Shown: positions 1 to 64,000 of the stretch, one piece after another
How positions within the stretch are numbered: the stretch's first letter is position 1
How the letters are laid out: every line of letters starts with the position of its first letter
Assembly: GCF_905475395.1 (NCBI RefSeq)
Contig: NC_058341.1
Span: 60,023,501-60,087,500 of the forward strand
Length of the DNA stretch: 64,000 nt
Direction: 5' to 3'
From: Chrysoperla carnea
Lineage: Eukaryota > Arthropoda > Insecta > Neuroptera > Chrysopidae
Made by a program: the position numbers and the translations under genes
Notes under the pieces: generated by a model
Databases searched by the model: none
Seen by the model: only the letters and a program-made list of their open reading frames with translations
Told to the model about the DNA's origin: nothing

Positions 1-475
1 TTGGCACATTAAATTCGACACAGATTTCATCGCGTGTCTTCCCACTTTCAAAAACGGATATTAATTCAATTTGTCACGTTCTGATAACGATTTGAGCTTT
101 CGTTCCGGCATTTTTCAAATAAATATCCGTATGATAGTAAAGCAAAACTAAAACTGAAGAGGTTCAAAATTAGTTAAGTGCGGAATTTGCGGGTAGAATA
201 ATAAGTAAGTAAACAAACAAAACGATGTTATCTCAGTTCTCAGTTACAGAGGTTAATGCATATAAAATTCGCTCGCAGTCTCAGTTATAGAGGTAACTAT
301 GACGATAAAATCGAAAAAACGAATCCCAGATATAGAGGTTTGCTTCGTCTCACTAACAGGGGTAATTAATTCAGTGCCAAAGTGTTGGGACTTGAGTATG
401 AATTCCAGATACGGAGGTTTCTCACTAATCCAGATCTCACTTAACCAAGTTCCAATGTACTATCAAATACCTTTC
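1..475 (-). mobile_element. Tigger/pogo-like DNA transposon remnant, truncated by window edge
   Basis: On the minus strand an ATG at 111-109 opens MPERKLKSLSERDKL. After a one-base frameshift, the next frame reads LISVFESGKTRDEICVEFNV, which looks like the N-terminal helix-turn-helix of CENP-B/pogo/Tigger transposases. Upstream of it (about 215-475) lie spaced degenerate copies of a motif like CAGTTATAGAGGT (near 241, 283, 328 and 403), typical of subterminal repeats in such elements. The frameshift and lack of a long ORF indicate a dead copy. The rest of the transposase would lie beyond position 1. Confidence 0.6.
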
Positions 476-772
476 CGAAGTTTATGAAACATATGTAAAT
501 GTCTTTCTAATTATAGACACTAGATATAATAAATATAATTGAGTTGACAAAATAATAGTGCCCCCGAATTCGTTTTTATTCATCTTTATTGGTAACGAAC
601 CTCCACCATCAACTGCCCTCAAGGCTTGCACCAATCTTAAAGCGTCCCTGGCTATAAACACAGTTTTGTGTAATAAAACTCCAAAACTATTTAGAGAATT
701 TTTGTAGTGATAAAGAAAAGTGGGAATTTTATAATAACATATACGAACTAAATATAAAATAATGATTTTCAG

Positions 773-1176
773 CTGAATTATGGTCAATGTTAACATTTGG
801 TGGTGTTAAAAAAAATGATCCAATGACATCCATGTCATTAGCAACGAACGAATCACCAGAAACAATGGGTATAATGCGTTCGGATACACCGTTAGCAAAC
901 CAAGCATTATTATTAATATTAGTATTAACAAATCATTGTACAACAACTGTAAATCCATATCGACATAGTTTATTCGCATGTTTAAATTCGTTAGACAAAA
1001 CACCAGTCGCACCATCACAACTAGTTACATTATTTCAAATTGATTTCAACGCATTATTTTTAACTATGTGTCAAGTGGTCTCAAGTGAACCACCCACATT
1101 ACTTTTATATTTAATATTACATCGTAATCAACATTTTAAGAAGTATGTTATGCAACGACCTGATCTAGAAAATCTT
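773..1176 (+). CDS. Dym: Dymeclin exon (first in window)
   Basis: The acceptor ATTTTCAG ends at 772, the exon starts with two bases of a split codon, and the donor GTAAGT is at 1177. It encodes [11 protein letters not shown]..., then [17 protein letters not shown] and [12 protein letters not shown], ending DLENL. This corresponds to the human segment starting LWTVFTLGGV. The ATG at 787 is internal and is not the real start. Confidence 0.92.
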
Positions 1177-4100
1177 GTAAGTATTTGGTTTTTTTAAATT
1201 ATTTTTTATTCTTTTTCATCAGTTCTAATCGCTATTCGGCGAGCAACGTTGTCAATCCAACAAAATTTGTGTAGGTGTTTTAGAGAAGTTTTAGATTGTG
1301 TAATTAAATTTTCTAGTAGGAAGATTATTGAATATCAAATAGAAAATTCATTTTGTTCAACACAAGATAAAACAAAGAGTCCATTGTTCGGCAGCCTGAA
1401 AATTACACATGTTGTTTATTTACCCTTAAACTAGTTGGAGGAAATTATTGTTAATATAGTCTTTGTTACTAATATTGAAAGTTCCAAAATAGATTTTTAC
1501 GCAAATGAACTGCTTCCGAGATATCGCATCAAAAATTTGAAAATCTTTTCCAAAGAAATTTTAGTTAATTCATAATTGCAATATTTTTCGAATTATTCGT
1601 TTTCGTCTAGTAAAAATTCTAGGGTATTTTCACAATTCATTTTATTAAGGGGAAAAATTTTAGAGATTATTTTCAGGGTCTTAGCTAACAACTTTTTCTT
1701 CTGCGGTACGTAGTCGACGTTTTTTTTTCAGGGAACACTGGAAATTACTAATCATGATACAATCTTAAAATTGATAAAAATTCATCTGACACTCGAAAAA
1801 ACGGGGTTTCTGTCGTTCGCCGTTCTAAGAGTTTCAATTTTCGTTATTTCAAAAACAAGTTGTCTTGTAGAGTGTCGAGAAGAATCATTTTTTCATTTGT
1901 TGTTCAATTATTTTCCGATTTAAATATTGCCCTCAACGCATATTAATCAATTTTAACTTGTGGCTCAATTTTTAAAAAATTTGGACCCCGTGGCAGAGAA
2001 GTCTCTGGTAATGAGAATTTTCGTAGAGGAAAAACTTTTAGAAGCTATATTGACTATGCCCCCCTCCTGCAAATTTTTGCCTTTGAATCTTATTTGTTTA
2101 TAATATTCGAAAACGAATAAACAATTGTTTATAATATTTAAAGTTTTAAAAAAATGAAATTTTATTAAAGATAACACAAAAATAATTTTAACTTATATTT
2201 ATTGCAGATAATCCCTATTCTGCGCACATTATACTATGCGCCTGAAAGTAACTCACATCATATCTACATGTCCTTAATTATCCTTCTAATTTTAAGTGAG
2301 GATGATGTGTTTAATAAAGGAATACATGAAATTGTAAGTAATAAAAATAACTTTTATTCTGTGGTTGTATCAAATTTTGATCTATCTATAATAAAAGCTG
2401 ACCGTTACTTCTGTAGCTCACGGATCATGCCAAAATGATGGGCAGGCTGATCTACTTTAAACGCATCAGCAAGATATTTAGGTTTGTCTATCCGGGCTGA
2501 AGAAATTCATAAATTTTTGATTTCAACTTAAATCTTAACCCTGACCCATTAGAAAAGTTGGATTTTTTTTTTTGCCACAAATTCATATATAAATGAAAGA
2601 AAAATTCATTTAAAGTATATTTAGGTTATTATTTTTATATTAATAAGTCCATTTTTTATTAATTATTACTAAAAAACAGTTCTATTTTTGAATAAAAACA
2701 ATGAACTGTGATTGATTATGACGTTTTGATATCCGTTGATGCTGGGGCAACGAGTAAGGGCAACAATTACCTTTTCAATTTTCGAAGGTTTTTCTGAACG
2801 GAAATCTTCACTCTATTAATATGGGCTTAAATTTGTAATTCAAAAATTTGCATGTTATGTTGACGTGAAGGCGAATGAACCCTTTTGTACCCTTTGGACA
2901 CCACAGGATCGATTGAACTTGCATCTCTAAAATTAGAAATCCGAAAGTCCCACTTGCATATAAGCTTGTAGTGAAATAATGTGTAATTTTTGTCTCTACT
3001 GTACCACTCAATGTTTCTCATACAATACTTAATGTACGATGAGTTGTTTAGAATTTTGTTAATATAATTATCTCTCTTCAACCTCAATACTCTGACTATA
3101 GTCATTTCTGTTCAACAATAAAATTGATTAACTTTGCTATTATTATATCTCAATAATGAAACGGTCAATAATTTTGGTTCTCTAAACTCAAAACCAATAC
3201 ATCAATATTCAGTTAGTTTTTTGAAAATTTCTGAGTTTTTTTTCTAGAATTAAAAACCTTGTTAAAAACACAGCCCCTCCTATGCTCTCCGGGTTAATAA
3301 TCCGAACTTTAAGTTTATCTCGGAGTTAAACACGGTCAATCGTTTCAACTTTTTAAATATCCTTAATAAGTAAAGAAATTTAAAATTTTCTGAAACTATG
3401 CCCATAGCGAGACAACAACCTTAAAATCTAACTAATAATTTAACTTGTTTAATGTGAGAAATTAAAAAGTTTCTTATTAAGGTAGTACCTACACGAAAGT
3501 GATATTCCAAGAATTTCTCAAAACTCAGAATATAAAATATTTAATTCATAATACACTTGCTGTTAAAATTAGAAGATGATTTACCATGCCATACATGAGA
3601 TATTAGCAATTAAAAGTGACGCAATTTGTACGTGTACATGGGAGAAGTGTATAAAAATACACAAATTTACAAATATTATATTTATTTACCAATGAATGAC
3701 GTCCACCATCTCTATGAAAAACTAATATAATGTAGAATACTATATTTAGAAAATATATAAATAAAAATAAAAATTATTTACCATATAGTTTCGATAAAAA
3801 ACTTAAATAAATAACTCGTTTTAGCGATGATTTTTGTGGAAAAGATATGAAGACTAATGTTAAAGGCATATGTCATAGTGTGTGTGTTTATATGTATACT
3901 AGAAACAGTAGTGAGGAACTACAGTCTTGTGAAAATAATATATGGTATATGTATAATAGTCATAGCACAGTTAATGCACTGAATGATAGTATTAGTCCAA
4001 AACTTTTTGACTGGACGGTCGCGGAGGAACTACCTTAAGCATTAAAGGATCAAAATTTGGTAAAACTGTTATATTTTTTGAAGAAACTAATATTTTTTAA

Positions 4101-7100
4101 ACTTTTGTAGAAATTAAAAAATATTCCATGGTATACAGAACGAGCCATATCAGAAATAACTTTGGGCGGTTTACTTATTCTAGTTGTAATACGAACAATA
4201 CAATATAATATGTTAAAAATGCGCGATAAATATTTACATACAAATTGTTTAGCTGCATTAGCTAATATGTCTGGACAATTTCGTTGGCTACATCCATATG
4301 TTGCACAACGTTTAGTCTCATTATTTGAAACACTAGCAAAAAAACATTCACGGCTTAGTAATTATGTTAAAGAAAAGAAGCAAAGAGAGGCAAACATTTC
4401 TGATTCTAGTATTGTTGATATTGAAAATAATGGAACTGCGTCTGATACCAGTGATTGGAATGAATCGGTAATATATTTTATTTTTGTTTATTTATATAAT
4501 TAGAAATCTAAGAGATGTTATAAAATCGACCTTCACTCATCTGATAACTAGAAATTTTGTTGATAGAAAAGTGTTCATGGCTATTTTTAATTATGGCTAT
4601 TTACAGGCAAGCATACACCATTATTTTCGTAATTAAATTATCTTTCTTCTGATACCAATTTCGATTGGTTAACAGATGGTTGTAAATTTGTTTATAAGGT
4701 ATGAACAGGCTAGTCAATACAGGTATCTGTTAACCAATCGAAATTGGCATCAGAAGAAAGATAATTTAATTAAGAAAATAATGGTATAAACTTGCCTGCA
4801 AAAACCTATTATAAAAAAAAAATTGTTTAAAATTAATTTAATTAAAAATAACCATGAATATTCTAGGATATAGCACGTAAAAAATCCGTGAACCCTAACT
4901 TTCTGTTGTGTAGTAAATAAGCTCCTGATTCTTTGTGGAACCTAGAATCCTCAGGGTTCATGGTTATCCTAGAATAGAACACTTTTAGATAGAAAGACTA
5001 TGATAGGAGTCTTAAAAATCGTATAACATGGGATGGGTGAAGATCGACCTTATACTGTCTCTTATACTAATAGAACTAAAATATTGTAATTTTTGTTAAA
5101 TTTTCGAAAGTTCTTTTCTCCGTGTATATAATAATGGTTTTGCAAATTTGCATCCCTAATCTTCAGTCTACTCAGCCTGCTGATAAATCAGCCACTGGCA
5201 CCCACTTTAAAAAGAAATAAACTGTGGGGTCACCCTATACATTTTTTAAAAAATGTTGAAAATCTTCATGAAATAATCCCATCTTTCCGAGTGGAGAGGG
5301 CGATTAATAGTTAAATTCTGTAAAATTGACCATTAAGGTAAATAAGGCTTTGAGAAAAATTCAATAATTATTTGCTATATTACCACCAAAGATATTATTT
5401 AGATGTAACAAATTATATTTATTTAATCGTCGAAGTCCTTCTAATCAAAAATCAAAGAGTGAGAACCAAAAAATCCGTGATATAAACAAGACCAAAAACC
5501 ATTCAATTAGGATTTAACTCGACTCGACTGCTTTAATTCATTTTCATACAAAAAATGATAAGACATTTTCAGCATATTTCATCTAGTTCTCATACTTTTC
5601 GTCATATTTATTCACAAGTTCTAACACAATTTGTCGCTCACCAAATCATATTCCTAACTCGTGATGTTTCAGAGTGCTTTATCGCTATTGGTAAATGGTT
5701 ACGTCTAAAAAAAACCTCTGAAAACCTTATCTTTGGAAAATGAGATAATTTTCTATAAAAATTACCAAATTATCAAAACTTATTAAGTGGCTTCTATCTC
5801 TTAGGAGTAAGCAATTCAGGAAACTCGAAAAAGGTAGTTAGTAAATTTTCAAAAAACAATTACAGAAGGAAGATACGAAAAAAATTTTTTTTTGGAGTTT
5901 TTCCCATTTTTTTTTTTTCCAATTTAATTTCAAAAATAAAGTATTTAGAAATATAACATGAATGAAAGGGGACACTTAAAAATAATTTGTTATTTGTATC
6001 TAGGTGCAAGATATTGTTGTACTAGAAGAAGTATTACGTGTTGTGCTTGAAATATTAAATTCAACATTATGTAATCAACTAGTGAATAATCCAAATTTAG
6101 TATATACATTATTATATAAAAAACATATATTTGAGCCGTTTCGTAATAATATTGCATTTCAAGATGTCCTACAAAATATTGATTTTGTATTAAAATATTT
6201 TACACAAAAATTGGATAGTGTTAGTCAAACGCAAGATCTAGACGTTAAGGAAGTATTAAATGTTATTACAAAAGGAGCACAAACGTGGCCTAAGGACAAA
6301 TTAAAGGTATGTTATACTTTGTATTTTTTAACAAAAAAATTATTCCCCCACAGAACCCACAAAAAAATATTTAGCTAAATTTATAAATAATTATTATTAT
6401 TGTGGACCCTGAAGGGGATATATATTCAACCAAAGTATTAAAGGAACTTTTTTTATACTCTGTATTCGCTTCGAGTGTGACTGCAGCGCCACACAAAACA
6501 TGAACTACGGGAGGCTGTCAGAGTATGTTTTTATATGTATGCCTATAGCAAGAGACAAAAATATAAATAAATATTATATGTAATAATAAAAAAAATTTAC
6601 AAAAAAATATGTGACAATTTTACAGTGATTGTGTCATTTTTTTCACTAGTTAAATGAACCAAAAACAAGTAAGTGTAATGCTAGAAAATAAAAAATGTAG
6701 TAAACAGTAGGTTAAGTTGCTTAAATTTATGTCAAAGTCTAAAAATAATACTAAAATTTAAATTGAAAATTTAATATTATTGTTTCACAAATTTAAATAA
6801 ATAATTATGATAATTTACATTTGAAAAATAATATTTGTTCAATTTAATTTCTTATTTTCACAATTTTTAATGCATTAAGTTTAATTAATTAGTGTTTTTC
6901 AATAATTTTAATTTGACATTTTCTATAAAATTAACATGTAAAGAATTGCAAATTAGTCATAACAGCCTCCTTTAACTCCAAAATTGTTCACTGGTAGCGC
7001 TGGCATCGATTTTATTGTCCCTACCATGACTACGCACATAACGAATATATGAAATGTATACCTATCAATGTATACTAATTTTATTCCCAAGTTTGTAACG

Positions 7101-8878
7101 TTTAAACATATTGATGCTACGAACAAAATTTTGGTATAGGTGTTCATAAAATCATCTAGCTCATTTTCGTTGTCCGCGGACACGATAACTCAAAAACGAA
7201 AAGGGATATCAAGCTGAAATTATAGCGTGCTCAGGACGTAAAAAGTGAGGTCGAGTTTGTAACTAAGCACCATAGGTTAATTGGGTCTTGTAAAACGATA
7301 GAGATAGAAAACAAGTTTAAATGTAAAAAATGTTTAATATAAAAATTAAAAAAAAAAGGTTAAATGTAAAAAATGTTTATTATAAAAACATTCACTGTTT
7401 ATCCGTGACGGCGAAAATAAGTCCAAAACTTTCGTGATGCGTGCGAGTGAGATGGATATACGAATTGTCTAACGTATGTGTTGAACAGTACACAAAAATT
7501 AATAGTGTTATACGAAAGTGAGTCGACACGGCGCACGTTCCAACGTCCTGCATAAGAAACGAGTAACAACTTATGTTATATTATTTTATGGAAAGAGAGG
7601 CGTCACTGTTCGGTTTAAAATTTTCGAAAACGAAAACAAATGGCAACCTAAAGACCACCATAATTGTTTTGGGTTTTTTAAATTTTCTAATTTATTAAAA
7701 ATAATGCAATGGACATTCAACACTTTCTATACAGGATATTTCAACAATTAATTCAGTCACTTGGTTATTTTCACTTGTTTAACACAAAATTTAAAAACAG
7801 CTGTAACTCTGCTAAAAATCATTGAATTTGGAACCGCAATAGAGATCTGAAAGCGAATATATTGTTCCAAAAAGATCGTACGGGTATTTTTTTATATAAA
7901 AAAATTAATTAGCTTTTGAATGATCTTAACAAATTTGTTGTAAAATAATTTTTAAAATTTTGGTACGCCTCTAAACTTAATATAAAATTTACAGACAATA
8001 TTTCTCAAAAGTACAGTTTTCTAATAAGCATGATAAGATTTTGGATAAATAGTTTTTTTTTATAAAATGCCAACAAGATAAAAAAAACGCCTAAAATATG
8101 GAAAAATTTTATTTTTGACATGTTTTAAAAACGAAAAGTGGGAGAGTGATAAAAATTTTTACAAAATAATATGCCAGGGCTTATTAAAAAAATTTCAATG
8201 TGATTATTATTTCAAAAGATAAAGGATTTTATATCAAGACGTGTCAATTTTGCTTGGAAAGCGAATATCTTGGTCCAAAAAAAACGTAGGGGAATTTTTT
8301 ATAGATAATTTTCAATAAAAGTAAATATGTTTTCGAGTGGTGTTAACAAATTTGTTGTAAAATAATTTTTTTAATTTTGGTTTAGTTCTAAACTTCATAT
8401 AAACTCCGTGTAAAGCGGTAAGGGTCATAAAAATTTTTGAGCAATGGATTGCAAAACCAGACAGTACAGGTTTTTCAAACGAGCTATAGCAGTTCCAAAT
8501 TCGATGATTTTACGCAGAGATCCAGCTGTTTAGAACTTGAGGTAAAATTTTGCGTAAAAATTTTGTTCCTTTAATAATTTGGTTGGGTATATAATGTTTA
8601 ATTGTTTAGATTTATAAACTTGAAAACCATGTTTGGTATTCTAGAGGCTGTTTTTTTAAAATTCATGTCACTAATAATTGATTAATTTTATTTAGAAATT
8701 TCCTGATTTAAAGTTTAAATATGTGGAAGAAGATCAACCTGAAGAATTCTTTATACCATACGTTTGGGGATTAGTTGGTCGTAACTCATGTGTACGGCTT
8801 AGTAGTGAAGCAGCAAAATTATTTAATTCATCAACAGAAACCACCGCTGATAAAACGTCGCATGAAGCCGTCTGTTGA
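773..8878 (+). CDS. Dym: Dymeclin, C-terminal part (gene-level entry, five exons)
   Basis: Joined exons are 773-1176, 2208-2333, 4111-4467, 6004-6306 and 8696-8878. All junctions are GT..AG and every internal junction is phase 0. The product matches dymeclin from a point corresponding to about residue 270 of the ~670-residue human protein to the end. Shared blocks include [61 protein letters not shown] and [11 protein letters not shown]. Dymeclin is a Golgi-associated, membrane-peripheral protein involved in secretory trafficking; loss causes Dyggve-Melchior-Clausen dysplasia in humans (family knowledge). The first exon here begins mid-codon after an acceptor, so upstream exons lie outside the window. 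The last ~25 residues after [10 protein letters not shown] are unlike vertebrate dymeclin and Ser/Thr-rich. Confidence 0.93.
1177..2207 (+). other. Dymeclin intron
   Basis: AT-rich intron with donor GTAAGT and acceptor TATTGCAG. I see no recognisable repeat, RNA gene or transposon inside it. Confidence 0.8.
2208..2333 (+). CDS. Dym: Dymeclin exon
   Basis: The exon is 126 bp (42 codons), with acceptor TTGCAG and donor GTAAGT. It encodes [20 protein letters not shown]... to ...NKGIHEI, a strongly conserved dymeclin block containing a hydrophobic helix ([13 protein letters not shown]). Confidence 0.94.
2334..4110 (+). other. Dymeclin intron
   Basis: Intron with no clear internal feature. A short plus-strand ORF (3847-4038) lacks similarity I recognise and has no splice support, so I do not call it. 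Confidence 0.75.
4111..4467 (+). CDS. Dym: Dymeclin exon
   Basis: The exon is 357 bp (119 codons), with acceptor TTTTGTAG and donor GGTAAT. It encodes [20 protein letters not shown] then [30 protein letters not shown] and [19 protein letters not shown], followed by a less conserved charged linker ending SDWNES. It aligns with the human NITWYSERVLTEISLG region. Confidence 0.95.
4509..5064. mobile_element. Foldback/MITE element, family A, copy 1
   Basis: Almost the entire 556 bp reads as one imperfect inverted repeat. The ends are TAAGAGA at 4509 and TCTCTTA at 5064. The central arms CTGATACCAATTTCGATTGG / CCAATCGAAATTGGCATCAG flank a ~50 bp spacer near 4690-4725. It lies inside a dymeclin intron. 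The arms are nearly identical only near the centre. No transposase ORF is present. A second copy is at 26812-27304. Confidence 0.75.
5065..6003 (+). other. Remainder of dymeclin intron
   Basis: Intronic AT-rich sequence after the family A element. A short ORF at 5555-5743 has no recognisable similarity. The exon acceptor TATCTAG ends at 6003. Confidence 0.7.
6004..6306 (+). CDS. Dym: Dymeclin exon
   Basis: The exon is 303 bp (101 codons), with acceptor GTATCTAG and donor GTATGT. It encodes [50 protein letters not shown] and ends WPKDKLK. Each of these blocks has a direct counterpart in vertebrate dymeclin. Confidence 0.95.
7022..7780 (+). repeat. Dispersed repeat R1, copy 1
   Basis: Shares ordered blocks with the copies at 20838, 39767 (reverse) and 62891: ACAAAATTTTGGTATAGGTG, ATAACTCAAAAACGAAAAG, CAGGACGTAAAAAGTGAGGT, TTAATTGGGTCTTG and a 3' block ATTTCAACAATTAATTCAGT. 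Conserved reading frames are absent. This copy is diverged and has extra sequence in its 3' half (about 7440-7700). It lies in the last dymeclin intron. Confidence 0.8.
7795..8531. mobile_element. Inverted-repeat (MITE-like) element in last dymeclin intron
   Basis: The left end AAACAGCTGTAACTCTGC.. through ATTGAATTTGGAAC (7795-7835) is the imperfect reverse complement of the right end at about 8488-8531 (GTTCCAAATTCGATGATTTT ... CAGCTGTTT). Inside, the block around AACAAATTTGTTGTAAAATA occurs twice (near 7930 and 8347), indicating an internal direct duplication. There is no coding capacity. Confidence 0.65.
8696..8878 (+). CDS. Dym: Dymeclin terminal exon
   Basis: Acceptor TTTATTTAG; TGA stop at 8876-8878. 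It encodes [19 protein letters not shown] then [11 protein letters not shown], matching the human C-terminal [19 protein letters not shown]. The final ~28 residues ([18 protein letters not shown]...) have no counterpart I recognise. No canonical AATAAA was seen in the next ~150 bases, only AATATA-type variants. Confidence 0.94.
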
Positions 8879-11800
8879 TATATTTTTGTTATAATATAAA
8901 AAAAATATAAAAGAATATATATAAAAAATTGTAATATAATTTCTTTTTTATTAATTAATAACTTACGTTTGTTATTGCAATGCTTCAGTCTGCTTTACAT
9001 AATCTAATTTTGTTTGATTCAAGTAATTATTTTTTTAAAATAATAATACATATTTATATAAAACGTTTTTTATTAAGAGTGTTCGAGCTTTAAATTTTAA
9101 TGAAACAATTTGTGTAAAAGTATATTTACTTGAAAGAATTTTATGTCAATTTGTGTGATAATGTGATATGTATGATTCAATTCGATTCAATTTATTCATT
9201 ATTTTTTAAACAATACAAACATTGTACAGAACATGTCATAAAAAGGTAATAGGGAAAATGAAAGGAGGGGGAAGATATGCAGCTATGACTGATTTAATTA
9301 GGAACTATCCCGATATTAACCTTTGTGCAAAATTAATGGCAAACCATAGGTAGAATAACCGGCAACCAATTTTTTCCTGATCGATATCGCGCGAACAAAG
9401 AATGATATCGACTTTGTTGAGGTGCCGATTAAAGCGTATTAATGACATTTTGAACCGAAAAGAATTTCATAACATTCGGTCGAGTTTTTATTTTTTTAAA
9501 TTTTTTATAACTTTTTATTATGCTGGGAAGTTATTCATGTGGCACCAAGGTTTGCACCGCAAAATAGGGTATTCTACTATGTTTGAAAAAACTTGCCATA
9601 AAATTAAATTAAATTTATAAAGTTTTTATCTTCGCAAAAACGCTGTCATTTTGGTGACGTAATGTTGGTAAAAATGACAGTCGTGTATGATATCATATGT
9701 ATAAATAAAGTTGATGAAAAAATTAGCAATTAATGCATATTATTTTTGCCTATATGATGTCGGGTCGTGTTTTAGGTCACGTGATGTACAGATTAAAAAT
9801 TACAACTTTTAATTTTAATATAATAAAACAATAATGTGCTTTTATGACTCAAAATCAGCATATTTAAGTATATTTCTACATAAATATTAAATTTTTTAAT
9901 TTATTTTAGGCTACCGAAAGTACCCTCATACACGCTCCCCAGCGGGTTATATTTTGCTAGGACAATATATCACACAAATTGCCATAAAATATTCTAAACA
10001 TTTTTTTATTATATCTCAACACAAGCTGTTTAAGTTTCAAGTTCTTACACTCATAATGGAAAAAGTTTTAGTATTGGATAGTTTTTTATGTACCTTATTA
10101 TAAATATATTTATTTTTACACGATTTTTACGACTAACATAAAATATCTACTGGGAGCTATAAAAACCAAGGAGGGATCAAATACTCTGTTTCGTAATAAC
10201 TCTTAGGTTTATGTGAGTTTTATTTATATAACGGTATCTAACCGAACCACATATCAACTATTGAGTTTTTTTTATTAAAACGATAATTCTAGCCTAGACT
10301 GATAATTTTCATTCATTTTATTTCGGAGAAGATTGATTTGAATTTTTATGTTGATCTGATAATAGATGAAAGTGTCATTTAATCAGAGACGAGTAAAATA
10401 TTTCACAGGTGAATAGTTATGTTAATTCTTACTGATGATGACTATGATGTGGTCTAAATTTGTACTTATAATAGAAAAATTAATCTAGTTATTGCGAAGG
10501 ATTTGAAATTTTATAAGTAGGGAAGTTGTTTCTTGGTATAGTAAGAGATTTTCAAAAACATCGGTTATAGGCCCTTTCATCATGATTATGTTTTTCTTTA
10601 AACAGTTTTTTAACATCTGTACGAAACAAAAAATAATCATTTTTTTAAATGAAAAGATCTATTGGTTTAAAATTTTAAAGTAAACCTAAGTTCTCGAAGC
10701 CTAATTTTTTAAAAATTTCTAAGAAAAATGACTTACAACAAAATATTTGAAATAAAAGTTGTTTCTTTCATATTCTTTATTCTTATTTTTATTATAAAAA
10801 TTGAAAAAGAGATCTGTTGGTTTCCGAGATTAGTATTGTTTTCATTTAACCTTTACAAGTTTCGTAAACAACTCGAAAACTGTTTGAATTTGATCGAAAA
10901 AGTGTGATGATACAGAATAAAACTTATAAAAGAACGGAAATTGTTCGGCGAAAGTATTTAACGTTAAATAATCGAAGAACGATTTCAAATATTAGATGAA
11001 CGCCACCGAGTTTTTCTAAAGTACGAAAAAGTTCAAGTGTGCTTAAGAAGCAACTAACGATCAGTACAACGGACTGCTCGAGCTGAAAATAAGTAGATTT
11101 GTTTAAATTGATTTAGCATAAAGCTGCTCCATTTTGATGCTATAATAGCTCGTCTAAAGTTGCAATTTTGAAATTTGTTTTTCTTAAATAATAAATGACA
11201 TATGACATCTAAAAATATCGTTACAAGATTTCTTAGACAAAATCTGGAAACAAATCATCAACAAAACCTAAGCGCATTTCAAAATCATTTGGTAAGAGGT
11301 TTTGGAACTGGGTACTTGGAAAGTATGTACTATTCTCTTGGTAGAATATTCACAAAATTTTTATCGAAATCATGTAAGAGTATATTTGAATAGGCGATCG
11401 GACTAAAGTTTTTTTTATCACTTCAGCACGAATAGAAAAGTGTAGTTGGTTTTTAAAAATCTTTACTAGTATGCAAGATATGAACGTTTAAAATTCCTAA
11501 TTAAACAAAGTGGAAGATACCCACTAACGCTATACGTGGGTATCGCCATAGAGATTACATATAAAACTTTGTTTGATTGCTTATATTGCTTATAACTTCT
11601 TCGTTTTTTAATCAATTTTAATGTCACTTTCAAATTTTATCATGGTATCAAGTCTAGTTTTACATTTTTATGGGTAATATGGCCAATTCGACATCAGGAT
11701 TATCCCCCTATTTAAACATAATTTTTAGAGTTTTCTTCGGAGCGAAGGCTATTATCTCATTTTGTGACATTTTTGTGTGTGACATTTTATATTATAGTGT

Positions 11801-12734
11801 ATTTCTTTTAAAATTTGCTACAAATTTGATTGTTTATATTGTTGCTTGAATCATAAAAAATATAATTTGATATATGTAAATCAGGCTTTTTAATACGTGT
11901 TGTGACAATAAAAACAGCTGAACATCATCTGATTATCTATGAATGTATATAAAATAACAGTTAATATATTAAAATATAAATTTTTAACAATATTCAACTT
12001 AATTATATTCGTGCTTCATTTATATTTACTATTCCACTCTCTTCACAAAACTCACTATTTTGATACAAACCTTATAGGGCTTTTCATCATGTCTTAAGCG
12101 CAAGTGCAGACTTCGGTTTTTCGTACAAACAGTAATAAGTTAGATTATGATAGAATATATTTGTTATTCATTTTATCACATTGATTATGAATCATTATGT
12201 ACGAAACAAAAGTGAATCGTAATTTTATAATGAAAAGCTCTATTTCCTACAATTTCCTATTCCTCAGGGGCGGATTATCCATAAGGCAAAGTTGGCACTT
12301 TTCTACAGGTGTGAAGTTACAAAGGGGCATACGCGTGGAAGTTTTAAAACAAACATTATATATTCATTGTCTATTATACAATTATTCAAATCTATGACAG
12401 TCAAATTCATATAAATTCTGCAGAAAGGGCAAATTTTAATAAAAATGTACAGCAAGCCTTAAAACTCTCAATATTCAAAGCATATGAAAAGAACACAAAA
12501 AAAATACGGAAGAAAAAGCTCACAGTAGATGAATCTGTCGAAGACATTACTTGTTTATTATCTGTCCAGAAAACATTCAGGGTGATCGTAAATGTAGTAA
12601 TTATAGACAGGCTTGTCTAAAACCGCATTTGTCCGGGGGTATTTTTAAATTTCCCTAGTTGCTCTGTGCGTTTATCTTTCATTAATGAAAAACGCAGTGC
12701 CGGATTTTTCAGTAGCCTGAAATGTATAGCAGCA
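8879..12734. other. Gene-free region downstream of dymeclin
   Basis: AT-rich sequence (dymeclin 3' UTR then intergenic or SIN3 upstream sequence). Short ORFs at 9402, 11202, 12197 and 12617 have no recognisable similarity. Around 12265-12330 the string CAGGGGCGGATTATCC followed by AAGGCAAAG resembles DNA-transposon termini, but no partner end was found. Confidence 0.6.
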
Positions 12735-14433
12735 AGTTCGTGATAACCATTCGTGCTGAAAAATCGTGAAAATAGAAAAAAAAACATATTGGATTTTCCT
12801 TTGACATTGTTTCCTAAATCTCGCCGTTTTTTAGATACTTCGTTATATTTGTTCAAAATCAATTGGATTTTATATTTTGGACATTTCTAAAAAAAATTTG
12901 TTATATCACTTTTTCATCTGATCAGGTCGACCTCGCCTTTTCAAGATGTCGACGTTTTAAAAAAATGAATAGCTTTTTTATGCTATAATTTTATAATGAA
13001 CAAGTTTGACGATTATCGAATGGTTTTGTCAAATATTTGATTAGAAAATCAACTGATTTTATGTTTTTGGAACTGATTTTTTATTCTTAACACATCCAGA
13101 AGATTAAGAACTCAATAACTAAGATGCTAAAAAATCAAATTGGTTACATTTTCATCGAAATCGACTTTTTTACATTTTTTTAAACGCCTATTTCTCAAAA
13201 ACGATGAGGGTGGGTAAAAAATGTCATTATAAAACGTGTTTAAAATAGTCAAAAATATAAAATCAGTTGGTTTTCTAATCAATTATTTGAACGAAACACT
13301 CGATAATCGTCAAATTTGTTGATAGCAAAATTTTAGCCTAAAAATAACGATTTTTTTAAAACGCCGACATCTCGAAAACGGCAAAGCTAGGTGAACAAAT
13401 TCACAAGGTAAAAATTGTTTAGAAATATCCAAAATATAAAATCGAATTGATTTCAAACAAATATTTGATCAAAACTACACAAAAAACGTTAATTTTGTCA
13501 ATATCTAAGTTTTATCAAAATAACGAGTTTTTTTTAACACTTTTATCTACAAAACGACCGGTTTTACGGTTACGGTTTTACGGTTATGTAAAAATGCCCA
13601 AGAACAAAAAACGCTTAGAATAGTTAAAAAGTTTAAGGTTGTCATTTCAAAAGTCACGAAACTTTTCATAAAAAAACCTCAATACCTATAGTTACTGAAA
13701 AGCCACTTCTGGCAGGTCAGTGTGGCCGGGTTGGGCTACCCTAAATGTTTAAAGAGGCTAAGAAATAAGGCTCATTTTTGTTAAAGTATAAGCCATAAAA
13801 TTTTAGTAAAAATTACTTTCGACAATATTTTTACTTCATACAATTTTTACCAGAACATTTACATCCCTCCTAATTGTTGCCAGAACGTTATAAATATTTA
13901 TTTAAAAAAAATCCAATGTTGTCATTTTATCAGTCTTGAAATTTTAACAATAAAGAACTGCATATATTAATAGTTCATAATATTTAATGCCAGAACAAAA
14001 TTCCATCACCAACAGTCTGCCAGAGCGCAAAACGTGTCCTTGCGAATGAGAGCAATGTATATGGAAAATGACAACATTGGATTTTTTTTAAATAAATATT
14101 TATAGCGTTCTGGCAACAATTAGGAGGGATGTAAATGTTCTGACAAAAATTGTATGAAGTAAAAATATTGTCGAAAGTAATTTCGTAAAATTTTATGAAT
14201 TTTACTTTAACAAAAATGAGCCTTATTTCTTACCCTCTTTAAAAAATTAGGGTATTTCAACCCAGCCACACTGAGCTGCCAGAAGTGACTTTTTAGTATC
14301 TGTAGGTATTGAGGTTTTTTTATGAAAAGGTTCGTGACTTTTGAAATGACAACCTTAAATTGGTCACTGGCTCTCCGTATAATAGTTTTTTTTCTATTTT
14401 CATGATTTTTCAGCACGATTGGTTATTATGAAC
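12735..14433. mobile_element. Foldback element, family B, copy 1 (interrupted by a second foldback)
   Basis: Left block at 12735-12785 (GATAACCATTCGTGCTGAAA ...) is the reverse complement of 14386-14433 (...TTTCAGCACGATTGGTTAT). Inner arms include 13005-13075 (TTTGACGATTATCGAATGG, TTAGAAAATCAACTGATTTT) against 13255-13320 (AAAATCAGTTGGTTTTCTAA, CGATAATCGTCAAA). The right arm is broken by the separate foldback at 13632-14359, so the two are nested. A related copy lies at 25374-25825. Confidence 0.65.
13632..14359. mobile_element. Long inverted-repeat foldback element, nested
   Basis: Arms of about 297 bp (13632-13928) and 295 bp (14065-14359) are near-perfect reverse complements and flank a 136 bp spacer. 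Termini are TTTAAGGTTGTCATTTC and GAAATGACAACCTTAAA. Other matching blocks are CATCCCTCCTAATTGTTGCC / GGCAACAATTAGGAGGGATG and ACCTCAATACCTA / TAGGTATTGAGGT. A transcript would fold into a ~295 bp duplex. No ORF of note. Confidence 0.8.
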
Positions 14434-16929
14434 TTGTAAGTGCGTTCATGCGTGTAAATTTAAATACCACACTTTCTGATTAAACTGATTTTTTTCTACA
14501 CCCTCACAGGTACAATTTGCGCCCTGTCCCGTGAAAATCGAAGGAGTACTTTTAAATTCCGACCTCAATTCTTATTTTCTCAGCTAAAATCATTAACTGT
14601 ATGTATTTCCATAATTTATAAATCATGTCTTCTAAAACGTTTCTTTTCAGGAAAAATGGTTTTTGCAAAAATTTCTCAAATATTATTAAAAATATTTTGC
14701 AAATGTGTAAAAATCAATGCTATTGGATTTAGCAAAGTGAGCAAAAAATGATTGTACTTCAATTCAAATTTGAAAAATCTTATATATCTCACTGCTATAA
14801 GTTACATCAGCGTATTGCAATCATAAAATTGATTTCGTCACATATCTCATATTTTACCCAATACATATAATATTACATAATATTTCGAAATCACTCTAAA
14901 AATTTTATTCACATATGCAGTTGATTAGCAAAATTGAAATGTTATTTAGACAAAACTTATAGTTTAAGATAAGTTTTAAAAAATAGTTTAAGTAAAAAAG
15001 TTAGATTACTGGGAGTGCCGATTATTGAGTTTCCCATTTAACGAAGCCAGAATAGTTTTGAGGAAATCGCATCGAAGTTTATTATGGACTAAATAATTTA
15101 CCGGATCCATCTTCGTGGGATTATAATAAACCTGTAATCGCCAAATTTTTATATATGATTTTTCGTTTAAAAAATTTTAATCTTCGATGCCAAAAATTCT
15201 TATTTATCTTATTCGCTATTCAAACTTCCAACAAAACGAAATATCAAACGATGTAAACTTTTGTTTATCTCCAAACTCAAGATCAAAAATTGGCGCCCAA
15301 TAAAATAAATTACCAGAAACTTGTATTCATACTCGTGTGTTGTAATTAAAACAAAAACAGCTGTTACCCATTATCAGCAAAATTAAAGTGCATTCGACTC
15401 GATCAATAAGGCCATCTTTGATATCCAAAATAATTACACCACATCTTTTTTATTTCTTTTTGACAATTATTTATTAATTTAATTATTTAATAATTTTCAT
15501 TGTATTAATTAAAAATGCAAAAAGCAAACTTAGTCTTTCAATAAAAATATAACTTTAAAAAAATATATTTTTTTGTATGAAAAGAATGGAAACAAATAAA
15601 AACACAATTTATACTTAGTAAAATTAGATTTATTGAAATTTTTGTTACTTATTACAGAAATAAAATGTTAATTTACCATCTTAAAAAATACACAGATATT
15701 TGTGTTGTACTCGTTGCCCTCTGTAGATGTTTATGTGAACTATAAGACCATCCCACATGGATTTGTACATTTTAAATATAGGTAAGGTAGGAAGGAAAGT
15801 TTTCTAAAAAAAGTATTAAAGTTATAAAAATATAATGAATAAGTATAAAAAATTGAAATAAAATTAGATATATTTGAAAAGAATAATGAAAAATAAAATG
15901 ATATAGAAGAAAATTACTGAGTAACAATAAACAAAAATAATAATTTTTAGTAAAAAAAATGAGTTTAAAAAGTGTATGGTGTACAGACTGTGCGCTACGC
16001 TGCTGAAATTCATCATCAACTTGACTTATTATGGTTTTTGATATGAACTCGTCCAAACAAGCCTACTGCCATATTAAATTCAGTTCATGATCTTGCATCG
16101 AACGGGTAGGTTGTACCTGTATAATGTGTCATATATTTTGTAAAGTGAAACTGTTTAAAAATATCGTTTTTGGTGTAATTGTGTTAAATAATTGTTCTAT
16201 TATTGATAATTGTGCGTTATCCACGTTAGATCCACATAAATTTCATGAAATACGTGCTGGTTTCAAGTATGTAACATATTTGCACTCTGAACTTATTTAT
16301 ATTTCTTATAAAGCATTTTCATTTTTCTATTCTTATACAATATTTTTATATAATTTTTGTGTATTTATTTGATTTTATTCGTAACACATAGATTTTGGGC
16401 GCTATTCCAAAATTTACTTTCAAGTTATGTATTGAATTGAATATCACGGAAGTGGGTTTCTTTTCATAATGAATCACATACACGAATTTTTGAAAAATTT
16501 ATGTATATGATTTTATAAAAAAAACATTCATTATATTTATTGTCAAGTTTTGGTTGAAATTATAACAGATTTATGAAGTTATTGTTGTATATTGCTTATT
16601 TCTATGCGACGTTGTATACTATGTTATATGGCAACATTGCAAAACATGTATTCAAGATATATGTTTAGCTAAATGATGGCAACATTGCATTTGGAGGCGT
16701 AATATATTTACGTTCTGTGTGTGTAATCTTTTTATGTTATGTTTTAAAAATACAAATATGACTGTTTTTTTTAATTTGCATGTCCGCGTTCTAAAGAAAA
16801 ATAAATGATCTTTTTGAAAATGTATTATAAAAATTTGATGGAAATTTTTTAGTGTTGTATGTCGTTATGGTCGAATATTCATTATTTTCAGTCAATTGTA
16901 TGTTTATTTCTGCGTCTATCGATTTAACT
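14434..16929. other. Gene-free region
   Basis: AT-rich sequence with no gene I can support. Small ORFs at 15772-16056 (-) and 16124-16372 (+) have no recognisable similarity. It may hold part of the SIN3 5' region. Confidence 0.5.
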
Positions 16930-17030
16930 CACAACCAATAATATGGCTGTAGTGTTTCTCTTGCCGGTCTAGCGGCGGGTGGCGGGTACCCGGCGGAATC
17001 TGCGCTTTGCGATGTTGTCGCATACTAATA
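16930..17030 (+). promoter_or_regulatory. GC-rich patch, candidate promoter/5' region of SIN3
   Basis: A local GC-rich stretch (CCGGTCTAGCGGCGGGTGG, GGTACCCGGCGGAATC) stands out in otherwise very AT-rich sequence about 7.6 kb upstream of the SIN3 start codon. The SIN3 start exon begins at a splice acceptor (24596), so a non-coding first exon must lie upstream. This patch is a candidate only; I see no definite TATA or initiator. Confidence 0.25.
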
Positions 17031-17970
17031 TTTTTTCAATATCACTTTTCTCTTCTTTCCAAATTTGTTGCATTTCCTCATACAAATGCAACGATAATTT
17101 TTTTGAATTGACTAGGTTAATTGATTTAACTTAAGTCATTTAAATTAAATTACCTTGACAAGTTAATGAAGTTTTTTTTTGTATATAAATTTTTTGTGGA
17201 TTTAAATTTTTCTTGTATTATTATTTTGATGATGCAAAGTGGCAAAACAAGGTTCTCTAAGGTTCTTTCTCTCTGTCAGCTACCTATGTTAGTTACTAGT
17301 AGTTGAACAGCATCAAGAAGAGCGGAATGATTGTGTATTTGTGTGCACTGTTGCCAGGTTGTATGTATATGAATTTAATGATAAAAATCTAATATGAACG
17401 TCACACGACCTCTATACACGAACAGTAATGCCACATTTGTATTTGTAACTAAAATTTTGTTCTCAAAAACCCAAAAATTGCTATAATTAACTTTTGAGTC
17501 GAGTAATGAGGGAACGACTCATGAATTCGGATTAAAATAACTGAAATTGATTTATTGCAATCTATTTTCTGACTTATTCTCTAATTTTTCCTTCGCCAAT
17601 TCTTTGAAATAACACGCATTCCTAAAAATGTTGATCAAGCTATATTGTTCCAACAAATGAGGATAAGCGCTAGACCAAAAGCTTGATATATCGGGAATAT
17701 GTTGGCCAAGCTTTACTGTCCCGACAAATTGAGTTGGGTCAAAAGCTTAGTAATCATTTTTCTCTTAAATTAATAGTTTTCAAGTCACAGTATTACAAAT
17801 CATACAACAATAAAAAAGATTCAGTAATATTTAGAAAACGTCTCACTAAATAATTTTCGATATCTTGTCTTTATTTTCGAAATATTGAAAACTGAAAATT
17901 TTAAATCAAAAGTGCCATTTTAATCGAGTATCAAGAATCGCAAATTCAATGCCAGGTTTTTAGGGATACC

Positions 17971-18110
17971 AAGGGATAAATTTTTTAATTGAATGGCAAT
18001 TTTAATGAAAAGATGTCTTAATAATAATATAGGCAATGATACTAAGGGATAAATTTTTTAATTGAATGGCAATTTTAATGAAAAGATGTCTTAATAATAA
18101 TATAGGCAAT
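17971..18110. repeat. Tandem duplication, period 73 bp
   Basis: A 67 bp block beginning AAGGGATAAATTTTTTAATT at 17971 recurs identically at 18044, separated by GATACT. Identity suggests a recent duplication. Confidence 0.9.
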
Positions 18111-20624
18111 AAGTAAGATCGATTCTGGGGATCTAATTTTTTTTTTTTTCGAGGGCATGAGTCTAAAAAAGTGTGTTTCAAATTCAAAATCGTCCAAATC
18201 GTGGTAGCAGAGTTAAAGATAAATTTCTAGTATCTTTTTTGCTTTGCTAGCAACTGTCCAACTACTGTTTCCTTCACTTATTGCTAAAGCCGTTGTGGCA
18301 AAAACTGTGAAAATAGCGTTTAGAAGCACATAAAAAAACTAGGAATATTTAAAGCATTTCTAGAAATGCTACTAGTTTCTAGGAACGTTGGTTTATTTTT
18401 ATTAAAATATTAAAATCGTCGAAAAAGAAAAGTTAACGTTTGCGTTAAAATAACACCTGAAGAAATTTTAATAGTACCCCGAAAACACTTCAAGTTTTCT
18501 TTCTGTGTTCTTAAAGAGATGGTCGCCATCTTGAATTCAAAAAGATTATTTCAGTAAATATATCTATCAACTTTCGCTTGAAACTTTTCAAATCATGAGA
18601 CAAGTTAAATTTGATGCGTTCTAAGAGCAAGTTCAACCTTATATTAAAATGTACCCGGGCTTGGATTTAAGTCGTCAATGTATTATTTTACTACTAGCAT
18701 GATATTCGTCTGCTTCGCTGGAGGAATTTCTATTTTAAAAGTAAAGATCACTGCGTCATAGCCTTCATCTCTCTTTTGCTCTCACATATCCTTCTTCCAA
18801 AATACACGAAATACATTTTATTATGAATTCAAACTATTTAGTTTGAATTGAATTCGGGCGGATAAAAATGACAGTATCTTATTACTTATAGCCTATGTGT
18901 TATTCTGATGTATCAGCTATTTTATTGCAAAGTTTCATTAAAATCCATTAAATAGGTTTCGAAATTTTCCGTGAAAGCGTAACAACTTTGCATTTATAAT
19001 TTATAGGGACTAAATTTTTTTTCCCCACGAAAAATAGCAAATTTTGCGGAAGATAAATATCAGGATATTTTTTGTGGGAGACAATGAAAAATTATACCCT
19101 TACTCTAATGCAACAAAATTTATAACTGAAGATCTTCAAAATTCGAACACATGCTGTTTGCTTATTTTATTACGTTGCAAATGTATACATAGAGGTAATA
19201 ATAATTCCACTTCCACCTCCCCAAAAACCATGAATTCGTCTTTGTACATTTGATTGCCTGACCTGCACACAAACATATATGTACACAAATTGAACCAATC
19301 ACAAAGACTTGTTACAACCGTCCAATCACAATCCATATTTAATATTATTATATATATCGTAATATTCAGTATAATAATTTTTACTTGTGTCCAGCATTGC
19401 CTTATTGTGCTCAAAAAAATAATTATCAATATTTGTAAAAGTGTGTTTTTTTTTTGTTGATATTGAAATTGTACAACACACACACTTTACAAGAACTCGT
19501 TTTTAAGACCACCAAAACGTAAAGCAAAAATCGAACACGTTTTGTGGACTACACGGAATCAAATGGCTATTGTTCAATATTATTGTGCATTTAAAAAATA
19601 TGATTCATGCAATGAATTTTATATATTTATATCGTTGTTACAGTGGTATCAAATATGTTTTTTAAATTCAGTGCGTAATAAATAAATAAAAAGTATGGCT
19701 CTTCTAACTCGTTCGTTATCTTTGCATTACATTTTTTTTTTTTTTTGTTACTTGTTTGTTAATCACCAATCAGCTTTTATTTTAATCAACCGTAATATGT
19801 TAGAGGATGCGCACGCATTCGTCATATGGGGTGCCATAAAAATATAAATAAATTGTTCTATATTGGCTTCTTTGTGTGTTTTTCCTTTAAGCAGGTGAAA
19901 TTCTAAAATTTTTTTTTATCATTTTGGAAACGTGTGGGGGGTACTCTTTGGAAATCAGAGAATTTAGGTTAAAGTTGAGTCACTCTCTTGAACAATTTGT
20001 TTGAATTTTACCTTGTGTATTATTATATGTGTGTGCATGAAGCGGGGGGTCACTTCAATAAATATTTTGAGCTTTAAAGCGTGAAATTATTGTATTATTG
20101 GAGGTCAGATTATATTGATCTTGAATGGTGTACGTTTTTGTTATAAAAAATTACTTCCGTGTTTGTTTTTTTTACAAGTTTGAACAAGTTAAAATTAAAA
20201 TTGTCAAATTGAAATGTCATAGATTTTGCTTTTTTTTTCTGTGTTTTGATTCTTTTGAAAAATGTTTATTATAATCCGGTTTAAAATTGTAAGTAAACAT
20301 AAAATCGTTTTGCTTCTTTATGTTTGTGAAAAAAACCGGGGGTCAATATAGCCAAGTTTTCGATATTTTGATGCACTATTTCGTAATAAAAAAAATTTTT
20401 TTTTTTTTTAAATTCTATTAAATAAAGATTTCTAATACTTTTTTTTCGTAATTTATAGCGAGCCAAAAGAAATAATGAAAAACGTGTTAATTTAAATTCT
20501 ACGTTTATGGTGTTGTGGGAAAGCTACGATTGAAAATAATCCTGTTTGGGAGTTTTTGTCGCAAGATAACGTTTTTTGAGTCACCAATTTCATATAAAAG
20601 CTGTAGGTTTTCTTGATATATAAA
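18111..20624. other. Gene-free region
   Basis: AT-rich with homopolymer T runs (19732-19747; 20397-20410). The overlapping ORFs on both strands at 19044-19483 look like chance frames. No function can be assigned. Confidence 0.5.
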
Positions 20625-20826
20625 GAGGACATCCTAAATTACGTGAGCATTTTTTTTTATTCAATGTAGACCCCCTCCTCCATCTGTAAAATTATTTTAT
20701 ATTTTTTTTAAAGTTGACATGAGTTTTTTTCGATTCTGCCCCCCCCCCCTCCCATTCCAATAAGTTTTGGTGAAATTTTCTTGAATCCCTCTTCCTTTGA
20801 GCTCACGTAATTTATGAATGACTCCC
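20625..20826. mobile_element. Short inverted-repeat element, TAAATTACGTGAGC type, copy 1
   Basis: The left end GAGGACATCCTAAATTACGT matches the reverse complement of the right end (ACGTAATTTATGAATGACTCCC). The interior carries pyrimidine-rich blocks (GACCCCCTCCTCC; CCCCCCCCCCTCCC). About 200 bp, non-coding. This kind of CATAAATTACGT-ended element is, from memory, common in arthropods. A relative is at 58890-59034. Confidence 0.6.
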
Positions 20827-20837
20827 AAAAAGTTTAC

Positions 20838-21330
20838 CATAAGAGTATTTGTAACGCTTGGAAACATTGATGCCACAAACAAAATTTTGTTATCGGTGTT
20901 AAAAAAACACCTAATTAGCCCATTTACGTTCGGCCGTTCATGAACACGATAGCTCAAAAACGAAAAGAGTTATCGAGCTTATAGTGTGCTCAAAGCGATT
21001 TTGACTTCGTAAATTACGATGTTAGTTTGGAACATTTTTTCGTAAATATCACTGTTGACACGTGGGGGAGCAAATTAGGACAAAATTTGGTGTCCATTTT
21101 CTTCAATATATTCAGTTGAAAAATTGCAAGTACCTTCAATTTGTGGTCTTGTAAAACATTCTCAAAAAAAAAAAATTTCTAGAAAATGATTTCGAAAACC
21201 AAATAAATAATTGTGTTGGTGTTTTAAACTCTTTTAATTTATTAAATAATGCAAGCACTGACAACGAACACTTTCAGGGTATTTCAACAGTTAACTCAGT
21301 CAATTGTTTGTTATTAAGTTTTTTTTTGAG
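20838..21330 (+). repeat. Dispersed repeat R1, copy 2
   Basis: Carries the R1 blocks TTTGTAACGCTTGGAAACAT, ACAAAATTTTGTTATCGGTG, ACACCTAATTAGCCCATTT, CACGATAGCTCAAAAACGAA, ATCACTGTTGACACGTGGGG and GGGTATTTCAACAGTTAACT. It has lost the GGACCCATCTTG block that copies 3 and 4 keep. Confidence 0.8.
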
Positions 21331-23511
21331 ATTACTAAGCATGAATATAATAAAATATTGATAATTATTTGTTATGAACTAAAGCCCTAATAAATGTTTG
21401 GGTGGAGCTGGTCTGGGTTTCGTGGTTTTTAGTCTTTGTTGCGATTGAGTTACGATTTCATGCCTCGAAGAAATTACTATTAATTAATGTACTCTTTAAT
21501 GAAATCAAGTGGAGTTTCCATACCTCGTTTTTTTAAATTAATTCTTTAAAAAAATTTGGCCCTTTAAAAATGATAATTTTTGATTGTGTCTGAAAATATT
21601 TTAGAAAAAAAACATCTCAAAGTAGCTAATTTTTCCTACAATATATTTACATATTGGATTTAGACTCTTTAGACTCAACTCCGAAATTATTTTCGAATTA
21701 TAATTCATAAGGACTGTTCCATTTAAATAAACAAATAAAATCAAATACGATCAAAATTTTTCTATTTTTTAACTGTTTAGTTGAAACAAAGATGTAATCG
21801 ATAATTCGAAAAGTGGCCAACCTCGGCCTATATTTGTATTATCAAAATAAACGTTTGTACAAAAATTCAGTTTATTCCGTTAGATTCCGAGGTGAAACCC
21901 TAAGATGATTAGAGTATATAGCATTTTATAAGTGAAATAATTTTTAGAATCGGTTAAGTAATGGACTCAAAAGTGATTTTTATACAAACTTCCATCCCCT
22001 ATTTCACCCCTTTAGGGATAGAATTTAAGAAAATTCTTATCGGATGTCTACGTCATACAAAGAACACACACTCCAAGTTTAAGGTCTTGGCGATCAGCGG
22101 TTTAGACTGTGCGACGTCCATTTTATATACAGATTTCAAGAGGGGGAGTTTTTAAAGTAAGATTCGTTGGCATGGGTGACCTAACATTTTGAGGATTTTG
22201 ATAATCAAGATAAGATAATTCAAAGATACTCCTCTAGCTAGAACACAATAAAATAAAGATTCTTAAAACTATCCGGAAATTTAACAGATAAAAAAAAATG
22301 GACATTAACTCCCCTTTTTTTATATCACAGTGTGGGTCTTGACGAAAGCACTGTCGTCGCTAAATCGTCACGTTTTTGCTCAACATTCCGTAGAAAACGG
22401 CATTAAGGAAGAATTAACTGCAAATTTCAATAATCACGAATCTAAATTTTTCAACGACACGTATATGGTCTCATTAAACATTTCGTTAGAAAAAATATGC
22501 CACGTTGCCATTTCCCTGTTCACCACCCCTAGCTTAGGTGGACGAACAATTTTTTTTAAAATTTAACGTAATGTCTGAACTTAAATTTATAAAAGCAGAA
22601 ATTTTTTGGCCTGTTTAATCTTCAGAAAGATGATGAAACAACATGATTGAAAATGTATCTACTTTTTTTAGTCATTTTTCGCAGTAATAAAAATAAAAAT
22701 TTATGGCGTTTTAAGGTAGTTTGTTACCTAAAAAATGATTTAGTCAAATCAGCAATCATTTTTGAATTGTTTTTTTTTTACAATTTTACTGTTTTATTGA
22801 TCATTAATGCATTACCAATAATTAACAATCGCAAAAACGTTTTTAAAAACTGTGTTGACTAAAAGTAACTGCCAAATTCAATGATCAACTGTTATATAAA
22901 CATAACCTCAAAATTGCGTTTTTTTTCCTACAAAAGGCAACGTAATATTAATTTATATATTATTTTGATTATGAATGAAATTAAACATAAATATATAATA
23001 TGTTATTAATATTTGTTGGCATTTAATTATGATACCATTCATAAATGCGTTTAATCTAAAGAATTTTTTACAATTCAAGTTTGCGTGCACAATGCGTTTT
23101 AATGTTTCCGATAAACAACAAAGATAGAAGCCAGGTGATAATGATAAAAATTTAAACAAAAAGTATGCGGTAATCGTTTTGAATTGTTTCTAATGTACGC
23201 TTGAGACTTCGTTCTATCCATTAAAAAGTTTTGTTTGGTAGCTTAAGTTTGCCGATTTTTTATAAACATTCGATTTCCGGAGTTCTTATAAGATCCCATA
23301 TGTTTTTGCATAACTTTAATTATTTATAGACCGTGAACTATGCGGTAAAAAAAATTTTTTTTCTATGAACGTATTTAAGTATAATCTTTCGAATAAATAA
23401 ATGTGGGATCAAGTTTAAGTGATTTGGGTAACAAACTAACTTAAGTACTTCAAGCAGTGTCAGGTCCAGGGCTTAAATAAAAAAAAATTTGTCTTGTTTT
23501 GCAAATTACAA
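21331..23511. other. Gene-free region containing a probable retroelement fragment
   Basis: The stretch 21980-22135 (ATCCCCTATTTCACCCCTTT, GGATGTCTACGTCATAC, CCAAGTTTAAGGTCTTGG) has the look of the conserved 3' blocks of widespread insect retroelements; that is a memory-based impression. Short ORFs at 22330, 22647 and 22953 are not recognised. Confidence 0.4.
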
Positions 23512-24275
23512 TTTTTTTTTTTTTTTTTAATTAAAACTGGCTTTAGCTACTGCTATACAGCCATTAACAATGGTACATTTAATTTACAATGAAAAAAAAA
23601 AAATAAAAAAATACATATATTAAAACAAAAAGAAAATTATTTTCGGTAATCCTAAAAAAAAAAATAAAATAAAGTAATGCATTAATTCATAAAGTTTAGG
23701 ACAAATTAGTTTCAAGTTTTGACACACACGCACAAAAAAAGACGAAAAAAGTTTAAAAAAAAAGGGTGATGTAAAAAAAAGCGCAATTCTTATTTTATAC
23801 TTATAAATTGTTAAACGAGGACACATAAGGAATTAGAAGGATTTTCGTCGTCGAGACCCGTCGAGACTTTAAGCAAAGGTAGATGACAATAAAAACATAG
23901 GTTGGGGGCCGCGGAAATGTTTACAATAGAGAAATGTTATGGTGGCATTACAGTCGAAATGTTTAGAAATTAATTGTTTGTGTTTAAATTGGGAGTTGGG
24001 TCTTGTTAAGGAATGTGCAAATTACAGGGAGGATTTCAAAATTGTTTAAGGATAGGAGGTGGGGCATATAATAAGGACCAAAAACACCCATACGGGCTAA
24101 GGAGCTTAGAAATATAGGTCTATATTGATTATAGAGTGGGCAGGCGAAGGGGATATGATTGATGTCACAATAGTGAAAGCCGCATCTACAATTAGCGCAA
24201 ATTACTAAATTAATAAAAATTTCTATGTGAGCTAATATTATTAAGAGGTAGTACATATTTGGATACCTCATTTTC
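23512..24275 (-). mobile_element. 5'-truncated non-LTR retrotransposon (jockey/I-like) 3' end
   Basis: On the minus strand an ORF (24271-23984) contains CANCRCGFHYCDINHIPFAC, a C-x2-C...H-x4-C motif followed by CPLYNQYRP, like the zinc-knuckle region at the C-terminus of jockey/I-type reverse transcriptase ORFs. Downstream on that strand comes a 3' UTR-like block (GGCTGTATAGCAGTAGCTAA), then a tail seen as a 17-base T run at 23512-23528. Only about 750 bp remain, so the copy is dead on arrival. It sits just upstream of the SIN3 start exon. Confidence 0.65.
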
Positions 24276-24606
24276 TCACTTTTGCATCCTAATTTTCTTA
24301 CAATGAGGGAAAATTTTTAGTGAATTGTTTTCCCCTTTTTCATGACCTTAGTCTTTCTTGGTCATTTGCCGACCTTATGCTAATATTTTTTGTGAGCCTC
24401 ACGGAACACTTTCAAATTTTTGTAGTAATAAAAAATGGACATGTTTCCTATAAAATTATACTCTTATTCCAAACCTTTATAATTTTCCTTTCATTAAATC
24501 TTGAAAATTCTACAATCGATATAAATATTTTGATGAATTAAAATTTTACAAAAACACTAAAATGCTTTTTTATTTTTATCTTATAGCAGCACAAATGTGA
24601 TTTGAG

Positions 24607-25136
24607 ATGAAACGTAGCGTTTCCAGCGCTCCTCGGCCGGACGCTACGGGCGCTCCTTCGGCAGCGCATTCAGGTGCAACTGTTTTAACAAACACACCAA
24701 ATCAACAGAGCGCATCATCAATACGTGCACACGAATCACCGCCAATCACACAATCGAATACAAATCCAAATAATCCACAAAGTAGTACACAATCAACGGT
24801 ATCGGCATATGCGGGTATATTACCCCATGGAACACAAATACATTCGACAGTGCCTAATCCAAATTCAGTATCAACACCATCAGTGGTACACATCACCAAT
24901 GCAAATATAAATCAAATCATACGTCCAATTGCATCGAGTGGAGCTACTGCTACTGGTAATCCAACAATTCATACTTTGGCTTCAAATGTTGGTATAAATT
25001 TATCAGCACTTGGCACACCTGTTACGATACCTGCATCAGCGGTCAGTGCTGCACAACAAAGTGGTGCAACCAATCTTATTATACATCGTCAATCAACAAA
25101 TAATTCTAATAACAATACAACTGGTTTAGTCCAAAG
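24607..25136 (+). CDS. Sin3A: SIN3 exon 1 (start codon)
   Basis: The exon opens after a probable acceptor TCTTATAG (ends 24596), so 24597-24606 is 5' UTR and an upstream non-coding exon is implied. It starts [15 protein letters not shown] and continues as a Ser/Thr/Asn/Gln-rich low-complexity region. Donor AAG|GTATTC; the last codon is split after two bases. The ORF that reads on past 25137 is intron. Confidence 0.85.
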
Positions 25137-28100
25137 GTATTCTACTTTTTTCCAAATTCAGTGGGCAGCGTAATTTTTTCGTAGAAAATAGTGGTTTTGG
25201 AGTGCCAATAATAATAATAATGAAGGCCTCAAAGTCAGTGATTATACAGAACGAGCCAAAAATTATGAGCAGATGCAAACTGTTAGTATTAGCGTGTATA
25301 AAAAAGTCAGTTTAGTCAGAAAGTTTGATCTTTGAAATTACGCGCGTGATTACGCTTATAAGTTGGCAATAACAACTACTCGTGTTGAAAATTCTTGAAA
25401 ATAGGAAAACTATTGGATCTCATATTTTAAACTATTTTTAGAACTTTTTTACCTTTGACATTTTTTCTTAATCCTTAGCATTTTCAAAAAATTCGTTATT
25501 TAATATTGACAAAATTAACGACTATTGTGTAGTTTTTATGTAAAATTTTGTCATTAACAAGTTTGACGATTGTCAAGTAGTTTTGATCAAATATTAGAAA
25601 ACCAATTGATTTTATATTTTTGATTGTTTTTAAAACTTCTAAAAGATAAAGAACTAAATTAGAAGCTAAAACATCGATTTTTTAAAATATTTTTTAAACG
25701 CCTATATCTCCAAAACGGCGAGAAAAAAGAAAAAAAGGGCCAAGATACAAAAAATGTTTAAAATAGTCAAAAATATAAAGTCTGTTGGTTTTCTAATCAA
25801 ATATTTGATCAAAATCTAGATTTCCCGCTCGGAAATAACAATCTTAACTGAAATACTTGCTATCATCTCAATGTCTCATCGCCCAAATTTTTGGGAGCGA
25901 CAAAAAATCTTCATTGGTACTCGAAAACCTTTCTATGAAAAAATTACTGTACGCCAACCTCTTAGTTTTCTGAAAAATATTATAAAATTTGTGTGTGTTT
26001 GTTTTGGACTTGTAGTGGTACAACTGTTAGTGGTGGTGCTCAGGTATCATCTAGTAGTAACGTAGGTGTAGGTGGACGATTTAGTACAGTGATACCAACA
26101 TCATTACATTTAAATAAAGTTAGTAACATAGCGAATATCAATCAAATAACTGTTAGTCAAGCGACTGCAGCACAAATACAAATAGCAACTGGAACAACTG
26201 GTACTGGCCCAAGTGGAGGTGGTGTTACAAATCATAGTGTATCAAATACTACACCACCATCTACTGTTACATTAGGACAGCATCAAGTTGTAGCACCTGG
26301 GTCAAGTGTTGCTATTGCTACACAACTAGTCACAACATCAGCAACACCGCAACAATCCAATCCAACACAACAGCATCAAATTGTATATTCACCAAGAGTA
26401 CAACAAACTGGTCGTCTTGTCCAGACCACTCAACAAAGTGCTGGTAGATATTTTGTTTTGTTTTTTTCTTCTTCATATTTATATACCTCTTATATACTAG
26501 GCGGGCCTTTTTAATAATCTATACACCTAAATTACTCGTTAATAAATCAAAAAATTACTTCTCTCAACATCAACATCAAACTCTGCAACTTTTGATAAAA
26601 TTGATCTAGGATTTTGGGGCAAAAATCGAAATTTATTTCGAAATATCCTAGAGTTCTAATTTATTATATTTGATAATATTTATAATAAAACAAACTTAAT
26701 AACATCGCAAGTATTTTCTTAAATGACGCACTTTGTTCTATCTTATTACAAAAATACTCTCCTATTATACTCTTTTTTTTCTTACAAAGGAAAAAAATGA
26801 GTACTTTAGTACAAAAGACGGTATGAGGTCGAACTTCACTAATCTGATAACCAGATGAGACATATTTTTTATGCAATTTTATTGATTTATAAACAAGCCT
26901 ATCATAGTTTTTCTATCGAAAAGTGTTTATGACTATTTTTAATTAAATTAATTTTAATCATTTTTTTTTCTATGAAATCTGCCTTGTCTTATCAATTTCG
27001 ATTGGTTAACAGATCAGTATAGATCTGTTTATACCATATGAACAGGTAAGCCAATACAGGTAATTACACCGATCTGTTAATCATTCGAAATTGGTATCAG
27101 AAGAAAGATAATTAAATTACGAAAATGAAGGTACCTTTCATGGAAAAAATTGATTAAAATTAATTTAATTAAAAATAGCCATAAATACTTTTCGATAAAA
27201 AAAAAACTATGATAGGCTTGTTTATAAATCAATAAAATTTCTTTAAAAGTGTGTTTCATCTGGTTATCACATGGATGAAGATGAACCTTGTACCATCTTT
27301 CAGACCAATTAAATTTTTCAAGAATATAAAAAAAAAACTATTCAAGTTTTCAAAGATTGTAAGGTAGCAACTCTGACACCAAAAATGTATCAAAAGAAGT
27401 CTTAAAACCAATTTAAGAGATTCGTTTAGACTGTCTTTTAAAATTTTATAATTTGTTGAATTGTGAATTGAAATGAATGATTTGGTTTTTGAAGTTATAT
27501 AAGTTTTGGCAAGATAACATTCAAAATTCATCAAAACACGCATTCCAGATATTTGCATCGTTTTATAATAAATCAAACATATAAATTTTAAATTTAATTA
27601 TGTAATGATTAAAAAGTTTTATAAATTTCAAGTAAATAGTATCTATTTGAAGTACTGATGTTTTATTATACACGTACCTAGTACTACCCACCTCTGATTT
27701 GGTACAAATTTTGTTTTTAAGAAATAATTGTAGTATGTCACACAATATAGTCCAATAGACCGACAAATTTTTGCTGATGAATTTATCTAGAATAGAAATT
27801 TTTAATTAAAATAAAATTTAAGTAAAACCTGCATAAATAACATACAGTCCCAGGATAAAAATATACCCAGAAAAAATACCATATACTTATATAATTTTCT
27901 ATTTATTTTCTAGGTTCGAAATTAACAAACTCAAATAGCGCATCAGCTGAAACAATGCAATCATTAGCACAGTTTCAAACCACAGCTGTTGCATATACAA
28001 CAGGTGGACCATCCGGACCTGGGAGGCCACCATCAGTACCTGTTAGTACACAGCCACAATTATATTCCACGGGCAAAGATCCAGTTATACGACATAAAGT

Positions 28101-31100
28101 AATTTTGTTTTAAATTTTATTTTTTAAAATCATAAATACTGGAAGATATTTTATATTTTTTATATTACGGCTTTATCTCTTCACTTAATTCAGCAATGTA
28201 AAAAATCTTAATAATTGTTTTTGAATTTTAGTTTTTTATGGTAATTAAGAACCTACAATTATTGATAGCAAACGCATCTTTATTTATAAAGAAGGAGCAT
28301 TATCGCGTAAAAAATCTACTAAAAAATAAAGTTAAAATTCTACTAAAGGCCAATTAATCTTTTACGTAAATATAAATTTACATTGAAATTGAAGCTACAC
28401 TGGAATCTCGATAATTCGAACGTTATTTCGAGTTAATGAGTTTTCGACTTAACAAGTAGTTCGAGATACAGATGATTTAATTGCTAAAATTTCTACTTAG
28501 AAAGGCGCAATTATATTTTACCAACTAAGACTTACGGAGTTTACTTTTTAAAATTCCAAACAGTATAAATATGTACATCAAAACCTCACAGGGAAATAAC
28601 ATTTTGTACGAATTACAAAGTCTACATAATTCGAGGAGGGACCAGAGGGACCAAAAATACTTACTACATGACACTTTTAAGCCAAAGAAGCATTTCAAAT
28701 AATTTCGGGGTACATATTCCCACTGCTGGAGCCTTCTATCTCTTATGATGAGATTAAGTTGGCTGAATGTTTCTCGGGGCCCTATAAACACGTTTCAAAT
28801 AGTTTCATTAATATAAGTTCTTTCCCAGTTTTTCCATTATCGACACTTCCGGCATATTCATTGTATTATAAGTAAATTCGAATAAAATATAATTATAAAT
28901 TCTAAACATTGGCCTATTTTTGGTCCGAATTTTAGGAGCCCTTTTTTAATATAAACCTTTAAAAGTTTTTTAAAAGATTTTTTTTTTTGTTCTTTTATTA
29001 CTGTTATTTTGTGTTAAAGTTTTTTTGCACCTTTTATTCAAAAATAATGTTTTTTCTAAAAAGTTTCTATTCAAGTCGAAATATTTTTAAATTAAAAAAT
29101 CATCCAATTATAAAATATTATATATTTTCCATGTGTATAAACACTGCGGGTACACATGTTGTGTTGTAAAATAATTAAGAGTGCATTGAATTTTGGTTTA
29201 AAAAAAATAATAATGTTATTATTAGATATCGCGTGAAAGATAATAATTCCGATAAAAAAATACTCCAGCATTGTATGATAAAATAAATAAGTTTTGTTTA
29301 TTGTTGATTTATTAATATAAAAATATTATGTTATGGTTAAAGGTTCAAATGGCTTCTATTACACAACAACAAACAGTTAGTGGGACAGGCCCACAAATTA
29401 GTACAACATCGAGACGTTTAAAGGTAGAAGATGCGTTATCATATTTGGATAAAGTTAAATATAAATTTGGTGATCAACCACAAGTGTACAATGATTTTTT
29501 GGATATTATGAAAGAATTTAAATCAGAAAGGTATGTACTTGAATTATTATTTTGTTAGGAATAAATATGCATTATTTTTTGGAATCTCTTTAATTTTAAT
29601 AATTGTAAAATTATATTATTTAATAAGCAGATCCACGTGGAATAGCAAGTCATTTAATACTTGCTAAAAATTTGTAAATTAATTCTACGTTAGTTAATGA
29701 TTAATCAAAAAATTAAAGAAACAGTAGGTTTCCTGGAATTTTAATGAAATAATTAGTTTATAAAATTTGAATTTGTACATGTAAGAAAATGGGGATCAAT
29801 CCTTTTTTTTGGTTATGAATTCAATATGAACAATTGTAAAAAGACTTTCTTCTTAACCCCCGAACCAAAAAAAAGGGATGTTATAAGTTTAACCGCTTTG
29901 TCTGTGTGTGGCATTGTAGCGCCTAAACGGATGAACCCATTTTGATTTTTTTGTTTCGTTTGAAAAGTAATATAACGGGGAGTGTTCTTAGCTACGTTTC
30001 AAGTGCGAGTTTATTGTTCCGTACCTGGAACGACTAAAAAATAGGCATTGATCTTCAAAATCAGTTCAGTTTGGAGATGGTTCTAAAGAAAAAGGTAATT
30101 TAATGGAGAGAGTTTTTAGGATGTTTCAAGTGTGAGTTTATTATTCCGTACCCGAAAAATTTCTTGGGGGTTTTTTAAATTTTGTAAATTTCATTTGTTG
30201 TTCACTATGATTGAAAAAATAATCAGCTTTCGATTAAAACAATAAAAAAAAGAGGATAAATTTTTTTTATGAAAAGGATCTCATCGATCACATGGTACTT
30301 CGATAATCGGCAACATTGCAAATGATTATTCAAAATAATTTATAATATATTTTTCTTAAACAAATGATAAGAAATAAAAGTAATTTTTTAAATTCTTGGT
30401 ACTTGGATTTCCTTAAAATTTAAAAACTAGCTATTCATGTATGTGCCCATATTAACCACACTAGTATTTCCAGTTCAAAAAACATCAAAATAAAAAATAT
30501 TAGATTTTCAAAAAATTGTTTAGATAGAAAGAAGTGTATATTTTATTTTCTACAAAAAGTCTTACGCATCCACTCTCAGAGGGACAATCGACCTACTTGG
30601 AAAGGCAAAGAAATTTTGACAATCTGAAAATGTCACAAAATAATCTGGGAATATAAGCCTCGTCATAAGAGATTGTAATCTCTAGATCTGATTATCAATT
30701 TTGACTACACAAGCTTGGTTTTTTGGTTTCTTACCAGGGTATACAACTTCCGTCAAGGGTTTTTTTGCTACAATCATGGAATGATCAGGGAATTTCATAC
30801 TTGCGTATGACAGAACAACATATTACTGGAAATCACTACATCAACTAAAAACTGGAAATGCCAGAGAATTCAAATTCTACTGGAAAAGTCAGAGAATTTT
30901 ATTAGTTTCGTATAAAAAAGTGGCGCATGATGTGTTTGTAATATATTTAATATTACGATTTTCTCTGTTCGTTATTTGTAAAATTTGTGTTCCACTTTCT
31001 TTCAAAGCAATTTAAAAGTTATAATTTGATCACGGAATTTTTGAATAATTCAACTGGAAAAGCCTGGGGATTTTGTTTTAAAAAACAGTGGTCTTCAAAT

Positions 31101-34100
31101 TTTGCCATATGTATTCAATAGATAAGACATAATAAAAAAATTAAAAATAAAGTTTTCAGTCCCGAAGCAGAAAAGTAGAAAATGAGGCACCTGGTTCTGT
31201 CATAATCTTACTATATCATGACTATAACTAAATATTTATTAAAATTAAAAAACTAAAGATACGCAGCTGTTTGTGGTTTTACCTGTTTCCTGTTTGATAA
31301 TTTCAGGTTGCATAACCAGGAATAAAATTCTTATTTTAAAATTGTTTTTATTTGTTACAGTATCGACACACCCGGTGTAATAACACGAGTGTCAACACTA
31401 TTTAATGGACACCCAGAATTAATTGAAGGATTTAATACATTCCTTCCACCTGGATATAAAATTGAAGTGAAACCAAGTAAACAAGGGAATGCATATCAGG
31501 TAATTAAATTTTATTTCTTATTTTTATTTTTAATTTGCACTAGTTTCCAACTTGTATTTAACTGATTTGATAGTTGTACAAGTAACCAATGGTGCAAAGA
31601 GCATGGATTCAATAAAAAGTGAGATAAAATTGTATTGATAAATTTTGTTTCGTACCATTTTGAAACATGATTAGAAATACGAATTATTATTTCATTCAAA
31701 AAGTTTAAAACATTGAAGGAGAGTGATTTATTTACGGAACAATAAAATATTAATTCGAAACAGAATTCAATCATCCTAAACAATCAAATAAAATAAGACA
31801 CGTCTAAGAATTTAAAATACATGTACAGTGCAATTTAAATTATTTGAAATAACAAGTCATATTCTAAGTGAAAATTTTACTGTAAATCGGCGATCTTTAT
31901 GAAGAGTGTAAACCGTGGATTATTCCTAGTAATCCAATCACGAATAGCAATTTCTGTAAAATTCTTACGAAGAGTAAAACTATTCATAGATTTCTCATGA
32001 CGACTAACACAACCTGTCGATTTCTTACGAATACTGGTATAACTTTATAAGTAATTGTTTAACTTCTGAAGTAGTAAATTTTTAACACGAACCTTTTTCA
32101 TCTTACAGTGTTGAAATTTGAATAAATATTTTATGTGCTACTTAGGCAAAATAGCTGATAACTTAGGCTAAATTACAACCAAAGATAACCAAAGGGCTCG
32201 AGATTTGGCCTAATGTATGTCAAGAAGTTTTTGAAAAAAATCTTCAAACTATTTTACATAAACTTTTTCCTAAATACATTAGATTTTCATATTAGCGGCA
32301 CCTAGTTCATGAATGGCGAAGCAATGGCACACGGCACATTATTTTGGGCACGCCACTGATCACAAATTTTCTATGAAGTTTTATATTACGAACGAACGCG
32401 AGTGATCCAACGAACGCGTGCTCGTTTGTTATTGTTGTTACATTGTGGACTTCAATTGCCATTTTGAAATAAATCACAAATCCGTTAGTCATAAAAACAA
32501 GTCAAAGCAAAAGAAATTAATTGCAAGTTCAATGAAAGAGAATAAACAATCAACGTCTATGATTACAAAAATTGCTTTACGAGAGCGGCAGATTACGCGA
32601 CTGAAAATGTCATTGCTCGTCATAATAAAGTAAACCTTTTCAAAAGGATGAGTTTTAACTTCTAGCATTTCCCAACTAAGAGAGTCAGGCGGTTAAATAA
32701 CTGCAGAGAATTTAACGGGTTAATTTCCAATAAAACTCTTATAATTTTGTCCTATCTGTTCGTTTTAATTTTTAAAATTTTTACAGCTTCCCCTTAAGTG
32801 AATATTGCACTAGATGGAATGTAATCCCCAAAAGAAGTTACAAATTCACAACATGTATTGTGCAAATGGCAAGACATTGAATTCTGAAGATAAAATCTCT
32901 TAAAAAATCTCACCTAATATTGGCTTAAATGGGAAAAATAAAGAAAATTTGATCTATTTTACAAATTTTCAGTTAAATATCTTTGTTTTCTTTTAAAAAA
33001 CGTAATATTTTTAAAGCTGTTGCTAAATATACTAATTTTATATATTTTATATTCTAGGTGTCTGTTAGTATTCCATCACCTACGCAAAGTACAGCTACTG
33101 TTGTGCATACCCAACAAGGTATTGCAAAGAGTGGTTTAGCATCACCACCGATGAACACCACACAAATACAAAACAGTAGTAGCCATCCAACCGGCGGTGG
33201 TAACACCAAACAAGGTGGTCAGCTAATGCAAATCGTACCAAGTTCAACAATCATACACACAACAATACCATCAAATTTGACGTCAGTGTCAGGCGGAGGT
33301 GCTGGTAATCCATCATCTACACATTCACAAGGTGGTGCTATAGCCGCGGCAGCTGTAACAACTCCATTACCTCAACAAATACATCAATCGGTTTCAGCTG
33401 GTGCAACTTTACCACAAACCAGCCCTGTACATTTATCGACATCAACACCAGTGAATATGCATCATGCAGCATCATATCAATCGAATGTGAATTCGACAGC
33501 ATCGTCCAATGTACCAAGCAATGTATCACATAGCAATAATAATGTGCATCATATTACACAGGTATGGATTTCATCTTAAGGGTTTATTGTATGTTTTTGG
33601 TTGTATGTATTAGTAGATTTTTAATCTTTGGGATAATTTTAAGAAAATGTTGAGAATTGGTGTACAGTTTGAACTTCGTTAACCTCTTAAGAATTAATTT
33701 GAATCCAATAAATGAGAATGTAGCATTATAAACGGTTTTCAGAGAGTATATTCCAGATTTATTGATCAACAAATTAGAGAATCAATGTTAAATAAGTCAA
33801 TAAAATATTTACTATAAAACTATACATACATGTGGCTATAGGTTTGGGATGTATGATGTTTGTTTAATGTCATTTATGAATGGGGATGTTGTGATGCATA
33901 TTATAATTTATAACATTACAAGCAGATTATTTTCGAAACACACACTTTCACATCCTGAAGTGAGGAACTTATTGTACCAGTAGCGTGAAATTATTGTGTT
34001 TATCAAAATAATTCCTTTAACAAGTAAATAAATCATAGTAAACGTTTTAACTTTATATCAAAATTTTCTATTTTCTCAGAAATAAATGTACGATGTACGT

Positions 34101-37100
34101 AGACTATTGTACATCGTACGTTGGCAGGAAATTATCGTTTATATACGATAATTATCGTACGGTTCCGAACCCTGCACAGACTGCGGAATACCTCACTATT
34201 TATTTTTATTTCTTTATTAAGCAATATATAGTTAATATAGTAAATAATATGTAACATTGATTCCGTATTAGCAATTATTTATAACACAATATGTAAGATA
34301 CGCTTTTTACTAGTTTTTGTAAGTAATATTAATCCCAACAATACTTTTTATAAAAAAACATCTACTGCTCAAATCATTCTTAACATAAGCGCAAGTCACT
34401 GATAAGACAAAGGTTTTTGAACCTTTTATTAAGGTTTTGAACCCCTTTAGTGATAATTGATTGGTATAAACTTATTTAGTTAGCTTTTTGAAATTTTGAA
34501 CAAGTATTTTTTTAAAAAAAAGTTCGAAGTTTTATTGGAGCAGTAAATATTAGGTTGTTTTGAAAATTTTGTCCGTTTCTATGAGTCTACTTTAAAATGA
34601 AATATCTCAGTGAATACTTATTTAATCGAAATAAGCGCCATTTGAATCATTGTATTTATGCTTACTTAACACACGTCGTATAATTCCTTCGGCATAAAAA
34701 TTAGGTGCTCCTGATTCGATGAAGTCAACGAAGGTCGTTTTTGCCTGATCTTGATTGGCGAAGGTTCTACTGGTGAGAAAGTTATGCTTAAAAGATGGTA
34801 ATCGGTTGGCTAGAGGTCTGGAAAAATAATGGTAGAGACTTCGACACTGAATTTGTTTAATTTTCGGATGGTGATTTGTGAAACGGTTGTTATCGTGAAA
34901 TAGTATCGGACCTCTTCGTTTGACCAGTTCTGGCTGCTGCTAACTCAATTTTGGGTACATTACGTCGGTTTCCTCACAATAGGACTTATAAAATAAGTAA
35001 ACGGTAAAAGCAACGGCACAGGTTTCCTTGTACTATTAATTACTTAAATAATTAATAGCTAACGGAAAGATGTGTCCGTTACAGACTCTGTTATGATGGT
35101 TTGGCTCGGTTAGTGAAAATTCTAGTGTACCCACTTTTCGAGCTTTTTTTACTTTTCCAAAAATGAACAGCATCAAGTAAAAAATTCTCCATCGAAACAG
35201 TATATACCACGACACAATGGAATAAATATTTATTTAGATATGGAGCTTCAAAAACACATGACATTAAAATGAACAAAACTTTTGAAACAACATCATCATT
35301 ATCAAAATTCGCGAATATGAATCTTTGTTTTAGAGCTATAAAATTCGTTTGATACTTAAACTTGGTCAAACAGAAATAAAGTAAAAAATTAAAATGTTCA
35401 TTTCTATAAACAAATTTGAATTTATAAAATACTCCAATTATTATAGATTTTTTGTAAATTTAACTTCTTATAATTGCTATAAATAATAAAAAAAAAAAAA
35501 AAAAATTCGCTAAAAAAGTAATAAATACGAATCTTACATTTACGGTAGATATCTGTAGATATGGATCATCACACTAATAAAAACACAACCCGTCAACAAA
35601 ACTTTAGAATTACTTCAGTAAAATGTGACTCAAATATAATGATTTTAAGTATAATTAATTTTGGACCTTTGTTGATGTAAAAAATAAACTCTCTCTTTCT
35701 CGAGATATTTGATCAAACTTCCAAGATGCTATTCTCCTATTTATTTCAATCCATAATATGCGCCCTTCTTTTCCTGAATCGCTAATTGTTTGGTCAAAAA
35801 TAAAGTATATTGCATGGACCTATATTTGTTTACATCTTTTGAATTAGGTTATGTTAATTTGGTGGCAAATCGTTATTTAAATTTTGTTTTATTTTCGTTT
35901 ACTCGAATGCATTATTTTGAACTTATAAAGTTAGAAGTTAAACCAAACAATTTGTTTACGTATAACATTTTTACAATAAATTTTACTTTTTATCAAATTG
36001 TAACAGTTGAAGAAAGAACTTTCCCCTATTAGAATTTAAAAAAGAAGGGATAAAAAAATGACGATGGTGTGTTTAAATTTTCAGACCCAAGCTGTATGTC
36101 AAGTATTATCACAAGTGGATCAAACTAGTCATACAAATCCACAAAATCAACGTGTTGAATTCAATCATGCAATCAATTATGTGAATAAAATAAAAAATCG
36201 TTTTCAAAGTCAACCAGATCGGTATAAAAAATTTTTAGAAATATTACACACGTATCAAAAAGAGCAACGTATCATGAAAGAATCGAATAACACAACCTCA
36301 TCGTTAATTAATTCAACTGGTGGAACAAACAATAATATATCGAATATTACATCTGGGGCTGGTATCCAGACATCGTTAAATAATAACGATTCAATGTTAA
36401 ATGTTTGTGGTGGTGGGGTTAATGTTACAACGTCATCGTCACAGCAATCTGGTGGAATGATTGGTGGTAAACATTTAACAGAGGCTGAAGTCTATAGTCA
36501 AGTTGCTAAATTATTTGAGAATCAAGAGGATTTATTAGCGGAATTTGGACAATTTTTACCGGATGCAACTAGTAGTTTGGTATGTTTAGTTGATTTTACT
36601 GTTATTGTATTTAGATGTATTGTCTCTCTTGAAATTACTGAAAAATGTAAATATTCAAAAATTTTTAACTCGCTTTATAATAATATGAACTTTTTTACAG
36701 CAAGATATTATTACATCCTTATCTTAAATTCTTATTTTTCACTTATTTATCATGCTCATTTGAAAACGCAGCACTGAAGAAAGCAGCTTAGAATTTAGGG
36801 TGTAAAGCGGCTTTTAATACCGATATTTAATTTGTTTGATGTTTATTTTTATTATTTGCTCTTTAAAATTTTTGTTGCGATATTGAGAAATATTTTGGAA
36901 CCGAAATTTGCGAGAGAACCGTGGTATAATGTGTTGAAAAATTTGTTTTACATTTTTCGAATCGGATATAATTTTCTCGGCTTTGACGTGTTTACTGAAT
37001 TAATTTCATGATTTCATCATAAAACGAAAAGTCATGATTTTAGAAAATATTAATTTTCTACATTTTAGAAGGGTATGCCAGTCGAAAGTATGAAAGTGGA

Positions 37101-40100
37101 TATTGTCAATCCCTCAAAAAATATTGGGATAAGATCTGCGAATGATCAAACAAAATTGAGAACATGAAAATTGGTACAGACATTTTTCGCTTTATTATTT
37201 ATCTACTTGGTTCAATCGCAAATTTCTCATCATTTTAGTTAAAACTGGAATAATTTTCAGTCCGCTTCAAGCCGAAGCAATACCAGGAGGCATCCAAATT
37301 CGTTACCATCTTATGGTCTATTATGCACTATTTTGAACTTTACAAATAAATTTTAATAATTCGTAAAGCCAAGCAATAGTGCAAAATAAATTTAAACAAT
37401 TTAAAGTGAAATAATTTTTTATTCGATAAATTTTATTTTTCATCAAATTGTTACATTAAAAAAACTGATTAAACTATTTTCACTGTAATTTAAATAAAAT
37501 TATTGGAAATATTTTAAAAAAAATTTAATTAATCAATTTTTCTTTACAGTCAAACAAAACATTATCAACAAACGATACACATATTGTAAAAAAGCCATTA
37601 ATAAAACCATCGTACAACAATTCAATGCGTGAACGTGAACGAGAACGTGAAAATCGTGAACGTGAGCATCGAGATCGAGAACATCGTGAACGTGGTAGTG
37701 ATCACCGTAGCGATACACTTGATCATCGCGATCGTGACCATCGAGATCGAGAACGTGATCGAGATCGTGGTGATCACAGAGTTGATCGTGGCGGAGGTAG
37801 TGATCGTGATCGTAGTAGTAATAGTTTAACATCCACACAAAAATATGGACATACAAGTGGACAAATCAAACGTTCACCACCATATATATCATCCTCATCT
37901 CAAGGTGGTGCTACCGGGGGCGGTATGTCATCACATCGTGATGGACCTCCATTAAAGAAACATAAAATTCCATGCTTACGTGATGTTAGTTTAGCTGAAG
38001 CTGGTAAATATGGAACATTACACGATTATGCGTTCTTCGATAAAGTGCGTAAAGCGTTACGTTCGCAAGAAGTGTATGATAATTTTTTACGTTGCCTAGT
38101 TTTATATAACGAAGAAGTGATATCACGTAGTGAGTTAGTACAATTATCCGGTCCATTTTTGGGTAAATTCCCTGAACTATTTAAATGGTTTAAAGATTTT
38201 ATTGGTCATAGCGATAGTGGTGGCGTTGAGCCAATACCAAACAATGTGGCACGCCAAGAGCGACCTCAAGGCGATAACGCATTAGAAGTTGACTTAACCA
38301 CATGTAAACGTTTAGGTGCAAGTTATTGTGCGCTACCGAAACCACATACGGATACATACAGTACTACATTATCATCTTCAGCCGTTCTACCAGGTGCAGG
38401 GGGAGTACATCATAATCTAAGTAGTTTACAAGGTTCACGAAGATGTTCTGGTCGGACACAACTATGTCGTGAAGTATTAAATGATACCTGGGTATCATTC
38501 CCTACATGGTCTGAGGATAGTACATTTGTTACGAATCGTAAAACACAATTTGAAGAGTATATTTATCGTTGCGAAGATGAAAGATTTGAATTGGATGTTG
38601 TTATTGAAACAAATGCATCAACAATACGTGTATTAGAAGGTGTATGGCGTCGTATTCAAAGATTTAGTGCTGATGAGTTAGCACGATTCCGTTTAGATGA
38701 TACATTAGGTGGTACCAGTGCTGTGCTACATCAGCGTGCGCTACGACGAATTTATGGTGATAAAGCAGCTGATATTGTTGATGGATTGAAACGAAATCCT
38801 GGTGTTGCTGTACAAGTAGTTTTAAGGCGGTTACGTGCAAAAGAAGAAGAATGGAGAGAGGCGCAAAAGGTTTGTGAATAATTCTATTAAAGTTTTGGAC
38901 ATGTTTTTTCAAACAAAATTTTATTTTTCCAGAGTTTTAATAAAATATGGCGTGAACAAAATGAAAAGTTTTATTTAAAATCGTTAGATCATCAAGGTAT
39001 TAATTTTAAGCAGAATGATGTAAAATCGTTGCGCTCAAAGAGTTTATTTAATGAGATTGAAACTCTGTACGATGAAGTAAGTTTAAAAATATTATACAAT
39101 TCTATCTTTATTGAGAACTGACAATAAATGTGTAGTTTGGGAATATAGCAAATTTTAAGCTGCAATCTTCATTTTAGCATCCTGCAGTATTTTTACCTTA
39201 AATTATGTATACTCATTCGATTTTAACGCTAAGATGTCAGCGCCACGAGTAAATATAAAATGTAAACCATACCTGCTAAACTCTTGCTGATTTTTTCATT
39301 GAATGAAAAGGCAAAAGATACCTACTTCATTTTAATGTGCTGTGTCATATTTCCTCCGTTAGTCTTTTATAATTGCGATAATCTTTCTACTTTTTTACAT
39401 TACTCGTAGTTTTGTTAGTACATACATTTTTGCATACAAATTTAGGACCTTAAATTTTATACTTTTTTGTTTTTGATTTACTTTTTGAGCTTTTAATTTT
39501 TAGATGGTTTTAGGTTAAGTTTTCATTCACATTTTTAATTTTAAATTTTATAGTTGTGTGTGAAATTTTTATTTCCTGACTACAATTTGGAAATTTATGA
39601 AAACTTTTAACATTCTAAGTGATATAGCTATAACATTATATGTGAATTACATGTACTGTTATAGTTATAATACAATGGTTCAAATTTTGTGTTTAATTTG
39701 ACTTAGTTTGTGCATTGTCACGTTACAACAATACTTAAGCGATATAATGACTAAAATTAAAATAAAAACAAGTGAAAAGAAACAATTGACTGAGTTAATT
39801 GTTGAAATACCATGCATAGTCAGTGTTGATTTCTTTATCACATAACACATACAAAAATGTATAGACAGTGTTGATGCGCAATTGTTTGTTTTTTGACGTC
39901 ACGTAAATAACAAAAGATATTCACTTTTAAATAGGCAACACACAATTCCTATATTAATACACTAGCTGGGAACTACCCGCTTTGCTGGGCAACATCCCCA
40001 CTTGCACCCCTCCCTCCACATTTCCTTGCGTTGGATAACAGTTTTGTAATGTACACGTCATGCTCTTTTATTTGATACCCCACTTAGGTATATTTGTAAA

Positions 40101-43100
40101 TATTCGATATTTCCTTCCCACTTTCTCGCTACACCTTTCTACCCTGCGAAGGTTAAAAAAATTTCTAAATGTAATTTAAAACATTCTGACCAAGTTTTGA
40201 ACTATTAAAAGCCACAATTGAAAAATGTGAATTTTTTATTCATGAACACCCCCGCAACCCCCCTTGTGGGTGGAATTTCGTAAAATCCGTTCTTAGCTGA
40301 CCTCTATTTGGCAAAAGGAATATTCCTCCCAAATTTCAAGTCTCTAGGTCTTATAGTTCCAGAGATATCGTGATGAGTGACTATCTATCTATATCTATAG
40401 AAAGTCTCCTATATATATAAGATACTATAAAATTTGCATCTAATTAACGCTCTCGTGGGTAAACAGTGATGTTTACAAAAAAATGTTTCAAACAAAAGTT
40501 TTTTATTTTTTTATAAGGAACATTTTTTACATTTAAACTTTTGATCTATCTCTAACGGTTTACAAGATGGGTCCTACGGACCCAAGACCGAATTGACCTA
40601 TAATGCTCATTTACGAACTTGACCTCACTTTTTACGTCCTGAGTACGCTGTAAAAATTTCAGCTCGATATCTTTTTTCGTTTTTGAGTTATCGTGACCAC
40701 AGACGGACGGCCGGACGGACGGACAACCGGAAATGGACTAATTAGGTGATTTTATGAACACCTATGACAAAATTTTTTTCCTAGCATCATTATTTTTAAG
40801 CGTTACAAACTTGGGACTAAACTTAATATACTATGTATATTTCATATATGCATGGTATAACAATTATTTTAATGTTTTATATAATTCTTTAATACAATTT
40901 TTGTTGCCAAAATTATGGTATTCTTTCATTATGTATGGTTTACAAGATTGTAAACATTTCCGTTCAATATTATGTTTCTATGGAAGCTGACACCTATAGT
41001 TCTTTTTCTATCGCTAGAGTCTTTCTAAGTATTAAAATCCAATAGTATAGCTAGCTCTATGGGGCTTTGGTGGAAAATATTCTAGGATTTTTAATTTCCA
41101 TTTTTACAACTAATGCACTATTTTGAACTTTACAAATAAATTTCCTTAATTTGTAAAGCCAAGCAATAGTGCGAAATAAAAACAATTTAAAGTGAAATAA
41201 TATTTTTTTCAATAAATTTTATTTTTCATCAAATTGTAACACTAACAAATTAATAAAAAGAAAAATTAAGTTATTTTTGAAATTAACGTTTTTTTGAAAT
41301 GAATATATAATTTATTACATTATTACGTGAAACACGGAACATATGATTTATTTAAAGTATGCTTTTATGTCTTGATAAACAAAAATTATGCTATATTTCA
41401 CTTTCCCGCCGATATAAATTTTAAACATCGGATGTTTTGATCAAATATAGTCAGTTCTCAATACTGAACAGAAATATAGAATGTTAAAGTTAACGAAACA
41501 ATTATTTTAGCGACATGAACAACATGAAGAAGGTGCCACATCAGCATCAATTGGTTCAGCGCCTCCAAGTGGACCACATTTAATATTATCGTATGCAGCA
41601 CACCTAACACCAAATAGTTCAATACCAGCAAATCCAGTAATATCTGGTAATAATTTAGCAACACATCGTCTTGGACCAATTGAACGGAGTGTATTAGATG
41701 ATGCCGCTGGTTTATTGATACATCATGTACGAAGACAAACTGGTATACAAAAACAGGAGAAAGCAAGAATCAAGGCATTGTTGAAACAATTTATTCCAGA
41801 CTTATTTCATCATCCACGACAGCAACTTAGTGACGATGAACGGGATGATGATGGTAAGTTTTTTAAATTAATAAACAATTATCGCCATATTATATCCTTG
41901 ATTCTCTTAAGAAAACCATTTGTTTGTATTTATTAAAAATTAATTTGTTTTGTCGTAGATGATCGTGATGATATGGATGTAGAATCAAATTCCCGATCGA
42001 GTCCAAGTAATATCGCTGAAACAAAATCAAATTCAAAATCTTCCAGTAACAGTCCACGAGATACATCGAGAAAAACACCGCCAAACGATTCCACAGAAGA
42101 TACAAAAGTAATACCAATGGATATTGATGTGAAAAAAGAAATTGATATGGATGATATAACCATTAAAACCGAAGATGATGGTACAGGAGTTAATAAATTT
42201 GAAGAAGATCCGGTAAGTAATCTAAGTAAAATGCTAATAAAAAATTTCGACGGAATTCGTCGAAAAAACAGGGACACGTATTTGAGGAGTATTAATAATG
42301 TTTTTGTTTTTATAGGATGAATATTACACCTTATTCATGGCAAATAATCATTGGTATTTATTTTTACGGTTACATGCTGTATTGTGCTCACGTTTAGCAA
42401 CAATGCACGCGCACGCACAACGTTTAATTGCACAGGAACGTGATGAGCGTTCAAGACGTAAACAATCAACAGCTGTTGCGCTCAAATTAAAACCACAACC
42501 AGAATATGAAGTTGAACAATATTATCCAGCGTTCCTTGATATGGTCAAAAATGTTTTAGATGGTAATATGGATTCAAATGCGTATGAGGATACCTTAAGA
42601 GAAATGTTTGGAATTCATGCGTATATTGCATTTACTCTTGATAAGGTTTGTTTTATTTTTTTTTCAATTTTCAAACGAAAAAGTTGTTCTATTAAGATTT
42701 TTTTTTAACATCTTAGATTCTATGAAGATTTGAGGTTCTTATTTCTCAAAATAATAGAAAACATTTTAAGATGTCTGTCTTTTGTTTATAAATTAAATGC
42801 ACTATTTTGAACTTTACAAATAAATTTTAATAATTCGTAAAGCCAAGCAATAGTGCAAAATAAATTTAAACAATTTAAAGTGAAATAATATTTTTACAAT
42901 AAACTTTATTTTTCATCAAATTGTTACATAATAACTGGAAGTACAACAGATTTTTGCAAATATTGATGACCGACGAGGCCTTTTATTTACACTGTCGGGT
43001 GCCGTTAATAACCCGAGATCCATGAAACGCCATTGTATACCCAAAAAAATGACTATTCGGACCAAAACGCAGCAAAAAGGGCACATTTTCTTTTGACTAA

Positions 43101-46100
43101 TAGAGGCGGCCACTTGAGATTGATGTTGTATTCAAAAACTAGTCCAAATAAATTATTAAAAAAAACTGGATGAATCGTCTAAAATTTTTGCATCACCAAG
43201 TATGCACTCGGTTCAATCTTCAAGTAGGCAAATGGCCTTCGCATATTGTTTTTTTTTATGTAACGAAAACAATAATTTTCGACTTTTATATTATTTTTGA
43301 CCGGTAATGGTGAAAATATCTTGAAAATGACGCCACATTCATTAAAATTGATGTATTAAGGAAGCAAAAATAAATAAATAAAATAAAAAAACACCTTGAC
43401 AAACAATATTGTTGATAAAGTTAATAATTATTGTTTTACGCTGGGATCTTTTTTAATCGTTGCAAACTTTCTGTTCATCTATAAATTTGGTTATAAAAAT
43501 TAAACCAAACTTGTGTTTTTGAAATTATTATAATATTAATATAATATTTTCTTTTATGTTTGATTAGGTTGTATCGTATGCTGTTCGACAACTTCAACAT
43601 TGCGCTACTGAACGTGGTGCAATTGAATGTTGTAACATGTTTTTAAATGAACGTCGTAAAGCACATGCCAGTTATAATGCAAACAATAGTCGTAAAGAAT
43701 CACTACGTGATAAAGATTTCTTCCGTAATTTAAGTAAAGATTGTTATAGTTTATTACGCACAAATAATAGTTTACGTTCTGCTAGTGCTACTGATCAATT
43801 TACAAACTGTTATGCGAGTGGTGCTGGTGGTCCATGTGCGACAGCACTAAGACGTAAACCTGCCGAAATTGCATATCAACGTGCTGCCGAAGCTAAATTA
43901 CGTGATGAAAATTGCTTCAAGATTTATATTGTAAGTTTTCTTTTAATATATTTTTATTTTATAAAGATATTGTCACACACACTAAAAGAATTATGAAATT
44001 CAAAATAATTTGCTGGGAATAATAGAACGTTATTAAATTGAGCCTAATGTTTCCGATAAAAGAGCAGTTTTTTTAATAAAATATTGTTGAGAGGAAAATT
44101 ATTTAATAAATGTAAAAAATATCACAATAACAACTAAATTTTAAGAAATAAGTCTCTTTTTATGTTAACTCAGGGTTTTTAATAAAACTTCTGGAAATGC
44201 ACTATTTTGAACTTTACAAATTCCATAATTTGTGAAGCCAAGCAATAGTGCTAAATAAACACAATTTAAAGTGAAATAAAATTTTTACAATGGATTTTAT
44301 TTTTCATCAAATTGTAACAATAATTAATTCGATTGCTTGAATATTTTTTGTTTTTCAACAAGTCGTCATTTTACTTCAAGAATTTCTTTCCACCTTCACT
44401 AATTCAATTTTGCTTCTTCCACTCTACGTTTTATTTGGAAATTAAAATTAAAAGATAGATATCTTCATACTTGTCATAAATTTGCTTTCAACTTGAAAGC
44501 AAAAGGCGGAATTCACAGATAATATTTGACTTGAACCCATCTTTCGTTTTTTAACCAAAAAATTTACTAACCCGTCAGCACTATCGTCAATCTTTCGGTA
44601 ATCTTTAGTTTCGTGATGAGAGATTTTCTCATGCGTTCTGTCTGTTTCTCTAAATCATAACCTCTACATAATTTTATATTAAGTTTTTTAATGCACTACC
44701 TAATTAAAAATAGTTAAATTACGTGATTATTGAATGATGTTTGAGAGTGTAAATATTAGAGCAGCGAAATAATTAAATTCATTTCAACTAATTTCACCAT
44801 CTTTCTATCACAAGTTTTTTTAATTTACTGAATACAACTTATATTAAACTAACAAAAGTTCAAGAACAGTCTCGAAAATATGTTAATATTTTTTTGCTTA
44901 CATCTTTACTCTCGTGACCAGAAAAATTCTCACAATTTCTGAAAGACTTGCAAAAATATAAAAAAACTGTAGATAATTTGAAAAAATCTGAAAAATTTAT
45001 AATTCAAATAGAAGAAATTATATGAAGATAGAAAAAGTTTCAACCAAATATACTATTTGAAAAATAAAAGTTATTTATGTCTTAAATCCAGCTTGAGCTC
45101 ATAACGTGAGAGTTGGCGCGGGTTAATTCTATTAAAACAAAAAATTCTCCCCACGGACAATAATTTCATTCAACTGTTATTCATTATAATCGTTCAATAA
45201 AATCGTAAAAGTTTAACGATAAAAAATAAACTTCACAAAAAAAATTCGTCATTTTGATTAAATAATCAGTCTTCTTTTTATTATGTCACAAAGTCCTAAT
45301 TGTGTCTTTATGGTGATATAAAAATATCATGAAATTTTTTTCAAAGGTTGAGTTTTAACCCCCCTTTTTTTTCTATCATCTTTTTTTACTAGCTAGCATC
45401 GATTTTAGCATCATATGAAGAAAACGTATCCTAACTATTAAAATAATTTAAATTAAAAAAATTCCAAATGGTCCACCTAGGTGAAGAATACCCCTAGAAT
45501 ACGAACACAAATTTTTAGGGCCATTCAATCTCCCTCTTATCAACCTGCTTTTTACCTGAAGAGGTACCAAAAGCCCAGAATTATTTCTGAAGGACAATCA
45601 ATGAAATATGATTTTCTTTGTGTGATAATTTCTTATACTTTGAATAAAAAGAATTTTAAAAAATTGTTGTAAAATCATTTTAAAATTAAATGCGTCATAA
45701 TTGTTATTTAATTAATGTTTTTTGTTACAGTATAAAAATAATTTACGTGTGACAATTGAACTATTAGATACGGACTCGGATGAACCAGATTCACAAAGTG
45801 CACTATCTGAAGCACAAAAACGATCAAATTATATTGAACGATTTGCCAATGACAGTATTTCAACTGGTACAAGTGGAGTTGGTTCAAGTGGAGTTTCTAG
45901 TGGTGGTGTGAGTGATGGAAAATCAAATAGATTGAGTGATAGTGGTATTATTGGTCAAGATACAAACAATACAAATAAAAATAATACATTAAGTGATAAT
46001 AAAAACAATAATAATACTAGTGTTGTAAATAAAGATACAGGATGTACTAGTAGCAGTGTTAGTGAGAAAGGGACAAGAAAACGTTTTGATAGAAACAGGG

Positions 46101-49100
46101 AATCATTAAGTACATCATCACAAGACATAAAAGAGGAAAAAAATGTATCGGATCAAGATGAAAGTGAACATGGGGTAAGATAAAATCTAAATAAGATTTA
46201 AGGCACATTTTAACTTTAACTCTACTAATTTATTTATTAACACACATCAACAGGGCATCTAATCTAAATTTATTTAAGTCTAGTTTACATTACCTTTTAT
46301 AGAGAGTGGCTTCAAAACAGTTGATTCTCCCTTTGGAGGTACGCATGTTTGCCATAAATTTTTTATTTAAATAAATAATACCTTATAATTAAGATAATCA
46401 TACAAAAATTTGGAGATTGGAGAAAAGTTTTAGATAATAAAGAGTCAAAATTATTAAAAAGATGATATAGAAAGAAATCGTCATATAGTCTGCAAAAGTT
46501 AAGCTTAATAAAAATTTACAGTATTTACCACAGTATAAATCTTTTTATAATTTAATTTAGAACAAGTTTGTACTTTCTAAAAATAGTATTTACCGAAGAC
46601 AAAAAAACTGATTTCGTTCTCTTTGAAGAGTCATAGTGGGGTAAACTCAAAGACGTAGGTAGGTACACCGTATTAATTTTTCTCTATATCTCCAAAATCT
46701 TTCTAATGATCAATGCCAATTTTTTTTATAATGAACTTGTCTTCATTAGGATTATTAATACAATTAAAAATTTTTGGACTTTCAACAGGCCTATTTTTAG
46801 AGGTTAGTCGTTCAAAGATAACAGTCGACGAAATGTATGTAAGGTGGCATAGTTTTAACGACTCAGTAGAGAAAGTTTGATTCCGGGAAAAAAAAAAATA
46901 GATAAATAATTAACAAAATATTTAAATGTTTCCGTATGGTACTCAGATTTGACAGTTCGCATACAAGGCAATTAATAATTCAACCATTTTATTTCAGCCG
47001 AGTCAAAGATCATAACTAATCATCAGCGCTGGCTTTTATTTTGGGTGCTTAGTGTATATAACTGAAAAAAAAAATTGTATATTTTACCGATTATTCTCTA
47101 GTTTGGAGCGCTGAGTTAGATAATTACTCGTTTAGGATGTAGAAAATAATTTCGAAGTATATTTTTTTAACATCTAAAAAAAGTTAGATGAATATCGTTC
47201 CAAAATTAAAATCAAAACCACCCTTTTCTTATTAAATAGAACGGAGTAATGGCTTCAATAAACTAGGACAATACTCAAAAACAAACTTCTTTGCGAATGA
47301 AAATTCTTCTTATAAACAAAAAGAAAATTACTGAGCGAGAAATTTTAATTGAATAATATGACGACATATCAAAAATTTGGGATTCAATTTTTACTACGCC
47401 TATTTATTTTGTAAAAATTCAGATATAAATCTGATACCGGTTAATAAAAGGGCGTGTCTCACAACAAAACTACAATTTGAAAACGAATAAAATTAAATTT
47501 TTAACTTTTCGACAGTAGTATAAATTGATGAAGTTTTTATTTTTACATTTCATTGGAAGAATTTTTTCATACGTTTTTGGTTATATAATATTGATTTTAA
47601 AATATTTTGTAAGGCTTCTCACGATTTACAATGCGTTCGTTTTTAATTTATAATAGAGATCTTCAAGTAATGATTTTACAAATCAAAATTATAAACAAAT
47701 TTCGTCTTTTTTTTTAAAGGATCTTTAAAATTAATATTTCCAATAAGAAGCATTTTCGTGAATATTCGTTAAAATTTACGAAAACAGTGTGATTAGAAAA
47801 TTTACTTAAATTGAAATCTCCTAAACATTTGGAAATTCAAAACCATTGTTGAGACGCCCTTTTAAATACCCTGTTTTTACGCATGCGCGTAAATTCTAAA
47901 TACATACTATACTAACAATCGAATAGTTAATTGATATTGTCCATGACCTTTCTAAACTTATTAATTGATCTTTTGTCATATAGTCGAATTTATCGAAGAA
48001 TATTATTACAAACAATTTTGAGAAATAAATTTCTAATTTTTTTCTGATAATGTAAACTAAGCTTAAATCATCCTTTCAAGTGCTATCGCAACTATTGTTT
48101 ATTGTATTTAAAAAAATTCAATTCAAGATTACTTAAACCATATTTTAATTTTTTTTATGCACAAAAAAAATTGGCATCAGATCATAAGCTGAGAATGATT
48201 TTTTATGGAAGTTTTATTTTTATAATTGCGTTTTTTAAAAACAGAATTCATTTTTAATTCAATGTGCCAACTTTAAAAATAATTTCTAAATATTTTTGAA
48301 TCTTGAAATTTATTTTTTTTGAATACAATAATTAGGATTTAGAACACTTAACAAAAAAAGGATACTTCCTAATTTTCAAGAGAAAATTGAAATCAATTGC
48401 AGGATATTTTTAATTAAATAAATAAAAGAAAATAAAAAAACTAGTGGAATTACATTTAATTTTTTTATCAATTTTAAAAATGATAATCTATCGTGGAATA
48501 ATAATTCTTTGAGTAAATATTTTTCATTAGAAGAAGCAATAAAAAAACTGTATTCATTTTTTATTACTCAAATTTAAGAAGGGGAAATTCTTTGACGTCA
48601 ATTATTCTTTCTTTTAAACGTCAATAACTGTAAATAAAATGTTTAGTACATTTCGAAACGATTTGACTCAAAAATACCATAAAAATTAAATATTTCGAAT
48701 ATGTTCAATTGAGTATTTGACCAAAAATAGTTAAATTTTTACGTTTCGATTTGCAGCTTTTGAATGATTAAAAGTATATTTTGCCAACTTAGTAATTGTG
48801 TACAACACTTTTGAAGTTCAAAAATAATTTAAACTGCTATAAATACATATTAAACATCTCCACGATCGATTTATACACGAGATATATTTCATTTGTAATC
48901 GAGGGCCACGCCCCATATCAACTTGGCAGTGTGTATACATATGCCCCATATCAACATGACCCTTCATTATTAGAAAAATTGAAACAATTGTGACTAAATA
49001 AATAATAAACATACCTAAAAATGTGAGAAAAGTAAGTTAAAGAGGGGTCAGGACGGTGCAGCTGAATTTTTAAGGTTGTGTAAGGTTTTTGCAGGAAAAA

Positions 49101-49755
49101 AAATTTTAATTAGGAATTTAACCATAAGTAACCATGAGAAAGCGATTGAGTTGAGAAAAATGAAGATTTTGAATATAAAATTGATATCCAAAAGCCGCAA
49201 GTATGTGCGTAAATTATAAATGCTATATACTTTACCGCGCTAAAACTTAAACCTTTATACACGGAGCCAAAGTTTCAACCAATAACATTACATAATTAAT
49301 TTTGATTGAAGTAAGTTTTCAAATTCAAATATTTCGTGAAAGTTTGAAATTTACTGAGAAAAATAGTTTTTCACTATTTTAGGACATAAAAATCTTGACT
49401 GTAAAAAATGGCTTGCATATATCAATTTTTGCATTCAAATCGAGATTTTTTTCTAATTTTGATTAGGGCGGCTAATTAATGAGATCTTTTTTCAAAATTA
49501 AATACTTATTATTCAGAAGATTCTGTTAACAATGATTTCAACTATCATCAAAAAGTTAGAAGCAAAAAATTGTCTCTTTACTCTATAAACAGAATTTTTA
49601 ATTTGAATCGAAAAATTTTGTTACGGCCACTTATTCAATTACTGCTAATTTCTAGTCGGCCAAATACTCAATTTAAAAAAAAATACGTTGTTCGTGATTA
49701 GTTTTTAGATGTAAAAAACGTATGTCCGTTATAGAGTGTTGTTTTTTTGTTGTTT

Positions 49756-49790
<35 letters not shown>

Positions 49791-52700
49791 CGGATAAAAA
49801 ATTGTAATATTTCATTTTATGCAATAAATTTTAAATTGAAAATGCATCTCTGTTCCTTGTAAAATAATATTTTAGTAACATTTTCAATTTAAAAATGACC
49901 AAAATAAGGAGAAATTTACTTTTAAAATTGTAATTCGATAAATTGTCGTAAAATTTTCCTTACTTATAAAAATGTACATATTAATTTTTTCATTTAAAAA
50001 ATAAAAATCCTTCTAAAATTTGAGGCAAATATGTAATAAAAATCTATCTTTGTAATATTTGCAAAAACTATATAAATTCAAGTGTAAAAAAATAATTAAA
50101 AAAATAAAAATTAAAAAAAAAATTTGTGTTTTGTCATAAATGATTCGAATTAAAAAAAATAATTATTCTGTTTTTGATATCAAAATTTATTACAATTAAA
50201 TAAAGAATATTTTCAATTGTTCGTAAATGTTTATTGATATAAATCGTTCCCCTCAGTAGACTTAAGAACCAATTTTTTTATTTTTGTTTCATTTTTTTTG
50301 TCTTTAATTTTTCATTTTTGAGTTGAAGTTACTGGGGTTTTTGTTCAACTTTTTATTTTTTATTTTATTTTTTTATTTTACTTTATTATTTCTTTTATAT
50401 TTTAAACGAAATATTTTTGCAAATGTTTCAAAGAATTTTTTTATATATTCTGAAATTTATTTTATTGGGATTAAAATTTTAGGCGATTAAAATGATATAT
50501 TATGATATAATTTTACTAAGTAAAAATCGCCAGAATTTATTAGTTGAATCAACACTAAAAGGTGTGAAACATTGTTATCCAGGAAATTTAAAAAAAATTT
50601 CATCGAATTTTGAAAAAATTGGTTTCAGATCGCGAAGCACGGCTATTATGATTCTGAGAAAATTTAGATGAAACACGCCGATTTTTCGAGATATTAGAAG
50701 GGCAAAAAAAAAAATTATTATTTACTAAAGCACTATATATATATATTATAGTTGTAAAATATATTTTATTAATTTTTAAAATGTTGAGATTAGGCTAGTT
50801 TGAAACGAGACTTTTTCTCATTATCTATCTGCACTGCTAGTTTTTTAATTTAATTGGAAGTATTTTATATATTAATCCAGGATGTATAAAAATAAGAATT
50901 CGTAGCTTTTAGAATTGATTTTTGTCATTAAAAAATTACAAGTTTAAATTTTAACTTCGCGCATCATTCCGTATTCGCGTTACAACTCTTGGGATTTAAA
51001 AACAAAATTTCGAACTAATGTTGTTAGTATTAAGAGAAACTCTATCTCTAGCAGGTTGCTCTGTTTCTACCAGTACTGTTCGAGAAAAGAGTAAATTGTC
51101 CAAAAATTGTTAAAGGAATAACAAGATTTAAATTTGTGTTGTCCGCAACTCCGAAGGGGATCGTTTTCGATCTATATTCATATTTTCTTTTTTTAATGTT
51201 TTGATGTTATTCTATTTTGATGGTATCTTATTTAAATCCAAACTTCGATTCATAAAAAAAATGAACTTGATATCAACAAATTTAATTATAAATATAAAGT
51301 TTCATCGAATTCTGAGCGAATTTATCAAAATTCCTTGTCAGAAAATCGCAATCACACACATGGATATTATCTGCAGAGAATGTCTTAACTAAAGATTATA
51401 AGTGTAATCTTTCAGAAACCCAAAAAGATAAACATATTTTTGTGTTTAGAAAATAATAAAACGTTACAGCTTTTCGAACACTCGAAGTTAATTTAATTCA
51501 TCATTTTCTTCATAAGCAACTAATAATACTAACTTTAACAAAAATTAATAATGTTTTTTACCCCTAAGGTGCAAAAGGGGTGGTTATGTTATTGTAGCGG
51601 ATAACCTACGACTTTATCTTTCAACAAATTTTTATTGCCTCTTCTTAAACAACCTTTGCCTCTAAATAAAATGTCTTTTGATTACAATTTCCTTTTCTCT
51701 AGAAAATTTTACGAAAATGGGGCAAGTTCGCTAAAGCGCTTTTAAAGAAATGACTTTTTTTAAGAAAGCCTTGGTTGTAGATTAATATGATACAAATATA
51801 CTCTTTGATTTATTACCTTATAGAGCGTAAAAAGTATATGAATAAAAATTTAAATTGCAAGCACAACAAAAAACAATTTGATTATAATTTCCCTCTCAAT
51901 CTTTAACGATTTCAGTCGCACATGTTGGAATCTTTTTTAAATGTTCATGTTGGGCAGAATTTTATTTAAAAATAGTAGTTATTTTCTAGCAGTAAATAAA
52001 ATCATGACCCGAAAAATTTCTTTTTTGCTGTTTTTTTAGTATACTTTCTAACAAATCCTTTTACAAAACGTGATAATTCGCGCGCTTCTTCCTATCGAAA
52101 AGAACCCAGACCACTGTGACTTTCAGTTAAATATCACTAGAATTTAGACAAAAATTTTGCCAACTTGCTGTTTTCGATATATTCCATGTCAAAGTTCCCG
52201 ATTTTCATTGAATTTCAAAAGGTGATATATCATACGCAATCGCATAATTTATGCCTGAAAACCTCAAGACCTTTTCCATGGTTTCGGTATTTATAACCTT
52301 ACTCAATCAGGTTGATATGAGCGTCATATCGGGCATAACTCAAAAATTTATAACAGCTGCTATATTCAAGGAGCTGTTAAACAGTTTTCGGGTAACCTTA
52401 TCTGTAACTTTGGCAGAAGCCAATTAATTCCTTTCACCGTTTCAGGCTCAAATTATGCCATTGAATATGATATAGAACATGGAATATTTCAAAAATGGCA
52501 CGTTGGCGAGATTTGTGCCCATTGAAACATTTGTACAAAATGACAAGAAGAATAACTTCCCAAATTCTGGCAACATTTTACTGGAAGCCATTGTCTATTT
52601 ACAGTGATCAGGGGTTCTTTAATTGTTACCGGAATTTTTGAGCAATCAAAATTTATTTTTTTCCTATTATTTATTATAGATGCATAACTATTAAAAAATT

Positions 52701-55190
52701 ATAATAATATTACTATAATTAATTTTTAACATTAAATATTACCATATATTACGTCACTCATTATGTCGAAGAAGCGGTCGTCTAAGATTGATTTATCACA
52801 GGATAATCCAGAATGTTTTAAATATTTTGATGTTAATAAGTCAAATATAAAAAAAATATATTTTTCAATTCTCACACAACTTTATAAATAGTGTTAAATC
52901 ACAAACTCATAAAAACATAGCTTGCAAAAATGATGAATTATTAAATTAAGTGGAGATATCACCTGGTGATGTCGTGGAACAAGGGATAATTTAATGAAAG
53001 TGTGATAAAATGTGATCAAGGGATAGGAAAAAATCCAAAAGTCTTGTGACGTAATTAATGGATCACTCCATTTTGTTAAAAATGGGAAGTGAAATTAAAG
53101 AGAATTGAAAAAAAATACACTCGGACCAGAACTTGAACCTGAACCTCTTGGATTCATCCCAAGTGCTTTAACCAGTTCGATCATACGAGCTCCAGACACA
53201 CGAGTGTAATTTTTTCAACTCATCGAATTGTTATTTTTGTTTATAACATTAACTTATTTTATTTATTAATTGTGTTTGTTTGCCATACTCATGTATTCAA
53301 TTTTTATTTACCGTCAAAATCTGTCGATTATAATTGACGTTCTTATTATGATACAAATGGCGTAAACTGTATGTTGAATCAATATTTGATTAAACAGAAT
53401 TGAAAAAAAAAATACACTCAAATCATTACTCGAACCCTAACAACTTCTTGGATTCTTATCCAGTTCGGCCATAAAAGCTCTAGATACAGAGTAAGTAAAC
53501 AAACAAACACAAATAATAAATGGGGAGTGGAAGTTTAATTATACAATAAGGTATAAAAGAAAATTAAAAAAACAATGATTTCCTTACAGAGTGAATATCG
53601 CAGTTGGTCGGGTAGAAAAGCAACATTTTTAAAACGAAATCTACGAGATTTTCGACAAAGAGCACAAAGAAACAATTTAACATCAAAATCAGCGAGCGGC
53701 AACAGTGGATTATCAGAGCCATCGTCGTCATCAGGTGTTGTTAACGATGATATACAATCTGTACAAAGTGGTGATGATATTGAATTAATAAAAAGTGATC
53801 ATCATCTACACCATGATTCCATAAAAGATTTGGAACGTAAATTATCTGAAAAAGGTCTGCCACAACGTATCACTCACGGTGGTGTGAACAGTAGTGAGTT
53901 TGTTGTTGATGATAAAACACAGTGTCGTTTTAATTTAAATTCGTACAAAATGGTTTATATTGTTAATAAAGAATCATATTTATATAAAAAAGATGCATTT
54001 ATGAAGGCTAAAGAGGTAAGTTTAATTATTTTCTAAATTTATTATAATAATATATCAGTATTATTATTGAATAAACTGGTCTAAATTTTGACATAAATAA
54101 AAAACTAACTTAATATTTTAGACCCTGCTTCTCTAAATTCTGTAATAAAGAAAAATAATCTTCTTGAGTTTTTAGTAATTAAGTCAATTAGCTCGGTCAT
54201 TGACATGCACACTTGAAAAATTTTAGTATCTTTCAAATCTATCTGCCAAGTTTTTTCCTCTAAAATTTTCCTGTATAAAAAGATATTTCCGACGTCGCAC
54301 TATTTTCATTAATAGGGAAAAAAATCTACAATAAAGAATAAGGATCTGTATTTTTTGATGAAAAGTTTTTAAATTATCAACTCTTTAAATCAGGAGCCAA
54401 AATTTAAAGACTGGAAATTTTTTTAAAACAAAAGTTGATTCTTCTTCGGCAAATAATAAGAAACTTAAAAAATATTGGTTTCTGATCTTGAAACAGTGTC
54501 CCATTCAAAATTTAAGCAGCTTAGACACATCCACCAAATATTTAGATTATTTAAATAGAAGGAAAGTGGAACAAAATAGGCACAATTTGGGAGCCCCCAG
54601 GTAGATTTAGGACTATTAAACAAAAGCGGCAGTATCAACCGTGTCGTAGGGGCCTCTGCTTAAGTATGTCTTCAGCAAAAAATCACCTACAGGTCACAAT
54701 AGTTGTAAATGCCGCATTGCTTTGAAAGCAATAATAGCGAAATTGACCCTGTCATAAAATAGTTGAAATACCAAAACTGTATTCACCTTCGATTCGGAAA
54801 CGCGTTTAGATTTTCATTTATTCATCCTTGTTTTTACTTCTGTATCTAGGTTTAAAAATTATATTTAAATTTCGTATTCAAAAAAAAAAAAGGAAAACAT
54901 AAAAAATTGTAAATTATATATTATTTTATCTTTATTTACAGTGTCATCCACAAGTGACGAAACATTTAAGTGCACGTTTTCGTGTTTGGCACAAACGTTG
55001 GTTAAGTGCAAACGTAACAGAAAGTCAACAAAAAGCCGCGTGTGATTGGTTAATGGGTCGTACAGATGGATTATGTGCAAATAGAACACGTGTGATTACA
55101 AACAATGACATACGTCGTACCCCATACACCACTTATAATCGGTATCGTGTTGAACGTTTAGTGTCTACAAGTGATGCTGACAGTGGGTGA
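24607..55190 (+). CDS. Sin3A: SIN3 transcriptional corepressor scaffold (gene-level entry, 16 coding exons)
   Basis: Joined exons: 24607-25136, 26016-26443, 27914-28098, 29343-29530, 31361-31499, 33058-33561, 36085-36579, 37550-38869, 38933-39076, 41511-41853, 41959-42212, 42316-42645, 43568-43930, 45731-46174, 53590-54015, 54942-55190. The sum is 6342 bp (2113 residues plus stop) with all phases consistent. Domains: PAH1 ~405-478, PAH2 ~682-823, PAH3 ~981-1043, HDAC-interaction region ~1070-1320, Sin3 C-terminal domain ~1510-1740 and C-terminal block ~1990-2095. SIN3 is the nuclear scaffold that binds repressors through PAH domains and recruits class I HDACs (family knowledge). The ATG at 24607 is chosen because an in-frame TGA lies at 24598. 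Unusual features are long Ser/Thr/Gln/Asn linkers, three expansions inside conserved regions, and introns that carry H/ACA-like snoRNAs. Confidence 0.95.
25137..26015 (+). other. SIN3 intron 1
   Basis: Contains the family B foldback copy at 25374-25825 and otherwise no recognised feature. Acceptor ACTTGTAG ends at 26015. Confidence 0.8.
25374..25825. mobile_element. Foldback element, family B, copy 2
   Basis: Matches 12743-13450 in order: TGTTGAAAATTCTTGAAAAT, ATTGACAAAATTAACG, AAGTTTGACGATTGTCAAG, GAAAACCAATTGATTTTATA, AAACGCCTATATCTCCAAAA and GTTGGTTTTCTAATCAAATA. The arms ATTAGAAAACCAATTGATTT / GTTGGTTTTCTAAT are inverted around ~25620-25770. The right outer arm is missing, so this is a truncated copy. 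Confidence 0.65.
26016..26443 (+). CDS. Sin3A: SIN3 exon 2
   Basis: The split codon AG|T gives Ser at the join. The exon encodes [20 protein letters not shown] and more low-complexity Thr/Gln/Val sequence, ending QQSA plus one base (GCT G|). The donor here reads GTAGAT, a weak match, but the join to exon 3 restores Gly and the frame. No structured domain. Confidence 0.8.
26444..27913 (+). other. SIN3 intron 2
   Basis: Holds the family A foldback copy at 26812-27304; the rest is AT-rich with no recognised feature. Confidence 0.8.
26812..27304. mobile_element. Foldback/MITE element, family A, copy 2
   Basis: Inverted repeat over nearly its whole ~490 bp. The ends AAAAGACGGTATGAGGTCG / CCTTGTACCATCTTT, the middle arms ATAAACAAGCCTATCATAGT / ACTATGATAGGCTTGTTTAT and the core TTTCGATTGGTTAACAGAT / ATCTGTTAATCATTCGAAA are all complementary. 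It shares core and end sequence with 4509-5064. Confidence 0.8.
27914..28098 (+). CDS. Sin3A: SIN3 exon 3
   Basis: Acceptor TTTTCTAG, donor GTAATT. Encodes [20 protein letters not shown]... [20 protein letters not shown] and ends IRHK. Low-complexity linker ahead of PAH1; phase 0 at the end. Confidence 0.8.
28099..29342 (+). other. SIN3 intron 3
   Basis: Around 28393-28470 the string TCGATAATTCGAACGTTATT with TTCGAGTTAATGAG and TCGACTTAACAAG resembles the termini of pogo/Tigger transposons (weak). A minus ORF at 28525-28791 is unrecognised. Nothing else is identified. Confidence 0.55.
29343..29530 (+). CDS. Sin3A: SIN3 exon 4 (PAH1, first half)
   Basis: Encodes [20 protein letters not shown] then [19 protein letters not shown], the first two helices of PAH1, the amphipathic-helix bundle that binds repressor peptides. 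Donor AAG|GTATGT splits a Ser codon (AG|T). The 5' boundary is the less certain end: TTAAAG at 29342 is an unusually pyrimidine-poor acceptor, but upstream in-frame stops leave little room for another choice. Confidence 0.9.
29531..31360 (+). other. SIN3 intron 4
   Basis: A stretch at 29868-30180 (GTTATAAGTTTAACCGCTTT, TGGCATTGTAGCGCCTAAAC, TTCAAGTGCGAGTTTATTGT, with TTTCAAGTGTGAGTTTATTA repeated 120 bp later) looks like a dispersed repeat fragment with a small internal duplication. The rest is unremarkable. Confidence 0.55.
31361..31499 (+). CDS. Sin3A: SIN3 exon 5 (PAH1, second half)
   Basis: Encodes (S)[19 protein letters not shown] and [20 protein letters not shown], the last two helices of PAH1 plus the conserved LPPGYKIEV end. 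Acceptor TTTGTTACAG, donor CAG|GTAATT, phase 0 at the end. Confidence 0.95.
31500..33057 (+). other. SIN3 intron 5
   Basis: AT-rich. The segment 32290-32640 has slightly richer composition and an ORF with [16 protein letters not shown], which I could not assign. No repeat pairs noticed. Confidence 0.5.
33058..33561 (+). CDS. Sin3A: SIN3 exon 6 (linker between PAH1 and PAH2)
   Basis: Acceptor TATTCTAG, donor CAG|GTATGG; 168 codons, phase 0. Starts [20 protein letters not shown] and continues as Ser/Thr/Gln/His-rich sequence ending HHITQ. Low complexity, likely disordered. Confidence 0.9.
34550..35170 (-). pseudogene. mariner-family transposon, internally deleted, dead
   Basis: The plus-strand end at 34550 reads TTAGGTTGTTTTGAAAATTT, a mariner-type terminus. 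On the minus strand, fragments in shifting frames read [10 protein letters not shown] (near 35125), [16 protein letters not shown] (near 34900), [20 protein letters not shown] and [20 protein letters not shown], ending YFD and a stop at 34622-34624. These follow the order of mariner transposase C-terminal motifs. The segment between the first two is too short, so an internal deletion plus frameshifts is inferred. The 5' end of the element is not resolved. Confidence 0.75.
35908..36008 (+). pseudogene. Decayed H/ACA snoRNA-like copy (fifth family member)
   Basis: Begins TGCATTATTTTGAACTT, as in the four intact copies (TGCACTATTTTGAACTT), keeps an ACAATTT / AAATTGT pair and ends ..ATCAAATTGTAACAGTT with an ACA three bases from the end. 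The 5' hairpin's right arm (AATAGTGC in the others) is lost and the copy is ~30 nt shorter, so the 5' guide hairpin no longer closes. It is sense-oriented, ~77 bp upstream of the PAH2 exon. Confidence 0.5.
36085..36579 (+). CDS. Sin3A: SIN3 exon 7 (PAH2)
   Basis: Acceptor AATTTTCAG, donor TTG|GTATGT; 165 codons, phase 0. Encodes [20 protein letters not shown] and [13 protein letters not shown] (helices 1-2 of PAH2), then a Ser/Asn/Gly-rich insert of about 69 residues, then [20 protein letters not shown] and [13 protein letters not shown] (helices 3-4). PAH2 is the domain that binds Mad/Mxd-type SID helices in the family. The ORF continuing past 36580 is intronic. Confidence 0.95.
36580..37549 (+). 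other. SIN3 intron 7 (snoRNA host intron)
   Basis: Carries an H/ACA-like snoRNA at 37324-37458, ending 91 bases before the acceptor TCTTTACAG. No other feature seen. Confidence 0.8.
37324..37458 (+). ncRNA. H/ACA box snoRNA-like gene, copy 1 (intron 7 of SIN3)
   Basis: The 135-nt sequence folds as two hairpins. In the 5' hairpin, GCACTATT pairs with AATAGTGC and CTTTAC with GTAAAG, enclosing an internal pocket (TTGAA / CCAAGC). A hinge AAATAA (ANANNA box H) follows. In the 3' hairpin, ACAATTT pairs with AAATTGT, with pocket AAAGTG / TTCATC and an A/T-rich upper stem. ACA follows, then three bases. The distance from the pocket top to box H is 14-15 nt, as the family requires. It is sense-oriented and one per intron. 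H/ACA snoRNAs guide pseudouridylation with dyskerin in the nucleolus or Cajal bodies (family knowledge). Confidence 0.82.
37550..38869 (+). CDS. Sin3A: SIN3 exon 8 (RD/RE tract, PAH3, HDAC-interaction region)
   Basis: The largest exon, 440 codons, phase 0 at both ends. In order: [18 protein letters not shown]; an Arg-Glu/Arg-Asp/His repeat tract (37625-37822); [20 protein letters not shown] and the PAH3 core; then [19 protein letters not shown], an unusual insert (38342-38440), [80 protein letters not shown] and [14 protein letters not shown]. The latter blocks align closely with the HDAC1/2-binding region of vertebrate SIN3. The minus-strand His/Asp-rich frame across the repeat tract is a shadow. 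Confidence 0.97.
38933..39076 (+). CDS. Sin3A: SIN3 exon 9 (HDAC-interaction region, continued)
   Basis: Preceded by a 63 bp intron (donor GTTTGT, acceptor TTTTTCCAG). Encodes [40 protein letters not shown] and EIETLYDE. Matches vertebrate [20 protein letters not shown] almost residue for residue. Phase 0. Confidence 0.96.
39767..40861 (-). repeat. Dispersed repeat R1, copy 3, reverse orientation, interrupted
   Basis: In reverse orientation it shares with the 62891 copy the block GGGTCCGTAGGACCCATCTT and following GTAAACCGTTAGAGATAG without a mismatch, plus CAGGACGTAAAAAGTGAGGT, ATAACTCAAAAACGAAA and CACCTAATTAGTCCATTTCC. The ends read TTATACCATGCATATATG (right) and TATGCATGGTATTTCAAC (left, about 39805). 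A different sequence (39955-40430) is inserted inside. Confidence 0.85.
39955..40430. mobile_element. Non-coding insertion nested inside R1
   Basis: Starts about ATACACTAGCTGGGAACTAC with CGCTTTGCTGGGCAACAT and ends about GTTCCAGAGATATCGTGATG, then a run of CTATCTATCTATATCTATAG. It interrupts R1 sequence on both sides. The CTAGCTG...TTTGCTGGGC start and AGAGATATCGTGA end are, from memory, typical of a non-autonomous element common in insects. Exact ends are uncertain. Confidence 0.55.
41114..41244 (+). ncRNA. H/ACA box snoRNA-like gene, copy 2 (intron 9 of SIN3)
   Basis: 131 nt with the same layout as the 37324 copy: GCACTATT/AATAGTGC and CTTTACAAAT/ATTTGTAAAG stems (the upper stem is fully paired here), pocket TTGAA/CCAAGC, hinge AAATAA, ACAATTT/AAATTGT stem, pocket AAAGTG/TTCATC, then ACA plus CTA. 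Loop sequences differ from the other copies while stems, pockets and boxes are unchanged. Confidence 0.82.
41511..41853 (+). CDS. Sin3A: SIN3 exon 10
   Basis: Acceptor ATTATTTTAG, donor ATG|GTAAGT, ending with one base of a split Asp codon. Encodes [40 protein letters not shown], then [20 protein letters not shown] and [20 protein letters not shown] followed by an acidic DDERDDD tail. The middle blocks are conserved in SIN3. Confidence 0.94.
41959..42212 (+). CDS. Sin3A: SIN3 exon 11 (acidic/Ser-rich)
   Basis: Flanked by two short introns (105 and 103 bp). Encodes [18 protein letters not shown].. then [20 protein letters not shown] and an acidic stretch ending FEEDP. Low complexity, variable between SIN3 proteins; phase restored at the next exon. 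Confidence 0.9.
42316..42645 (+). CDS. Sin3A: SIN3 exon 12 (Sin3 C-terminal domain)
   Basis: Acceptor TTTTATAG, donor AAG|GTTTGT; 110 codons, phase 0. Encodes [40 protein letters not shown], then [20 protein letters not shown] and [16 protein letters not shown]. Conserved Sin3a_C-type region. Confidence 0.96.
42646..43567 (+). other. SIN3 intron 12 (snoRNA host intron)
   Basis: Carries the H/ACA-like snoRNA at 42798-42931. The following 42940-43110 has higher GC (CTGTCGGGTGCCGTTAATAA) and an unassigned minus ORF; it may be an old repeat. Confidence 0.7.
42798..42931 (+). ncRNA. H/ACA box snoRNA-like gene, copy 3 (intron 12 of SIN3)
   Basis: 134 nt, with a 5' hairpin identical in sequence to the 37324 copy, hinge AAATAA, and a 3' hairpin ACAATTT/AAATTGT with pocket AAAGTG/TTCATC, ending ACA plus TAA. 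It differs from copy 1 only in the 3' hairpin loop and a few A/T bases, so the two may be a recent duplication or gene conversion. Confidence 0.82.
43568..43930 (+). CDS. Sin3A: SIN3 exon 13 (Sin3 C-terminal domain)
   Basis: Acceptor TTTGATTAG, donor ATT|GTAAGT; 121 codons, phase 0. Encodes [40 protein letters not shown].., then [20 protein letters not shown]. Continues the conserved helical C-terminal domain (cf. vertebrate LVRQLQ.. and DENCFKI). Confidence 0.96.
43931..45730 (+). other. SIN3 intron 13 (snoRNA host intron)
   Basis: Carries the H/ACA-like snoRNA at 44198-44322. The rest is AT-rich with no other recognised feature; the small ORF at 45481 is unassigned. Confidence 0.75.
44198..44322 (+). 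ncRNA. H/ACA box snoRNA-like gene, copy 4 (intron 13 of SIN3)
   Basis: 125 nt, the most diverged intact copy. The upper stem is CTTTACAAAT/ATTTGTGAAG, where the A-to-G change is absorbed as a G-U wobble. The loop is five bases shorter. Pocket TTGAA/CCAAGC, lower stem GCACTATT/AATAGTGC, hinge AAATAA, ACAATTT/AAATTGT, pocket AAAGTG/TTCATC and ACA plus ATA are all kept. Substitution in loops with preserved pairing supports a functional RNA. Confidence 0.82.
45731..46174 (+). CDS. Sin3A: SIN3 exon 14
   Basis: Acceptor TTTGTTACAG, donor GGG|GTAAGA; 148 codons, phase 0. Opens with [20 protein letters not shown], then a Ser/Gly/Asn/Thr-rich and charged stretch ending DESEHG. Reading through the donor gives only V-R-stop. 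Confidence 0.93.
49760..49789 (+). repeat. Poly(A) run of 30
   Basis: Uninterrupted run of 30 A. It could be a retroelement tail on the plus strand, but the preceding sequence shows no recognised element. Confidence 0.9.
53104..53200 (-). repeat. tRNA-derived SINE-like copy 1
   Basis: On the minus strand it reads GGAGCTCGTATGATCGAACT, then GGTTAAAGCACTTGGGATG, AATCCAAGAGGTTCAGGTTC and AAGTTCTGGTCCGAGTGTAT, then a T run. The arrangement has a pol III A-box-like and B-box-like (GGTTCAAGTTC) segment at tRNA spacing. Acceptor-stem pairing is imperfect, so it is tRNA-like rather than a tRNA gene. Confidence 0.6.
53400..53490 (-). repeat. tRNA-derived SINE-like copy 2
   Basis: Minus strand: AGAGCTTTTATGGCCGAACT, GGATAAGAATCCAAGAAGTT, AGGGTTCGAGTAATGATTTG, AGTGTATTTTTTTTTTCAATT-like end. 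It shares the same core and 3' end as the copy ~300 bp to the left, in the same orientation, with a shorter A-box region. Confidence 0.6.
53590..54015 (+). CDS. Sin3A: SIN3 exon 15
   Basis: Acceptor TCCTTACAG, donor GAG|GTAAGT; 142 codons, phase 0. Encodes [28 protein letters not shown] (split here), a Ser-rich/acidic spacer, then [20 protein letters not shown] and [12 protein letters not shown]. The last part aligns with the vertebrate VVNSQDYMYRRGTLCRAK region near the SIN3 C-terminus. Confidence 0.95.
54016..54941 (+). other. SIN3 intron 15
   Basis: AT-rich, no feature recognised. Confidence 0.75.
54942..55190 (+). CDS. Sin3A: SIN3 exon 16 (stop codon)
   Basis: Acceptor TTTATTTACAG; TGA at 55188-55190. 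Encodes [40 protein letters not shown] and a tail [19 protein letters not shown]. It corresponds to vertebrate HSRWLEDNVT..DWLMG..RYRV. Just after the stop another frame stays open and coding-like to about 55340 (see findings). Confidence 0.95.
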   Translation, partial: CHPQVTKHLSARFRVWHKRWLSANVTESQQKAACDWLMGRTDGLCANRTRVITNNDIRRTPYTTYNRYRVERLVSTSDADSG

Positions 55191-55860
55191 TCCAGGCTAT
55201 GTCCCACCACAACAAACAATTGTAGTGGGCGCATCAAATAGCATCGTCAACGTCAAACATTCACCAGCAGCAGCATATTGTATTTGTGATACTACCCTCG
55301 ATTTTTATTTTTTTAAAACTAAAACAAACAAAAAATTATAAACAGATCTTATATCGTTACTTACTACGCGTTGTAAATATTGTAATTTTTTCTCGGTTGT
55401 GTGTTATTTATTTAAAAAAATGTTTAATGACTTATACAGGACAATCTATCGATTGCATTTTTTTTCGTATGTGGTTTACAGTATATCAGTCCTCTTAAAT
55501 CATACTCTCCCCTCTCCTCAAATCCTCTTTCATATATCCATATAAAGTGTTTTAATTTATCCATAAGTCCGTTGATCCCGCATTTTTTCATAATCTTTTT
55601 TTTTTTTAATATTGTAACAAAAAAATGTAAAACTATAAGTTTTTACACAAATGTTGTGTTAATCATTTAAGCTGTTTTTAATTATATAGTTTTTTAAGTG
55701 TAAGACATTCAGTTAAATCATTAAAAATCTTTTAAAAATTTGTTTTTCTCTTATTTCTTGTGAATTACACAATATTTTTTTATTTAAGTTGAAATATTGT
55801 TTTTCTCTTTTTTTTATATAAATAAATAAAAAAACAAATGATTATTACATTTTGATTGTA
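55191..55860 (+). other. Probable SIN3 3' untranslated region
   Basis: Follows the stop codon. The first ~110 bases have coding-like composition, then T-rich sequence. Overlapping poly(A) signals AATAAATAAA at 55821-55830 are the first strong candidates; another AATAAA lies near 55954. Confidence 0.5.
55821..55830 (+). terminator. Candidate poly(A) signal of SIN3
   Basis: AATAAATAAA, two overlapping canonical hexamers 631 bases after the stop, followed by T/G-containing sequence. Not confirmed by any cDNA. Confidence 0.45.
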
Positions 55861-58800
55861 AATCCCTCTCTGTTGATGGTACGTTTGAATTAATTATTTG
55901 ACTAGAAATTGGCGGTAAACAATCATTTAAATTATATGTGATTTATTGGATTAATAAAAACGATTACACCTGTTACATTGAGGGTTAAAAATTTTCCAGA
56001 ATTTTATAACAATTTTTCTTAAGTATTTGTCTCGTCTCGAATATTTAGTTACTTATTTAATACACAGTAAGATTTTTATTGTTTTAACGGTTCGACGAAT
56101 ATAAACTTATTCTAGCTCTTCGCAATAGTGAATTTGAAAGACTTGTCAGTTTATAATATTTAAATAGGACGAAGCAATATTACAACTTTAAGTACGAAGA
56201 AGTTTCTGCCAAAAATTGTTCTGCCAGTCTTCCTAGACATGTTGATGACAACTATGCAAACATTTCTTGTATAATTAAACTCCTTTATATTATGCCGTTT
56301 TGACAATTTCCACCTAGAACACAAAATGCTTCACAGCAAAAGGTTGCCAAGAATCAACTCGCAAATTTATTAATGTGTCTGTAAAATCGTACCCCTTCCA
56401 ATCGATAAAACCGCCTAGGTATTGCTTCAGCGCAAATCGTATCGGGTTGTAGTATTAATTTTTTATAACATTTTTTAGAGTAGTGTAGATTTGGACACCA
56501 AAACAAACTAGTTTTTTAAATAATTTTTTAAGGAAGTCCTGGGAATGATAAGGAAATCAGGTTGATAACGCGCGTAAAGTTTTTGAATGTAATTATATAA
56601 TTTCAGATCATATGCCTTTTAATTTTTCTTCAATATTATACAATTTTAGAATTAATTTATGCTCTAAGAGTCCAAATATTCTGAATTTTATTATTTTTGT
56701 TCAAAATTTCAACGTTTTTAAAGATTTGACGAACATTTTTATATGAGCGCAAGGCTACAATTCTATATTGAAATTTATTATGAAGTAAATAAATTATATA
56801 TGTAAATGTTACGTACGCCCCTGCAATCATTGCGACAATTTTTTCCAAAATAGTTTCTAAAATAATATTGATGAAAATATAAAATACGTTTTAAAACATA
56901 GACTTATTGTCCTACGACCTTTTCCTGGAAGTTTCAAAATATGTAATATTTTCGATCTAACTAACAAAATTTTGGGAAAGAAATTATTTTATTTATTAGG
57001 TAATTTTACTCCTGCGCCGCTCTGTGTAAATACCATAAATCAAATTCATTTCATCAAACAGAAAAGATATATTTCAGCTCGCGAAATCAACCCCCAAATA
57101 AATTAGCCTATTCAAATAATTAATTTATGAGCCTGGCGAGTCTTTTATCGATGTTCTAGAATGTGACGATTTATAATGAATTATTTGGTATGGGAATACG
57201 AAAATTAAAGTCTCTAAACAAAAATTTAGCTATAAAAGTTTCAATAGAAATTTCGGGGTCAAACCTTCGTTTAATTTTTAAATCTTCATTGAATGTGACG
57301 GATTGAAATAAATAAAAAATAATTTTAAATCAGAAAGGGGTTCAGATTTAGAGGTTTATTTCCATACATCGATAACTCATATAGCCGGCGTCTCTCATGT
57401 ATTTATTCAACTGGAAATCACGTGGCTTCAATTCGAAAAACTCTCGACTTTCGTCTAGGGAAATACAAATTTAGTTTCATGCCAAACATATTACAGATAG
57501 ATATTGATATTAAAAAAAATTATTTTACAATTTGAAGAAGAAAACTCGAATAAAATAATCATTTCGAAATTTCGAGAAAATTTTACTGTGTATAATGTAA
57601 AAGTATGAAAACCGTACTAAATAAAACAAAGATTCGGAATTTCCACACATTCAAATAGTATAAACGTTGTATTATTTATTTCAATAAACAAATTTTTTTT
57701 TCAAGTGGAAATATCGACTTTGATTGTGGATTATCGTTAAAAATTGTTATAAAATTCTTTTTAAATGTATTTATATAGAATTTAAATTAATAAAAAGAAA
57801 TCAAATTGGCAATATTTTTTCAAATTAGAAAATGTACTTCTCAGGCTGTTTTTAAAATATTTTTTATTGAAATGTGTTATTTATCCTACAATTTTTAATA
57901 AAAATTAACGAAAAATTTTATTTAAAAAAAAAAAAAAAATGTGGCGGATATATTTATAAAGTTGAATAGAAACGCAAATAGTAGACGATCATTTTTTTAC
58001 CATCCAATTATTCAAGATCTTTCGTATCGCTTGATGCCTGTTTTTAATACACAATATATTTTTCCAGGGAAACCTTGGATATATTTCCTATGAGTATAAA
58101 TCTGAATTTTCGATCCCAATGTTATTTCAAAGTTAAAATAATTAATTATCTTCGAAATAGTTCATAAAATTTTTTATAACTTTTAAAATTTTCATTACAG
58201 ATGATTAATGATTATGGCGTTATAAATAGCCCATTATCAATAATTTTTTAACAATGTTTTTCTAATTTCTTTATAGAGTAAGAGAGAACATATTTTCCTT
58301 ATAAAAAAAGCATATTTAATACATAAAATAAGGCCCTTATCTTTTCTCTGTAAGTCTGACTGCTAAGTCATTTCCTAAATATAATATAAAACTTGAAATA
58401 TCAAAATGTCGGCTGAAATAAACATCCAGGCGGACCGATAACTTAGATTTACACTAACAAAAAAAAAATAGTTATTTAGATTTTTAAAATGAAGGTGTTA
58501 GTAATTTTGAAAACGAAATTCTTATATTGGGTTAAATTTTTTTGTGCGCAAGAAATTATCATAATTCAATCAGTGTTACAATCCTTGAAACACCTTTGGG
58601 ATTCAAGCTACGAATTAAAACATAAAAATATTGCAAATACAACTTTTTTTATAAACTGATAATATTTATCAGTGTGTAAATAATTTATTCCAATTATTAA
58701 TGATCATCTTCTATTTAATTAATAAAAAAAAACTTGTAATTATAACGTCAATTATCGTAATTTTTTATAAAAAATGTAATGGGAAATATTTGGGTTTTTG

Positions 58801-58889
58801 ATCTGATAATTTCTGTAGATTTATCTTGTTTATAAGAGACACCATGATTCGAATAAAAGTTTAAGATTTAAATCACTTTATCATTTGGG
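55861..58889. other. Intergenic region
   Basis: AT-rich. Small ORFs (56657-56848 and others) are not recognised. No structured repeat found by eye. Confidence 0.6.
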
Positions 58890-59034
58890 GTCGGGAACTA
58901 TCCATAAAATACGTTACGCTAAAAATTCAATCTTAAAGCGACTTCCCTATCCCATGCTACAATCCGTTTTTTTGTCCCAGATATAATACTGTACCCCTCT
59001 CAGGTTATTGCGTACGTGTTTTATGTACAACTCG
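58890..59034. mobile_element. Short inverted-repeat element, TAAATTACGT type, copy 2
   Basis: Left end CGGGAACTATCCATAAAATACGTTACGC (in two parts: CGGGAACTATCCATAAAATA + CGTTACGC) is the imperfect reverse complement of the right end TTGCGTACGTGTTTTATGTA + CAACTCG. The ends resemble those at 20625-20826. About 145 bp, non-coding, diverged. Confidence 0.5.
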
Positions 59035-61317
59035 TTCAGTTCTTGAATAATTATTGAAAATGGGCTAAATTATTTACTTTGTTAGTTGTCAGAGAGTATA
59101 TAATATTATTTTATATATTTCCTGTTCTATCAGCGACGAGATTTTAGAGTTAAAATGCCTTATTTTTTCTCGAAGCGGGAAATACTAAGTTAAACAAAAT
59201 CAGCTAATTGTGCTTCAATTTTCCCATATTATACATATACGCTGGGCATATTTAGAGGAGCGCTTAAAAAACAACATTTTTCTCTGTATCAGAAAGCATT
59301 TCTAAAAAAAACGTGAATGCAGCTTATCGTAGGCTCGAATAAAGGATTTTGAAATGTAAGATAATTAGAACTTCGATTTAAATTTTATTACCGAAAAACA
59401 AATAAAAATAAAATTCTTTACAAAAAAAGTAAAATGAATAAAAATTTTAATGTCATTAGACAACATTTTTTTTCTGTGCGTTCCTCTAACTTTGTTCAGT
59501 GCTGTTTTAAAAACAAAATTTATAGGCTCGAGGTTAGACTTATAAACTAAAACTGATTACAAACCCTACTAGATTAATCCCGAGATTTTGATCGCTACTA
59601 GATTGAATTATTTATCGAAAATTTGATAACTTTCCAAACATCTGCTCCTATATTAAAATTACTGGTACTATATCCCTGGATAAACTATACTGGACTCTGG
59701 CTGAAGAAAAATAAACTGTAATTAGAAAGTTCATCAAAAAAGATCGCTACTTTTGGTCATTTATATGGGCTGCTTCATTTTGAGTATAGTGGATAACAGC
59801 AATTTGTTTTAATAAAATTCGTTCCTCAAACTTTTGTTTTCACAAAAAAAAGCAAGGGGATATCTAACTTTATGTCACGAAACATTAATAATATGAAAAT
59901 CTCGATATTAATGAACTGGCATATGAATAGAAGGGGAGTCACATAATAATCAGACAGTTATGATAGATATGGGACCTTATAAATAATCTGTTTACATTCG
60001 ATATTTCGAGAATGGCCCCTAAATAGAAGTGATATTGTTAAATAAAAGAAGCAATGAATTCAATTGATGTGAATGATTATTTTACATTAAGTTTTCCCGG
60101 CGTCCATTAAGCTCTAGAAAATAAATATAGAAATAAAATCCATTGAAGTTCATTTTAAAATTGAAGTAGTTTCTAAATCAGCAAAACGAGTCCAAGGTAC
60201 GATCATAATTCCTGATTTACACACAGCTTTATTCAAATAGAATATTTGCGATTGAAATTAAGCGATCATTTATTTGGGGATAAATTTGAACTTAAGTACA
60301 AAATAAGCAGAATTAAAGTGAGATAGGATTTTTATTAACTAGATAAAAAAAGTAGTCTAGTCAAATTTTTTAAAATAATATCCTAAATATTGATTATTGC
60401 AAATATGTATTTGTTACAGTTTATTTACGATCGGAATTAATTTTGAAAACTTTTCTGCCATCACAATCTTATTTCCAATCGCAAAACAAAAATGTTATAA
60501 TATTAAAAACTTTCTGACAATTGAACAATGGCAGCCTGAAAAAAATTAATTTTATCAAAAGCAAAGAAGCTTAATTCTTCAATTTATTTTGTACAAACAA
60601 ATAAATAATAAAAAATATTTTAAAAATCGACATTTTATATTCTAAAACTGTAAATAAATAAATAATATAACTCTTCAGTTTGTAAATAAAAAATTTTTTT
60701 ATTCAATGTTAAAAACACATTCCAATAAACTAGACTTACAAAAAAAGTATTTCTCATTACACTTTTCAAAAAGAAAAAATCCATTTCCAACAAGAAAACA
60801 ATAACGACAACCGACAATTCATTCACACATTAAATTATTTATTTCTTTTCTTTGTATAATTTATGTTTTTCTTTTTGTTTTCTCTAAGAAAATGATGTAT
60901 AAAATTTTTCGATTTACAAAAAAACAATTCAATCGTAAGCAAAAAAGTAAAAGAAAACAAAAATGGTCAAACGTTTTTAGTCAATAAGAAAAATCAATTT
61001 ATATATAATTATGATACTTTGTAAATATGATTTATAAAAAGTATTTGATTCATAAAAAATTGCAATTGATAAATATTTTGTTTTATTTCCAAAATCGAAA
61101 TTACGCTCTACCCATGAAGTTTATTTTCTTTTGCAGCTTAATTCAAAACACACAAAATTGAAAATTTATTCCCAATATTAGATAACAGACCATATGATGA
61201 CAAACAACTTGGCATAAAAATTAAATTTTTTTGTAGATAGACAGGCCATCCATTTTCGTTTAGGGAAGTGTTCTTTGGAATGGAGTTAAGGCAAGTATTT
61301 GAATTCGTGAAGTATGA
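59035..61317. other. Intergenic region and METAP1D-like 3' UTR
   Basis: AT-rich with no recognised gene. The portion next to 61317 is presumably the 3' UTR of the minus-strand aminopeptidase gene; TTTATT at 61165-61170 (AATAAA on the minus strand) is a candidate poly(A) signal. Confidence 0.5.
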
Positions 61318-61520
61318 TCATTTTTCATCAGGTAACGTTAATATTTCTACTCCATTGTCTGTGATAAGTACGGTATGTTCGAATTGTGCAGTACGAGATC
61401 CATCTGTTGTAATACAAGTCCAACCATCTTCTAAAAGTTCTACATCTCGACTACCTTGACCAAGCACTGGCTCAATTGTGAATGTCATCCCTGGTTCCAT
61501 TTGATAAGGATATGCATTTT
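61318..61520 (-). CDS. Methionine aminopeptidase, mitochondrial type (METAP1D-like), last coding exon
   Basis: On the minus strand the acceptor TTAAATAG precedes 61520; two bases of a split codon are followed by [40 protein letters not shown] and [20 protein letters not shown], then TLPDEK and a stop at 61320-61318. TIEP and QFEHT carry the two conserved metal-ligand glutamates of type I methionine aminopeptidases. The [11 protein letters not shown] segment resembles METAP1D (GS..FKVLEDAWT) more than cytosolic METAP1. The enzyme removes initiator methionine using a dinuclear metal site. Earlier exons lie at higher coordinates; none was found up to 64000. The gene is convergent with SIN3. Confidence 0.85.
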
Positions 61521-61526
61521 CTATTT

Positions 61527-61655
61527 AATTATAAAAATATATTAAATGAATTTAAATTTTATTAAATTATAAAAATATATTAAATAAATTTAAATTTTAT
61601 TAAATTATAAAAATATATTAAATGAATTTAAATTCTATTAAATTATAAAAATATG
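61527..61655. repeat. Tandem repeat, 38 bp unit, about 3.4 copies
   Basis: Unit AATTATAAAAATATATTAAA followed by TGAATTTAAATTTTATTA, repeated with single substitutions. It starts within 10 bases of the METAP1D-like 3' splice acceptor, on its intron side. Confidence 0.9.
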
Positions 61656-61721
61656 AAGGAACAACGATTAGATTAGGAAAATAGTTTTCTGTGAAACTAT
61701 TTCTAACCGCCCGGGCGGCCA

Positions 61722-62065
61722 CAAAAGGTTTTTGGAGTAGCTGATACAATTTTTATTGTCAGAATTAGGGAATTTACCCCCTTTACCCCTTATCGATCAC
61801 TCCCTGGAGAAAAATATCATGTATTATTTATTATAATCAAGTTACATTTCGTTTTCGAGGGTTTTTTGGGTCGCTCATTAAGAATTTTATGTCAAGTGTA
61901 CGGAAATTCACCCCCTGCACCAAAATTCGAAAATTTAAGTAATTCACTTCAAAATTGAATTGCAGAGGTTTTTGGAGTAACCGATTACAAATTTCATTTT
62001 AAAATTACGGAAATTTACCCCCTTCACTCCTTACCGACCATCCCCTGGGTTAAAATTTCTAATTC
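61722..62065. repeat. Diverged tandem repeat, about 3 units of ~120-130 bp
   Basis: Units begin AGGTTTTTGGAGTAGCTGAT (61725), GAGGGTTTTTTGGGTCGCT (61857) and GAGGTTTTTGGAGTAACCGA (61966). Each is followed ~40-50 bases later by GGGAATTTACCCCCTTTACC, GGAAATTCACCCCCTGCACC or GGAAATTTACCCCCTTCACT. Non-coding. Confidence 0.7.
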
Positions 62066-62188
62066 AAGTAGCAGATAGTAGTAGATTAATTTTGTTTTAT
62101 TCAATAGCTAAAACTTTTCTCAGTAACCTCTAAACGGTTTAAAGCATAGAATATTATACATAGAGAACGCGAGGGATCTGCTAGCCTG

Positions 62189-62320
62189 TAAGTGGATGCG
62201 ATATGATGAATGAGAGAGAAGTCTGCCAGTGAGTTCCTATGTGTCCTTGTCATAATCATATGTACAAGGACACAGGGGAACTCACTGTCAATCTTCTCTC
62301 TTGCTTCGCATATCCACTTA
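62189..62320. repeat. 132 bp near-palindrome (long hairpin)
   Basis: Arms TAAGTGGATGCGAT... / ...TCGCATATCCACTTA, GAGAGAAG/CTTCTCTC, CAGTGAGTTCC/GGAACTCACTG and GTGTCCTTGT/ACAAGGACAC pair with a few indels around a 13-base loop (CATAATCATATGT). Could be a tiny MITE or a hairpin RNA source. Position: inside the METAP1D-like gene's last intron or upstream of it. Confidence 0.75.
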
Positions 62321-62890
62321 GCGTTGTTGAGGAAATCGAAATTAAGCCCTTGTGGTTAAATATTTAGAAGTAGTTTATTATAACAAATGTAGGTCTATAT
62401 ATATATATATATTAAATAAAAATGCAGTCAAAGCATTATATAAATAATAATTTGACATACATACATATCGCGTATATTGTAATTACATATTTTCAACACA
62501 TATCTCTCTATCGTTTAATGGCAGCACCCAACAGCGTATTATTACTGTTTCAATAATGTTATGCTTGGGAGAAGACCACATTCCGACTGGAAGTATTGAG
62601 GAGAATTAGGGTACAGGAGGGGTAATGAGGCAAAAGCCCTCTTTAGCCCTATCTTTTTTCGAATATTGGCCACATTTTTGGCCTTTGATCGCACTGTGGC
62701 CCCAAAATGTTCTTCGGATTGTTCTGATCAAAAGCTTTAACATCCACAAAATTGTTTTCGAGTTACGGACGATTAAAGCTACACATATATTATAGTTATC
62801 GTATATGACTGATTTTCTGCTGAATAAAGCCATAGATTAGACGAATCACTGTGCAGGGATTAATTAACTGTTAATTTTTATCTACACTTG

Positions 62891-63420
62891 TTATACCATG
62901 CATATATGTAAAAAATATTGATGCTACCAACAAAATTTTGGTATGGGTGTTTATAAAATCACCTAATTAGTCCATTTCCGGTTGTCCGTCCGCCCGTCTC
63001 TCGGCACGATAAGTCAAATGCGAGAAAAGATATCAAGCTGAAATTTTGCGAATATTAATAATATTGCGTGAAATTTACAGCGTACTCAGGACGTAAAAAG
63101 TAAAGCCGAGTTCGTAAATGAGCAACATAGGTCAATTGGGTCTTGACCTATGGGTCCGTAGGACCCATCTTGTAAACCGTTAGAGATAGAATAAAAAATT
63201 AAATGTAAAAAATGTTCCTTATAAAAAAATAAACAACTTTTGTTTGAAACATTTTTTCGTAAACATCACTGTTTACCCGTGAGGGAGCAAATTAGGCGTA
63301 AATTGTATAGTATGTCTTACACAAATTGTATATGTATGTGCAATGTGATACAGTAATCAACACTATTTATGCATGGTATTTCAACATTTAACTCAGTCAA
63401 TTGTTTGTTTTCACTTGTTT
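62891..63420 (+). repeat. Dispersed repeat R1, copy 4 (best preserved)
   Basis: Runs from TTATACCATGCATATATG to TATGCATGGTATTTCAACAT and TTCACTTGTTT. Contains ACCAACAAAATTTTGGTATG, CACCTAATTAGTCCATTTCC, CAGGACGTAAAAAGT, GGGTCCGTAGGACCCATCTT, GTAAACCGTTAGAGATAG, ATGTTCCTTATAAAAAAATA and CACTGTTTACCCGTGAGGG. No ORF. The ACCATGCATA / TATGCATGGT blocks near the ends are inverted relative to each other. Confidence 0.85.
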
Positions 63421-64000
63421 TACCTATAAATTTAGTTAATTAAAATTAATGAAATAAATAACTGTTTGCATGGTAAAAATTACTCTACATTATATTTCGA
63501 AAAATGACATTGATTTTCGGATTCAGCAGAAAAAATTACGTCGTAAACATAGGTCGTTTTCGTGGAATTCAATCGGCCACGAAAACCCTCTTAGCGGCCG
63601 TACTATGATGTAAACAAGCCATTTATAAAAAAATATGTTTACAATTAATCGATCATTGAATAAATTTTATTGATTACTTAAGTTTTGTGAAAGAATAAAT
63701 TTGTTAATATTAATTTAATGAATTTAACCGAGGTGTTTTTGAAATTTAAAGGGGATGAACTTTGTAAAATTCCATTATGATAATTTGAATAAAACTTAAA
63801 TGTTATTTTGTGGGGTAGACTGCATTATTTAATGAGTGGCCATGATTTAGTGTTTTAATAAACTTTATATACGATATAAACAAGGTATTACGTAAACAAC
63901 AACGTTTTTATTAGAATTAAGATAATTTAATGTAGATAATATTAAAAATCGTAAATTAGGGCTGCCAACTCTCCGATTTGGTTTCCGATCTCCGATTTTT
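63421..64000. other. Gene-free window end
   Basis: AT-rich; no exon of the aminopeptidase gene or other gene recognised. Confidence 0.6.

Follow-up and report, generated by a model that had tools for sequence, protein, structure and literature searches.

What kind of element recurs four times in the introns of the SIN3 gene of Chrysoperla carnea, always in the same orientation: a guide RNA gene, a structure of another use, or a mobile element sitting there by chance? The window, meaning the whole stretch of DNA analysed, comprises 64,000 nucleotides of the forward strand (GCF_905475395.1, NC_058341.1:60,023,501-60,087,500). The identity of the host, already proposed in the earlier note, was borne out by matches of its exon translations to Pfam Sin3_corepress (E 1.4e-33), PAH and Sin3a_C, the match of the last exon to Sin3a_C lying slightly below the Pfam cut-off. 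As read here, SIN3 begins near 24.6 kb of the window and runs to some 54.0 kb. The Pfam search covered nine translated stretches and eight of them matched, two as Dymeclin. The repeats, described previously as four sense-orientation sequences of about 125-135 nt, were all found on one strand, with lengths of 122-132 nt; their placement in introns 7, 9, 12 and 13 agrees with our own exon reading, from which the intron numbers used here are taken (exons 1-3 by eye). A narrow literature search turned up no earlier description of snoRNAs hosted by SIN3, an absence that carries little weight. The host stretch, the four putative snoRNA copies and the parts of copy 1 are the following:

29343..43930, plus strand: SIN3 exons 4-13 and introns (host stretch), from Pfam matches and exon reading
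37324..37455, plus strand: putative snoRNA copy 1 (132 nt), SIN3 intron 7 (36580-37549)
41114..41241, plus strand: putative snoRNA copy 2 (128 nt), SIN3 intron 9 (39077-41510)
42798..42928, plus strand: putative snoRNA copy 3 (131 nt), SIN3 intron 12 (42646-43567)
44198..44319, plus strand: putative snoRNA copy 4 (122 nt), SIN3 intron 13 (from 43931)
37331..37336, plus strand: copy 1, 5' pocket left guide UUUUGA, predicted to pair with 18S UCAAAG (one G-U)
37370..37375, plus strand: copy 1, 5' pocket right guide CAAGCA, predicted to pair with 18S UGCUUG; box H lies 14 nt on
37384..37389, plus strand: copy 1, box H AAAUAA (ANANNA)
37400..37408, plus strand: copy 1, 3' pocket left guide UUUAAAGUG, predicted to pair with 18S CACUUUAAA; its first three bases double as lower stem
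37439..37443, plus strand: copy 1, 3' pocket right guide UUCAU, predicted to pair with 18S AUGAG (one G-U); ACA lies 14 nt on
37453..37455, plus strand: copy 1, box ACA

H/ACA RNAs are built of two hairpins, a hinge with box H (ANANNA) and a tail with ACA, each pocket lying about 14-16 nt from box H or ACA; they are discrete, stable RNAs to which dyskerin, Nop10, Nhp2 and Gar1 bind. The previously claimed invariance of the pockets, the hinge AAATAA and the terminal ACA was recovered letter by letter in all four copies, and the spacing, given before as 14-15 nt from pocket to box H, measures 14 nt to box H and likewise to ACA in each of them. Two relatives that the earlier note had overlooked also came to light:

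31536..31667, plus strand: copy 6, diverged H/ACA paralogue (132 nt, putative), SIN3 intron 5 (31500-33057)
35908..36005, plus strand: copy 5, decayed copy with its middle missing, SIN3 intron 6 (33562-36084)

Copy 6 (family model E 4.9e-7) has a single match genome-wide and shows the H/ACA layout with box H AGAGCA, copies 1-4 showing it with AAAUAA; its ACA occupies 31665-31667. In its 3' pocket the left guide AAAGUG is retained and the right guide is new (CGUACC), and the copy is an apparent paralogue from the lineage of copies 1-4. Copy 5 (model E 0.0017; 43 bases at E 1.4e-10 when copy 4 was compared by BLAST against the window) lacks a stable fold, 146 of 200 shuffles folding equally well, and is to all appearance a pseudogene. 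The six long SIN3 introns between 31.5 and 45.7 kb hold exactly one family member each.

Copies 1-4 and copy 6 fold as hairpin, hinge, hairpin and tail, each better than all of 200 dinucleotide shuffles. A layout scan (hairpin, box H, hairpin, ACA) run along the 64 kb on either strand, with thresholds chosen post hoc and the copies already known, gave 20 hits and placed copies 4, 6, 2, 1 and 3 at ranks 1, 2, 4, 6 and 7 among them. The scan also matched at 40806-40956 and 32201-32364. Among 4227 Rfam families, the H/ACA family SNORA50 was the top match for each of copies 1-4, on the right strand and beginning one base upstream of each copy; its scores of 25.3-29.8 bits (E 0.055-0.53 in a 13 kb scan) stay far below the family's gathering score of 90, and nothing in the 64-kb window matched Rfam at gathering score. 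For copy 6 the best sub-threshold match was a plastid group II intron domain, with H/ACA families absent among the matches listed.

Targets were sought in this genome's own 18S rRNA, with the register fixed at 14 nt and shuffled guides as control (n=1000). The 5' pocket of copies 1-4 selects U35 with 6+6 pairs (0/1000 shuffled guides equal), their 3' pocket U539 with 5+9 pairs (4/1000), and the 3' pocket of copy 6 selects U903 with 6+6 pairs (2/1000). When 15 register combinations were allowed, the same three uridines again came out best, all at 14 nt, and the best scores were reached by 5/150, 16/150 and 1/150 shuffles, respectively. U539 is therefore the softer assignment, since 16 of the 150 free-register shuffles equal it. 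Bipartite complementarity around a uridine thus points to U35 for copies 1-4 and U903 for the 3' pocket of copy 6, U539 being a less certain prediction. The 5' pocket of copy 6 yielded no convincing 18S site at 14 nt, and with free register 64/150 shuffles did equally well. Several readings were discarded along the way. With both guides of the 5' pocket read one base off, the target was poor (13/300 shuffles equal), the right frame coming from the SNORA50 alignment; other registers of the 3' pocket of copies 1-4 were equalled by 89/300 and 27/300 shuffles; and three registers of the copy 6 3' pocket on foreign rDNA were equalled by 10, 16 and 5 of 300, the 14-nt one not being the best there, whereas on the own 18S U903 at 14 nt leads all 15 combinations. 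The 18S words were also sought in viral contigs, with no match.

It is conceivable, if on balance unlikely, that these are H/ACA snoRNAs with the right 5' pocket whose 3' pocket serves 28S rRNA, an snRNA or another 18S site, U539 being a chance match of A+T-rich guides. The shuffles that equal U539 speak for it, as does the closeness of the free-register runner-up, U274, at 24.0 vs 24.5, and the comparison with the own 28S covered its first 436 bases; on the other hand, at the 14-nt register U539 is first of four sites with both arms of at least 3 pairs, by 24.5 vs 14.5, and both guide strands are invariant in the four copies.

The pattern of conservation bears on whether the copies guide anything. 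Variable columns amount to 1/86 in stems, pockets and boxes vs 24/46 elsewhere (Fisher p 1.2e-12, the column classes deriving from the fold of the very same rows), and no base pair is altered on both sides among copies 1-4. The separate folds of copies 4 and 6 have 21 of 41 column pairs in common, against a mean of 0.17 and a maximum of 8 in 300 mononucleotide shuffles of copy 6; six of the common pairs differ in letters and all remain paired, one through a two-sided change. A reading in which the sequences derive from snoRNAs and modify nothing, acting as intronic structures on SIN3 splicing or decaying as redundant copies, draws on reports that intronic snoRNAs can affect host splicing (PMC10324135) and on the clear decay of copy 5; we consider it very improbable, because pockets kept letter-perfect in four copies while the loops drift argue for guiding rather than for structure alone.

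A transposon was addressed by copy number. By the earlier note's test, a MITE or SINE would number in the hundreds genome-wide and face both ways; across all 559 Mb of the genome the 15-base core GCCAAGCAANAGTGC occurs four times forward and never in reverse, always at the SIN3 locus (its backwards control: 0 forward, 0 reverse), and a 181-base query around copy 1 matched genome-wide at the four known places only. The homology sets in 1-3 bases upstream of the RNA and runs 0-10 bases past its end. Retroposition was considered for these edges close to the RNA ends, but the terminal direct repeats of the six members (0-5 nt) are none beyond chance, at least 5 nt arising in 264/3000 random placements. 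A dispersed MITE or SINE that landed by chance four times in SIN3 has next to no probability, despite homology ending at or near the element ends and inverted-repeat stems within, given four copies at a single locus and on a single strand, direct repeats as in random placements, conserved parts that coincide with guides and boxes, and a family model that matched nowhere in a 144-kb sample of 16 other contigs; it was rejected on copy number, assuming that the assembly does not lack most copies. The copies are paralogues.

The four repeats are thus best explained, with a probability of roughly 0.93, as intron-encoded H/ACA snoRNA genes guiding U35 and most likely U539, copy 6 being a paralogue and copy 5 a pseudogene. 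This reading, proposed before, gains support from copy number, layout-scan ranks and 18S pocket matches, and it is based on the sequence and its fold, on where the copies vary, on how often they occur in the genome and on guide complementarity; transcription, processing, RNP assembly and modification are what we infer for the SIN3 snoRNAs. Spliced SIN3 introns would release the snoRNAs, which the dyskerin (NOP60B) complex would bind; the 5' pocket would then hold 18S rRNA for conversion of U35 (taken as vertebrate position 34) to pseudouridine, and the 3' pocket would most likely direct that of U539. In copy 6, the 3' pocket (AAAGUG + CGUACC) would best fit U903.

More tentatively, at rather less than even odds, SIN3 may be a birth-and-death nursery of 18S guide RNAs in this lineage, with six consecutive long introns seeded by one copy each, one member dead, four kept with letter-perfect guides and one re-aimed. 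Re-aiming of copy 6 would have swapped only the right half of the 3' pocket (UUCAU to CGUACC), which is possible by one half-pocket because the two 18S sites both contain ACUUU. Copy 6 could still pair with U539 (5+6 pairs in a 16-nt register, second best with register free), as would be expected of a half-way state. If true, this is a stepwise and testable path by which H/ACA guides switch target, and copy 6 a concrete case of how guide RNAs may gain new sites.

Among known systems, SNORA50 (ACA50, RF00407) shares the 5' pocket letters UUUGAA ... GCCAAGCAA with copies 1-4, and has CUUUGA where the left guide of copy 1 has UUUUGA. It is grouped with ACA62 and yeast snR44, and its chicken homologue GGgACA3 lies in CNOT1 intron 16, with 18S-34 assigned to a 6+6 5' pocket and 18S-105 to the 3' pocket (PMC2653536). 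The common 5' pocket letters make the predicted target alike, 18S-34 of chicken, and the family is a probable counterpart of the 18S-34 guide function of vertebrates and yeast, hosted by the chromatin regulator SIN3. Chicken GGgACA3 has one copy in the table of PMC2653536 and CNOT1 as host, whereas here SIN3 holds four. The 3' half of SNORA50 is without alignment to copies 1-4, U539 being predicted here and 18S-105 assigned in chicken; the latter is absent from the best three sites of this pocket, with the register fixed or free.

In fly 18S, the uridine matching U539 is presumably number 525. The Drosophila snoRNA:Psi18S-525 family possibly addresses the same uridine as the 3' pocket of copies 1-4; it is multi-copy, with members f and k named, and the 12 nt printed for Psi18S-525f end in UAAAG, which complements 18S CUUUA as the 3' pocket does here (PMC9149858). 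Vertebrate cis-duplicated snoRNAs, such as chicken GGgACA4 with three copies in PABPC4 introns, also have paralogues in separate introns of one host gene, and some reportedly acquire new targets (PMC2653536). They belong to another host and another lineage; in SIN3 the homology stops at, or close to, the limits of the RNA, so that what was copied, or how long ago, may not be the same. The SIN3 family adds a well-supported insect H/ACA family that Rfam does not recognise and whose targets are predicted from rRNA of the same genome. As a guide-RNA gene family it is a fresh instance of a common type and, apart from copy 6, of usual snoRNA biology.

The introns of SIN3 in Chrysoperla carnea carry a family of putative box H/ACA snoRNA genes that is well supported by sequence; such families are of an ordinary type, and what is new is this member. 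The host was recognized through exon translations matching Pfam Sin3_corepress, PAH and Sin3a_C, with GT...AG splice sites, and the exons of a Dymeclin gene (PF09742) lie upstream of it, at 4111-6378. The four sense-strand copies are present in the introns where the earlier note had placed them:

Copy 1: 37324-37455, plus strand, SIN3 intron 7
Copy 2: 41114-41241, plus strand, SIN3 intron 9
Copy 3: 42798-42928, plus strand, SIN3 intron 12
Copy 4: 44198-44319, plus strand, SIN3 intron 13

They are nearly identical (122-132 nt), and any two of them show 4 to 13 differences at aligned positions, with a further 1 to 10 columns of gaps. Each folds as hairpin-hinge-hairpin-tail with box H AAAUAA and ACA, as the note had read from the hinge and the end. 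Its description of variable loops and constant pockets was borne out, since substitutions or gaps affect 24 of the 46 columns in loops, hinge and ends vs 1 of the 86 in stems, pockets and boxes, the exception being a change from U-A to U-G; the p-value of this contrast (1e-12) is somewhat generous, because the fold that defined the column classes was that of the aligned copies themselves.

A dispersed repeat (MITE or SINE), to be expected in hundreds of copies and both orientations, was rejected: a 181-base query found four places in the genome (559 Mb, 337 contigs), all in SIN3 and all corresponding to these copies, and the exact pattern GCCAAGCAANAGTGC occurs genome-wide four times forward and never in reverse (its backwards control gave no match). 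With default filters, a covariance model built from the four copies gave no match in stretches of 16 other contigs totalling 144 kb (four of 20 stretches, three with N and one short, being left out), and recovered two further members, copies 5 and 6, from window DNA. When the whole window was scanned with this model without filters (53 matches at E up to 10), the following ranked directly after the four:

Copy 6: 31536-31667, plus strand, 46.5 bits, E 4.9e-7
Antisense reading of the 5' stem of copy 1: 37301-37383, minus strand, E 1.6e-4
Copy 5: 35908-36005, plus strand, 28.9 bits, E 0.0017

Antisense readings of copies 2 and 3 came next (E 0.004 and 0.006), and all remaining matches had E of at least 0.03, such as a weak one on the minus strand at 49418-49502 (22.6 bits, E 0.032).

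Copy 6 starts 36 nt past the 5' splice site of intron 5, matches once in the genome and folds better than all of 200 shuffles. Folded separately, copies 4 and 6 have 21 column pairs identical, whereas 300 mononucleotide shuffles of copy 6 averaged 0.17 and reached 8 at most; all six common pairs with unlike letters remain paired, one through change on both sides. Copy 5, ending 79 nt ahead of the 3' splice site of intron 6, is supported mainly by BLAST within the window (a 43-base match to copy 4, E 1.4e-10), because an antisense artefact outscores it in the model scan. It retains 17 bases at the start and about 44 at the end, and it is a pseudogene, given that its middle is lost and its fold does not exceed chance (equalled by 146 of 200 shuffles). 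A scan of both strands for layout only gave 20 matches, among which copies 4, 6, 2, 1 and 3 ranked 1, 2, 4, 6 and 7, above the top minus-strand match (-19.7 kcal/mol), with length and energy limits chosen once the copies were known. Two extra layout matches (40806-40956 and 32201-32364) lie in introns already carrying a copy.

Between 31.5 and 45.7 kb, each of six long introns (922-2523 nt) holds exactly one member, and three short introns (63-105 nt) hold none; the long intron directly before (29531-31360) has no member. If six copies were dropped randomly by length into these six introns, six different introns would be occupied with a probability of about 0.01, and a single strand with 0.03, for a stretch picked once the copies were known. 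Copies 1-4 are paralogues, and their homology extends beyond the RNA by 1-3 bases on the 5' side and 0-10 bases on the 3' side (1000 bases of flank compared on each side). Either old duplications of which the RNA alone was retained, or conversion or RNA-mediated copying of the RNA alone, may have produced them; the terminal repeats of the copies give no support to retroposition.

Targets were first explored on eukaryotic rDNA in bacteria-titled records, and then tested on the 18S gene of C. carnea itself (L047:164-2319, 2156 nt with A+T-rich insertions). A word from the 5' end of eukaryotic 18S is present in fifteen public records titled bacteria or archaea; all five tested match eukaryotic SSU rRNA, so the records look contaminated. 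The host rDNA (L047:164-9500) includes a block of exactly 5000 N (4501-9500), starting about 436 bases into 28S. With the register at 14 nt, copies 1-4 have one predicted site only for their 5' pocket, U35 (UGCUUG-U-C-UCAAAG, 6+6 pairs), a fit that none of 1000 shuffled guide pairs equalled at any position of 18S or 5.8S. Their 3' pocket is predicted to pair at U539 (AUGAG-U-A-CACUUUAAA, 5+9 pairs; 4/1000), and that of copy 6 at U903 (GGUACG-U-U-UACUUU, 6+6 pairs; 2/1000). In a harder control with floating register and left-guide end (15 combinations, 12-16 nt; run against 18S, 5.8S and the initial 436 bases of 28S), the three sites remained best, all at 14 nt, and their scores were matched by 5 (U35), 16 (U539) and 1 (U903) of 150 shuffles; from these counts, U35 and U903 are good candidate targets, and U539 is a likely but not a secure one, U274 being a near runner-up. 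The 5' pocket of copy 6 had no outstanding site in the same rRNA (64 of 150 shuffles as good).

The 3' pockets of copy 6 and copies 1-4 have the left half AAAGUG in common and differ in the right half, and the predicted U539 and U903 sites both contain ACUUU, which suggests, from a single paralogue pair, that copy 6 was re-aimed through change of half a pocket. In a 16-nt register, its 3' pocket also finds U539 (5+6 pairs, second best). The U539 site may be fly 18S position 525, by a count on a fly sequence. Drosophila has several guide genes for position 525, of which Psi18S-525f and -525k are named in PMC9149858.

Regarding known relatives, no Rfam family matched the window at its own threshold. 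Below threshold (4227 families), the best match of copy 6 was a plastid group II intron domain (25.6 bits vs a cut-off of 43), with no H/ACA family among the matches listed, and SNORA50 (RF00407) was best for each of copies 1-4, beginning one base upstream of the copy. Chicken GGgACA3, a homologue of ACA50/ACA62/snR44 in CNOT1 intron 16, is assigned 18S-34 via a 6+6 5' pocket and 18S-105 via its 3' pocket (PMC2653536), and human 18S pseudouridine 34 is mentioned in the literature (PMC10227372). Copies 1-4 score 25-30 bits vs 90 and are thus kept out of the SNORA50 family; however, the alignment has the pocket letters UUUGAA and GCCAAGCAA in common, which strengthens the U35 assignment, and their 5' pocket would work like that of SNORA50.
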